This document shows, piece after piece, positions 1 through 40,629 of a stretch of 40,629 nt of DNA. Every line of letters starts with the position of its first letter. The stretch's first letter is position 1. The notes beneath the pieces are model-generated. The model was not told the DNA's origin, made no database searches, and worked only from the letters and a program-made list of their open reading frames with translations. The DNA lies in IMG/VR virus record IMGVR_UViG_3300024231_000961, positions 1 to 40,629 of that record. One strand, given 5' to 3'. This DNA comes from a virus. Made by a program: the position numbers and the translations under genes.

Positions 1-299
1 TAATGTTAGTAGGAGCAGGACTAATGGGAATAGCAGCAGGCTTAGGAATGATAGCAATTTCAGGAATAGCAGCAATACCGGCTCTAGCCGCCTTATCTGC
101 TTTTGCTTTAGTAGCATCACCATTAGCAGCACTTGGAGGATTATTTGGAGATGGTGACGAACAAGAGGATAATTCACTGGCAGAGATATCAACTAAACTA
201 GATACTCTTATATCAGTCGTATCAGCAGGTGGGAATGTATACTTAGACGGAGATAAAGTAGGAGAAGCACAAGTATTGGGAACATATAAACTTTCTTAA
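1..299 (+). CDS. Tape-measure protein, C-terminal end (5' partial)
   Basis: The frame is open at the left edge, so the real start lies outside the window; codons are in phase from position 3. The visible 98 residues begin with a Gly/Ala/Leu-rich hydrophobic stretch of about 45 residues that looks membrane-like. An acidic linker (DGDEQEDN) and a short tail with VYLDGDKVGEAQV follow. Hydrophobic Gly/Ala stretches and a final YLDG.KVG-type segment are common at the ends of phage tape-measure proteins, which set tail length and may insert into the host membrane. The position just before baseplate genes agrees. Only the end is visible, so another tail protein remains possible. Confidence 0.55.
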   Translation, partial: MLVGAGLMGIAAGLGMIAISGIAAIPALAALSAFALVASPLAALGGLFGDGDEQEDNSLAEISTKLDTLISVVSAGGNVYLDGDKVGEAQVLGTYKLS

Positions 300-336
300 C
301 TTCTATTTATAATAAAATAAATTTAAATTAATAATT

Positions 337-546
337 ATGGCTAAAGGAATAATAAACAATCAACTACCTAATTCAACACTAGGACTTAAAGGAGTGACTC
401 CTCCACAGAGAGCAGGAGCTAAAGGTAAATCTAGACTACATTATGAGTCTTCGATTAATAACAACCCAGAAATTGCACAGAGTCCATCAGGATTAGACCT
501 TAACGGAGTAACACCGGACAAATATTCAGATAACCCTCCAGCATAA
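337..546 (+). CDS. Small tail-region protein of unknown function
   Basis: This 69-residue protein lies between the tape-measure end and a large tail gene, 4 bases before the latter. It is rich in Asn, Pro, Ser and Gly and has no membrane segment. It contains a weak internal duplication, LGLKGVTPP near residue 16 and LDLNGVTPD near residue 53. I do not recognise a family. Position and composition suggest a minor virion or tail-assembly component, but that is inference only. Confidence 0.6.
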   Translation: MAKGIINNQLPNSTLGLKGVTPPQRAGAKGKSRLHYESSINNNPEIAQSPSGLDLNGVTPDKYSDNPPA

Positions 547-550
547 GCTT

Positions 551-2914
551 ATGCCAATTATAAGGAACCTTAAAAAAGACTTTGACGAAGGTCGTATGGA
601 TAGTTTACGTTCAGTTACTTATAGGGAAACTGGTACTGAGGCTCCTTATGTAACAAAGAATATAGGGAGCAAATCCGACGAAGTTACAAAAAGAATTGAC
701 GATCTTGCCCGTATGGGTAAAATGCTTATAAGCAAGCCAGGACTTGAACACCTAGCAAAGGAAGGTATATTAAAGCAAGGAGAAATAACAGATAAGTTAA
801 GGCAAAATGAAAAGTACAAAAACGGAACTGCTGTAGGTAATTTTCTCAGAAGAGCAACAGGCACTGTAGAACACTTAGCTTTAGTCGCTGGCTCTACCTT
901 AGCCCAGGTACCTGTTAATGGAACCGGAACACACTTTGTTAGAGGTTTTAATAAAGATACGTACTTACAAGAAAGTACATCATTTCCCGGGCCAGTAAAC
1001 GGTTCTACCTATACTCTTGACGGACAAAAAGTACCAATGTCAAGCCTAAGCTCAGAATCTACCCTACCTACTTTAAATACAACTTCTTCTCCTGGAAATT
1101 TGGGAAAGTTAAATATAGGTATACAAGGAGATCTAGAACCGAGTTATGGACCTGCAGGAAAAGTAGTTGATAAGTACGGTTACGGAAACAACTTTACTGA
1201 GACTGATACAAGTCTAAATATAGAAAAAGCTTCTAGCGGAACAGTTATAAATAATAAAACAGAAGGTTTAGAAAATTCTACTTTAACTAAAGGTACTTTA
1301 GGACGTACTAATAAAGGTGTAGTAGGGACTCTTGAATCTAATTTTGATAGAAGTAACAAATATAGTAATACCAGTCCACTAACAGGAGTAGGAACTTTAG
1401 ATAATGCTAATAATGTACAAAATGGAGTAAGTACTGCAAAACCGCAAGACCTTACTAGAAATACAACAGCATCACCAGAAAGCTTAGGGGTATCTAATAA
1501 GAACGTTATAGGAGACATACCTGAGGAAGTAAATTCAAGCAATTACCGCCCGGATACTCCTTATACAGAAACTGAGACAACTAACAATGCAATTGCTGTA
1601 CGTACTGGAAACCCAGTTAACAACCCTAAAGGGGAAGGTGAATTCAATCAAACGTTTGCAGTACAAACTACATCACTTGAAGGAGAATTCGGAATTAGCA
1701 ATAAAAAGATTGAAGGAGATATAGCTCCATTAGAAAATACTAAAGCAACTAAATTCACAATAGGTGATTCTAAAACTAAATTAGGAACACAGGAAAATAT
1801 ATTAGCAGCACAACCAGGAGTTACAGGTAGTATTATAAAAATACCACTTAAAGACTCCCCAACACCGGATGAGTTTGTGGATAATCAAATGTCTACACAA
1901 CTATACTCATCAGGGAGTACATATACAGGAGAAACTGCTAAACAGCATGTAGATATACTTAAACACGGAGATGGACTAAATGTAGGTATAGCAAATAGAG
2001 CTAATCTCAACGATGATACTATTGGCGGAACATCAAAACCAATACCGGACAAGCTTAACCCCGACTCTGCAACTTATAGTCAACTAACTTCTTCTACAAA
2101 ACTAAAAGATTTTAGAGAAACAGATGAATTTGGAGGTGGAATAAGAAACACCTACTCCTTTGATTATAGTGATATAAAAATAAATAAAGAAAAAAGAGTA
2201 GGTCTAGGAAACCCAGGTAAAGCATCTAGAATAAGAACATCCTATACAATTTCAGACCCAGATACAGTAGATAAAATAAATGCATTAGATGTTAGTAAAA
2301 AACCTTTAGACGGAATAGAGGAAAACAGAGATTTAGTACAGTTAGAATTTCAGGTGATAACACCAGAAGAAACATACTATTTAGCTTTTAGAGCATTTCT
2401 TGATACCTTTGACGATAGTTTTAACGGTTCATGGAAATCAAGTAAATATCTAGGTAGAGCAGATAGTTTTTACACATACAGCGGATTTGAAAGAACTATA
2501 AATATAGGATTTAAAATAGCAGCACAGTCAAAAGACGAAATGAAACCACTGTATAGAAAAGTTGCAACTTTAGCTTCTGTAACAGCACCTTCATACGGTA
2601 CCGGTGGTAGATTTATGAGAGGTACTATAGCTAAGGTAACCGTAGGAGATTACATATACGAACAACCAGGTATAATAGAATCAGTTCAATACACATGGCA
2701 AAAAGACTACCCCTGGGAGATATCTTTTCAAAATCCGGAAGGAGAAGGAGGTAAAGATCAGATACTTCCTCATGTACTGGATGTATCATTATCATTTAAA
2801 GTAATACACGACTTCTTACCAGAAACAGGGTTAACACCATTTATAACAAATCACAGGCCAATAAAAAGTAATAAAGATACATATATTCCTTTAAAGAATG
2901 GACTTAAAGAGTAA
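551..2914 (+). CDS. Large tail/baseplate structural protein with repeat-rich N-terminal half
   Basis: The 787-residue protein has two parts. The N-terminal region (about residues 1-120) is charged and helical. Residues about 180-420 are Thr/Ser/Asn/Gly-rich with at least four imperfect copies of a motif like LGxxNKxxxGDLE, near residues 182, 248, 310 and 378, spaced about 65 residues. The C-terminal 200 residues look like a compact beta-rich fold (YLGRADSFYTYSGFERTINI, then SVQYTWQKDYPWEISFQNPEG), as seen in tail-tube-like or baseplate proteins of contractile phages. It sits between the tape measure and the gp53-like wedge gene. The exact role (tube initiator, baseplate or spike) cannot be settled from sequence. 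Confidence 0.6.
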   Translation: MPIIRNLKKDFDEGRMDSLRSVTYRETGTEAPYVTKNIGSKSDEVTKRIDDLARMGKMLISKPGLEHLAKEGILKQGEITDKLRQNEKYKNGTAVGNFLRRATGTVEHLALVAGSTLAQVPVNGTGTHFVRGFNKDTYLQESTSFPGPVNGSTYTLDGQKVPMSSLSSESTLPTLNTTSSPGNLGKLNIGIQGDLEPSYGPAGKVVDKYGYGNNFTETDTSLNIEKASSGTVINNKTEGLENSTLTKGTLGRTNKGVVGTLESNFDRSNKYSNTSPLTGVGTLDNANNVQNGVSTAKPQDLTRNTTASPESLGVSNKNVIGDIPEEVNSSNYRPDTPYTETETTNNAIAVRTGNPVNNPKGEGEFNQTFAVQTTSLEGEFGISNKKIEGDIAPLENTKATKFTIGDSKTKLGTQENILAAQPGVTGSIIKIPLKDSPTPDEFVDNQMSTQLYSSGSTYTGETAKQHVDILKHGDGLNVGIANRANLNDDTIGGTSKPIPDKLNPDSATYSQLTSSTKLKDFRETDEFGGGIRNTYSFDYSDIKINKEKRVGLGNPGKASRIRTSYTISDPDTVDKINALDVSKKPLDGIEENRDLVQLEFQVITPEETYYLAFRAFLDTFDDSFNGSWKSSKYLGRADSFYTYSGFERTINIGFKIAAQSKDEMKPLYRKVATLASVTAPSYGTGGRFMRGTIAKVTVGDYIYEQPGIIESVQYTWQKDYPWEISFQNPEGEGGKDQILPHVLDVSLSFKVIHDFLPETGLTPFITNHRPIKSNKDTYIPLKNGLKE

Positions 2915-2949
2915 AAAAGTAGGTTTCTTACTTGAAAGATAAAAAAAAA

Positions 2950-2960
2950 TTCGTATATTA
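2950..2960 (+). promoter_or_regulatory. Phage promoter-like motif TTCGTATATTA
   Basis: This is an exact copy of the motif that recurs at starts of transcription units in this window. It ends 4 bases before the ATG at 2965. If it acts like a -10 box, transcription would begin at about the start codon, giving a leaderless mRNA. Confidence 0.5.
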
Positions 2961-2964
2961 AAAG

Positions 2965-3270
2965 ATGGGAAGAAGATTTAAAAAAATACCGGTTAGTAAA
3001 ACAGTTGGAGGAACTACCTATAAAAGAAACGTAATATACCCGGAAATTCCCTTAAGTGAAAATGATGTATACGTGATAACTCAATACGGAGACAGGTATG
3101 ATTCTCTAGCCCTTGAATTCTATAAAGACTCAGAACTATGGTGGATAATCTCTTCTGCTAATAATTACCAAAAAGGCTCGCTTAATGTAACACCTGGTGT
3201 ACAGTTGAGAATACCTGCTGATAAAACCGCAGCTATACAGTTATATGAAGAAGTTAATAAAAATAGATAA
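2965..3270 (+). CDS. Baseplate wedge protein, gp53/LysM-like
   Basis: The protein is 101 residues with a central segment typical of small LysM-like baseplate wedge proteins: DVYVITQYGDRYDSLALEFY, then SELWWIISSANN, then VTPGVQLRIP (residues about 36-85). The order 'graded by a repeated Y-G-D-R-x-D-x-L-A, W-W-I-I, P-G-x-x-L-R-I-P' is what T4 gp53-like proteins show. In contractile tails it joins baseplate wedges around the hub. Neighbours are tail genes on both sides, and its stop overlaps the next start by one base (TAATG). No other in-frame ATG lies near the start, so the ATG 4 bases after the promoter-like motif is the only choice. Confidence 0.7.
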   Translation: MGRRFKKIPVSKTVGGTTYKRNVIYPEIPLSENDVYVITQYGDRYDSLALEFYKDSELWWIISSANNYQKGSLNVTPGVQLRIPADKTAAIQLYEEVNKNR

Positions 3271-4817
3271 TGTCTAAAAAAGGAAAAGATAAACCTCAAG
3301 GTCAACCTCAAGAAGTTATTGGTGGAGGAATAGACGGAAGTGTGGTAGAACAGCTCATCGCACGGGAAAGTCTTATATCTTCTTCTAAGAGAGACAAAAA
3401 CCACTTACTTTTCTTTAATAGTAATGGCGCCTGGGCAAGAATAGTATCGAGTGTTAATACAATAACAAAAGCGGAGACAGAAGGATTAGCAACAGGTAAG
3501 AAGACGATTAAAGATGTAGTAGGTAGTAAAAATCTAGCTTATAATAATGTCATTATGGGCGGCACTGTTAAACAAGGAACCGCTACACAGCCGACTTCAA
3601 TCAACGGAGGAATTAATCAATCAAAACACAATCCTATAAACATAGACACGGATGGATATGTTTCTGCAGGAGATATAAAAGATAGTGCCTACCATAACTA
3701 TGAAAGCTTAGGACACAGACCAACTCCAGGAATTAACTCTGTCTCTGTTAAATCTAAAGGTACTTACGGTAGTTTAAGAGAAGCAGAAGTAAATGTAACA
3801 GTATGGACATTAGAAGATTTAGAGATGATGCAAGCTCTATACCTCAGACCTGGTTTTTCTATACTTTTAGAATGGGGACATTCTTTACAACTCGACAGTA
3901 AATCAGGAGAAGTAGTTAAAGATATACAGTTTTATAGAAAGTTTTTAAGAAATAAGATACCAAAAAAAACTATACAAAATGACTTAAAAGAACTATCCTT
4001 TGATTCTAGCTATAACTACGATTCAATGACAGGTTTCGTATCTAATTTTAATTGGAGCTTTAGAGAAGATGGAGGTTATGATTGTATGATTAAAATAATA
4101 TCTAAAGGAACAGTTCTTGAATCAATCGCTGTTACTTTCGATACTTCAAACGTATATCCACCTGACCAACTCGATAAATGGAGTGAAGACAAAGGTAAAA
4201 AAGAAAGGAGATCTATATACCACAAGTTATTTGTAGAACTTGAACACTTAATCGGAGACCCTAACTCAGGTGTTCAGGAATTTAAACAAAATACAGTAGA
4301 ATTTATAGATTCAATAGACGATGTAGGAACAGCAGTCCAAATAGCACTAGCAACTGGAAATACTGATCTTCTAGCTACAGCTACAGCTACAGCAGTAGAA
4401 GAGTTTACCGAAATATTTACAGGAGATGATGAAAGAGCAAGAGAAGACCTAAACGATATTTCAACAACTACAGGTAGAGCACTACTGGAAGATGTTAATT
4501 TCAAAGCAAAATACGATAAAGTAATAAATGGAGGCAGTTTAGAGTATAGAAATTCATCTTATAATTGGACTAAAGATAAACCTTTATCTCAATACAATGA
4601 AGATAAGGTAGTACCTTACTTAAATGATAAATTTGGAATGTACGGACTTAAGTTTACAAAAGCCGGCTGGGGAAATTACGTAAAAATAACTGTAGTAGGA
4701 GATGCATCAAGATCGGCGGAATTCGAGCTGAACACCTTAACACCTCAAGGGTCTAGGAAAGAGACGTATAATATAATGGATTTTATTGTAGAAAATGGTA
4801 AACTCCCTAGTAATTAA
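3270..4817 (+). CDS. Baseplate hub-like structural protein
   Basis: This 515-residue protein has a central segment near residues 165-210 (KGTYGSLREAEVNVTVWTLE, then LYLRPGFSILLEWGHSLQLD) that I associate with large baseplate or tail-hub proteins of myovirus-like phages. The G-S-L-R-E-A and L-E-W-G-H core is distinctive. The rest is beta-rich with an acidic, Ala/Thr-rich helical insert around residues 355-410. It lies directly after the gp53-like gene (one-base overlap) and just before the hub enzyme gene, the usual place for a gp27-type hub component. The assignment rests on context and these short motifs. Confidence 0.55.
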   Translation: MSKKGKDKPQGQPQEVIGGGIDGSVVEQLIARESLISSSKRDKNHLLFFNSNGAWARIVSSVNTITKAETEGLATGKKTIKDVVGSKNLAYNNVIMGGTVKQGTATQPTSINGGINQSKHNPINIDTDGYVSAGDIKDSAYHNYESLGHRPTPGINSVSVKSKGTYGSLREAEVNVTVWTLEDLEMMQALYLRPGFSILLEWGHSLQLDSKSGEVVKDIQFYRKFLRNKIPKKTIQNDLKELSFDSSYNYDSMTGFVSNFNWSFREDGGYDCMIKIISKGTVLESIAVTFDTSNVYPPDQLDKWSEDKGKKERRSIYHKLFVELEHLIGDPNSGVQEFKQNTVEFIDSIDDVGTAVQIALATGNTDLLATATATAVEEFTEIFTGDDERAREDLNDISTTTGRALLEDVNFKAKYDKVINGGSLEYRNSSYNWTKDKPLSQYNEDKVVPYLNDKFGMYGLKFTKAGWGNYVKITVVGDASRSAEFELNTLTPQGSRKETYNIMDFIVENGKLPSN

Positions 4818-4823
4818 TAATAT

Positions 4824-7745
4824 ATGGCTAGTAAATACACTGAACAAACATACAAGTACTTAGATACAACTCCTAAAGGAGGTCAAACTTTACCTCCTAC
4901 AATGAAGCCAAACGCTACATATATTGCTAAATACCTAAAATCACAAGGGTATACTAAAGCTGGAGCACAAGCAGTACTAGCTAACATAAAAAAAGAAAGT
5001 TACTTTAAACCAGCAATAGTTGAAGTTGGAGTAGGTGGAAATTCTGAAATAGGTGGGAAAGGAGGAATCGGGTTAATTCAATGGACTGGTCAAGGAAAAA
5101 GAAGAAGAGGTAAATTAGAAAAAGCAGCAAATTTTGATAAAGAAGTTAGAGATAGTTTAGATTTTCAAACTAAGTACTTAGTAAGCGAAGTAAAAGGAAA
5201 ACCTATTGCTAACATATTAAAATCAACTGCAAACCCAGTAGAAGCAACTTTAGAGCTTCTGTTTTTAGATATTCGACCACAATCTGCTATTAACGTAAAA
5301 AAAGCAATCAATAAAGGACTTGACCCAGCTAGTAAAGATATTAAGAAAGTACAAAATAGGGTAAATGCTACATGGGCAGTTCAGAGTATAGTAGATGAAG
5401 TATGGGGAGGAACCGTAGAGGACTATCCTACAGGAACTACTCCAACTGAAAACGGAACAGGTAATAGTGCAAACAATACTTCGAACAACACTAGTAAACC
5501 AGACCCAGATAAAGTTAACCAAACTAGTGACAATAAGCAGAAATTACAAACACCTCCAGCTATAGATCAACTACCAATATATACTAAGGATAGTTTTATG
5601 AGATCTCAGGCACAGCATTTAAAAAATACAATAAATGGATTCGTTGCATTTAGGTTAAAGTCTATAGAAGAGAAAGATACAGGAGTATTCGATAATGATG
5701 ATTTAAATGAATATTGGATACCTCTTTATGTTGTTTTAGATATATATAATCAATATGTTAGTTTAATAGATGCAACTGTAGAGCCAGAGAAGGGATCAAA
5801 TACACCAGGTAGAAAATTAACTGAGTTTTACACCGGATACCAGGACATAGACGATACCAAACAAGCATATGAGAAAGAATGTAAATTTCTTACAAACAAC
5901 TTGCATTTTTCAATCGATCCTATGGTGTGTGTATTACCTAAGCCTGTTCAAAATATCACAGTGTACGATTCTAAAAAACAACCAGTACTTTGGAGAGACC
6001 CTGTTGTAGGCTACGATACTACTTCTTATGCTCCAGGACTCATATATAAAAACGGGTTTCACAAGAACGTTGTAGAAGCTCTACAGAGAGGATTAATGAG
6101 AGGGGAGACAGATGATATACTAAACATTCTAATTTCTTGCCAACTACTTCAAGAAGAGTTGGATAAAATAATCAGTAAGACAGAAGATTCTGACCAAAAT
6201 GAAGGAAACGATATGGTGACTTTTATAAGGACTATATTGAAAGCATGTAATGAGGCTTTAGGTGGAATAAATGACCTAGATACAATATACGATGAACAGG
6301 ACGATAGATTTTATATAGTAGACCGTAAAGTAACACCAGCACTACGTAATATACTGCCAACCATTAGCCTTACAGGACTTAAATCAACAATTACAAACCT
6401 CAATATATCTAGTAAAATTAGTTCAAATATTGCTAGTATGGTATCTATAGCAGCTCAAGGAACTGGTGGACATACTAAAGATAATATAGCACCTTTATTA
6501 GAGTGGAATAGAGGTTTATTAGATAGACACATAAGACATAAATCTCAAAAAAATACAGCCGATAACGGACAAGTTAAAGAGAATCGAGAAACACCAGAAG
6601 ATAAGAGGTTAAAAAAATGGACTTTAGCATACCACGACTACTGGGAAGAGCTTAACGGTAATTCTGGCTTTTGGGCAGATAACGGAGACTACGATAGCAA
6701 AGCAGTTGCTAATATAAAAGGGTACCATAAAGAGTGGTGTCAAAAGTGGGTAGTGGAAATGAAGAGTAAATCAAAAGAAGACCCAACACCAGCACCAGGT
6801 GTGATACCGGTTGAATTATCTTTTACAACTATGGGTATAGGAGGATTAAAGATAGGACAAGCATTTCTAGTAGAAGAAGGAGTACTACCTTTCCAATATT
6901 CAGAAAATTTTGGATTTATAATAACAGGACTCTCTCATAACATATCAGATGGTAAATGGACTACAGATGTAAAAACACAATTCTACTCAACTAAACCACC
7001 AACACAAGAAGAGATAGAATACTTTAACGAAAAACACAGCTCAGAAGCAGTACCTTATCAGAATAACAACTCATCATCACCAACATCAGGAGGAACTGCA
7101 GGTAGTGTAACTACGGCAGGAGCAACATTAGGTGAACAGGGAGAAATAGTCGTTGCTGATGGACAAGATCCTGCACCGATTATTAATCCTAATAAGATAG
7201 GAAGAAGATCTCCATATCATAATAAAGGACTAGCACCAGTTGTCGCAAATAAACCTCTAGTAAGAGAGTGGGGAAGTAAAGCAAGAACATACGGTAAATC
7301 TAACGTACTAAAAGGAGCTACAGACGGTATTTTTGCTCCTATAGGTGGACCAGGTACCCCTGGAGCTTCATGGGGAAGTAGTAGCTCTTCAAATGTAAAT
7401 GGATCATACTACCTTGAAACAAAAGCAGCAGCACAATTTGTTGGATGGTATAACGAAATGGTGACAGCAGGAATAAAATTTAGAGTAACGTCTGCTTTAA
7501 GGTTCGGGAGTAATGTCGGTGGAGGTGTACATGGTTATGGACTTGCAGTTGATTTCGGCAATTTATGGAGATTAGTAGGAGGAGCAGAAACTAATATACC
7601 TAATAAAAACGCAAGAATTCAGAACCCAGTATGGAAGCAAATGGCTGAAATAGGGGCTAAGTACGGCTGGTATAATCCTTGGAGATTATCTGATGGCGCA
7701 AGACAAGAAGAATTATGGCATTTTGAATACTGGGGTCCAGCATAA
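4824..7745 (+). CDS. Tail hub with N-terminal phage lysozyme and C-terminal M15 peptidase
   Basis: This 973-residue multidomain protein carries two predicted peptidoglycan enzymes. Residues about 30-195 resemble the phage tail lysozyme family: NIKKESYFKPA with Glu58 as the likely catalytic acid, and GIGLIQWTG at 81-89. A Thr/Asn linker (about 195-250) leads to a long central region (about 255-780) that looks like a hub or spike scaffold. Residues about 850-973 match M15/VanY-type D-Ala-D-Ala peptidases: the zinc motif HxxGxAxD at His903-Asp910 and the ExWH motif at Glu963-His966 are intact. The likely role is local digestion of host peptidoglycan when the tail penetrates. It is 6 bases downstream of the hub-like gene. 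Confidence 0.8.
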   Translation: MASKYTEQTYKYLDTTPKGGQTLPPTMKPNATYIAKYLKSQGYTKAGAQAVLANIKKESYFKPAIVEVGVGGNSEIGGKGGIGLIQWTGQGKRRRGKLEKAANFDKEVRDSLDFQTKYLVSEVKGKPIANILKSTANPVEATLELLFLDIRPQSAINVKKAINKGLDPASKDIKKVQNRVNATWAVQSIVDEVWGGTVEDYPTGTTPTENGTGNSANNTSNNTSKPDPDKVNQTSDNKQKLQTPPAIDQLPIYTKDSFMRSQAQHLKNTINGFVAFRLKSIEEKDTGVFDNDDLNEYWIPLYVVLDIYNQYVSLIDATVEPEKGSNTPGRKLTEFYTGYQDIDDTKQAYEKECKFLTNNLHFSIDPMVCVLPKPVQNITVYDSKKQPVLWRDPVVGYDTTSYAPGLIYKNGFHKNVVEALQRGLMRGETDDILNILISCQLLQEELDKIISKTEDSDQNEGNDMVTFIRTILKACNEALGGINDLDTIYDEQDDRFYIVDRKVTPALRNILPTISLTGLKSTITNLNISSKISSNIASMVSIAAQGTGGHTKDNIAPLLEWNRGLLDRHIRHKSQKNTADNGQVKENRETPEDKRLKKWTLAYHDYWEELNGNSGFWADNGDYDSKAVANIKGYHKEWCQKWVVEMKSKSKEDPTPAPGVIPVELSFTTMGIGGLKIGQAFLVEEGVLPFQYSENFGFIITGLSHNISDGKWTTDVKTQFYSTKPPTQEEIEYFNEKHSSEAVPYQNNNSSSPTSGGTAGSVTTAGATLGEQGEIVVADGQDPAPIINPNKIGRRSPYHNKGLAPVVANKPLVREWGSKARTYGKSNVLKGATDGIFAPIGGPGTPGASWGSSSSSNVNGSYYLETKAAAQFVGWYNEMVTAGIKFRVTSALRFGSNVGGGVHGYGLAVDFGNLWRLVGGAETNIPNKNARIQNPVWKQMAEIGAKYGWYNPWRLSDGARQEELWHFEYWGPA

Positions 7746-7757
7746 AACTATATACAA

Positions 7758-8438
7758 ATGTATTTACCTAAATCACAATATAAATTAACTAAAGTTAAAG
7801 ATATACCAAACGTAAAAGAGGTAGTTGACCGTTTAGGAAACTTTATTAACTCAAATAAACAAGTAGTTCTAACGTCTTTTGGTACTATATTCGATAAAGC
7901 AGGAATAGATTTTGATAAAGGAGATTTTTCAAAAGCGATGGAGTTGTTTTCTACTGGAACAGCAGAAGATTCTGAATCTAGTGATAAACCTGGATATGAA
8001 TTCGATAAAGAAAATCCAGAAATAAATTCATCTGTAAAATCATTTTCTTTAAAACTTCCTCCTACATCAGACGATAGAAAGAGAGGAATAATGCAAAGAT
8101 GTTTTTACTATAATAAATGTACAGGAAAAGCATCAGAAGTTTCAAAAGTACAACTAAAAAATTTAAATGTAAACAAAGACCTATGTACTGAATTAGCGAT
8201 AGCTGACTGGTATATTAAAGGTTCTGCTAAAGATAGAACTGTAAACGGATATTTTTTAGAAGGTTTAGAGACCATTAACAGTAGAACAGTACAGGAACTT
8301 AAAAAAACTATTCCGGTAATAGAAGGACTTATTAAAAGTCCATTAGAATACGTCGAAGATACATTTATACCTTCATCTAAGGAATACAAACCTCAGAAAA
8401 AAGACATTATTATACCTTCTCCAGGAAAAGAGTTGTAG
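7758..8438 (+). CDS. Tail-module protein of unknown function
   Basis: This 226-residue soluble protein starts 12 bases after the hub enzyme and ends the tail gene run, just before a promoter-like motif. It has an acidic central part (about residues 65-95), a segment with three cysteines (QRCFYYNKCTG and DLCTE, near residues 115-140), and a basic, Pro/Lys-rich C-terminus. I do not recognise the family. Gene order suggests a baseplate or tail-completion protein. Confidence 0.6.
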   Translation: MYLPKSQYKLTKVKDIPNVKEVVDRLGNFINSNKQVVLTSFGTIFDKAGIDFDKGDFSKAMELFSTGTAEDSESSDKPGYEFDKENPEINSSVKSFSLKLPPTSDDRKRGIMQRCFYYNKCTGKASEVSKVQLKNLNVNKDLCTELAIADWYIKGSAKDRTVNGYFLEGLETINSRTVQELKKTIPVIEGLIKSPLEYVEDTFIPSSKEYKPQKKDIIIPSPGKEL

Positions 8439-8461
8439 ATACGAAATATTTTCGTATATTA
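8439..8461 (+). promoter_or_regulatory. Promoter-like TTCGTATATTA motif inside an inverted repeat
   Basis: The motif TTCGTATATTA occupies 8451-8461. It overlaps a perfect 8-base inverted repeat: ATACGAAA at 8439-8446 and TTTCGTAT at 8450-8457, with a 3-base spacer. The next start codon (GTG 8481) is 19 bases downstream. The site separates the tail genes from the replication genes, so it is a good candidate promoter, and the repeat could be an operator. Confidence 0.5.
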
Positions 8462-8480
8462 TAATAAAGGTTACAAACAA

Positions 8481-9806
8481 GTGTTTTATATATTAGAATC
8501 AAAAGATCAAATTGACTGGTTAGAAAACCAAACTAATTCTCCTCTATATGTAGATGTAGTTAGTACAAATTTCTATTACCATTCTAAATTAACTTCAACA
8601 GTAGGAGTTTATATTAGAGTAGTAGGAGATAAACAAGGGTACTTCATTCCTATCTCTCATAACGATGGATTAAATGTAGATAAAGAACGTATCTACAACA
8701 TTCTTAAAAAAGCACAAACTCTTTACACACTAAACAAGAAAACTCTTCTATATTACTTTAATTTACAGAGAGCTATAGATATATCTCTAGTTTATTCTAT
8801 GAGTAATTATAAAAGATTAGAATACTCTACAACAAATACAACTATAGACTGGTATTACCGAACACATAGTGAAAATCCCAACATAAATAGAATAATTCCC
8901 ATAGTTAAACTCTATGAGAGATGCGAGAATATATTCAACCAAGTAGAGCAGTACCTGGAACTACCGATACCGGATGGATTTGACTTTTATAATAATATTA
9001 CTACAAATGTATTTTATTTACTAGAACAGAACGGTGTAGGTATACTATACGATAGCTTTAATGAATTATTTAAACCCAAGAATCCTCTCTTTAATACTGA
9101 TAATAATACTGTTTATACCGAATACAACCTATACAATAGTACATCCAGACCTACAAACACATTTAACTCTGTAAACTTTGCTGCTATACCTAAGACACCA
9201 GAACATAGACAGTGTTTTAAACCTCAGAATGACTTTTTTGTAGAGTTTGACTTCGATGGATACCATTTAAGGTTACTAGCAGAACAGTTAGATTACCCGT
9301 TGACTAATGAATCGGCTCATAAACAGTTAGCTAAACAGTATTTCGGTAAGCAAGATATATCTGAAGAAGAGTACAATAGGGCAAAACAGATTAATTTTCA
9401 TGCTATATACGGGAAGATACCGGAAGAGCATAAAAATCTTAAAATATTTAAAGAAGTACAGGAGTATATAGATGCCATGTGGAAGAGTTATACAGAAGCA
9501 GGGTATGTTTGGAATCCTCAATCAGGAAAAGCATTTACAAACAAACTCCAAGATATGAACCCAGCAAAATTAATGAATTATATGATGCAATCGTTGGAGA
9601 CTTCAAATAATATTACTATATTAAAAGATATACTAAAGTATCTAAGAGATAAAAAATCATTTATAACGTTATACACTTATGATGCGATTTTATTCGATTT
9701 TAATAAAGAAGACGGTAAACAGACTTTATCAGAGATACAAACAATAATGGAAAAACAGGGAAAATACCCGGTAAAATTTAAATATAGCACTAATTTAGTG
9801 TTATAA
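8481..9806 (+). CDS. Compact, divergent family A DNA polymerase-like protein
   Basis: This 441-residue protein has PolA core motifs in the right order but is far shorter than a normal Pol I. The region NFAAIPKTPEHRQCF corresponds to the NLQNIP segment. Motif A is EFDFDGYHLRLLAEQ, which keeps the metal-binding Asp but has His where Pol I has Glu710. Motif B is RAKQINFHAIYG, which keeps Lys758, Phe762 and Tyr766 equivalents but not Arg754. Motif C is YTYDAILFDF, which keeps the Asp and loses the His and Glu. The N-terminal half lacks clear exonuclease acidic residues and most of the thumb. It starts with GTG. It could be an accessory, priming or repair polymerase, or an inactive relative. The full Pol I is at 29969-32278. 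Confidence 0.65.
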   Translation: MFYILESKDQIDWLENQTNSPLYVDVVSTNFYYHSKLTSTVGVYIRVVGDKQGYFIPISHNDGLNVDKERIYNILKKAQTLYTLNKKTLLYYFNLQRAIDISLVYSMSNYKRLEYSTTNTTIDWYYRTHSENPNINRIIPIVKLYERCENIFNQVEQYLELPIPDGFDFYNNITTNVFYLLEQNGVGILYDSFNELFKPKNPLFNTDNNTVYTEYNLYNSTSRPTNTFNSVNFAAIPKTPEHRQCFKPQNDFFVEFDFDGYHLRLLAEQLDYPLTNESAHKQLAKQYFGKQDISEEEYNRAKQINFHAIYGKIPEEHKNLKIFKEVQEYIDAMWKSYTEAGYVWNPQSGKAFTNKLQDMNPAKLMNYMMQSLETSNNITILKDILKYLRDKKSFITLYTYDAILFDFNKEDGKQTLSEIQTIMEKQGKYPVKFKYSTNLVL

Positions 9807-9826
9807 ATCAGCACAACTATTTATAT

Positions 9827-10279
9827 ATGATAACAACAACTAAATCACCAAGGTTCGACTACGACATAGAACCTATTTTTACCAGCGACGATATGAGCAA
9901 CAAGCTGTTTTGTACCTTTTCAACAGAAGAAGGACTTGAAGAGGTTTTAACCTCGATTCAAGATAGATACAAAATCATATATAATAAAATATTCGTACTG
10001 TATTCTAAAAGCCAAGATGAATATATGTGTACTTATAATGTAGATTTTGGAAATGTAGGAGCTTTTATAGATAACACTATATTAGTACACAGAAAGAAAG
10101 AAACTAATACTCTCTATACCATTAATGCTTTAAACACATTAATTAAAGAACTTAACGGCGGTACGTTAGATACTAGCTATAGAATAAACTGGCCTGATTA
10201 TCGCAATTGCGTACTTCTTACTAAAGGTCCAGAACTCAAAAGAGTGAACACAAAGTTATATAAAATTATTGAGCTATAG
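9827..10279 (+). CDS. Hypothetical protein between polymerase-like and SSB genes
   Basis: This 150-residue soluble protein starts 20 bases after the PolA-like gene. It has a mixed alpha/beta composition without membrane segments, metal-binding clusters or a P-loop. I do not recognise it. It shares the transcription unit that begins at 8451, so a replication accessory role is possible but unproven. A promoter-like motif follows it. Confidence 0.6.
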   Translation: MITTTKSPRFDYDIEPIFTSDDMSNKLFCTFSTEEGLEEVLTSIQDRYKIIYNKIFVLYSKSQDEYMCTYNVDFGNVGAFIDNTILVHRKKETNTLYTINALNTLIKELNGGTLDTSYRINWPDYRNCVLLTKGPELKRVNTKLYKIIEL

Positions 10280-10298
10280 TTGGCTCTTTGATTTTTTA

Positions 10299-10309
10299 TT
10301 CCTATATTA
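10299..10309 (+). promoter_or_regulatory. Promoter-like motif TTCCTATATTA before the SSB operon
   Basis: This one-base variant of the recurring motif lies 29 bases before the SSB start codon. AGTTAT (10333-10338) directly abuts the ATG at 10339, as at several other starts in the window. Confidence 0.5.
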
Positions 10310-10338
10310 ATAATAAGTTATAATTTAAAATCAGTTAT

Positions 10339-11145
10339 ATGGATATCAATGCAATCCGCGCTAAATTAGATGCGCTAAACACAAATGGTCAGGAAAGAGA
10401 AAAGACTGACTACACAAAAATCTTTTGGAAACCAGAATTAGGTAAACAGACCGTACGTATAGTACCATCTGCTTTTGATCCTTCTTTTCCTTTCAAAGAA
10501 CTTAAATTCCACTACGGAATTGGTAAATTTCCAATGATAGCACTTTCCAATTTTGGTAAGCAAGACCCAATTGAGGAATTTGTTAAAGAGTTAAGGAAAA
10601 CAAGCGATAAAGACAATTGGTCATTATCAGGTAAAATATCACCTAAAACTCGTATCTTTGCTCCTGTAGTAGTTAGAGGAGAAGAGGATAAAGGAGTACG
10701 ATTATGGGGATTCGGAGTAACAATCTACAAAGCATTACTTGCTTTAGCAGAAGATGAAGATATTGGAGACTTCACAGACGTACTAAACGGATGGGATATG
10801 GTAGTAGAACAACAAAAAGGTAATCCTTACCCTGAAACTACTGTTAGAATTAAACCTAAACAGACTCCTTTATCAGATAATAACGATCATGTGGATTTAT
10901 GGTTAAAATCACAACCTAATCCTTTAGAGGTACATACAGAGTATGATTACGAATTTATCAAAAAGAAACTTCAAGGTTATTTAGATCCAAATGCAGTAGA
11001 AGAGAGTAACGATACTACTAGTAATACTAAAGAAGATAAACTGCCAGAAAGCTTAGGTCAACAAAAAACAGACTTTACTTTGGAAACAGCTACGGCTGGC
11101 AACAAAGACACAGTTAGTAAATTTGATGACTTATTTAACGAATAG
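10339..11145 (+). CDS. Single-stranded DNA-binding protein, T4 gp32-like
   Basis: The 268-residue protein resembles phage gp32-type SSBs, which coat single-stranded DNA and organise replication and recombination. Features seen are an N-terminal basic/helical segment, the conserved start of the OB-fold (WKPELGKQTVRIVPS at about 31-45, then PFKELKFHYGIG), and an acidic, disordered tail ending in SKFDDLFNE, the usual partner-binding hook. It contains no cysteine, so it lacks the zinc site of T4 gp32 itself. It is first in a tight operon with recombinase, nuclease and helicase, the T4-like core set. Confidence 0.85.
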   Translation: MDINAIRAKLDALNTNGQEREKTDYTKIFWKPELGKQTVRIVPSAFDPSFPFKELKFHYGIGKFPMIALSNFGKQDPIEEFVKELRKTSDKDNWSLSGKISPKTRIFAPVVVRGEEDKGVRLWGFGVTIYKALLALAEDEDIGDFTDVLNGWDMVVEQQKGNPYPETTVRIKPKQTPLSDNNDHVDLWLKSQPNPLEVHTEYDYEFIKKKLQGYLDPNAVEESNDTTSNTKEDKLPESLGQQKTDFTLETATAGNKDTVSKFDDLFNE

Positions 11146-11147
11146 AA

Positions 11148-12221
11148 ATGGCAAAACAAAGCAAAGAGGTAAAAGCAGCCGCATCTGCGGCAGTCAAAAA
11201 GAGTTTCAATCTAGGTAATTTTAAGAAGAAGAAAGGATTTTCTAATGCTTCTGTAAAGTTTAAAGAACAGGGATGGATTCCCCTATCTAAAGCTTTTCAG
11301 GACATTACCTCTCTTCCAGGTATTCCTACAGGGCATATTACACTACTAAGAGGACATAGTGATACAGGTAAAACAACAGCTTTATTAGAAGCGGCAGTTA
11401 ATGCTCAAAAAATGGGTGTACTACCGGTATTCATTATCTCGGAGATGAAATGGTCTTGGGAACATGCTAAAGAAATGGGACTTAAGTTTGAGGAAGTTAA
11501 AGATGATAACGGAAACGTTGTGGACTATGAAGGGCATTTTTTGTATGCTGATAGAGGTACATTAAATACTATTGAAGAAGTAGCAGTTTACATGGCTGAC
11601 CTTATGGACGAACAGGCGAAAGGGAACTTACCTTACGATATGTGTTTCTTCTGGGACTCTATCGGCTCTATTCCTTGTGATTTATCAGTACGTTCTAATA
11701 AAAACAATAATGAATGGAATGCAGGGGCAATGTCTACTCAATTTGGTAATAACCTTAATCAGAAGATACTACTATCTAGAAAGGAAAACTCTCCGTATAC
11801 TAACACACTGGTAGCTATTAATAAGGTATGGACTATGAAACCTGAATCTCCAATGGGGCAACCTAAATTGCAGAATAAAGGAGGAATGTCTATGTGGTAT
11901 GATTCTACCTTAGTTATAACTTTCGGGAATATTACTAACCCGGGTACATCTAAGATAAAGGCTATAAAAGACGGGCTTCAGGTAGAATTTGCTAAACGTA
12001 CTAACGTTCAAGTAGAGAAAAACCATATCGGTGGTGTACAGTCTAGAGGAAGAGTAGTAATGACATCTCACGGGTTTATACCCGATGACAAGAGAGCTAT
12101 TGATAAGTATAAAAACGAACATAAAGAACATTGGCTAAAATTAGTTGGTAGTATAGATTTTGATTTAATTGAAGAAGGAGATTTAGAAGAAGAAGCTATC
12201 AAACCAAATATTTTAGATTAA
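11148..12221 (+). CDS. UvsX/RecA-like recombinase
   Basis: The 357-residue RecA-fold ATPase would form filaments on single-stranded DNA and catalyse strand exchange. The Walker A motif GHSDTGKTT is at residues 69-77. A Walker B-like strand (MCFFWDSIGSIP) and a Lys-rich N-terminal tail are visible, and the C-terminus is acidic (EEGDLEEEA). Length and position, 2 bases after the gp32-like gene and overlapping the 5' nuclease gene by one base, fit a phage UvsX better than a bacterial RecA. Confidence 0.82.
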   Translation: MAKQSKEVKAAASAAVKKSFNLGNFKKKKGFSNASVKFKEQGWIPLSKAFQDITSLPGIPTGHITLLRGHSDTGKTTALLEAAVNAQKMGVLPVFIISEMKWSWEHAKEMGLKFEEVKDDNGNVVDYEGHFLYADRGTLNTIEEVAVYMADLMDEQAKGNLPYDMCFFWDSIGSIPCDLSVRSNKNNNEWNAGAMSTQFGNNLNQKILLSRKENSPYTNTLVAINKVWTMKPESPMGQPKLQNKGGMSMWYDSTLVITFGNITNPGTSKIKAIKDGLQVEFAKRTNVQVEKNHIGGVQSRGRVVMTSHGFIPDDKRAIDKYKNEHKEHWLKLVGSIDFDLIEEGDLEEEAIKPNILD

Positions 12222-13255
12222 TGAGCGATTATAGCAATATACTTAACAATCTTAAAGAAACTCCACCCCGAGAATTGAACGACCACATTCTAGTGATCGA
12301 TGCTATGAATATGTTAATTCGTAGTTTTTCTCTTCTCAAAGCAATGAACCCATCAGGCCATCATATCGGCGGTCTGGTTGGTTTTATGCGGTCTTTAGGA
12401 TTTGTAACACGTACGTTTGACCCTACTAGGGTGATAGTAGTATGGGACGGTAAAGGAGGTTCTGCAAATAGAAAGAATATAGATCCTAACTACAAAGCAC
12501 AACGAGCTACTTCAAGGATTACTCATTGGGGATTATATGATTCTAAAGCAGAAGAACAAGAAGCACTTATAGGACAGTTATTCAGAACACAAGATTATCT
12601 TGAATGCTTACCGGTACAGCAAATTAGTATGGAAAAACTTGAAGCTGATGATGTAATAGCGTATATAGCTAAAAGAGCATCAGTATCTAAAGTTAAAAAA
12701 TGTACTATAGTTTCATCTGATAAAGATTTCCTACAATTAGTAGATGATACAGTTGAAGTATACGCTCCTATTAAGAAGAAGGTGTTTACGGAAGGGAATA
12801 TATTCGACGAATTGAAGGTATTACCTGAAAATTATAACGTTGTAAAAGCGTTATTAGGAGATAACTCAGATAATTTAGCAGGTGTCAAAGGGTTGGGAAT
12901 AAAAACTATAATATCAGAGTTTCCTGAATTAGTTGATAAACCGAATATGACCCTCCAGTACGTTTATGATGTATGTGCAGCTAAATTAGAAGAAAAGAAA
13001 TTTAAAAAGATCTTTCCTAAAATTATAACGGAATGGGATCGTGTAGAAACTAATTTTAAATTAATGGATTTACATGAAACTTCGTTGGATATTAAAGAAA
13101 AAGATCATATATTAAATATAATAAAGAGTGACATACCCAATCTACAATCAGGGGCTTTTCTACATCTTTTAGATCAAGATAAGATCGAAGGGATTACTAA
13201 GAATACTGAAGGTTGGTTAGAGAACTTTAGAGGTTTAACGGTTATTAAAAAATAA
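12221..13255 (+). CDS. 5'-3' exonuclease / flap endonuclease (T4 RNase H-like)
   Basis: The 344-residue protein matches the FEN/5'-nuclease family that removes RNA primers and flaps. Visible landmarks are VIDAMNMLIRSF near residue 25, VVWDGKGG near 76, the acidic cluster KLEADDVIAYIA near 142, SSDKDFLQLV near 167, and the helix-three-turn region GDNSDNLAGVKGLGIKT near 215. All key acidic positions appear intact. It overlaps the recombinase stop by one base and lies 7 bases before the helicase gene, consistent with lagging-strand work. Confidence 0.85.
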   Translation: MSDYSNILNNLKETPPRELNDHILVIDAMNMLIRSFSLLKAMNPSGHHIGGLVGFMRSLGFVTRTFDPTRVIVVWDGKGGSANRKNIDPNYKAQRATSRITHWGLYDSKAEEQEALIGQLFRTQDYLECLPVQQISMEKLEADDVIAYIAKRASVSKVKKCTIVSSDKDFLQLVDDTVEVYAPIKKKVFTEGNIFDELKVLPENYNVVKALLGDNSDNLAGVKGLGIKTIISEFPELVDKPNMTLQYVYDVCAAKLEEKKFKKIFPKIITEWDRVETNFKLMDLHETSLDIKEKDHILNIIKSDIPNLQSGAFLHLLDQDKIEGITKNTEGWLENFRGLTVIKK

Positions 13256-13262
13256 GTTATAG

Positions 13263-14609
13263 ATGACATTAAAAGCATTGAATCAGTATGGAAAAGGTTT
13301 CCAACTGAAGGTATTGGGCTCATTGCTAACAGACAAAAGTTTTCTTCTTAACGTCAGAGACGTACTTCAAGAAGATTATTTTGACTCAGACGCACACAAA
13401 TGGATTATTAATCAGCTAGTAAACTACTTCGATAAGTACCATACTACTGTAACTATGGATGTACTAAAGGTAGAGTTACAGAAAGTTGATAATGATATAT
13501 TAAAAGTAGCATTAAAAGAAGAATTACGTAACTCCTATGAAGCATCTCAAGATGATTTAAACTACGTACAGGAAGAATTTACAACTTTCTGTAAGAATCA
13601 AGAGATGAAGCAAGCTATTCTTAACTCTACTGATTTACTTAAAGCAGGAGATTTTGACGGTATTAGAAACACCATAGAAACAGCTATGAAAGCTGGTATG
13701 GATAAAAATATCGGGCATGAATATAATAAGGACGTAGAATCTAGGTATAGGACAGATTACAGACCTACAATTCCTACTCCATGGCCAACTTTAAACGAAG
13801 GTATTCAAGGAGGATTTGGTCCTGGTGATTTAGCCATAGTATTTGGTAATCCAGGAGGAGGTAAGAGTTGGACTTGTGTTGCAATGGCTGCTCATGCTGT
13901 CAAAATGGGGTATAAAGTAAACTACTATACATTAGAGCTAGGAGAAGACTACGTCGGTAAACGATTTGATTGCTACTTTACAGGGTACTCTATAGACGAA
14001 GTTAACAACCATAGAAAAGAGGTACAGAAGCACGTTGATAATTTAAAAGGTAAACTTATAGTAAAGGAATATGCACCTAAAGGAGCGACAGTGAATACAA
14101 TTAAATCCCATATACAAAAGTGTATTGACATGGAGCATAAACCGGATTTAGTTGTTATAGATTATGTTGACTACTTAAGAGCACCTTCTAAAGGTAAATT
14201 CTCAGAACGTAAAGACGAAATAGATGATGTATTTATTGCTACTAAGGGACTAGCTAAAGAACTTAAGATACCGGTTATAACACCTTCTCAAGTAAATAGA
14301 ATGGGTGCTAAAGATTCGGTTATTGAAGGAGATAAAGCAGCAGGTTCTTATGATAAAATGATGGTAGCCGATATGTGCTTCTCTCTTTCCAGAATGAAAG
14401 AAGATAAAGTACTAGGAACCGGTAGATGGCATGTTATGAAAAATAGGTATGGACAAGACGGTATGACCTATAACTTAAAAATGGACACTAATAACGGTCG
14501 TATAGAATTCGAAGGTAAGGCAGATATCGATGAACACTTAAATAACAACGATGGACCTACTTTTACGTTATCAAGAGAAAAAATGTCCGAACTTTTTGAT
14601 AAAAAGTAA
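13263..14609 (+). CDS. Replicative DNA helicase, DnaB/gp41-like
   Basis: The 448-residue protein has the two-part build of DnaB helicases: an N-terminal helical domain (about 1-150) and a RecA-like motor. The Walker A motif GNPGGGKSW is at 195-203, followed by YYTLELGEDYVGKRFD (H1a-like), the Walker B strand LVVIDYVDYL, and a TPSQVNRMG/DKAAGSYDKMMVAD segment typical of the family. It would unwind DNA 5' to 3' at the fork. It closes the SSB operon, and a terminator follows. No primase gene was seen in this window. Confidence 0.85.
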   Translation: MTLKALNQYGKGFQLKVLGSLLTDKSFLLNVRDVLQEDYFDSDAHKWIINQLVNYFDKYHTTVTMDVLKVELQKVDNDILKVALKEELRNSYEASQDDLNYVQEEFTTFCKNQEMKQAILNSTDLLKAGDFDGIRNTIETAMKAGMDKNIGHEYNKDVESRYRTDYRPTIPTPWPTLNEGIQGGFGPGDLAIVFGNPGGGKSWTCVAMAAHAVKMGYKVNYYTLELGEDYVGKRFDCYFTGYSIDEVNNHRKEVQKHVDNLKGKLIVKEYAPKGATVNTIKSHIQKCIDMEHKPDLVVIDYVDYLRAPSKGKFSERKDEIDDVFIATKGLAKELKIPVITPSQVNRMGAKDSVIEGDKAAGSYDKMMVADMCFSLSRMKEDKVLGTGRWHVMKNRYGQDGMTYNLKMDTNNGRIEFEGKADIDEHLNNNDGPTFTLSREKMSELFDKK

Positions 14610-14633
14610 AATATATATGCTATTTATGGAAAC

Positions 14634-14674
14634 ATCTCCAATAGCTTATATAGCTTCCTCTGGAGATTTTTTTT
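14634..14674 (+). terminator. Rho-independent terminator after the helicase gene
   Basis: ATCTCCA (14634-14640) pairs with TGGAGAT (14661-14667), and a run of T follows. The 20-base loop contains an inner AGCT/AGCT pairing that could lengthen the structure. It separates the replication operon from nrdB. Confidence 0.7.
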
Positions 14675-14702
14675 GTCTAATCAATTAATCTAAATTAAAA
14701 AA

Positions 14703-15686
14703 ATGAGTTTACTAAACGAACGCATAGTTTACAAACCTTTCGAATACCCAAAAGCATATGATTTTTGGCTTAAACAACAACAAGCTCACTGGCTACATAC
14801 AGAAGTACCAATGTCACAAGATGTGACTGATTGGGCGAGTAATTTAAAAGATCACGAAAAAAATGTGATTGGAGGAATCCTAAAAGGATTTGCTCAAACA
14901 GAAACAATAGTAAATGATTACTGGTCTACTCTAGTAACTAAATGGTTTAGGAAGCCGGAAATAATAATGATGGGGACAACACTAGGTTCTAGTGAGACTA
15001 TCCATGCAGAAGCTTACTCTTTATTGAATGAACAATTAGGATTAGATAACTTTGCAGAGTTTTTAGAAGATGAAGCAACTATGGCTAAGATTGAAAACCT
15101 TATGGAAGTAAGGGATGGCCATGACGGTACACCAAACTGGCATGATAGAGCAAAATCTTTAGCTATATTTTCTGCTTTTACCGAAGGAGTTAATTTATTC
15201 AGTTCATTTGCAGTCTTATTATCATTTAAAATGAGAAATAAACTTAAAGGAGTAGGACAGATAGTAGAATGGTCTGTACGGGATGAGAGTTTACACTCTG
15301 ATGCAGGGTGTTGGCTATTTAGAACATTAATGAAAGAACATCCAGAATTTAAAACTCCGGAGTTAATAGCGGATATAGAATCAGCTGCAAAAGATGCTCT
15401 AAAGTTAGAGTTTGACTTTATTGATAAGATATTCGAAATGGGAGATTTAGAGAATTTAAAGAAAGGCGAGCTAAAGAACTTTATACGCCATAGGGTAAAT
15501 ACTAAGATGGCAGATTTAGACTTAAAACCAATTGTACCTTCTGAAGAAATAGATAAAGGAGCTTTAAAGACAATGAAATGGTTTGACGCAGTAATTGCAG
15601 GTAAGCAACATACGGATTTCTTTGCTAATAGAGTTACAAACTATGCAAAAGGACATATGGAATGGGACGCAGCAACAATGTTTTAA
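14703..15686 (+). CDS. nrdB: Ribonucleotide reductase class Ia, beta (radical) subunit
   Basis: The 327-residue protein is a ferritin-like R2 subunit that holds the di-iron centre and tyrosyl radical used by NrdA. The motif SETIHAEAY supplies Glu98, His101 and Tyr105, with the tyrosine at the position of E. coli Tyr122. Further metal ligands lie in TEGVNLF and in WSVRDESLH. It starts just after a terminator, so it must have its own promoter, although I found no good copy of the recurring motif here. The gene order nrdB-nrdA with an 11-base gap implies cotranscription for dNTP supply. Confidence 0.9.
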   Translation: MSLLNERIVYKPFEYPKAYDFWLKQQQAHWLHTEVPMSQDVTDWASNLKDHEKNVIGGILKGFAQTETIVNDYWSTLVTKWFRKPEIIMMGTTLGSSETIHAEAYSLLNEQLGLDNFAEFLEDEATMAKIENLMEVRDGHDGTPNWHDRAKSLAIFSAFTEGVNLFSSFAVLLSFKMRNKLKGVGQIVEWSVRDESLHSDAGCWLFRTLMKEHPEFKTPELIADIESAAKDALKLEFDFIDKIFEMGDLENLKKGELKNFIRHRVNTKMADLDLKPIVPSEEIDKGALKTMKWFDAVIAGKQHTDFFANRVTNYAKGHMEWDAATMF

Positions 15687-15697
15687 TAAAATAATTT

Positions 15698-17413
15698 ATG
15701 AGTACAATAGTAGATACTTCCAAATGGGAAGCAGGGAAAGATTACCCAGAATGGATGAATGAAGTGTCATTAGCAACTATATCAAAAGGATATTTGTTGA
15801 CAGATGAAACCCCTAAAAAAGCATACAGAAGAGTAGCAGATACAATTGCAAAAAGACTGGATAGACCAGATCTTGCTAATAAGTTTTTCCGCTATATGTG
15901 GAAAGGATGGCTAAACTTAGCCTCCCCTGTACTATCGAACACCGGAACCGACCGAGGATTACCGATCTCATGTTTTGGAATTGATACGCCCGATTCAATT
16001 CGAGGTATTGGTTTAACCAATGCTGAACTAATGAGACTTACCTCCCTCGGCGGTGGTGTCGGTATAGGGTTATCTCGTATTAGAGGTAGAGGAGAAGAAA
16101 TCGGGAATGGAGATATGGGCCAATCAGAAGGAGTAATTCCATGGGCTAAAATTTACGACTCTACAATATTAGCAACCAATCAAGGAGCAGTAAGAAGAGG
16201 TGCAGCATCAGTAAATTTGGATATAAATCACCCAGATATTAAAGAATACCTGCAGATACGAAGACCTAAAGGGGACCCTAACAGACAGTGTCTTAATCTA
16301 CATCAATGTGTTGTAGTGGATGATGAATTTATGCAAAAATTAGAGCGTAGAGACCCTGAGGCTATGGGATTATGGGTAGAAATACTTAAATCTAGAGTAG
16401 AAACAGGAGAACCGTATATTATGTATAAGGACAATGTTAATAATGACAATCCACCTGCTTATGTTAAGAATAACTTAGATGTAAGCATGACCAATATATG
16501 TTCTGAGATAACTTTACATACCGATGAAGAACACTCTTTTATTTGCTGTTTATCGTCTGTTAATATTACTAAATGGCATGAATGGAAAAATACCGACTTA
16601 ATAGAAACTTCAATATACTTTTTAGACGGAGTATTAGAAGAGTTTTTAGCTAAGACTTCAGGAAGAGATTCTTTAATTAGAGCTCATAGATCTGCTAAAA
16701 AAGGTAGAGCAATTGGATTAGGAGTATTAGGCTGGCATACATTCTTGCAGAATGAGAGAATACCTTTTTCATCTATAGCTGCAACATCTTATACTCATCA
16801 GATTTTCTCTCAAATTAAGAACCAAGCAGAAGCAGCATCAAGAAAATTAGCAGATGAGTACGGAGAACCACTTTGGTGTAAAGGTACAGGTATGAGAAAT
16901 ACTCATTTAATGGCTATAGCACCGACTGTATCTAACAGTACGATATCAGGAGGTGTATCAGCAGGAATCGAGCCAATACCAGCTAACGTATATACTTTTA
17001 ATTCAGCAAAAGGAACTTTTATACGTAAAAACTCAGCATTAGAGAGTTACTTAGTAGATAGAGGCAGTAACACAGAAGAAGTATGGGATGCTATTATGAA
17101 AGATAGAGGTTCTGTTGCTAATCTACCGGAAGATATTATGCCATTAGAAGATAAACCTATATTCTTAACTTTTGCAGAAATAAATCAATTAGCACTAGTA
17201 GAACAGGCAGCAGTTAGGCAAAAATATATTGACCAAACACAGTCTTTAAATTTAGCTTTCGACCCAACAGATTCACCTAAATTTATTAACTTGGTACATC
17301 AAACTGCATGGAAGTTAGGAATTAAAACCCTATACTACTTAAGAACAGATTCAGTAATCAACGGAGATATAGGTTCTAGAACATCAGAAGACTGTTTAAG
17401 TTGTGATGGATAA
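15698..17413 (+). CDS. nrdA: Ribonucleotide reductase class Ia, alpha (catalytic) subunit, compact
   Basis: At 571 residues this is shorter than E. coli NrdA (about 760) and appears to lack the N-terminal ATP-cone. The catalytic barrel is well conserved: ASPVLSNTGTDRGLPISCFG with the first redox Cys, SLGGGVGIGLSRIRGRG, TNICSEITL with the radical-site Cys, and PTVSNSTISGGVSAGIEP. The protein ends in EDCLSCDG, the C-terminal pair that passes electrons from thioredoxin or glutaredoxin. A thioredoxin gene lies about 600 bases downstream. Without the ATP-cone, overall activity control by dATP is probably lost, which would suit a phage. Confidence 0.9.
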   Translation: MSTIVDTSKWEAGKDYPEWMNEVSLATISKGYLLTDETPKKAYRRVADTIAKRLDRPDLANKFFRYMWKGWLNLASPVLSNTGTDRGLPISCFGIDTPDSIRGIGLTNAELMRLTSLGGGVGIGLSRIRGRGEEIGNGDMGQSEGVIPWAKIYDSTILATNQGAVRRGAASVNLDINHPDIKEYLQIRRPKGDPNRQCLNLHQCVVVDDEFMQKLERRDPEAMGLWVEILKSRVETGEPYIMYKDNVNNDNPPAYVKNNLDVSMTNICSEITLHTDEEHSFICCLSSVNITKWHEWKNTDLIETSIYFLDGVLEEFLAKTSGRDSLIRAHRSAKKGRAIGLGVLGWHTFLQNERIPFSSIAATSYTHQIFSQIKNQAEAASRKLADEYGEPLWCKGTGMRNTHLMAIAPTVSNSTISGGVSAGIEPIPANVYTFNSAKGTFIRKNSALESYLVDRGSNTEEVWDAIMKDRGSVANLPEDIMPLEDKPIFLTFAEINQLALVEQAAVRQKYIDQTQSLNLAFDPTDSPKFINLVHQTAWKLGIKTLYYLRTDSVINGDIGSRTSEDCLSCDG

Positions 17414-17423
17414 AATATAATTT

Positions 17424-17837
17424 ATGATATATACAATTTTAATAATACTTCTCCTAGTGAGCCTAGGAGGAGTTACTTTTCTCTACAAAAAAAAGATAGC
17501 AAATTTAAAAGCCGACTTTGAAAGAGAAAGAGCAGAGATAAGAAGAGATGCTAAAAAAAGATCAGGAGCTGTACAATGGGGTAAGACTATAGAACACTTC
17601 GTACCATTTATGTCTGACTTTCCAGTACCTCCAGAAGACTGTACGTTTTTAGGTATGCCTATAGATTATGTTGCTTTTAAAGATACGGGAAGTAAGAATA
17701 AATGCTCGGTTCATTTCGTAGAAGTAAAGAGCGGTAGTGCGTTCCTTATGGGAAAACAGAAAAATATAAAAAAGGCAATTGAAGAAGGTAGAGTGTTTTG
17801 GCATGAAATAGCTGTTGATGGAAATAGTGTAAAATAG
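17424..17837 (+). CDS. Membrane-anchored Holliday-junction-resolvase-like endonuclease
   Basis: The 137-residue protein has an N-terminal transmembrane helix (about residues 2-20), a charged coiled-coil linker (21-47), and a small nuclease-like domain. That domain shows GMPIDYVAF and HFVEVKSGSAFLMGKQKNIKKAIEEGR. The D...EVK pattern and the Gln/Lys-rich helix after it match the family of predicted endonucleases distantly related to archaeal Holliday junction resolvases. It follows nrdA by 10 bases. A role in recombination or DNA repair is inferred. The membrane anchor is unusual for such work. Confidence 0.65.
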   Translation: MIYTILIILLLVSLGGVTFLYKKKIANLKADFERERAEIRRDAKKRSGAVQWGKTIEHFVPFMSDFPVPPEDCTFLGMPIDYVAFKDTGSKNKCSVHFVEVKSGSAFLMGKQKNIKKAIEEGRVFWHEIAVDGNSVK

Positions 17838-17856
17838 TTGTTTTATACTGTTATTT

Positions 17857-17867
17857 TTCTTATATTA
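17857..17867 (+). promoter_or_regulatory. Promoter-like motif TTCTTATATTA
   Basis: A one-base variant of the recurring motif, 25 bases before the ATG at 17893. AGTTAT (17887-17892) abuts that start codon. Confidence 0.5.
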
Positions 17868-17892
17868 TTATATAATCATAAATCAAAGTTAT

Positions 17893-18024
17893 ATGTCAAA
17901 AAATTCAACAAAGCAACTCTATACACAGACTATGGAATGGCTAAAAACTAGAGGAATCAAAACTTCAAACACTACAGCTAAAAAATCAAGATTTAACAAC
18001 TATAAAGACAGAGGTAGAAAATGA
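17893..18024 (+). CDS. Small basic protein, 43 residues
   Basis: This short gene sits between a promoter-like motif and the thioredoxin gene, with AGTTAT directly before its ATG and a 4-base ATGA overlap with the next gene. The product is strongly basic (many Lys/Arg, ending KDRGRK) with Trp16 in a short helix-like segment. The clean translation signals and coupling support a real gene. The function is unknown. Basic charge would suit nucleic-acid binding. Confidence 0.55.
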   Translation: MSKNSTKQLYTQTMEWLKTRGIKTSNTTAKKSRFNNYKDRGRK

Positions 18025-18281
18025 TTAAAGTAATTAAATTTTATGCAGATTGGTGTGGACCTTGTAGAGTCTACGCTAAAACTTTTGATAAAGTATCAGA
18101 AGAGTTGAAAGACAAGTACGATTTTGTTAATATCAATGTTGAAACAGATACAACAGGATTAGCTGCAGAGTACAAAGTTAATGGAATACCTACAACTGTT
18201 GTTATAGACGGTGATAAGGTTAAATCAGAATCCGGAAGGATGGATGAAAAAAGATTAAAAGCTTTCATAGGTAGTGAATAG
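18021..18281 (+). CDS. Thioredoxin
   Basis: This 86-residue minimal thioredoxin has the active site WCGPC at residues 11-15 in the context FYADWCGPCRVYAKTFDKV and the cis-Pro loop GIPTTVVIDG. It lacks the first beta-alpha unit of the 105-residue bacterial protein. It would carry electrons, most plausibly to the phage ribonucleotide reductase encoded just upstream. It overlaps the small gene before it and the GTG start of the membrane protein after it, so translation is probably coupled. Confidence 0.85.
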   Translation: MIKVIKFYADWCGPCRVYAKTFDKVSEELKDKYDFVNINVETDTTGLAAEYKVNGIPTTVVIDGDKVKSESGRMDEKRLKAFIGSE

Positions 18282-18618
18282 AAATATAGTTATAGCGTTT
18301 ATACTTTTTATGATAGCCCAGGGTATGATTTGGTATCAGACTAACTCTCAGTTTTTTAGTAGCTGGGTTAAGGAGAGACCACTTCTAATGGCTTGTTTAG
18401 GTATACCTATTAGCTACATTTTAATTTATGCATCAAGGTACGTCGTAGCAGGATTCGATGGATTATTATGGCCCGGTAGATTAATAGGATTTTCTACAGG
18501 TATGATAATAATGGCGATCCTGACTTACGTTCACTTAGGAGAAGGCATCACAGTCAAAACAGGAGTTACACTATTACTTGCATTTATAATAGTAATGGTA
18601 CAATTATATTGGAAATAA
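18274..18618 (+). CDS. Four-helix integral membrane protein, DMT-like
   Basis: The 114-residue protein is almost wholly hydrophobic, with about four transmembrane helices separated by short loops (near residues 4-20, 35-55, 68-85 and 93-112). It ends VMVQLYWK. The motif GLLWPGRLIGFSTG in the third helix resembles small phage membrane proteins related to the drug/metabolite transporter fold. It begins with GTG at 18274, overlapping the thioredoxin stop by 8 bases; the next ATG would remove the first helix. The substrate, if any, is unknown. Confidence 0.6.
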   Translation: MNRNIVIAFILFMIAQGMIWYQTNSQFFSSWVKERPLLMACLGIPISYILIYASRYVVAGFDGLLWPGRLIGFSTGMIIMAILTYVHLGEGITVKTGVTLLLAFIIVMVQLYWK

Positions 18619-18633
18619 AAATAAATTTAAGTT

Positions 18634-18939
18634 ATGTTAAGAAGACCAGATTCTATCCCCGCTGGGGACACAATTATTGAAGATTCGGTTATGGAACCGT
18701 TCTTTATCGCTAAATCAACTTCAGGAGGTTATACTTTATACGAAAGAGTAATCAAAGGAGAAAATAACACACACTACATTAAAACCATATGCTACCCAGC
18801 AACTTTTAACCAAGCGCTGAAATCAGCCTGTAGAGAGTTACTCAATAGTAAAAGTAAGCACTACGGGTCAATAAAAGAGTATATTAATGAGTGGAAAGTA
18901 ATACAAGAGAGAATATCATCTTTTACAAATATAGATTAA
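18634..18939 (+). CDS. Hypothetical protein, 101 residues
   Basis: A soluble protein with no recognised domain. AGTT directly precedes the ATG, the start signature seen elsewhere here. It is mixed alpha/beta with one long helix near the C-terminus. It starts 15 bases after the membrane protein and ends 1 base before a 55-residue gene, so it belongs to the thioredoxin transcription unit. A small phage regulator or host-takeover protein is possible, without direct support. Confidence 0.6.
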   Translation: MLRRPDSIPAGDTIIEDSVMEPFFIAKSTSGGYTLYERVIKGENNTHYIKTICYPATFNQALKSACRELLNSKSKHYGSIKEYINEWKVIQERISSFTNID

Positions 18940-18940
18940 T

Positions 18941-19108
18941 ATGTCAGTTCCTATAGATATTTTTTATTGGAGAGTTGAAGTTGATGGAGAAGAGTGGATA
19001 GTAGATGGAAAAGAAATTAAAGAAGTAATTAGAAAAGTTTTAGCAGAGGAACCATCAGCAGAGATAGATTTAATAGAAAAAACAAATATAAGTAAAGTTG
19101 TATTTTAG
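18941..19108 (+). CDS. Small acidic protein, 55 residues
   Basis: A short gene whose ATG starts 1 base after the preceding stop. The product begins MSVPIDIFYWRVEVDGEEW, then has a Lys/Glu-rich helix and an acidic tail. It ends just before the queC promoter-like motif. Tight packing and an uninterrupted frame support it, but the function is unknown. Confidence 0.5.
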   Translation: MSVPIDIFYWRVEVDGEEWIVDGKEIKEVIRKVLAEEPSAEIDLIEKTNISKVVF

Positions 19109-19116
19109 TAATATTT

Positions 19117-19127
19117 TTAATATATTA
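19117..19127 (+). promoter_or_regulatory. Promoter-like motif TTAATATATTA before queC-like gene
   Basis: A two-mismatch version of the recurring TTCNTATATTA motif. It is followed by a 62-base leader with a possible pseudoknot before the ATG at 19190. Confidence 0.35.
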
Positions 19128-19141
19128 TAATTAACATTTTA

Positions 19142-19169
19142 GCGTTAGCCTATACGCGAAATACCTGGC
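19142..19169 (+). promoter_or_regulatory. Candidate H-type pseudoknot leader upstream of the queC-like gene
   Basis: GCGT (19142-19145) can pair with ACGC (19154-19157). GCC in the loop (19148-19150) can pair with GGC (19167-19169), giving a compact pseudoknot followed by an A-rich run to the start codon. The size resembles class I preQ1 riboswitches, but the loop lacks their conserved sequence. It may be a divergent metabolite sensor or a chance fold. Confidence 0.35.
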
Positions 19170-19189
19170 AAAAATTAAATAAATAAATT

Positions 19190-19978
19190 ATGGCACATTG
19201 TGTAGTTAGTTTAAGTGGTGGAATGGATAGCAGCACCCTATTGTTAAGAGCTATCGAAAAGTACGATACCGTAACTGGTATCTCATTTGACTACGGTCAA
19301 AAACATAGAGTTGAACTTGAAAGAGCTCAATCATTAATTAATTACCTAGCAGATAAAGGTCACAAAGTAAATTATCGTCAAATTAAATTAGACGGATTAG
19401 TAGATTTACTAGATTCGGCTTTAACCGAAGGAGGTAAAGATGTACCAGAAGGACATTATGAACAAGATAATATGAAAGAAACTGTTGTTCCTAATAGAAA
19501 CAAAATGTTCGCTTCTATTACTCAAGCAGTAGCTTTGTCAGTAGCAAATAAAACAGGAGAACCTTGTGATATTGCTCTAGGTATACATGCTGGTGATCAT
19601 GCAGTTTATCCTGATTGTAGACAAGAATTTAGAGATGCAGATGATGCAGCTTTTAGAATTGGAAACTGGGATGCTGACAGAGTAGGGTACTTTACGCCTT
19701 ATTTAGATACTGATAAATTAGGTATTTTAATAGACGGTGAAAAATTATGTGATGAACTTGGGATCAACTTTAATGAAGTTTATAAAAGAACAAACACATC
19801 GTATAAACCTTACCCAAGCGGTAACTCAGACTATAAATCTGCTTCTTCTGTAGAGAGAATTGAAGCATTTATCGCACTAGGGAGACCTGATCCAGTTCAA
19901 TACGAAGATGAAACAGGAGAAGTTGGATATGAAGTTGCTAGAAAACACGTTGAAAACGTTTTATCTGCATATTTATAA
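19190..19978 (+). CDS. queC: QueC-like 7-cyano-7-deazaguanine synthase, lacking the zinc cysteines
   Basis: The 262-residue protein belongs to the QueC PP-loop ATPase family, which turns 7-carboxy-7-deazaguanine (CDG) into preQ0. Visible motifs are SLSGGMDSSTLLL (PP-loop, about residues 7-19), ISFDYGQKHRVEL, VVPNRNKMFASI and YPDCRQEF. The normal QueC C-terminal zinc site (C...CGxCxxC) is replaced by a stretch with Ser, Asn and Ala (NTSYKPYPSGNSDYKSASS) and no cysteine. The protein may still make preQ0 without zinc, or it may have another reaction on CDG. It is about 1.7 kb upstream of queD and has its own promoter-like site and leader. Confidence 0.75.
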   Translation: MAHCVVSLSGGMDSSTLLLRAIEKYDTVTGISFDYGQKHRVELERAQSLINYLADKGHKVNYRQIKLDGLVDLLDSALTEGGKDVPEGHYEQDNMKETVVPNRNKMFASITQAVALSVANKTGEPCDIALGIHAGDHAVYPDCRQEFRDADDAAFRIGNWDADRVGYFTPYLDTDKLGILIDGEKLCDELGINFNEVYKRTNTSYKPYPSGNSDYKSASSVERIEAFIALGRPDPVQYEDETGEVGYEVARKHVENVLSAYL

Positions 19979-20006
19979 GCTCATGTTAATTAATTAAGAT
20001 AAAGTA

Positions 20007-20153
20007 ATGAGTACTACAAGCGATCAACAAAACGGTCAACCACACACTAATGATACTAGAAATACTTTTAATAAAAGGGTAAGTAGGTACATTATGTTAG
20101 GCAGCACTAAAAAAGTACAATGGGACGGTAGAAGAAGAAACCGTTCCATTTAA
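20007..20153 (+). CDS. Small basic protein, 48 residues
   Basis: A short gene downstream of the queC-like gene. The product has a polar N-terminus and a strongly basic C-terminus (KKVQWDGRRRNRSI). The frame is clean and fills the gap before the next gene, whose start follows 15 bases later. It has no recognised family. The basic tail could bind nucleic acid. Confidence 0.45.
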   Translation: MSTTSDQQNGQPHTNDTRNTFNKRVSRYIMLGSTKKVQWDGRRRNRSI

Positions 20154-20168
20154 CTAAAATTAAGTTAT

Positions 20169-20510
20169 ATGAAATTATTTATTTTAGCTGTAACGACAGT
20201 ATTGGCTACTATATACCATGCTGATCCAGCACAGACTAACGCAGACTATTTAACCACTGCTTCTCTTAAGAAAATAGATGAAAGTAATCCTGCAGGTCAT
20301 AGGTGGATTGCTGTCTCTAGAGATTTAGAAAAACTAGGCTTTACTATGGGGACTAGGGTATGTATAGAAAATGCTGGAGAGATGGATGGTGAATGGACTA
20401 TTGAAGATCGTATGAATAAGAGATGGACAAAACGTATTGATTTTTTAGTAAATAAAAGTATGAAGTACGGTAAGTGGGGTAATGTTAAAATATATGTAAT
20501 AGAAGAGTAA
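20169..20510 (+). CDS. Exported double-psi beta-barrel (3D/RlpA-like) protein
   Basis: This 113-residue protein has an N-terminal hydrophobic segment (KLFILAVTTVLATIYHA) that reads as a signal peptide or anchor. The rest resembles the small double-psi beta-barrel domains of 3D/RlpA-like proteins: WIAVSRDLEKLGFTMGTRV, then GEWTIEDRMNKRWTKRIDF, with the usual G-T-x-V and I-D pattern. Such domains often act on or bind peptidoglycan. The aspartates in IEDRM and RIDF are the likely functional ones. AGTTAT abuts the ATG. A lysis or cell-wall role is possible. Confidence 0.6.
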   Translation: MKLFILAVTTVLATIYHADPAQTNADYLTTASLKKIDESNPAGHRWIAVSRDLEKLGFTMGTRVCIENAGEMDGEWTIEDRMNKRWTKRIDFLVNKSMKYGKWGNVKIYVIEE

Positions 20511-21098
20511 ATGAAAAAAGGTACTAAACATCTTATCATAATAGGACACCCAGACCAAAAATCATTCTGTTACAACGGCATTTATAAAACTATCATAAGA
20601 CAGATGAATAAGTATAAATCGAACTATAAGGTTATTGATTTATATGAAGATAAATTGCACAGAGATAAAGTAGACTTGATAAAAAACTATAAACAGTTAG
20701 TTACTTGGTCAACACATATGTACTTTGTTTCACCAGTTTGGTGGTTTAGGTTAACTCCTAAATTAGAAATGTTTTTTGATGAAGTATTCACACCAGGGTT
20801 TGCATATAAGTTTGTTCCAATAATTGGAAAGTATGCATACCCTAAACCGTTCTTCAGTAATAAGAAAGTAAGAACCTACATTACACACGGAGCTCCAAAG
20901 TTACCAGTTATTACCCTATACTTAAACTCTGTAAAGCTCAGACTAGTTATGGGAGTATATACATTTGTATTTGGCTGGAACCTAAACAGGTGGACTAAGA
21001 CAAAGCAATTCTGGTCTGTACCGTTTGTATCTAAAGAAAAACGAAGTAAATACTTAAGAACAGTAAAAGAAGATATCAGAAAAGATTTAGGACTATGA
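20511..21098 (+). CDS. NAD(P)H oxidoreductase, flavodoxin-like fold
   Basis: The 195-residue protein fits the NQO1/KefF-type flavodoxin_2 family, FMN- or FAD-dependent NAD(P)H reductases. It has a beta-alpha start LIIIGHPDQKSFC (residues about 8-20), the flavin loop FVSPVWWFRLTPKLEMFFDE, and THGAP. It starts directly after the preceding stop and overlaps the next gene by 4 bases. What it reduces in infected cells is unknown. It could supply electrons to phage redox enzymes, but that is a guess. Confidence 0.75.
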   Translation: MKKGTKHLIIIGHPDQKSFCYNGIYKTIIRQMNKYKSNYKVIDLYEDKLHRDKVDLIKNYKQLVTWSTHMYFVSPVWWFRLTPKLEMFFDEVFTPGFAYKFVPIIGKYAYPKPFFSNKKVRTYITHGAPKLPVITLYLNSVKLRLVMGVYTFVFGWNLNRWTKTKQFWSVPFVSKEKRSKYLRTVKEDIRKDLGL

Positions 21099-21367
21099 AA
21101 AAACTAAAAAAGAGTTACTGGAACTACTACCTTAGGAACATGGTTAGAGATAGAAGACTGACCCCGGCCGAACGTTTAGGTACAAGAGTAGGGTATATGG
21201 GAGTTGGATTCTTAATAGCAGGACAATGGACACTAAATCCAGCTATGTATGTAATAGGTTTTGGATGTGTCTTAATACAGGTAGCAATTCGTAGACAGTG
21301 GAACTTAGTAGCTCTACAGTTAAACGGTTTAATTGCCTGGACGATACATTTTATAAATTCGTTATAA
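21095..21367 (+). CDS. Small membrane protein, 90 residues
   Basis: The protein has a basic N-terminus (MKKLKKSYWNYYLRNMVRDRR) followed by about two to three hydrophobic helices (near residues 33-60 and 70-88). It is coupled to the flavodoxin-like gene by an ATGA overlap, so the two may work together at the membrane. I do not recognise a family. Confidence 0.55.
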   Translation: MKKLKKSYWNYYLRNMVRDRRLTPAERLGTRVGYMGVGFLIAGQWTLNPAMYVIGFGCVLIQVAIRRQWNLVALQLNGLIAWTIHFINSL

Positions 21368-21402
21368 AAAAACGTATATTTAGTTGGATATAAGGAATAT
21401 TC

Positions 21403-21413
21403 TGACTATATTA
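21403..21413 (+). promoter_or_regulatory. Promoter-like motif before the queD/queE operon
   Basis: TGACTATATTA keeps the TATATTA core of the recurring motif. Another candidate, ACGTATATTTA, lies at 21372-21382. The distance from this core to the start codon (48 bases) equals that in front of folE. Confidence 0.4.
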
Positions 21414-21430
21414 TATTATAGGTAATAATT

Positions 21431-21460
21431 AGTGTCGTAGCACCACTTTAAAAACACACG
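21431..21460 (+). promoter_or_regulatory. PreQ1-I-like riboswitch (type II form) upstream of the queD operon
   Basis: A 4-base stem AGTG (21431-21434) / CACT (21444-21447) encloses the loop TCGTAGCAC. An A-rich tail TTAAAAACACACG (21448-21460) follows. From memory, the Thermoanaerobacter preQ1-I aptamer has loop UCGCAGUAAC and tail UUAACAAAACAAGG; the last loop C (the ligand-pairing position), the loop G and the tail C of the floor pair correspond. The loop CGT can pair with ACG (21458-21460), which lies 1 base before the ATG at 21462, so ligand binding could hide the start region and repress translation. Confidence 0.6.
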
Positions 21461-21461
21461 T

Positions 21462-21686
21462 ATGAGAGAAGAAATACACAATGAGTTATGGGATAGAGAA
21501 AATAGAGACTCTATCAAAATCGACGGACAGAAGATACCTGATCCGAAATTACACCAAAGAATATCTTTTATTAAATCAGCTATTAGAATGGGGGCATGTG
21601 CTTTCGGATTCTTTGGTATGTTTGAAGTAGGGTTTATTGGACTATTTTTAGCAGAAATAGTTGGTATTGGTGAAGAATTAGTTTAA
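21462..21686 (+). CDS. Small membrane protein, first gene after the preQ1-like leader
   Basis: The 74-residue protein has a charged N-terminus (MREEIHNELWDRENRD) and one or two hydrophobic helices near residues 43-72. It is first in the queD/queE operon and its start codon is the one nearest the riboswitch-like element. In an operon controlled by preQ1 a precursor or queuine transporter could be expected, but 74 residues is very short for one. The function is unknown. Confidence 0.55.
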   Translation: MREEIHNELWDRENRDSIKIDGQKIPDPKLHQRISFIKSAIRMGACAFGFFGMFEVGFIGLFLAEIVGIGEELV

Positions 21687-21695
21687 ATTAAAGTT

Positions 21696-22160
21696 ATGGG
21701 AAAATTTCAATCAACAAAAGTATTTGACGGGTACTCTACTGTATTTCGTCAATGGAAAGCAACAACTACACATTGTTCAAAACTACACGGATATGGTGTA
21801 TCATTTAAGATATGGTTCGAAGGAGAGTTAGATGAGAGAAACTGGGTCTGGGATTTCGGAGGAATGAAAAGAGCTAAAGGAACTATAGAAAAGATGACAC
21901 CTAAAGCATGGATGGACTATATGTTTGACCATACCTTTTTAGTAGCTGAAGACGATCCATTTAAGGAGTCTTTTATGCAAATGGATTTAGCTAAAGTAGC
22001 TCAAGTACGAATAGTTCCGGCAACAGGAGCAGAGAGCTTTGCTAAATTTATATACGAAAGTATAAATCCATTTATAGAAGAAGAAACCGGCGGTAGAGTT
22101 AAGATAACAAAAGTAGAATTTAGAGAACACGCTAAAAATAGTGCAATTTATGTCGCATAA
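21696..22160 (+). CDS. queD: 6-carboxy-5,6,7,8-tetrahydropterin synthase, divergent QueD
   Basis: The 154-residue protein is a QueD/PTPS-family enzyme, which turns dihydroneopterin triphosphate into 6-carboxytetrahydropterin. Visible are THCSKLHGYGVSFKIWFEG with the catalytic Cys, VWDFGGMK, FDHTFLVAEDDP with the Asp-His pair, and KVEFREHAKNSAIY with the Glu that binds the pterin. The usual LHGH zinc motif is LHGY, and the first zinc His (FxAAH) is not obvious. This pattern matches a divergent QueD group that I recall from proteobacteria. It starts with AGTT-ATG and overlaps queE. Confidence 0.8.
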   Translation: MGKFQSTKVFDGYSTVFRQWKATTTHCSKLHGYGVSFKIWFEGELDERNWVWDFGGMKRAKGTIEKMTPKAWMDYMFDHTFLVAEDDPFKESFMQMDLAKVAQVRIVPATGAESFAKFIYESINPFIEEETGGRVKITKVEFREHAKNSAIYVA

Positions 22161-22938
22161 ACAATTAAAAAGAATAGAGGATTACGATAAGAATCTGCCT
22201 ATTGTAGAAATATACACAGCAGTACAATCAGAAGGATCAAGAGCTGGTTACCCAACAGTAGTAATTAGAACAACAGGATGTACACATAGATGTTATTTCG
22301 GTGAAGGAGGATGGTGCGATAGCTGGTATACAAGCATACACCCAGAAAAAGGGCACTTTAACTTTAAAGATATTATTAAAGCATATGAAGATAATCCTCA
22401 TATAAAAGAAATGATGTTAACTGGTGGTTCACCAACAATGCATCCAGCCTTAGTAAACGAATTAACACACTTTGCACATGAAAACAATATATTCATTACT
22501 ATTGAAACTGAGGGATCTCATTTTCTTCCTACCGATTATCCTATTAATTTGCTTAGCATTAGTCCTAAGTTTAGTAATAGTGTCCCCGTTGTTGGTGTTG
22601 AAACTCCTCAGGGATCCATTACAGACGAAAGAATGGTAAAACGTCATAATAAGTTTAGACTTAATTACGAAGCAATAAAACAATCAATTGATTATCATTC
22701 TGATTACCATATTAAACCCGTATGGGACGGTAAAGATGAGGGAGCATTATCCGAGATTATGGAATGTATTGATACCTTAGAAGTACCTCAACATAAAGTT
22801 TGGTTTATGCCTGCCGGAGATTCTAGAGAAGCCCTATTCAAATCTTATCCCGTATTATTTGATTGGGTAAGAGATAATGGATATAGAATGACTTGGAGAC
22901 CTCATATCATCGCTTTTGAAGACCAACGTGAAGTATAG
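22150..22938 (+). CDS. queE: 7-carboxy-7-deazaguanine synthase, radical SAM QueE
   Basis: The radical SAM enzyme makes CDG from 6-carboxytetrahydropterin. From the ATG at 22150 it has 262 residues; a GTG at 22141 is possible but gives a longer overlap with queD. EIYTAVQSEGSRAGYPTVVIR is the typical QueE start. The cluster motif is CTHRCYFGEGGWC (Cys44, Cys48, Cys56), CX3CX7C instead of the common CX3CX2C; such expanded spacing is known in some QueE groups. MMLTGGSPTMHP is the GGE-like SAM-binding motif and ETEGSHF also fits. It acts between QueD and the QueC-like enzyme. Confidence 0.87.
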   Translation: MSHKQLKRIEDYDKNLPIVEIYTAVQSEGSRAGYPTVVIRTTGCTHRCYFGEGGWCDSWYTSIHPEKGHFNFKDIIKAYEDNPHIKEMMLTGGSPTMHPALVNELTHFAHENNIFITIETEGSHFLPTDYPINLLSISPKFSNSVPVVGVETPQGSITDERMVKRHNKFRLNYEAIKQSIDYHSDYHIKPVWDGKDEGALSEIMECIDTLEVPQHKVWFMPAGDSREALFKSYPVLFDWVRDNGYRMTWRPHIIAFEDQREV

Positions 22939-23072
22939 TGGATAAAAAAGAGGCATTAGAAATATTAGAAAATATAGCAGAAAACATTAATACATGTTGT
23001 GCAATCACTATGGAACCAGATGACGTTTTAGTACTATGTGATAAACTAAAAATATATATAGAGAATGATTAA
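22938..23072 (+). CDS. Small acidic protein, 44 residues
   Basis: A GTG start shares its G with the last base of the queE stop (TAGTG), and the gene overlaps the next ATG by 8 bases. The product is acidic and helical with three cysteines (TCC near residue 20, LCD near 34). The tight coupling on both sides supports it. No family is recognised. Confidence 0.45.
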   Translation: MDKKEALEILENIAENINTCCAITMEPDDVLVLCDKLKIYIEND

Positions 23073-23364
23073 CTTAAAAGAATTAATAGAATCAGCAGGT
23101 CCAGGTAGACTAGATCATACGATTACTATAGAAGGAAGCCCAGTTTGGGACTATAAAATGGGAGACGTACATACTGTATTTCTTATATCAGAAGACCCTT
23201 GGGAAGGTGTAGAAGAAGAGTACGTAACTTTAAAAGAATTAAGAAAGTACATAGTAGACAGCTTCATACCTTTCGAATCAGTAAAATTTAAAACAGAAGC
23301 AGATAGAGAATTAATTAAAAGTTATAAATGGGAAGAAAAGCAATTAATTTTATCACATTACTAA
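23065..23364 (+). CDS. Hypothetical acidic protein, 99 residues
   Basis: A soluble, acidic protein with alternating beta and helix predictions by eye, overlapping its neighbours at both ends (8 bases upstream, 37 downstream). It has no recognised motif. It belongs to the queD/queE transcription unit but need not share its function. Confidence 0.55.
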   Translation: MINLKELIESAGPGRLDHTITIEGSPVWDYKMGDVHTVFLISEDPWEGVEEEYVTLKELRKYIVDSFIPFESVKFKTEADRELIKSYKWEEKQLILSHY

Positions 23365-23909
23365 TACTAATACCTTTTGTAAGTGTTAGTCAAGTAGTAG
23401 AAGTAGAAACAAAGATATACAAAGTATTATACGATCAAGATTTAAAACAACCTCTTGAAGTTAGTTATACAGTACTATGTCCGAAAGGAGAAGCCGACAG
23501 AGCAGGAATGGATTTTAGAACTGTTCCTAATATAGTCACATCCACACCAGAGGACTATTCTAATAATGTATGGGATAAAGGACATTTAGCTCCTGCAGCA
23601 GCATTTAGCTGTACTAAGGAGATGTTAAGAGAGACGTTTCTATACTTTAACTGTGCTCTTCAACATGAAAGCTTAAATAGAGGGGTATGGAATAGGTTAG
23701 AACAATTCGAAAGAAGTCTAGCTAATTTTTATCAAGTTGAAGTAACGATAGAGGTGTTATTTGACGATAAGGTAAGAAGAGTTCCTACAGGAGCAGCAAT
23801 ACCTAAGGAATTTATAAAGACTATAAAATTCGGTGATAAGAATTTAAAATTTAGATTTCCAAACTCTAATACATCAGGAACGGATTGGATTGATTACTTA
23901 ATAGACTAA
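23328..23909 (+). CDS. Exported DNA/RNA non-specific endonuclease
   Basis: This 193-residue nuclease has a signal peptide (MGRKAINFITLLILIPFVSVSQ, likely cleaved near residue 21) and the beta-beta-alpha-metal fold of the DNA/RNA non-specific endonuclease family. The DRGH-type motif is DKGHLAPA (residues 83-90, His86 the general base). Asn108 (FNCALQ), Gln112 and NRGVWNRLE (117-125) supply the metal and conserved positions. It would cut nucleic acid in the periplasm or outside the cell. The start at 23328 overlaps the preceding gene by 37 bases but includes the whole signal peptide. Confidence 0.8.
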   Translation: MGRKAINFITLLILIPFVSVSQVVEVETKIYKVLYDQDLKQPLEVSYTVLCPKGEADRAGMDFRTVPNIVTSTPEDYSNNVWDKGHLAPAAAFSCTKEMLRETFLYFNCALQHESLNRGVWNRLEQFERSLANFYQVEVTIEVLFDDKVRRVPTGAAIPKEFIKTIKFGDKNLKFRFPNSNTSGTDWIDYLID

Positions 23910-23912
23910 AAA

Positions 23913-24083
23913 ATGACAGAGAAAGAATTTATTGACTGGATAAGAGGTTATGTAGACGGAGTTCATACATACTCAGTTTCACCTAAGCAATGGCAATACC
24001 TAAAAGATAAAGTTAGGAGTATATCTACAGGCTCTACTAGATACACTATAGATAGTGACAAATGGACAACTAACATAGCATGA
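23913..24083 (+). CDS. Small protein, 56 residues
   Basis: A short gene filling the gap between the secreted nuclease and the phosphoribosyltransferase, with a 4-base ATGA overlap with the latter. The product begins MTEKEFIDWIRGYVDG, a pattern common in small phage proteins of unknown role. It has several Trp/Tyr residues and no membrane segment. Confidence 0.55.
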   Translation: MTEKEFIDWIRGYVDGVHTYSVSPKQWQYLKDKVRSISTGSTRYTIDSDKWTTNIA

Positions 24084-24490
24084 CAATGGAACCAAAGAAA
24101 ATTTACATTACCTGGGAGAAGGTTAACGAACTATTGGATAAAGTATATGATCAATGCAAAGGGGAGATATCATTAGTAACAGGCGTACCTAGAGGAGGTA
24201 CAATATTAGCAATACTATTTTCACATAGATTCAATATACAGTATACTCCTTATATGAGCAACCACTATCCTAGCATGCTTATCCTAGACGATATAGCAGA
24301 TTCAGGAAAAACATTTCAAGACTTAGAAAAAGACTTTCCTAAACCTAAGTACGGAGCACTACATTACAAAAATATCTCAGTATTCGAACCCGACTACTAT
24401 GCAGAGGAAATAGATGAAGATTATGGTTGGATAGTATACCCTTGGGAGAAAAAAGATTCAAATACTATTCAAAATTATTTGGAGAATTAA
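24080..24490 (+). CDS. Phosphoribosyltransferase
   Basis: This 136-residue type I PRTase has the PRPP-binding motif MLILDDIADSGKTF (residues 66-79) with the two Asp and the glycine loop. An early GVPRGG (35-40) binds pyrophosphate. The fold is complete but short. The likely reaction joins a base to PRPP; a purine such as hypoxanthine, guanine or xanthine is most plausible, but specificity cannot be read here. It is next to folE and MazG-like genes, suggesting nucleotide pool management. A second ATG at 24086 is also possible. Confidence 0.75.
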   Translation: MTMEPKKIYITWEKVNELLDKVYDQCKGEISLVTGVPRGGTILAILFSHRFNIQYTPYMSNHYPSMLILDDIADSGKTFQDLEKDFPKPKYGALHYKNISVFEPDYYAEEIDEDYGWIVYPWEKKDSNTIQNYLEN

Positions 24491-24497
24491 AATAAAT

Positions 24498-24508
24498 TAC
24501 TTATATTA
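24498..24508 (+). promoter_or_regulatory. Promoter-like motif before folE
   Basis: TACTTATATTA, a variant of the recurring motif, with 48 bases to the folE start codon. A second TATATTA core lies at 24513-24519. Confidence 0.4.
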
Positions 24509-24520
24509 TTATTATATTAA

Positions 24521-24550
24521 TGAGTCGTAGAACCTCAAAAAAAACAATTA
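24521..24550 (+). promoter_or_regulatory. PreQ1-I-like riboswitch (type II form) upstream of folE
   Basis: TGAG (24521-24524) pairs with CTCA (24534-24537) around the loop TCGTAGAAC, followed by an A-rich tail (24538-24550). The loop differs from the element at 21431 by one base and has the final C expected to pair with preQ1. The tail C at 24545 could make the floor pair with the loop G. A clear second stem is not visible here: UAG/UUA with a wobble is the best I see. The same loop next to two genes of one pathway argues against chance. Confidence 0.55.
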
Positions 24551-24556
24551 AAATTT

Positions 24557-25270
24557 ATGCCTAAAAAGTTTATAGACGGAACAGAATTAGTAAAAGCAGG
24601 ATATGCAAACGGTATATCAAGCCAATTAGCAGAGAAGCAAAAAGCAGAAGGACCTGAAGCTAGGTTAACTGAACATGAGAAACAAGTAATTATAGAAAGA
24701 GCAGCAAATGCGTATGCAGATTTTCTAACTGCATTAGGATGTGATTATAAAGACGATCCTAATTCATCTGATACTCCTCATAGAGTAGCAAAAGCATACG
24801 TTAATGACTTATGGGCAGGAAGGTATAACCCTTTAGACCGTATTACAGCATTTCCTTCTGATGGATACGATGGTATTGTACAGGAGAGTAATATCCCAGT
24901 AACTTCTATGTGTTCTCACCATCACCAAGCTATTAGAGGTACAGTAAGTATAGCTTATATAGCTTCAGAAGACGGTAAAGTAGTAGGACTATCTAAGTTA
25001 AATAGAATAGTAGAGCAATTCGGTAGAAGAGGTGCAATACAAGAGCAACTAACTGTAGCGATACATAATGCTGTAGATAAGATATGTGAAGGTAATTTAG
25101 GAGTAGCAGTACAGGTAAATGCTACTCACGCATGTGTTTCATGTAGAGGAGTTAAACATGGTGGAGCATCAATGCAAACAGCTAAATTAACAGGAGCATT
25201 TTTACACGAAGATTCAGCTAAAGCAGAATTTTATAAGAATATAGAACTAGCTTCAATTTGTAAACATTAA
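24557..25270 (+). CDS. folE: GTP cyclohydrolase I
   Basis: The 237-residue enzyme converts GTP into dihydroneopterin triphosphate, the entry step to 7-deazaguanines as well as folate. The zinc ligands are visible: Cys119 and His122 in SMCSHHHQAIRG, and Cys193 in THACVSCRG. SDTPHRVAKAY near residue 71 and GLSKLNRIVEQFGRR near 144 are the family's substrate motifs. The first 40 residues look like an extra polar extension. It follows a preQ1-like leader, so expression probably responds to the pathway end product. Confidence 0.92.
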   Translation: MPKKFIDGTELVKAGYANGISSQLAEKQKAEGPEARLTEHEKQVIIERAANAYADFLTALGCDYKDDPNSSDTPHRVAKAYVNDLWAGRYNPLDRITAFPSDGYDGIVQESNIPVTSMCSHHHQAIRGTVSIAYIASEDGKVVGLSKLNRIVEQFGRRGAIQEQLTVAIHNAVDKICEGNLGVAVQVNATHACVSCRGVKHGGASMQTAKLTGAFLHEDSAKAEFYKNIELASICKH

Positions 25271-25275
25271 AAACT

Positions 25276-25797
25276 ATGGAAGGAAAACAATTATCATTAT
25301 TCCCTATACTAGATGCTATGTCTGAAAAAGACTATGTACCTTTTGTTAGTGAAGTAGAAACATTTAACAACACCTTTAATAAACCTAATAACTATGAACC
25401 TACTATACCGGCTAAGAAAGAGTGGCAATTCGTATATGACTTCATACTCGAAGAACTTGAAGAATATAGAGAAGCTTGCGAAAACGGGGACATTGTGGAA
25501 GTTTTGGACGCTTTGTGCGACATTGCTTATGTTTCCCTTGGGAACGGTACTATGCTACATGGCCTTAAGAATCAGATATGGCCAGCATATCAAGAGGTAC
25601 AAGCAAGTAATATGTCGAAGGCTTGTAAAACTGAAGAAGAAGCCATACGCAGTGTCAGCAAAAGAACTCAGGAACAAGGTGAGGCCTGCCATTTTGAGAA
25701 GATTGATGAGGGACGGTATATTGTCTATAGAACACGTGACAAGAAGGTAATGAAAAGCATTAATTACTTCAGACCAAATTTAAAACAATTCTTTTAG
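25276..25797 (+). CDS. MazG-like nucleotide pyrophosphohydrolase
   Basis: The 173-residue protein has the all-helical MazG/HisE pattern: EELEEYREACENGDIVEVLDALCDIAY (residues about 56-82), with the EExxE and ExxD metal-binding sets. It would hydrolyse an NTP to NMP and pyrophosphate, perhaps cleaning unwanted nucleotides or altering host alarmone levels. The C-terminal part (about 120-173) is basic and of unknown role. It lies 5 bases after folE. Confidence 0.7.
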   Translation: MEGKQLSLFPILDAMSEKDYVPFVSEVETFNNTFNKPNNYEPTIPAKKEWQFVYDFILEELEEYREACENGDIVEVLDALCDIAYVSLGNGTMLHGLKNQIWPAYQEVQASNMSKACKTEEEAIRSVSKRTQEQGEACHFEKIDEGRYIVYRTRDKKVMKSINYFRPNLKQFF

Positions 25798-25798
25798 T

Positions 25799-25984
25799 AT
25801 GGTCGATTTAACTAAACATAAGATATATGTAGATAGCCATAAAATGGATATGGTGCCACTATCTATAGCAATTAAAGCAGTTGAAGAAGCAAGCACACCG
25901 GAAGTAGAAAAATATGCAGAAGAATTTGAAAATGCAATGGCAGAATTACATAACTCAATAAAGGATATAAAATTAGATGATTAG
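25799..25984 (+). CDS. Small acidic protein, 61 residues
   Basis: The ATG follows the MazG-like stop by 1 base and the gene overlaps dpdA by 8 bases. The product is mainly helical and acidic (EEFENAMAELHNSI), with an HKIYVDSHKMDMVPL beta-like start. The function is unknown. Confidence 0.5.
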   Translation: MVDLTKHKIYVDSHKMDMVPLSIAIKAVEEASTPEVEKYAEEFENAMAELHNSIKDIKLDD

Positions 25985-26777
25985 AATAGCTCATGAGAGT
26001 CCCAAAAGTATTTTCAACGATGTACAAAAGTATACAGATTACGATTACGCATTAGTACACTTATTAGAAGAAGATAAGGAATATTTAGAACAGTTTAAGG
26101 AAGCAGTAAAAAAGGGTAGAGAAGTAATACTTGATAACTCTATTTTTGAATTGGAAGAAGCATTCGATGCTGATAAATTTGCACATTGGATTAATGAACT
26201 AAGACCTACATGGTATATAGTCCCAGATGCCCTCGAAGATACTAAAAAGACTATGAGTCAAATGGCAAGCTGGAATATGCATTACTCCGATTTAGTGCAT
26301 GGAAAAAAGATAGGAGTAGTACAGGGTAAGACATATAAGCAGATAGTAGCATGTTACGAATATATGGATAAAATTGCCGATGTAGATATGATCGCAATAT
26401 CTTTTGATTATTCGTATTATACCGATTCTATACCTCATCCTAACAAGTACGTTAGTTGGATGCTAGGACGTATTAAGCTACTAGGAGATTTAGTAAGAGA
26501 CGGTATTATAAATGAAAATAAACCTCATCACTTACTAGGCTGTGGCTTACCTCAAGAGTTTTCATACTATTCTCAATACCCTTGGATTTATTCTCTAGAT
26601 ACTAGTAATCCTGTCGTACATGGCATTAAAGGTATACCATACGGTTCAGATGGATTATTCTCAAAAGAAAGACAAAAGCTTCATGAGCTTATTAATTTTG
26701 AAGTGGAAGATACGAACTTGATTTTAAATAATATTCATAAATTTAAATGGCTTACAAATGGAAAGAGAGCAGTATAA
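25977..26777 (+). CDS. dpdA: DNA 7-deazaguanine transglycosylase, DpdA-like
   Basis: The 266-residue protein resembles the tRNA-guanine transglycosylase (TGT) superfamily in the short form used by phages to modify DNA. Key patterns are VILDNSIFE (Asp53), YIVPDALED (Asp84), IGVVQGKTYKQI (113-122), IAISFDYS, HLLGCGLPQE (185-194) and IYSLDTSNP (Asp208). It lacks the zinc domain of tRNA TGTs. It would replace guanine in DNA with preQ0- or preQ1-type bases. It sits with folE, queF and a formyltransferase, which supports DNA rather than tRNA as target. It overlaps the next gene by 20 bases. Confidence 0.8.
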   Translation: MIRIAHESPKSIFNDVQKYTDYDYALVHLLEEDKEYLEQFKEAVKKGREVILDNSIFELEEAFDADKFAHWINELRPTWYIVPDALEDTKKTMSQMASWNMHYSDLVHGKKIGVVQGKTYKQIVACYEYMDKIADVDMIAISFDYSYYTDSIPHPNKYVSWMLGRIKLLGDLVRDGIINENKPHHLLGCGLPQEFSYYSQYPWIYSLDTSNPVVHGIKGIPYGSDGLFSKERQKLHELINFEVEDTNLILNNIHKFKWLTNGKRAV

Positions 26778-26949
26778 GGTAGGAGATAAAGTAAAATTTA
26801 GTTTTATTGGTCAAGTAGAAGTAGGAGTGATAGAAACAATAAGCGAAGGTAATGTGAACTTCTCTAATTTCAATACTAAGTATAGTATAAGAAGTGGAAG
26901 ACACCTGTACCCTGTTTCTTATGAAGGTATAGAAAGTATAATAAAATGA
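26758..26949 (+). CDS. Small KOW/SH3-like protein, 63 residues
   Basis: Starts within the last 20 bases of dpdA and overlaps the formyltransferase by 4 bases. The sequence YKVGDKVKFSFIGQVEVGVI, then GRHLYPVSYEGI, is that of a small SH3/Tudor-like beta barrel, as in KOW domains. It could bind nucleic acid or a partner enzyme. Position suggests a helper of DNA modification, but this is inference. Confidence 0.55.
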   Translation: MEREQYKVGDKVKFSFIGQVEVGVIETISEGNVNFSNFNTKYSIRSGRHLYPVSYEGIESIIK

Positions 26950-27488
26950 GAAAACCCTGGATAGCATTCTTCAGTCAAACTGGTTCGGAAATAGTGGACA
27001 TAGCTAATGCATTAGGCTACTGGCCTGATGCTATAATAACTAACGAAAGGCCTTCAAATATTAGGAAGATTAATAGCGATTTACTAGAACAGAATTTATT
27101 AGCAACAACAATAAATAAGCCCCTAGTAGAGGATTATGAAGAAGTTATAGGTTTCTATAAGGATCCTATAATAACACTACATGGATGGTTAAGAATTATG
27201 CCTCCTTCTATATGTGAAAAGTACAGCATATTTAATGGACATCCAGGACTTATTACAGAGTATCCGGAACTTAAAGGTAAAGATCCACAGATTAGAGCAT
27301 TTGAAGGAAAATACCCAGTTATGGGATGCGTACTCCATAAAGTAGATGCAGGTGTAGACGAAGGTAAAATACTAGCAGAGGAAAGATTTAATGCTTTCAA
27401 TATTACGGAAGAAGAGATGTGGAAGGTAACTAGAGATAGATCTCTATTTCTTTGGGTAGACTTTCTTAATAAAGCAGTTGGAAAGTAA
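26946..27488 (+). CDS. Formyltransferase-like protein, candidate dPreQ1 formyltransferase
   Basis: The 180-residue protein has the formyltransferase fold of PurN and Fmt, which use 10-formyl-tetrahydrofolate. The catalytic set is present: Asn97 and His99 in FNGHPGLI, and Asp138 in HKVDAGVDEGKIL. ELKGKDPQIRAFEG matches the KG..P..A region. It lies 4 bases into the preceding gene, right after dpdA, and ends before the kinase/queF unit. A phage dPreQ1 formyltransferase (DpdN) has been described in 7-deazaguanine phages, so formylation of a DNA base is the best guess. A purine or sugar formyltransferase is the alternative. Confidence 0.7.
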   Translation: MRKPWIAFFSQTGSEIVDIANALGYWPDAIITNERPSNIRKINSDLLEQNLLATTINKPLVEDYEEVIGFYKDPIITLHGWLRIMPPSICEKYSIFNGHPGLITEYPELKGKDPQIRAFEGKYPVMGCVLHKVDAGVDEGKILAEERFNAFNITEEEMWKVTRDRSLFLWVDFLNKAVGK

Positions 27489-27496
27489 TTTATAAT

Positions 27497-27507
27497 TTCG
27501 TATATTA
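27497..27507 (+). promoter_or_regulatory. Promoter-like motif TTCGTATATTA before the kinase/queF unit
   Basis: An exact copy of the recurring motif, 22 bases before the ATG at 27530, with AAAGGTTTT just before the start. Confidence 0.5.
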
Positions 27508-27529
27508 TATATAAATAATAAAAGGTTTT

Positions 27530-28048
27530 ATGGTAAATAGAGTTGCATTAGTAGGAGCAAGTAGTACGGGTAAGACTACGGTTTACGAATTACTTAAAAA
27601 TAAACTACCTAAATACGAGTTCATAAATGAATCGACTAGATCAGTAGCAGAGTATGGATTTCCTATTAACGAGAAAGGCACTTCAAAAACTCAGCTTGCT
27701 ATTAGTAGCTTTCATTTAGAAGCTTTACTACGTCCAGGAGACTTACTACTTGATAGATGTTATATGGACCTAATGGTATATTCTAATTTTATGCCAGGTA
27801 TAGATGCTCCAAGTCACTCGTATATTGAAGATACTTGGAATAGAGTTAAAAAACAATATACACATTATATTTACTTTCCTATTGAATTTAAATCGGTTGA
27901 CGACGGAGTAAGGAGCGTTAATGAAGAATGGAGAGTAAAGATTGATAAAGAATTTAAATTACTTCTTGATGGAGTAAGAAAACCCTACCTAACTGTAACA
28001 GGGTCACCATTGCAGAGAGTTGAACAAATATTAGAATATATTAATTAA
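27530..28048 (+). CDS. P-loop ATPase/kinase, AAA_28 or NadR-like
   Basis: The 172-residue P-loop protein has the Walker A motif GASSTGKTT at residues 9-17, a lid-like region LLDRCYMDLMVYS (about 75-87) with the conserved Asp-Arg pair, and a DxW/Arg-rich end. This is the pattern of small nucleoside, nucleotide or NadR-type kinases. It is the first gene of the queF unit. It could act on a nucleotide, a deazaguanine nucleoside or NAD precursor; nothing in the sequence decides between these. Confidence 0.7.
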   Translation: MVNRVALVGASSTGKTTVYELLKNKLPKYEFINESTRSVAEYGFPINEKGTSKTQLAISSFHLEALLRPGDLLLDRCYMDLMVYSNFMPGIDAPSHSYIEDTWNRVKKQYTHYIYFPIEFKSVDDGVRSVNEEWRVKIDKEFKLLLDGVRKPYLTVTGSPLQRVEQILEYIN

Positions 28049-28052
28049 AATT

Positions 28053-28964
28053 ATGGCAGACGTTAAAAATTATCAAGAAGTAGTTGATATTGCTTCTAAG
28101 CATTTAGGAAAAGTAGGAGGAGATGGTTATAAGGATACTTACTCTCCTGAATTATTAGTAAAAGTACCTAGGTACTTAAATAGAGAAGGTTACGGACTTA
28201 CATCTGAAAGCTTTGTAGGAGTAGATACTTGGAATTGTTATGAAGTATCAGCAATTACTTCTAAAGGATTACCGGTTTCAGGTATGTTAAAAATTGTATG
28301 TCCTTCGGATAGCGAATACCACGTAGAATCGAAGTCAATTAAATTATATCTCAACTCATTTAATATGACCCATATAGGAGATAACTCAGCAGACTGTATG
28401 GCAGTTATAGAAGCTAGAGTAAAAAGAGATTTAGATGAGTTACTAGAAACTAGTACTACAGTTTCCTTTTATGAGTCTTCAGATGAAGGTAAAGCTATTT
28501 CATTTGAAGGATACTCAGATCTTGGAGATATAGTAGATTTAGATCAAATAGATTTTATACAATATAAATCAGATTCTTCTCAACTATTAATAGAAGATAG
28601 AGTTGATGAACCTATAGAGATTAAGTTAAAATCTAACTTACTTAGATCTAACTGTAGGGTAACTAACCAGCCAGATTGGGGAGATGTATTTATTAAAATT
28701 AAAGGAAGAGATATTCCTGCAGCAGATGCACTTGCTAAATATATTGTTAGTCATAGGACTGTAAGTCATTTCCATGAAGAGATTTGTGAAATGGTGTTTA
28801 AACACTTAATGGATGCTTATAAGCCGGAACAGTTAATGGTATCATGTCTGTATACTAGAAGAGGTGGATTAGATATTAATCCTATAAGAGCAACTCATCA
28901 AAGTTTAATACCAGACTTCTTTACAAATACAGATTATAGAATAGAAAAAACTTTAAGACAGTAG
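28053..28964 (+). CDS. queF: NADPH-dependent preQ0 reductase
   Basis: The 303-residue long-form QueF reduces the nitrile of preQ0 to the amine of preQ1. The motif VESKSIKLYLNSFN (91-104) is the family signature for NADPH binding, and the catalytic Cys201 is in RSNCRVTNQPDWGD with Asp208. The C-terminal VSHRTVSHFHEEICEMVFK and YTRRGGLDINPIR are as in E. coli QueF (282 residues). The N-terminal half is the bimodular partner domain. With folE, queD and queE it makes preQ1 supply possible, and this is what the riboswitch-like leaders would sense. Confidence 0.9.
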   Translation: MADVKNYQEVVDIASKHLGKVGGDGYKDTYSPELLVKVPRYLNREGYGLTSESFVGVDTWNCYEVSAITSKGLPVSGMLKIVCPSDSEYHVESKSIKLYLNSFNMTHIGDNSADCMAVIEARVKRDLDELLETSTTVSFYESSDEGKAISFEGYSDLGDIVDLDQIDFIQYKSDSSQLLIEDRVDEPIEIKLKSNLLRSNCRVTNQPDWGDVFIKIKGRDIPAADALAKYIVSHRTVSHFHEEICEMVFKHLMDAYKPEQLMVSCLYTRRGGLDINPIRATHQSLIPDFFTNTDYRIEKTLRQ

Positions 28965-28965
28965 T

Positions 28966-29232
28966 ATGGAAAATGTAAAATTACAAGAAGAACTTGACAG
29001 TTTAAAATTTAATGGAAAATCACCATTAGATGCAACATTTTCGCTTTTTGATTACTTAGGACAAAAAGCAGGTCCTGAGCTAGGAAAAGACGTATATAAA
29101 ACAGCATTAAGAGAAAAAGAACCAACAGCTGTACGAGAGATTAGCAACAAAGCGTATACAGGTAAAGTGATGTTATATAGAAAAGAATTTTTAAAAGAAT
29201 ACTTTGATGCAAAAAGAAATAGTAGAACATAA
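28966..29232 (+). CDS. Hypothetical protein, 88 residues
   Basis: A soluble, charged and mostly helical protein that starts 1 base after queF and overlaps the next gene by 29 bases. It contains YLGQKAGPELGKDVYKTA near residue 30 but no motif I recognise. It belongs to the kinase/queF unit. Confidence 0.55.
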   Translation: MENVKLQEELDSLKFNGKSPLDATFSLFDYLGQKAGPELGKDVYKTALREKEPTAVREISNKAYTGKVMLYRKEFLKEYFDAKRNSRT

Positions 29233-29464
29233 CGAACTTATAGCAGAAAGAATACCTCCAGGGGATAAATGGGAGCTAGTCATTGATAAGGATAACCTTA
29301 TTGATGGCTTAGTACCTACCCTTACACAGTATATGAGAAAGACTAAATTTAAAGGACACTACAGATTAGAACCTTTGAATGGAAAGCTGTTTGCTATAAA
29401 AACAGAGGAGATAACCATAGAAGAACCGATACCAGAAAAGTTCGATCTTTATGGAGAATACTAG
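29204..29464 (+). CDS. Hypothetical protein, 86 residues
   Basis: A charged soluble protein with a long overlap (29 bases) into the preceding gene if the first ATG is used; the next codon is ATG-free, so this start is the simplest. It ends 6 bases before the hairpin terminator at 29471, so it is the last gene of the unit. No family is recognised. Confidence 0.5.
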   Translation: MMQKEIVEHNELIAERIPPGDKWELVIDKDNLIDGLVPTLTQYMRKTKFKGHYRLEPLNGKLFAIKTEEITIEEPIPEKFDLYGEY

Positions 29465-29470
29465 GAGAGA

Positions 29471-29494
29471 AGTTGCTTAATCGCAACTTTTTTC
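29471..29494 (+). terminator. Rho-independent terminator after the queF unit
   Basis: AGTTGC (29471-29476) pairs with GCAACT (29483-29488) around a 6-base loop, followed by TTTTTTC. The T run overlaps the next promoter-like motif at 29492, so termination and restart are packed into about 30 bases. Confidence 0.7.
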
Positions 29495-29503
29495 TTATAT
29501 TTA
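29492..29503 (+). promoter_or_regulatory. Promoter-like motif TTCTTATATTTA
   Basis: A variant of the recurring motif, directly in the terminator's T run and 17 bases before the GIY-YIG gene. GGTTAT abuts the ATG at 29521. Confidence 0.45.
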
Positions 29504-29520
29504 AATATAAATAAGGTTAT

Positions 29521-29955
29521 ATGAAAACAGTAGAATACTGGAAGCAAAAAGGTTTTATAAAGATCGGCTCTATCTTTTCTAGCGATAGACTCAAGCAAGG
29601 TGTAGATGTAAATTTTGAAATAGACAAAGAAGATTGGAATAAACAACCAGGAGTATACCTAATATGCTCTAACGACGGTGTAGTTTTAAAAATAGGACAA
29701 TCAGCTAATATCTTCCATAGAATAAATACACAGTACAAATGTATATCTAATTCAGGTAATATTAGAATTAGAGAAAGTATTAAAACTAATTACAATTCAG
29801 TTAACATTTACGCTTTCAAAACTCCTAAACAAAAAGTTTGTTTATTGGATTATTCTTTTTATATTAATTATCAGAAAGGATTAGAAGAAGCTATGCTTCA
29901 TGATTATTTTAATAAAGTAGGCGATATACCTGCTTTAAACATGCAACGAAATTAA
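29521..29955 (+). CDS. GIY-YIG-like endonuclease domain protein
   Basis: The 144-residue protein has the core of a GIY-YIG nuclease: GVYLICSNDGVVLKIGQSAN (residues about 43-62), in which GVY and KIG replace GIY and YIG, then the conserved Arg in HRINTQYK and a C-terminal acidic/helical part with a Glu near residue 121. It could be a small nuclease that cuts host or competing DNA, or a homing-type enzyme that stands alone. It is upstream of polA by 13 bases and is expressed with it. Confidence 0.6.
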   Translation: MKTVEYWKQKGFIKIGSIFSSDRLKQGVDVNFEIDKEDWNKQPGVYLICSNDGVVLKIGQSANIFHRINTQYKCISNSGNIRIRESIKTNYNSVNIYAFKTPKQKVCLLDYSFYINYQKGLEEAMLHDYFNKVGDIPALNMQRN

Positions 29956-29968
29956 TAAAAGGTTATAT

Positions 29969-32278
29969 ATGCAAATAGAAAAAAAGTATTACACAGTACA
30001 AGACTCAGAGACGTTAAAGTTAATGTTCCAACATATAGAAGAATCAGAAGTGATTGCTATAGATACGGAAACTACTTCGTTAAATATGAGGAAAGGAAAG
30101 ATAGTAGGATGGTCTATTTCCGGAGCAGAAGGTATAGGGTTCTATCTTCCTACACTTGTATGGAGTCATGAAGCAAATGAATTGCAAGTACAGGAAATTA
30201 ACGGTCAAAGTACAGAAGTGATTTCTAAGAACTTACTTAAAATGTTAAAAGGTAAGAAGCTAGTAATGCATAATGCTTCGTTTGACTGTAGGTTTATTAA
30301 GAACTACTTTGGAGTAGATTTATTAGAAGATTTATGGGTAGAGACTTTACTACTAGTTCATACAGTTCAGGAAGAAGGTGCTGGTATGGGAGTATTTGGT
30401 CTTAAACCTCTAGCTATATCAGTTCAGGAGCATATAGGATTAGATGTTGAAAAAGCTGCTAACGAAGAGCAAATAGAGTTAAAAGACTCTATTAAGAAAA
30501 ATGGTGGGGAAGTAACTAAAACTAACTTTGAAATTTATAAAGCAGATCTTGATATACTTTCTAAGTATGCTTCTGCAGATACGGATTTAACGTTACGCTT
30601 ATGTAATTACTTCTTAACTAAACTTAAAGAAGAGAATTTAGAGAAGTTCTTTTTCGAAGATGAGGTAATGCCTATATACAAAGAAGTAACTATACCTATG
30701 GAAGACTACGGAGTAGATTTAGATATGGACTTACTGCAAGAAACTCATGATAATATAGTTAAAGACTTACAAGAGAATAAAGGAGTAGTTATGAAGAGCT
30801 TATTAGCAACTTCTGAAGCTAAAAAATGGGTGATGAATACTGCATTCGATAATTTTCCTCCTAACCATAAGGGTAGCTGGGCTCAAAAGCTTGCTGAAAG
30901 GTATTCACTATCTTTACCTAAATCGGAAAAGACTGGTAAATACTCTCTTACTCAAAAGAATATTGAAGAGCTAGAAGATAGTCCTGCAAAGCAATTCCTA
31001 CTAACAGGCGATAACTCAGTACTAGAGGAAATAGAAATAGCTCGTATTTCTATGTCGCTTTGGAAAGAGAAGAATGATGGAGAGTATATTAATATACAGT
31101 CTAAAAAGCACTTAGGTGAGATTGTATTTAACTATATGGGGATTAAAGCTAAGAGTAAAACTAGAAAAGGTCAAGCTCAGTTTGATATGGATATGTTAGA
31201 GAGCTTAGCTAAGACCTATGCTTGGGCTGAAAACTTGAGAATATATAATAAACTACTTAAGATTAAATCTACGTATGTTGATAGGTTTATAGATAATAGC
31301 GAAGACGGTAGATACTACTTCTACTTTAAACAACACGGAACTGTATCAGGCCGTTACGGTTCGGATGCTCAACAGCTTCCTAAACCTAAAGAAGAAGGAG
31401 AAGATGCTCCGATCATTGTTAAATATACTAATATTGTTAGAGCATTTTTAATTGCTGGAAAAGATAGAAAGGTAATAGATTCGGATTACGAATCGTTAGA
31501 ACCTCATTGCTTCGCCTCAGTTACAGGAGATGTAAAATTACAGGAGATATTTAATAATGGTTGGGATTTCTACTCTACCGTAGCTATACAAACTGAAGAG
31601 CTAAAAGGAGTATCTCCAGATAAAAAAGCTGATAATTACTTAAAGAAGTTAGACCCTGTTAAGCGTAATCAAGCTAAGGCTTATTCATTAGGTATTGCTT
31701 ACGGTATGGAGGCTTATGCTTTGGGTATGACTTTAGGGATACCTACTAAAGAAGCAGAAAAACTAGTAGCAGGTTATTTAGATGGTTTTCCTGATTTGAA
31801 GAAGTGGAGAGAAGATTCTAGATTGCAAGTTAAAGCTCATGGATATATTAAAAACTATGTAGGACGTATTAGACACCTACCTAAGGTTACTAAAATATAT
31901 GAGAAGTTCGGAGAAAGAATAATGGACTGGAGATTTAGAAATCAACTGTCTGACCAATACGGTAAGGATCAAGTACTTCAGGTATATAGAGATTATAGAA
32001 ATGGTTTGAATAACTGTTTAAACTTTCAGCTTCAGTCATTAGCAGCATCTGTAGTGAATAGAGCAGCATTAAAGATTAACCGTAAGGCTAAGGAGATGAA
32101 AATTGATGCAATCGTACAAGCACAGGTTCATGATCAACTTATAATTAATATTAGGGAAGATCAAGCAAAAGACTTTGCCCCTATAGTACAGGAGATAATG
32201 GAGAATAACCTAGTACTACCTGGAGTTACGTTGAAAGCTCCTCCTGAAATAGCAGACAATTGGAAAGAAGGACATTAA
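29969..32278 (+). CDS. DNA polymerase I, family A, with 3'-5' exonuclease
   Basis: The 769-residue replicative PolA has an N-terminal 3'-5' exonuclease (IDTETTSL with Asp32 and Glu34; MHNASFDCRFIKNY; YASADTDLTLRL) and a full polymerase domain. It has no 5'-nuclease domain, which is a separate gene at 12221. Motif A is DSDYESLEPHCFA, keeping the Asp and Glu but with Pro-His in place of the usual Leu-Arg. Motif B is KRNQAKAYSLGIAYG, which has Leu at the position of E. coli Phe762. Motif C is QVHDQLIINI. Leu at 762 is common in marine phage polymerases. It is likely the main replicase. Confidence 0.9.
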   Translation: MQIEKKYYTVQDSETLKLMFQHIEESEVIAIDTETTSLNMRKGKIVGWSISGAEGIGFYLPTLVWSHEANELQVQEINGQSTEVISKNLLKMLKGKKLVMHNASFDCRFIKNYFGVDLLEDLWVETLLLVHTVQEEGAGMGVFGLKPLAISVQEHIGLDVEKAANEEQIELKDSIKKNGGEVTKTNFEIYKADLDILSKYASADTDLTLRLCNYFLTKLKEENLEKFFFEDEVMPIYKEVTIPMEDYGVDLDMDLLQETHDNIVKDLQENKGVVMKSLLATSEAKKWVMNTAFDNFPPNHKGSWAQKLAERYSLSLPKSEKTGKYSLTQKNIEELEDSPAKQFLLTGDNSVLEEIEIARISMSLWKEKNDGEYINIQSKKHLGEIVFNYMGIKAKSKTRKGQAQFDMDMLESLAKTYAWAENLRIYNKLLKIKSTYVDRFIDNSEDGRYYFYFKQHGTVSGRYGSDAQQLPKPKEEGEDAPIIVKYTNIVRAFLIAGKDRKVIDSDYESLEPHCFASVTGDVKLQEIFNNGWDFYSTVAIQTEELKGVSPDKKADNYLKKLDPVKRNQAKAYSLGIAYGMEAYALGMTLGIPTKEAEKLVAGYLDGFPDLKKWREDSRLQVKAHGYIKNYVGRIRHLPKVTKIYEKFGERIMDWRFRNQLSDQYGKDQVLQVYRDYRNGLNNCLNFQLQSLAASVVNRAALKINRKAKEMKIDAIVQAQVHDQLIINIREDQAKDFAPIVQEIMENNLVLPGVTLKAPPEIADNWKEGH

Positions 32279-32315
32279 AAGCAAATTACGGTCTATTTAT
32301 ATTAAAGAGAATTGA

Positions 32316-32325
32316 CCCTAGAGCG
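32316..32325 (+). repeat. Left arm of inverted repeat flanking hsp20
   Basis: CCCTAGAGCG is the exact reverse complement of 32801-32810. The two arms enclose the Hsp20 gene. A weak promoter-like core (TATATTA) lies just before, at 32298-32304. Confidence 0.5.
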
Positions 32326-32375
32326 ATTTTTTTTTATTAACATGAGTAGCTTAGGCACTCGCAACACTATATGAT

Positions 32376-32792
32376 ATGAGTACATTATTTTTAAATGAAC
32401 GGTCTCCGTTCGACATTTTAGTTAGAAATCTTTTTCAAGAAGCTGGCAAATTTTCTCCGCTAGCACACGACACCAAAGTAGCCCATCCAGTAGACGTTAT
32501 CGAAGCTCCAAAAGGAGTTCAGATAGATATTGCTTGTACAGGAATCCCAAAAGAAGAAATTGAGATTATTGTAGATGGAAACAATCTTAAGGTAAATTAC
32601 GAAAAATCCAAAGTGAAGGAAGAAACAAAATACTTACATAGAGGTATTGCAAAACGTTCCTTTAACCTAGGATGGAAAATCGACAGCAAATACGACTTAT
32701 CAAAAGCCGAAGCAAACTTTATTAATGGTTTGTTGAAGATTGATATTCCGTTTGCTAAAGGATCTGCACCAAGATCTTTGAAAATTAAATAG
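32376..32792 (+). CDS. Small heat-shock protein, Hsp20/alpha-crystallin
   Basis: The 138-residue protein is an Hsp20 chaperone that holds unfolding proteins without ATP. The alpha-crystallin domain runs from about residue 38 to 125 with VQIDIACTGIPKEEIEIIVDG, YLHRGIAKRSFNL and the typical NGLLKIDIPF end. A short N-terminal arm (SPFDILVRNLFQEAGKFSP) and a C-terminal LKIK tail resembling the I-x-I anchor fit oligomer formation. It is followed by groES and groEL, so the phage carries a three-part folding set. A 10-base inverted repeat encloses this gene alone. Confidence 0.88.
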   Translation: MSTLFLNERSPFDILVRNLFQEAGKFSPLAHDTKVAHPVDVIEAPKGVQIDIACTGIPKEEIEIIVDGNNLKVNYEKSKVKEETKYLHRGIAKRSFNLGWKIDSKYDLSKAEANFINGLLKIDIPFAKGSAPRSLKIK

Positions 32793-32800
32793 GTTTTATC

Positions 32801-32810
32801 CGCTCTAGGG
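32801..32810 (-). repeat. Right arm of inverted repeat flanking hsp20
   Basis: CGCTCTAGGG, the reverse complement of 32316-32325, lies 8 bases after the Hsp20 stop and 20 bases before the groES promoter-like motif. The arms could pair in the hsp20 mRNA or mark the ends of an inserted gene. Confidence 0.5.
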
Positions 32811-32829
32811 TTTGATTTTCGAAAAATAG

Positions 32830-32840
32830 TTCGTATATTA
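32830..32840 (+). promoter_or_regulatory. Promoter-like motif TTCGTATATTA before groES
   Basis: An exact copy of the recurring motif, 25 bases before the ATG at 32866. CAGTTATAA precedes the start codon. Confidence 0.5.
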
Positions 32841-32865
32841 ATTTAATAAATAAAAACAGTTATAA

Positions 32866-33174
32866 ATGAGTAAAACACTTATTCCACAGAATGACCGTGT
32901 ACTGATTAAGCCTATAGATGAAGGCGAGCAGATGTATGGCAATATTGTAATCCCTGATATGGGTAAAGAAAAGCCGGAAATGGGCGAAGTCCTAGAAATA
33001 GGACCGGGTAGATTATCTGAATTTGGACATTTCATTGCAGTTAATGCAAAAGTAGGAGATATAGTCTTAGTTCCAAAAATTGGTACATTACGTATTGACT
33101 TTGAAGGAGACGAGTACTACATAGTACAGGATAGAGAAATATTAGCAACAGTTAAAGAAAGAGATAATGGATAA
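32866..33174 (+). CDS. groES: Co-chaperonin GroES
   Basis: The 102-residue protein matches GroES: PQNDRVLIKPIDEGEQMYGNIVIPD at the start with a mobile-loop region around residues 21-33, GEVLEIGPGR, VKVGDIVLV and EYYIVQDREILATV at the end. It would cap the GroEL cage. The stop overlaps the groEL start by 8 bases. Its own promoter-like motif drives the pair. Confidence 0.92.
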   Translation: MSKTLIPQNDRVLIKPIDEGEQMYGNIVIPDMGKEKPEMGEVLEIGPGRLSEFGHFIAVNAKVGDIVLVPKIGTLRIDFEGDEYYIVQDREILATVKERDNG

Positions 33175-34801
33175 GAAAATCGTATTTTCATCAGAAGCAA
33201 GAGAAGAGTTACTTAAAGGAGTTAACAAACTAGCAGACGCTGTTGTAGCTACACTAGGACCATCAGGCCGTAACGCAATAATAGAACAAAACCAAGGCAA
33301 CCCAGTATCAACAAAAGATGGTGTTACAGTTGCTAAATCTATAGACTTAGAAGATAGAGTAGAAAATATAGGAGCACAATTAGTTAAACAGGCTTCTATT
33401 AAGACTGCTGATCAAGCTGGAGACGGAACTACCACGTCTACATTATTAGCAAGAGAAATATATAAGCAGGGTATTGAAAGAATGACCAGTGCAGTAAATG
33501 CTGTAGATATCAAGAGAGGTATCGACGATGCAGTAGAAAAGACAGTAGAATTTTTAAAAGAGTATTCAAAAGATATTACGGACGAAGAACAGCTAAAACA
33601 AGTCGCTACCATATCAGCTAACAACGATACAGAAGTTGGTGAGTTAATTTCCACAGCCATGGACAAAGTAGGACGAGACGGTGTAATTACTATCGAAGAA
33701 TCAAGAACAGGAGAAACCTACCTAGAAACGGTAGAAGGAATGCAATTTAGCAGAGGTTATAAGTCTCCTTACTTTGTTACAGATAATAATACAATGCAAG
33801 CTGTTCTTCGAGATCCGTTAATATTGATTGTAGACAAGCGACTAAACCAGGTTAAAGAAATACTACCTATCTTAGAAGCAGTATCTCAACAAAATAAATC
33901 ATTAGTACTTATTGCCGATGATATAGACGGAGAAGCGTTATCTACTCTTGTGGTAAATAAGATGAGAGGTATTCTTCAAGCAGTAGCAATTAAGGCACCT
34001 GCATTCGGAGATCGTAAGAAAGCAATGTTAGAAGATATTGCAGTACTAACAGGAGGTACGGTTATATCACCTGAGAAAGGAATGCGATTAGATAAGTTTG
34101 ACTCTGCCTGGTTAGGTACTGCTAAAAAGGTAGTAGTAGGAAAAGAAACTGCTACCATCATCGATGCACAAGGAGAAGAAGAAGCTATTCATTCAAGAGT
34201 TGAAGAATTAAAATCTCAAATTGATGAAAGTTCTTCTAACTATGAAATTGAAAATCTACAAGAAAGATTAGCAGCATTTATCGGAGGTGTAGCGATTGTA
34301 CATGTAGGAGGTCATACTGAAGTAGAGATGAAAGAAAAGAAAGACAGAGTAGATGATGCTCTTCATGCAACAAAAGCAGCTTTAGAAGAAGGAATTTTGC
34401 CTGGAGGAGGAATCGCATTACTTAATGCATCTAAATACTTGTCAGGTATCATCGGAGACATTTCAGTTAAAGATCAACAAACAGGTTACGATATAGTTAT
34501 TCAGTCAATTGAAAAACCATTCTTCCAGATATTAGAAAACGCAGGATACAGTAATGTTAATGCAGGAGACGTAGAAGAGTCAGTTCTAACTTCTGAAGGA
34601 GATACCTGGGCAGGATATGATCCAAGAAAAGAAGAGGTAGTTAATATGTTAGAAGCCGGTATTATTGACCCTACAAAAGTAACCAGGCTTGCATTAGAAA
34701 ATGCTGCATCAGTAGCCGGAACTATGTTAATAACAGAAACGGTTATCTCAAATATTAAAGAGAAAGAAAATAAAGGTATTGATCCTAACATGATGATGTA
34801 A
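33167..34801 (+). CDS. groEL: Chaperonin GroEL
   Basis: The 544-residue protein is full length and has the family landmarks: TLGPSGRNAIIEQ, TKDGVTVAKSI, the ATP-binding DQAGDGTTTSTLLA, RGYKSPYFVTDN in the apical domain, GGVAIVHVGGHTEVEMKEKKDRVDDALHA, and the end GIDPNMMM. The first Asp of DGTTT is intact. Phages with both groEL and groES are few. It probably folds phage proteins, or replaces a host chaperonin under infection stress. Its stop overlaps the next start by one base (TAATG). Confidence 0.95.
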   Translation: MDKKIVFSSEAREELLKGVNKLADAVVATLGPSGRNAIIEQNQGNPVSTKDGVTVAKSIDLEDRVENIGAQLVKQASIKTADQAGDGTTTSTLLAREIYKQGIERMTSAVNAVDIKRGIDDAVEKTVEFLKEYSKDITDEEQLKQVATISANNDTEVGELISTAMDKVGRDGVITIEESRTGETYLETVEGMQFSRGYKSPYFVTDNNTMQAVLRDPLILIVDKRLNQVKEILPILEAVSQQNKSLVLIADDIDGEALSTLVVNKMRGILQAVAIKAPAFGDRKKAMLEDIAVLTGGTVISPEKGMRLDKFDSAWLGTAKKVVVGKETATIIDAQGEEEAIHSRVEELKSQIDESSSNYEIENLQERLAAFIGGVAIVHVGGHTEVEMKEKKDRVDDALHATKAALEEGILPGGGIALLNASKYLSGIIGDISVKDQQTGYDIVIQSIEKPFFQILENAGYSNVNAGDVEESVLTSEGDTWAGYDPRKEEVVNMLEAGIIDPTKVTRLALENAASVAGTMLITETVISNIKEKENKGIDPNMMM

Positions 34802-35103
34802 TGTCAAATATAACAGTTAGAGAATATACAAATGAGTACGGCCTTAAAGACAAATGGACGTACGATGGGGATAGGTTGATAAAGACAGAAATGGCTTATC
34901 CTAAAACTAAGTTAAATAAAAAACGTAAAATTATGAGTGCAAAACAAGATTTATTCGAACAAATTGCAGAGCAGTTTAACATTCTTCAAGAAAATAATGA
35001 AGGATCAACTAAGACATCACAAGCTAAAGCCCGTAAGGCAGCAGGAGAGATTAAGAAATTAATTACTCCTTATAAGAAAGCTAATATGGACGAGGTTAGG
35101 TAG
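34801..35103 (+). CDS. Hypothetical basic protein, 100 residues
   Basis: Starts on the last base of the groEL stop. The product is charged, with a beta-like N-terminus (NITVREYTNEYGLKDKW) and a helical Lys/Ala-rich C-terminal half (KTSQAKARKAAGEIKKLITPYKK). The C-terminal helix resembles small phage histone-like or scaffold helices, but I do not recognise a family. An internal ATG (near 34934) starts the helical part, so a shorter product is possible. Confidence 0.55.
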   Translation: MSNITVREYTNEYGLKDKWTYDGDRLIKTEMAYPKTKLNKKRKIMSAKQDLFEQIAEQFNILQENNEGSTKTSQAKARKAAGEIKKLITPYKKANMDEVR

Positions 35104-35161
35104 GTGAGTGGGAGGGGGCGTTTTTCTCTCTCCGACGAAGTCGCCACGCGCGAATTATCAA
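35104..35161 (+). other. GC-rich non-coding segment
   Basis: This short stretch after the stop at 35103 is much richer in G and C than its surroundings: a GGGAGGGGGCG run, a CGAC/GTCG hairpin near 35132-35142 and a CCACGCGCG run. It ends at the terminator. I see no gene in it. It may form a structured RNA or be foreign in origin. Confidence 0.4.
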
Positions 35162-35193
35162 GGCCCTTCCGGAAACGGCTAGGGCTTTTTTTT
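35162..35193 (+). terminator. Rho-independent terminator with GAAA tetraloop
   Basis: GCCCT (35163-35167) pairs with AGGGC (35181-35185), CCG (35169-35171) pairs with CGG (35176-35178), and the loop is GAAA; eight T follow (35186-35193). It lies in the antisense of the last codons of the reverse gene, whose KKKP end is encoded by the T run. Confidence 0.75.
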
Positions 35194-35505
35194 CGTAAAT
35201 AAGTTGAATGTTACTCCAATGGCAAGTCCTCCGTAAGTAGTGGCTAATAAATCACGTTTATCAAAGCGATTACCCTTCTCTCTGCTGTCGGAAAGCTCTT
35301 TTATAGTACCAACCAATATAGAAGAAGCTATGGAGTAGATCAATGCTTTCTTTTTATTTTTTGTCTTAGCATAAACAAGAGTATAGGTACCTGCAGCAGC
35401 TATAGCACCACCGGCAAAGTGGTATTGTTTATCATATTCGGTTAAAAGTTGGGCAGTTGAGTTCAAACTCAAGCCAAGTAAGAGTAAAGTGATTATATTT
35501 TTCAT
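35179..35505 (-). CDS. Exported YfiM/DUF2279-like protein, only reverse-strand gene
   Basis: The 108-residue protein has a signal peptide (MKNIITLLLLGLSLNSTAQ) and a sequence seen in small envelope proteins: DKQYHFAGGAIAAAG, then GTIKELSDSREKGNRFDKRDLLATTYGG. The H-F-A-G-G and K-E-x-x-D-x-R/D-L-x-A patterns match YfiM/DUF2279-type proteins. There is no lipobox Cys. It is the only minus-strand gene here, facing away from the unit that starts at 35549, and its last codons form the terminator of the groEL unit. Opposite orientation suggests separate timing or acquisition. Confidence 0.7.
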   Translation of the reverse strand: MKNIITLLLLGLSLNSTAQLLTEYDKQYHFAGGAIAAAGTYTLVYAKTKNKKKALIYSIASSILVGTIKELSDSREKGNRFDKRDLLATTYGGLAIGVTFNLFTKKKP

Positions 35506-35548
35506 ACTAATAAATAGTTAACATAAAAGTAGGAACGTAATATTATTT

Positions 35549-35560
35549 TTCTTATATTTA
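35549..35560 (+). promoter_or_regulatory. Promoter-like motif TTCTTATATTTA
   Basis: A variant of the recurring motif ending 5 bases before the ATG at 35566, the leaderless-type spacing also seen at 2950 and 36020. The start of the divergent reverse gene lies 44 bases away, so the region may control both. Confidence 0.45.
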
Positions 35561-35565
35561 TTAAT

Positions 35566-35685
35566 ATGACAGAAGCATTTGAATACTTTAATGATGAATG
35601 GAACAGAGAAAAAACTACAGACAGTAGCACTAACATACCAGGAGTGGAGACAGGCACTAATGATACCTCTCCCTCATCGGAGTAA
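35566..35685 (+). CDS. Small acidic protein, 39 residues
   Basis: A short gene immediately after a promoter-like motif. The product has a helical, Phe/Trp-containing start (MTEAFEYFNDEWNREKT) and a Ser/Thr/Gly-rich tail. The promoter position supports translation, but length and lack of a known family keep this tentative. Confidence 0.4.
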   Translation: MTEAFEYFNDEWNREKTTDSSTNIPGVETGTNDTSPSSE

Positions 35686-35726
35686 AAAACAATACAAACG
35701 CAAACCTAAACATAAAAATAAAAGTT

Positions 35727-36011
35727 ATGAGTGATTCAGTTAAAAAATACTACGAACTTAGCGATCAAGGAGGTAAATACAGTGTACCGAAGATAGGAGG
35801 AGAAAGTAGGCCAAAGACCTATATTTATGAATCTCCTGATGGTGGTATTACTATTAGAAAAAGAGAATTTCACAAGTCTGTTGAAAGCTATACTGAATTA
35901 GAATTGGTAGAGACTGTGGCAAATATTGCGCGACAGTACAGAGATATGAAACCCTCCTTGCTTTTAAGTATAGCTAAAGATGAACTTTCAGTAAAAAAAG
36001 TTTGCGATTAG
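35727..36011 (+). CDS. Hypothetical protein, 94 residues
   Basis: A soluble basic protein with AGTT directly before the ATG. It has beta-like N-terminal strands (KYYELSDQGGKYSVPKIGG, then KTYIYESPDGGITIRKRE) and a helical C-terminus. No recognised family. A promoter-like motif follows at 36020. Confidence 0.55.
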   Translation: MSDSVKKYYELSDQGGKYSVPKIGGESRPKTYIYESPDGGITIRKREFHKSVESYTELELVETVANIARQYRDMKPSLLLSIAKDELSVKKVCD

Positions 36012-36019
36012 GATTATTA

Positions 36020-36030
36020 TTCGTATATTA
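36020..36030 (+). promoter_or_regulatory. Promoter-like motif TTCGTATATTA
   Basis: An exact copy ending 6 bases before the ATG at 36037, another leaderless-type site. Confidence 0.5.
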
Positions 36031-36036
36031 AATTAT

Positions 36037-36534
36037 ATGAAGATAGAGAAACCTTATAAACCGCAGCATTCAGTAAAATGGTTGGAAGATTATTTTAAAG
36101 AGAATTACTATAAGAGACCTTATAATAGGTTTCATTGGTGGAGAAGCTATGTAGATAAGAATAAGCCTATGTCTAATAGAAGTCCTTTGAGAGATAGGAT
36201 TTTGAATGGAGATTTTGGATTAGCATCTTATAAGTTTGAAGCCGAAATAGTAGAGCATAGAATGAATGAACGTTTTGTAGAGCTTCATGATGATATGGGG
36301 AGGTATGTAGAGGAGACGTCTTTAGATAGAGCAAGGAGAAAAAGATTATTAGAAGACTATGAAGTAGATGAGAAGAGAAAACTAGATGACCTAGCTAAAT
36401 CTTTCAGTGACTTAATAGGATTGAGTAAAAGTAAAATATTTGACGAGTTAGTAGAATACAACGATACGTTGATAGAGTTTTACTACTTTATTACAGAAAA
36501 ATACCCTAGAAAAAACGGTATTGCATATTTATAA
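36037..36534 (+). CDS. Hypothetical helical protein, 165 residues
   Basis: A charged, mostly helical soluble protein rich in Tyr, Arg and Glu, with a possible coiled coil around residues 85-130 (EETSLDRARRKRLLEDYEVD). No catalytic motif is seen. It follows a promoter-like motif with almost no leader and ends 26 bases before the next gene. Function unknown. Confidence 0.55.
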   Translation: MKIEKPYKPQHSVKWLEDYFKENYYKRPYNRFHWWRSYVDKNKPMSNRSPLRDRILNGDFGLASYKFEAEIVEHRMNERFVELHDDMGRYVEETSLDRARRKRLLEDYEVDEKRKLDDLAKSFSDLIGLSKSKIFDELVEYNDTLIEFYYFITEKYPRKNGIAYL

Positions 36535-36560
36535 ATTAATAATAACTTAAGTAACAAAAC

Positions 36561-36926
36561 ATGAACACAATTTTAATTATTTTAGGATTACTAGTGGTAG
36601 CAGTAGGAATCTATTATTTTGCTTTTTATAGACAGGGTAAAATCAACGACAGAGACGGAGATTACATTCCGGATGAGGTAGAAGATACTATCGAAGATGT
36701 AAAAGAAAAGGTAGAAGACATCAAGGAAGATGTTGATAAGACTGTAAAAGAAGTAAAACGTAGAGCAAAACGAGTAAAGCAGGAAGTTAAAGACGTTGTA
36801 GATGCAGCTAAAGAAGTAGTAGCTCAAGCAGACGATGTAGTACAAGCTGCTAAAGGAAAGCCTAGAAGAGGACGTAAGCCTTCTAATAAGAAAGCTCGTA
36901 GATCTAACAAAAAGGAAAATAAGTAA
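36561..36926 (+). CDS. Membrane-anchored coiled-coil protein with basic tail
   Basis: The 121-residue protein has one N-terminal transmembrane helix (about 3-22), a short Asp-rich loop DRDGDYIPDEVED like a calcium-binding thrombospondin type 3 repeat, a long Lys/Glu coiled coil (about 42-95, YtxH-like), and a very basic tail (KPRRGRKPSNKKARRSNKKENK, about 99-121). The layout suggests a tether from the membrane to nucleic acid or to another acidic partner. It is 2 bases before the zinc-ribbon gene. Function unknown. Confidence 0.6.
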   Translation: MNTILIILGLLVVAVGIYYFAFYRQGKINDRDGDYIPDEVEDTIEDVKEKVEDIKEDVDKTVKEVKRRAKRVKQEVKDVVDAAKEVVAQADDVVQAAKGKPRRGRKPSNKKARRSNKKENK

Positions 36927-36928
36927 GA

Positions 36929-37150
36929 ATGCAGCAACCTCAAGTTAATTTCGATATTAATCAAACACAAGGTGTAGAGTGCGAAGAATGCGGCCATATT
37001 CATTTCCAGCAAGTACTGTTAATTAGAAAAGCCTCTGGCTTACTAACCGGAACAGGAAAGCCCACATATGTTCCAATCCCAGTCTTTGCCTGCACCGAGT
37101 GTGGACACGTTAATGCAGAATTTCTTCCAAAAGAGGTTACTACATTATAA
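36929..37150 (+). CDS. Small zinc-ribbon protein
   Basis: The 73-residue protein contains two CxxC knuckles, CEECGH near residue 18 and CTECGH near 56, separated by a beta-rich linker with a conserved Pro-Val pair. That is a typical zinc ribbon. Similar small proteins starting MQQPQ occur in T4-like and cyanophage genomes. Binding to nucleic acid or to RNA polymerase as a regulator is plausible. Confidence 0.7.
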   Translation: MQQPQVNFDINQTQGVECEECGHIHFQQVLLIRKASGLLTGTGKPTYVPIPVFACTECGHVNAEFLPKEVTTL

Positions 37151-37155
37151 AATAC

Positions 37156-37211
37156 GGCGCATCCTCAACCATCATGAGATGCTTAAAGTAGTTTAACTAT
37201 TGCCTATACTG
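37156..37211 (+). ncRNA. Possible structured RNA before a terminator
   Basis: This gene-free stretch holds a hairpin of GCATCCTCA (37159-37167) with TGAGATGC (37175-37182), eight pairs with one bulged C, and a second small hairpin near 37189-37199. A strong terminator follows. It could be a small RNA or only the 3' end of the zinc-ribbon mRNA. I see no promoter-like motif of its own. Confidence 0.3.
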
Positions 37212-37245
37212 AAAGAGACCCTTTATGCAGGGTCTCTTTTTTTTT
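37212..37245 (+). terminator. Strong rho-independent terminator
   Basis: AAAGAGACCC (37212-37221) pairs with GGGTCTCTTT (37230-37239) around an 8-base loop, with a T run to 37245. It ends the 36020 unit and precedes the holin-like gene. Confidence 0.85.
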
Positions 37246-37287
37246 AGCTATTTATTATTAAATCGTTACACTTAATTACGTTATATT

Positions 37288-37545
37288 ATGATTAAATATT
37301 TAAAAGATAAGATAATGGCATTCAAGAATTTATTTGATGACGATAACAATATTAACGAAAAGTCCGTGGTAGGATTTTTAGCATTCGCTGTAATGGTAAT
37401 ATTTGCAGTAGCAGATCTAGTAACTGGATACATCGGTACAGATTTAGTAATAAACGAATTTATATACGACTCCTTTGTGTGGATAGTATTAGGTGCTTTT
37501 GGAATAGCTGAGGTCGGTAAAGTATTCGGCAACAGAGGAAAGTAA
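37288..37545 (+). CDS. Holin-like membrane protein, 85 residues
   Basis: The product has a charged start (MIKYLKDKIMAFKNLFDDDN) and two transmembrane helices (about 25-47 and 58-78) with a short Gly/Asn turn, then a basic end. The pattern NEKSVVGFLAFAVMVIFAVAD and SFVWIVLGAFGIAEVGKVFG is what I recall from small putative holins of Bacteroidota phages. It would make lesions in the inner membrane at lysis. Evidence is structural and from gene layout, so a structural or regulatory membrane protein is possible. An alternative start is 37318. Confidence 0.5.
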   Translation: MIKYLKDKIMAFKNLFDDDNNINEKSVVGFLAFAVMVIFAVADLVTGYIGTDLVINEFIYDSFVWIVLGAFGIAEVGKVFGNRGK

Positions 37546-37570
37546 CCTAAAAATAATGTAACTTATAAAG

Positions 37571-37592
37571 GAGGGCATTAGCCCTCTTTTTT
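37571..37592 (+). terminator. Rho-independent terminator after the holin-like gene
   Basis: GAGGGC (37571-37576) pairs with GCCCTC (37581-37586) around ATTA, then six T (37587-37592). It separates the holin-like gene from the exported-protein cassette, which must have its own promoter or rely on read-through. Confidence 0.8.
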
Positions 37593-37608
37593 ATGAACAA
37601 TTATTTAT

Positions 37609-38679
37609 ATGAAGAAACTAACCTTTATATTAGTATTAATTAGTGGATTTATAAATGCACAATCTCCTCTCTGTTCTTCTACTTCGACAAACTTTGGGTA
37701 CGAACGTTTAAATTCAATAAATATAAATGGACAAAATTACATTGTAAATACAGGATGGAATGGGCCTGGATATGTAGATTATACAGGCACTCCAGTTCCT
37801 ACAATTACTGCTGGAGATATAATTACTCTTAATTTTCAAGCTCAAACACAAGGTAATTACAAACAATACTTTAAATTATGGATTGATTTTAACGGTAATG
37901 GAAATCTAAATGATGTAGGAGAATTAGTTCATACAAGTAATAGTCAGTGGTCTGGAACTAGAAACTTTAACCACACATTTACTGTTCCGGAAACAGTTTT
38001 CAATGGAGAAGTTTATATGAGATTTATAATGGTATATTCTTCTTCCCCTACCTTATGTGGTAATTATTCTTATGGTAATACAGTTGATTTCAAAACTACT
38101 ATTACAGGAGCTACTGATCCGATAAACCACAGCGGGTACGTTTATGGTGCTGAAGAAGAACCTTTAGAAGGAGTTACAGTTCAACTTAAAACACAAAACA
38201 AAAACCAGGTTGGATTTAGTTATAACTTACACTCAGAAGCTGTAACAGATACAAACGGGGCTTATAGTTTTTCAACTAATTTAGACTATAATAATTATGA
38301 TTATACTATAGATGTAGTACCTCCTGCACTATCAACCCCTACTTTAAGTGATGTTAACTACTTTACTAATAAATTAATCAGTGGAGTTTATAACTCTAAA
38401 GACTACTGGAGAATGGATGTTAATAATGATGGAAAATTTAGTGTAGCAGATCTATACTTTATGTTAGCTTATATGAATGGTGTAGTTACACAGTACACTA
38501 GTAATACTCCTTCAACAAAGGTTTTTCATTATCAACAAACTCCATTTGATTGGGATCCTTTAGATACAGATACTGATGACAAATCTGAAAATTTTGGATA
38601 TGGGAGTTATAGTTTATTTGATCGAAGTAATGGAGACTCTACTATATTTTACTTAATAAGAACCGGACACAGGAACTAG
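37609..38679 (+). CDS. Exported GEVED-domain and dockerin-like protein
   Basis: The 356-residue protein starts with a signal peptide (MKKLTFILVLISGFINAQS, cleavage near 18). Residues about 25-165 match a GEVED domain, a beta-sandwich common in Bacteroidota secreted proteins (WIDFNGNGNLNDVGELV, then VYMRFIMVYSS). A carboxypeptidase-regulatory-like beta domain follows (about 175-240; GYVYGAEEEPLEGVTVQL). A dockerin-like module lies near 255-292 with the calcium loop DVNNDGKFSVAD at 270-281. It has no sorting domain. It heads a three-gene cassette and could dock to a cohesin on the third protein. Confidence 0.7.
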   Translation: MKKLTFILVLISGFINAQSPLCSSTSTNFGYERLNSININGQNYIVNTGWNGPGYVDYTGTPVPTITAGDIITLNFQAQTQGNYKQYFKLWIDFNGNGNLNDVGELVHTSNSQWSGTRNFNHTFTVPETVFNGEVYMRFIMVYSSSPTLCGNYSYGNTVDFKTTITGATDPINHSGYVYGAEEEPLEGVTVQLKTQNKNQVGFSYNLHSEAVTDTNGAYSFSTNLDYNNYDYTIDVVPPALSTPTLSDVNYFTNKLISGVYNSKDYWRMDVNNDGKFSVADLYFMLAYMNGVVTQYTSNTPSTKVFHYQQTPFDWDPLDTDTDDKSENFGYGSYSLFDRSNGDSTIFYLIRTGHRN

Positions 38680-38717
38680 TTATATTTATAATAAATTAAC
38701 GTTAAAATAAGATTACA

Positions 38718-39806
38718 ATGAAAAAAACGATTACCCTCATAACCGCATTATTAATCACAGTGTTTACATATGGTCAAACTACATCACCTGATGCAACTAA
38801 GCCGTATGTAATTCTTGATTCTACTTACAATTTAGAGTCAGTTAATTCCTCAAACAATACCGTAGTTGACATTTACTATGATAACACATCAGGGAACACA
38901 GTAAAAGGTATTCAATTCTCTTTCAGCTATGATAAAGATGTGTTTGATACACCAATTATAACTTATAATAATACTTCAGGACCTGTAGGTTATATGTCTA
39001 CAGATGTGGATGCAACAAATGGAATTGTAAAAGTTGTATGGGCCTATGATGGTGCTTCTACTACTTTTGACCTTATTGCCGGTAATATGTTTGATATTGA
39101 ATTACCATTCAAATCCAGCTACTCTAATGGTACAGTTGATGGGATTGATTTTACAAATGATTTAACTGCTTATTATGCACAAACTGATGGTACAGATGCT
39201 ATTTTAGGCACATCAGATAATGGCGGTAACTTTATAGAACCAGCATTTGATTATGTAGCAACTATCTTAAATAGTGCAACAAACCCAGCAGAATCTATTC
39301 CTGTAATTTTACAAAAATCAGCAGATGGCAGTACTTGGGTGGATGTCGCTACAGATACAACAGCAGCCGATGGAACAGCAACATTCTCAGAAAATATAGA
39401 TCAAGATTACTGGCAAGTTAGATTAAAAATTGCAAGTGGTTTAGATGCAAGTACAGCATTATCAGCAGCTGATGCAAATATGATTGCTCAAATAGCAGCA
39501 GGAGTACAAACATCAACAGGTATACAATTTTATACCGGTAATACAAACCAAGCAAATGGTATTACGGTATCAGATTCTTATATGTTATTTGCTAGATTAG
39601 CTCAAGGTTTAAGCGCTTATACAAATAACCCCGATGTATTATTCTTTACTGAAGCTCAATACAATACTATTAATGCTGCTACCTCAGATCAATCTGGTAC
39701 AATCTCAGGACAAGAAGAATTCTTATCACCACAAATAAATGGAACTACAGCAGGTAATTTCTACTTATTAGTATTAGGTGATGCAAATGGAACAGGATTA
39801 AATTAA
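38718..39806 (+). CDS. Exported cohesin-like protein with dockerin-like repeats
   Basis: The 362-residue protein has a signal peptide (MKKTITLITALLITVFTYGQ, cleavage near 20). Residues about 35-150 resemble a cohesin/carbohydrate-binding beta sandwich (VVDIYYDNTSG, KGIQFSFSYDKDVFD). After a variable beta region it has dockerin-like repeats (SAADANMIAQIAAGVQ, then NGITVSDSYMLFARLAQGL) and a final LGDANGTGLN. Low-complexity Ala/Thr/Asp composition fits a surface protein. Both a binding face and a docking face appear in one chain, so it may act as a linker between the other two proteins. Confidence 0.6.
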   Translation: MKKTITLITALLITVFTYGQTTSPDATKPYVILDSTYNLESVNSSNNTVVDIYYDNTSGNTVKGIQFSFSYDKDVFDTPIITYNNTSGPVGYMSTDVDATNGIVKVVWAYDGASTTFDLIAGNMFDIELPFKSSYSNGTVDGIDFTNDLTAYYAQTDGTDAILGTSDNGGNFIEPAFDYVATILNSATNPAESIPVILQKSADGSTWVDVATDTTAADGTATFSENIDQDYWQVRLKIASGLDASTALSAADANMIAQIAAGVQTSTGIQFYTGNTNQANGITVSDSYMLFARLAQGLSAYTNNPDVLFFTEAQYNTINAATSDQSGTISGQEEFLSPQINGTTAGNFYLLVLGDANGTGLN

Positions 39807-39809
39807 TAA

Positions 39810-40547
39810 ATGAAATCGTTATTAGTATTCTTACTAACATTATCAACAGTAGCTCACTCTCAGGTCAAATTTAACGTACCTGAGATTGAGGTACCTGTTA
39901 GTGATTATATTAATTTACCGGTTGTAATAGAAACTAATAGCAACGATGTAGGTAGCTTAGAATTTGCACTAAATTATGACCCTACGTACTTAGCCTTTGA
40001 AGACATATCTGTAACAGCTAAAGCTCAGCAGTGGTTAACCTATACGATGGACTGGCAAGGCGAAACAGTTAGATGGGGAGGGTACGATGCTTCATTTGGT
40101 AATTATACAATAAACTCACCTACAGAACTATTCACAGTTAGGTTTAAAGTAGTAGATCAATCATGGGTAGAGATACCTATTACTATAGGGAGAAAAACCG
40201 CAGGAACTGAATTAGGTTGGGATATAGAAGTTATAAGCACAGATGGTTATGTAAATAAAAGATTAACGTCCTTTGAAGTACCACCTATAGATGGCATCTA
40301 CGGAATAGCATACCCAGTCCCTACTACCGGACTTATAACATTAGAGTTAACAGTACCTGAAAATGGAGAGTATAAAGTTATAGTAACTGATTTTTTAGGT
40401 AAAAAACACGGTGTATATAATAAGAGATTTTTCTCGGGGTATGTATCTTTTAGAGTGGATGTTAGGGACCTTGCTACTGGTATCTATTTATTACAAGTAA
40501 CTAACGGTAGGTTTGTTAAGACATTTAAAATTATTAAGAATGGGTAA
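39810..40547 (+). CDS. Exported cohesin-like protein with T9SS C-terminal sorting domain
   Basis: The 245-residue protein has a signal peptide (MKSLLVFLLTLSTVAHSQ, cleavage near 18), a cohesin-like domain (about 20-150; PVVIETNSNDVGSLEFALNY, AGTELGWDIEVIS) and a C-terminal sorting domain (about 166-245). The latter starts at YPVPTTG and has the usual FLGK, GIYLLQV and TFKIIKNG segments of the type A (Por secretion tail) family. This domain directs proteins through the T9SS of Bacteroidota to the cell surface. It starts 3 bases after the second protein and overlaps the next gene by 8 bases. Confidence 0.75.
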   Translation: MKSLLVFLLTLSTVAHSQVKFNVPEIEVPVSDYINLPVVIETNSNDVGSLEFALNYDPTYLAFEDISVTAKAQQWLTYTMDWQGETVRWGGYDASFGNYTINSPTELFTVRFKVVDQSWVEIPITIGRKTAGTELGWDIEVISTDGYVNKRLTSFEVPPIDGIYGIAYPVPTTGLITLELTVPENGEYKVIVTDFLGKKHGVYNKRFFSGYVSFRVDVRDLATGIYLLQVTNGRFVKTFKIIKNG

Positions 40548-40629
40548 AAAGAAAACATTTTTTTCGGAAATTAAAAACCAAATAGTAACAGGAATTGGAT
40601 TAGTAATAACAGCAGGATTTGGATTATTA
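40540..40629 (+). CDS. Membrane protein, N-terminal part (3' partial)
   Basis: An ATG at 40540, overlapping the cassette by 8 bases, opens a frame that runs off the window. The visible 30 residues (MGKKKTFFSEIKNQIVTGIG, then LVITAGFGLL) show a basic start and the beginning of a transmembrane helix. A small phage membrane protein is likely. Confidence 0.5.
   Translation, partial: MGKKKTFFSEIKNQIVTGIGLVITAGFGLL

Follow-up and report, generated by a model that had tools for sequence, protein, structure and literature searches.

A phage-encoded operon that probably displays an exchangeable lectin on infected cells through the host T9SS

What does a virus do with consecutive genes for secreted proteins that together carry a GEVED domain, dockerin-like modules, cohesin domains and a T9SS sorting domain? 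The question is raised by a 40.6-kb virus fragment (IMG/VR record IMGVR_UViG_3300024231_000961, positions 1 to 40,629; "the window"), which also carries replication, nucleotide, queuosine-pathway and chaperone genes, and in which three open reading frames in a row, P1, P2 and P3, occupy the right end; these frames and all features located below are on the plus strand. The first-pass annotation had described them as a phage-borne cassette of three consecutive genes with signal peptides. Indeed, the reading frames are present, their N-termini look like signal peptides when judged by eye (P1 ...FINAQS, P2 ...TYGQTT, P3 ...AHSQVK), and a cultured virus has the same trio: the DNA matches four records of the lytic Flavobacterium phage immuto (host Flavobacterium sp. 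LMO8, Baltic Sea), where gp013-gp015 encode, in the same order, a C-type lectin protein, a hypothetical protein and a 'cohesin domain-containing protein'. We propose that the trio is part of a phage-encoded operon that probably uses the host T9SS to present an exchangeable lectin on the surface of the infected cell, a conclusion that rests on computed domains, operon conservation, gene fusion, tip exchange and the near-absence of the system from cellular genomes as judged with the split-clade profile.

P1, the client (37609..38679, 356 aa), consists of a signal peptide, a GEVED tip, an X module (prealbumin/CnaB-like), a dockerin-like module and a conserved tail ending in GxxN. The GEVED domain, which is the exchangeable tip (37867..38094, residues 87-162), was assigned by Pfam PF20009 with an E-value of 7e-14 and 52.9 bits against a cut-off of 24.4, while the prealbumin/CnaB-like Pfam matches were all sub-threshold. 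The Dockerin_1 match of P1 was also below threshold (E 0.0045, 17.6 vs 22.9 bits); it covers one half-repeat with a perfect EF-type loop, DVNNDGKFSVAD (38416..38451, residues 270-281), whose D270, N272 and D281 are invariant in our alignment (A3). The X-dockerin-tail region is common to P1 and P2 (hhalign probability 97.7, E 2e-12, 160 columns), and a homologous P1 tail was found in 80 distinct clients. The pattern D-x-[ND]-x-[DNST]-x6-D is present in 77 of these 80 tails and in all 59 distinct scaffolds, compared with 3% of shuffled sequences. Dockerins in the strict sense have two EF-type half repeats and score above the Dockerin_1 cut-off; all the proteins tested stayed below it (best: 20.2 vs 22.9 bits), with one good loop per protein and a degenerate first half. 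Judged by these sequence features, the modules of P1 and P2 are to be named dockerin-like only. Since the dockerin matches are sub-threshold everywhere and the P2 loop is degenerate in the window, calcium-dependent pairing is not assured.

P2, the adaptor (38718..39806, 362 aa), carries a signal peptide, a cohesin-fold domain (38790..39227, about residues 25-170, located by Foldseek on the AF2 model), an X module, a dockerin-like module (39447..39608, about residues 244-297) with the degenerate loop TGNTNQANGITVSD, and a tail. It had no meaningful Pfam match (hits to Mitofissin and MG4 were dismissed as chance), and its profile found nothing among PDB sequences. For residues 20-170 the AF2 model of P2 is good; it is fair up to 240 and poor beyond, including the dockerin-like module. 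Among PDB structures, the Foldseek matches closest to this model were the CipA cohesin-X-dockerin constructs 4fl4_C and 3kcp_A (E 2e-6 and 7e-6, 233-242 columns), and there were many matches to single cellulosomal cohesins (TM 0.6-0.69 by target); in BFVD, the cohesin-fold domain matched the P3 cohesin of immuto with an E-value of 4e-7. P3, the anchor (39810..40547, 245 aa), has a signal peptide, a cohesin domain (39864..40163, residues 19-118; PF00963, E 3.2e-9, 37.5 bits vs cut-off 24.1) and a T9SS C-terminal sorting domain (40311..40541, residues 168-244) that was recognized both by NCBIfam TIGR04183 (41.1 bits vs cut-off 23) and by the Pfam family Por_Secre_tail, PF18962 (E 1.2e-8, 35.6 bits vs cut-off 27). 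In the search of PDB sequences, the P3 profile found just two chains, both matching the C-terminal domain. Thus, P3 qualifies as a cohesin by sequence and P2 by its modelled fold alone, and the signal peptide (by eye) together with a sorting domain above the cut-off gives P3 the sequence features of T9SS type A cargo.

These results agree with the first-pass annotation in the GEVED domain of P1, the cohesin and Por_Secre_tail domains of P3, the role of P3 as a putative T9SS-anchored cohesin and that of P1 and P2 as its likely dockerin-type partners. The dockerin calcium loops that it had listed are represented by the perfect loop of P1, but not by a Dockerin_1 match above the cut-off or by an intact P2 loop. 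The cohesin-like domain of P2 was likewise confirmed by fold, but with a cohesin and an X-dockerin region P2 would be an adaptor and not just a ligand of the anchor, as had been assumed.

P2 and P3 share one reading frame and are separated by TAA TAA. In a second clade they are fused into a chain of ~630 aa with a signal peptide, a cohesin, an X module, a dockerin-like module (loop typically DVNGDNNITISD), a second cohesin and the T9SS tail; 59 distinct fused chains were found (21 of them in a first set), and the profile of the fused scaffold aligned to P3 with an hhalign E-value of 8e-35. Since P2 and P3 form a single polypeptide in this large related clade, they appear to act together. A second, independent scaffold split suggested by the records L250, L251 and L257 was rejected: in their DNA the two parts are separated by only one in-frame TGA, and the second part has no signal peptide; they were left out of the split genes with a working anchor.

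The other end of the complex varies. Besides GEVED, the tips of P1 homologues belong to PA14 (two forms), to C-type lectins and to C-type lectins with a nested LamG/concanavalin domain, and some are unassigned. GEVED, C-type lectin, C-type lectin with LamG and PA14 tips each occur with both split and fused scaffolds; for PA14, the case outside the main split clade is L251, with the in-frame stop in its scaffold. Mapped on the P2 tree, the tip classes require 13 changes where 6 would be the minimum. The GEVED tip of the window is 97% identical to that of L120 with a dS of 0.04, compared with 0.47 for P2 and 1.4 for P3, and this difference marks a recent swap of the tip. The EPN and WND motifs, which mark calcium-dependent, mannose-type sugar binding, are kept in 37 of the 37 distinct C-type lectin clients. 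From these sequence patterns, the P1 tip is best described as a putative exchangeable carbohydrate-binding domain.

In the mechanism that we favour, P1, P2 and P3 would reach the periplasm by means of their signal peptides. The host T9SS, which is assumed from Flavobacterium biology (immuto's host being the only one identified among these viruses), would then move P3, or the fused P2-P3, across the outer membrane, and the C-terminal domain would fix it on the cell surface. In the fused clade P2 would be tied to P3 by the covalent chain itself; in the split clade the P3 cohesin would bind the dockerin-like module of P2. The latter pairing would account for the existence of the scaffold both as a single chain and as two, and the gene fusion of P2 and P3 lends indirect support to a cohesin-dockerin complex. 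P2's own cohesin may in turn receive P1 through the dockerin-like module of the client, so that P1 would show a carbohydrate-binding tip that is swapped between phages as a module. The infected cell, or the debris left at lysis, could then adhere to glycans on nearby host cells or on particles and thereby increase transmission. The 'sibling capture' proposed in the literature on phage curli (PMC7029224, PMC9599517) follows a logic that would also fit a lectin-bearing infected cell. We consider adhesion to neighbouring cells or particles the most likely purpose of the display.

Masking of the phage's own glycan receptor is a close second as a purpose. According to this explanation, the same complex would serve superinfection exclusion, with the lectin covering the receptor glycan of the host and keeping competitors as well as the phage's own progeny off a doomed cell. 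Exchange of tips between phages would suit variable host surface glycans, the C-type lectin clients have retained their sugar-binding motifs, and the authors of the Cryophage study proposed roles in inter-strain competition or superinfection for T9SS cargo (PMC7468147). However, in the 12 phages with a C-type lectin tip the client was the sole Lectin_C match; a tail protein of the same lectin family, and with it a link between the tip and the phage's own receptor binding, was not seen in these phages. The idea that the tip is a duplicate of a tail receptor-binding lectin was thus not supported. Furthermore, a five-gene operon with the proteins P5-P7 described below would be elaborate for mere masking. 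We regard superinfection exclusion as a serious alternative that is rather unlikely to be the right one.

The trio proved to be real but only half of the unit, so that the three-gene extent given in the first-pass annotation was too short. The unit runs past position 40547: P4, which starts with MGKKKTFFSEIKNQIVTGIGLVITAGFGLL at 40540, is cut by the contig end after 90 bases (40540..40629), and the same gene is present in L035, a 167.7-kb virus contig. Downstream of P3, relatives encode the short P4, which has a single hydrophobic segment, then P5 (about 235 aa) and two secreted proteins, P6 (about 450 aa) and P7 (about 150 aa). The larger operon thus comprises the scaffold (P2 and P3), P4, P5, P6, P7 and the client P1, which in the fused clade is located downstream, before or after P7. 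In our reading, P6, which ends in F, resembles an outer-membrane barrel. P5 had no match in Pfam, CsgG included, and its hhalign comparison with the CsgG proteins of E. coli, HTVC008M and Melnitz was not significant (about 1-2%), with an alignment collinear over 180 columns. The top 12 PDB matches of its AF2 model in Foldseek were all CsgG (E 2e-3 to 1e-2); the model itself is poor, with a pLDDT of 45, and the match is therefore a lead only. We tentatively call P5 CsgG-like. Neither P6 with CsgF nor P7 with CsgE gave a significant hhalign result, both proteins lacked Pfam and profile matches, and neither CsgA/B curlin repeats nor the CsgF and CsgE features of type VIII secretion were recognized in them. 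Searches of PDB sequences with the P5-P7 profiles returned nothing or chance matches, such as ribosomal protein S1 for P7 and nucleolar and histone proteins for P6. In the favoured display mechanism, P5-P7 would form a companion outer-membrane unit, in which P5 may serve as a CsgG-type pore for the export or nucleation of the part without a T9SS signal.

Alternatively, P5-P7 might be an outer-membrane pore set that damages the envelope and aids release, with P1-P3 as accessories. The resemblance of P5 to CsgG in Foldseek (with the poor model), the proposal that CsgGF of phage Melnitz is a pore for lysis timing (PMC9004378) and small holin-like and endolysin-like genes nearby in the clade of the window are in line with such a role. 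It would leave unexplained why a two-cohesin scaffold, a T9SS anchor and an exchangeable lectin are co-inherited with P5-P7, and we consider it improbable.

The operon recurs in the same gene order in every viral contig long enough, with the exception of one lineage, represented by two records of 57 and 132 kb, whose scaffold has no recognizable client. Wherever the contig extends far enough, all 39 distinct P2-P3 pairs are ordered P1-P2-P3; L161 had been taken for a record without the trio and was rejected as such, since the contig end cuts it. In IMG/VR, the P5 profile found 252 relatives and the fused-scaffold profile 317. P2 was present in 71 of the 75 newly fetched P5 loci, the other four ending at contig ends, and scaffold, P5, P6, P7 and client occurred all together in 127 of 153 loci from both scans (counted per locus, not per genome). 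Each of 16 records of 147-434 kb had exactly one T9SS tail and one P5; 15 of them had two X-dockerin modules, in scaffold and client, and one had three owing to a second client. L035 is about 88% identical to the window in DNA over the trio and its flank, and 87-96% in protein. Among 84,980 cellular genomes, the split-clade P2 profile detected one relative, on a 10.8-kb metagenome-bin contig that is 86% identical to the trio of the window and also holds phage-type ribonucleotide reductase genes. These genes precede the trio on that contig and lie about 20 kb away from it in the window, showing that the position of the block varies between related phages. No match was found in 72,556 plasmids. 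The refuting outcome named in the first-pass annotation, namely that the genes would exist only in host chromosomes with an assembly junction here, did not occur, nor did the domains fail to match; since the cultured phage immuto has the same trio, it is neither a host island nor an assembly artefact.

The position in immuto, where the operon adjoins replication and nucleotide genes and is not grouped with the annotated structural genes, bears on the idea that the proteins end on the particle as a capsid or tail decoration for adsorption. Phage particles often carry lectin and Ig-like domains, and the P1 tip is adhesin-like, but P1-P3 have signal peptides and the anchor has a T9SS tail in every phage tested, whereas tailed dsDNA phages are assembled in the cytoplasm; a virion decoration is thus very improbable. 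That the genes are host-derived passengers for glycan capture or adhesion, whether chance morons or contamination, can practically be dismissed: surface proteins of Bacteroidota typically feature cohesin, GEVED, PA14, LamG and T9SS tails, but the single match in the 84,980 cellular genomes is on a phage-type contig, the 72,556 plasmids gave none, a cultured phage has the trio, and the 39 distinct P2-P3 pairs are conserved, with dN/dS values of 0.06-0.28 throughout.

Which known systems does the operon resemble? The best match of the P2 model, the C-terminal trimodule of CipA from Clostridium thermocellum, has the same cohesin-X-dockerin order, and the cell-anchored cohesin of P3 would hold P2 much as anchoring scaffoldins hold that trimodule (PDB 4fl4, 3kcp, 2b59), with clients that themselves carry X-dockerin. 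In contrast to cellulosomes, the phage set is virus-borne, has no enzymes, uses one cohesin per step and has a T9SS tail instead of S-layer domains. Its dockerin is under the Pfam cut-off, and its X modules may not be homologous to those of cellulosomes. It has two cohesins and one or two clients, and none of the scanned clients contains a glycoside hydrolase domain, so that it does not qualify as a cellulosome. The curli (type VIII) operons of pelagiphages and methylophages (HTVC008M, Melnitz; PMC7029224, PMC9599517, PMC9004378), for which the capture of sibling host cells was proposed, are also phage operons with secreted surface proteins and a CsgG-type protein, whose counterpart here is at most tentatively CsgG-like and has no significant sequence match to CsgG. 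They differ in their hosts and in that here CsgA/B repeats are unrecognized and a cohesin-dockerin lectin scaffold with a T9SS anchor would be displayed. Cryophage encodes proteins with T9SS type A sorting domains that are thought to use the host T9SS (PMC7468147); these resemble P3 in the tail and have variable passengers, including PA14, but they are single proteins each with its own tail, unlike the one anchor, exchangeable tail-less partner and conserved operon described here. In crAss-like contigs, T9SS tails near BACON proteins have been mentioned (PMC6949934). Split and fused versions of the system itself are already deposited as immuto gp013-gp015 (NC_055915) and UniProt A0A6J5M064, where the annotations go no further than 'lectin C-type domain', 'hypothetical', 'cohesin domain' and 'Secretion system C-terminal sorting domain'.

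In the open-access literature we found no description of a phage system that combines cohesin, dockerin and T9SS. The statement in the first-pass annotation that no such phage system is described thus holds for the architecture, but not for its components, as phage T9SS cargo and phage curli operons are known and are its nearest precedents. Since it falls outside the strict definitions of dockerin and cellulosome and shows neither the curlin repeats nor the CsgF and CsgE of curli systems, though it would work like the first two, we regard the complete system as one of a new kind that is assembled from familiar parts. More tentatively, hundreds of large Bacteroidota phages, with genomes of 150 to over 400 kb, may have evolved a specialized, modular cohesin-dockerin scaffold that is anchored by the T9SS, is accompanied by a CsgG-like outer-membrane unit and makes an adhesive trap of the infected cell by means of exchangeable lectins. 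This would be a new class of virus-encoded surface machine; we put this wider proposal forward as one that could well prove incorrect.

The cultured pair of immuto and Flavobacterium sp. LMO8 makes the display reading testable now. If it is true, a virus employs the host T9SS as the anchor for a multi-part complex, and viruses remodel the exterior of their host with a plug-and-socket lectin display. This would bear on the means by which large phages whose Bacteroidota hosts live on particles stay in touch with new hosts or shut out competitors.

Inspection by eye of the region immediately 5' of P1, the client protein with an exchangeable tip, revealed a terminator-like hairpin with a T run (GAGGGCATTAGCCCTCTTTTTT, 37560-37595). 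Because of this position, the operon led by P1 is probably transcribed separately, with its own transcript. A small holin-like membrane protein is encoded immediately upstream (37288-37545); its homolog in the related viral contig L046 (15381-15623) is located two genes 5' of an endolysin-like gene. Elsewhere in the window, the region 19190-28964 encodes QueC, a radical SAM protein, GTP cyclohydrolase I and QueF, a deazaguanine pathway that probably serves DNA modification, and the region 32376-34801 carries Hsp20 (Pfam) on phage DNA and an apparent GroEL ORF of 544 aa.

Upstream of the adaptor P2, the 157-kb phage L051 has a tandem pair of clients (6642-8918) whose tips differ, one being unassigned and the other a C-type lectin. 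In the records of lineage L172, L183 (kin L182, L240, L247, L248), no X-dockerin client was recognizable, and the scaffold (P2 plus the anchor P3) and the downstream operon genes P5-P7 are present. In L045, another secreted phage protein, encoded on the minus strand beside the cassette (5974-6339), contains a dockerin-like loop, DFDGDGIVGAEDLLTFLSNYG, and in one subgroup an additional Ala/Glu/Val-rich protein of 318-329 aa with the sequence ...SAEAHATTEVTDTSV... is inserted between P3 and P5 (L076, 11936-12892; L161, 432-1421).

In three contigs, the reading frame of the otherwise fused scaffold is interrupted exactly at the P2/P3 joint by a TGA codon, with ATG as the next triplet (L251 and L257, both 11080-11140; L250, 1718-1778), and the P3 half after the TGA has no signal peptide. 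Readthrough of this stop codon could possibly yield both anchored and free forms of the scaffold.
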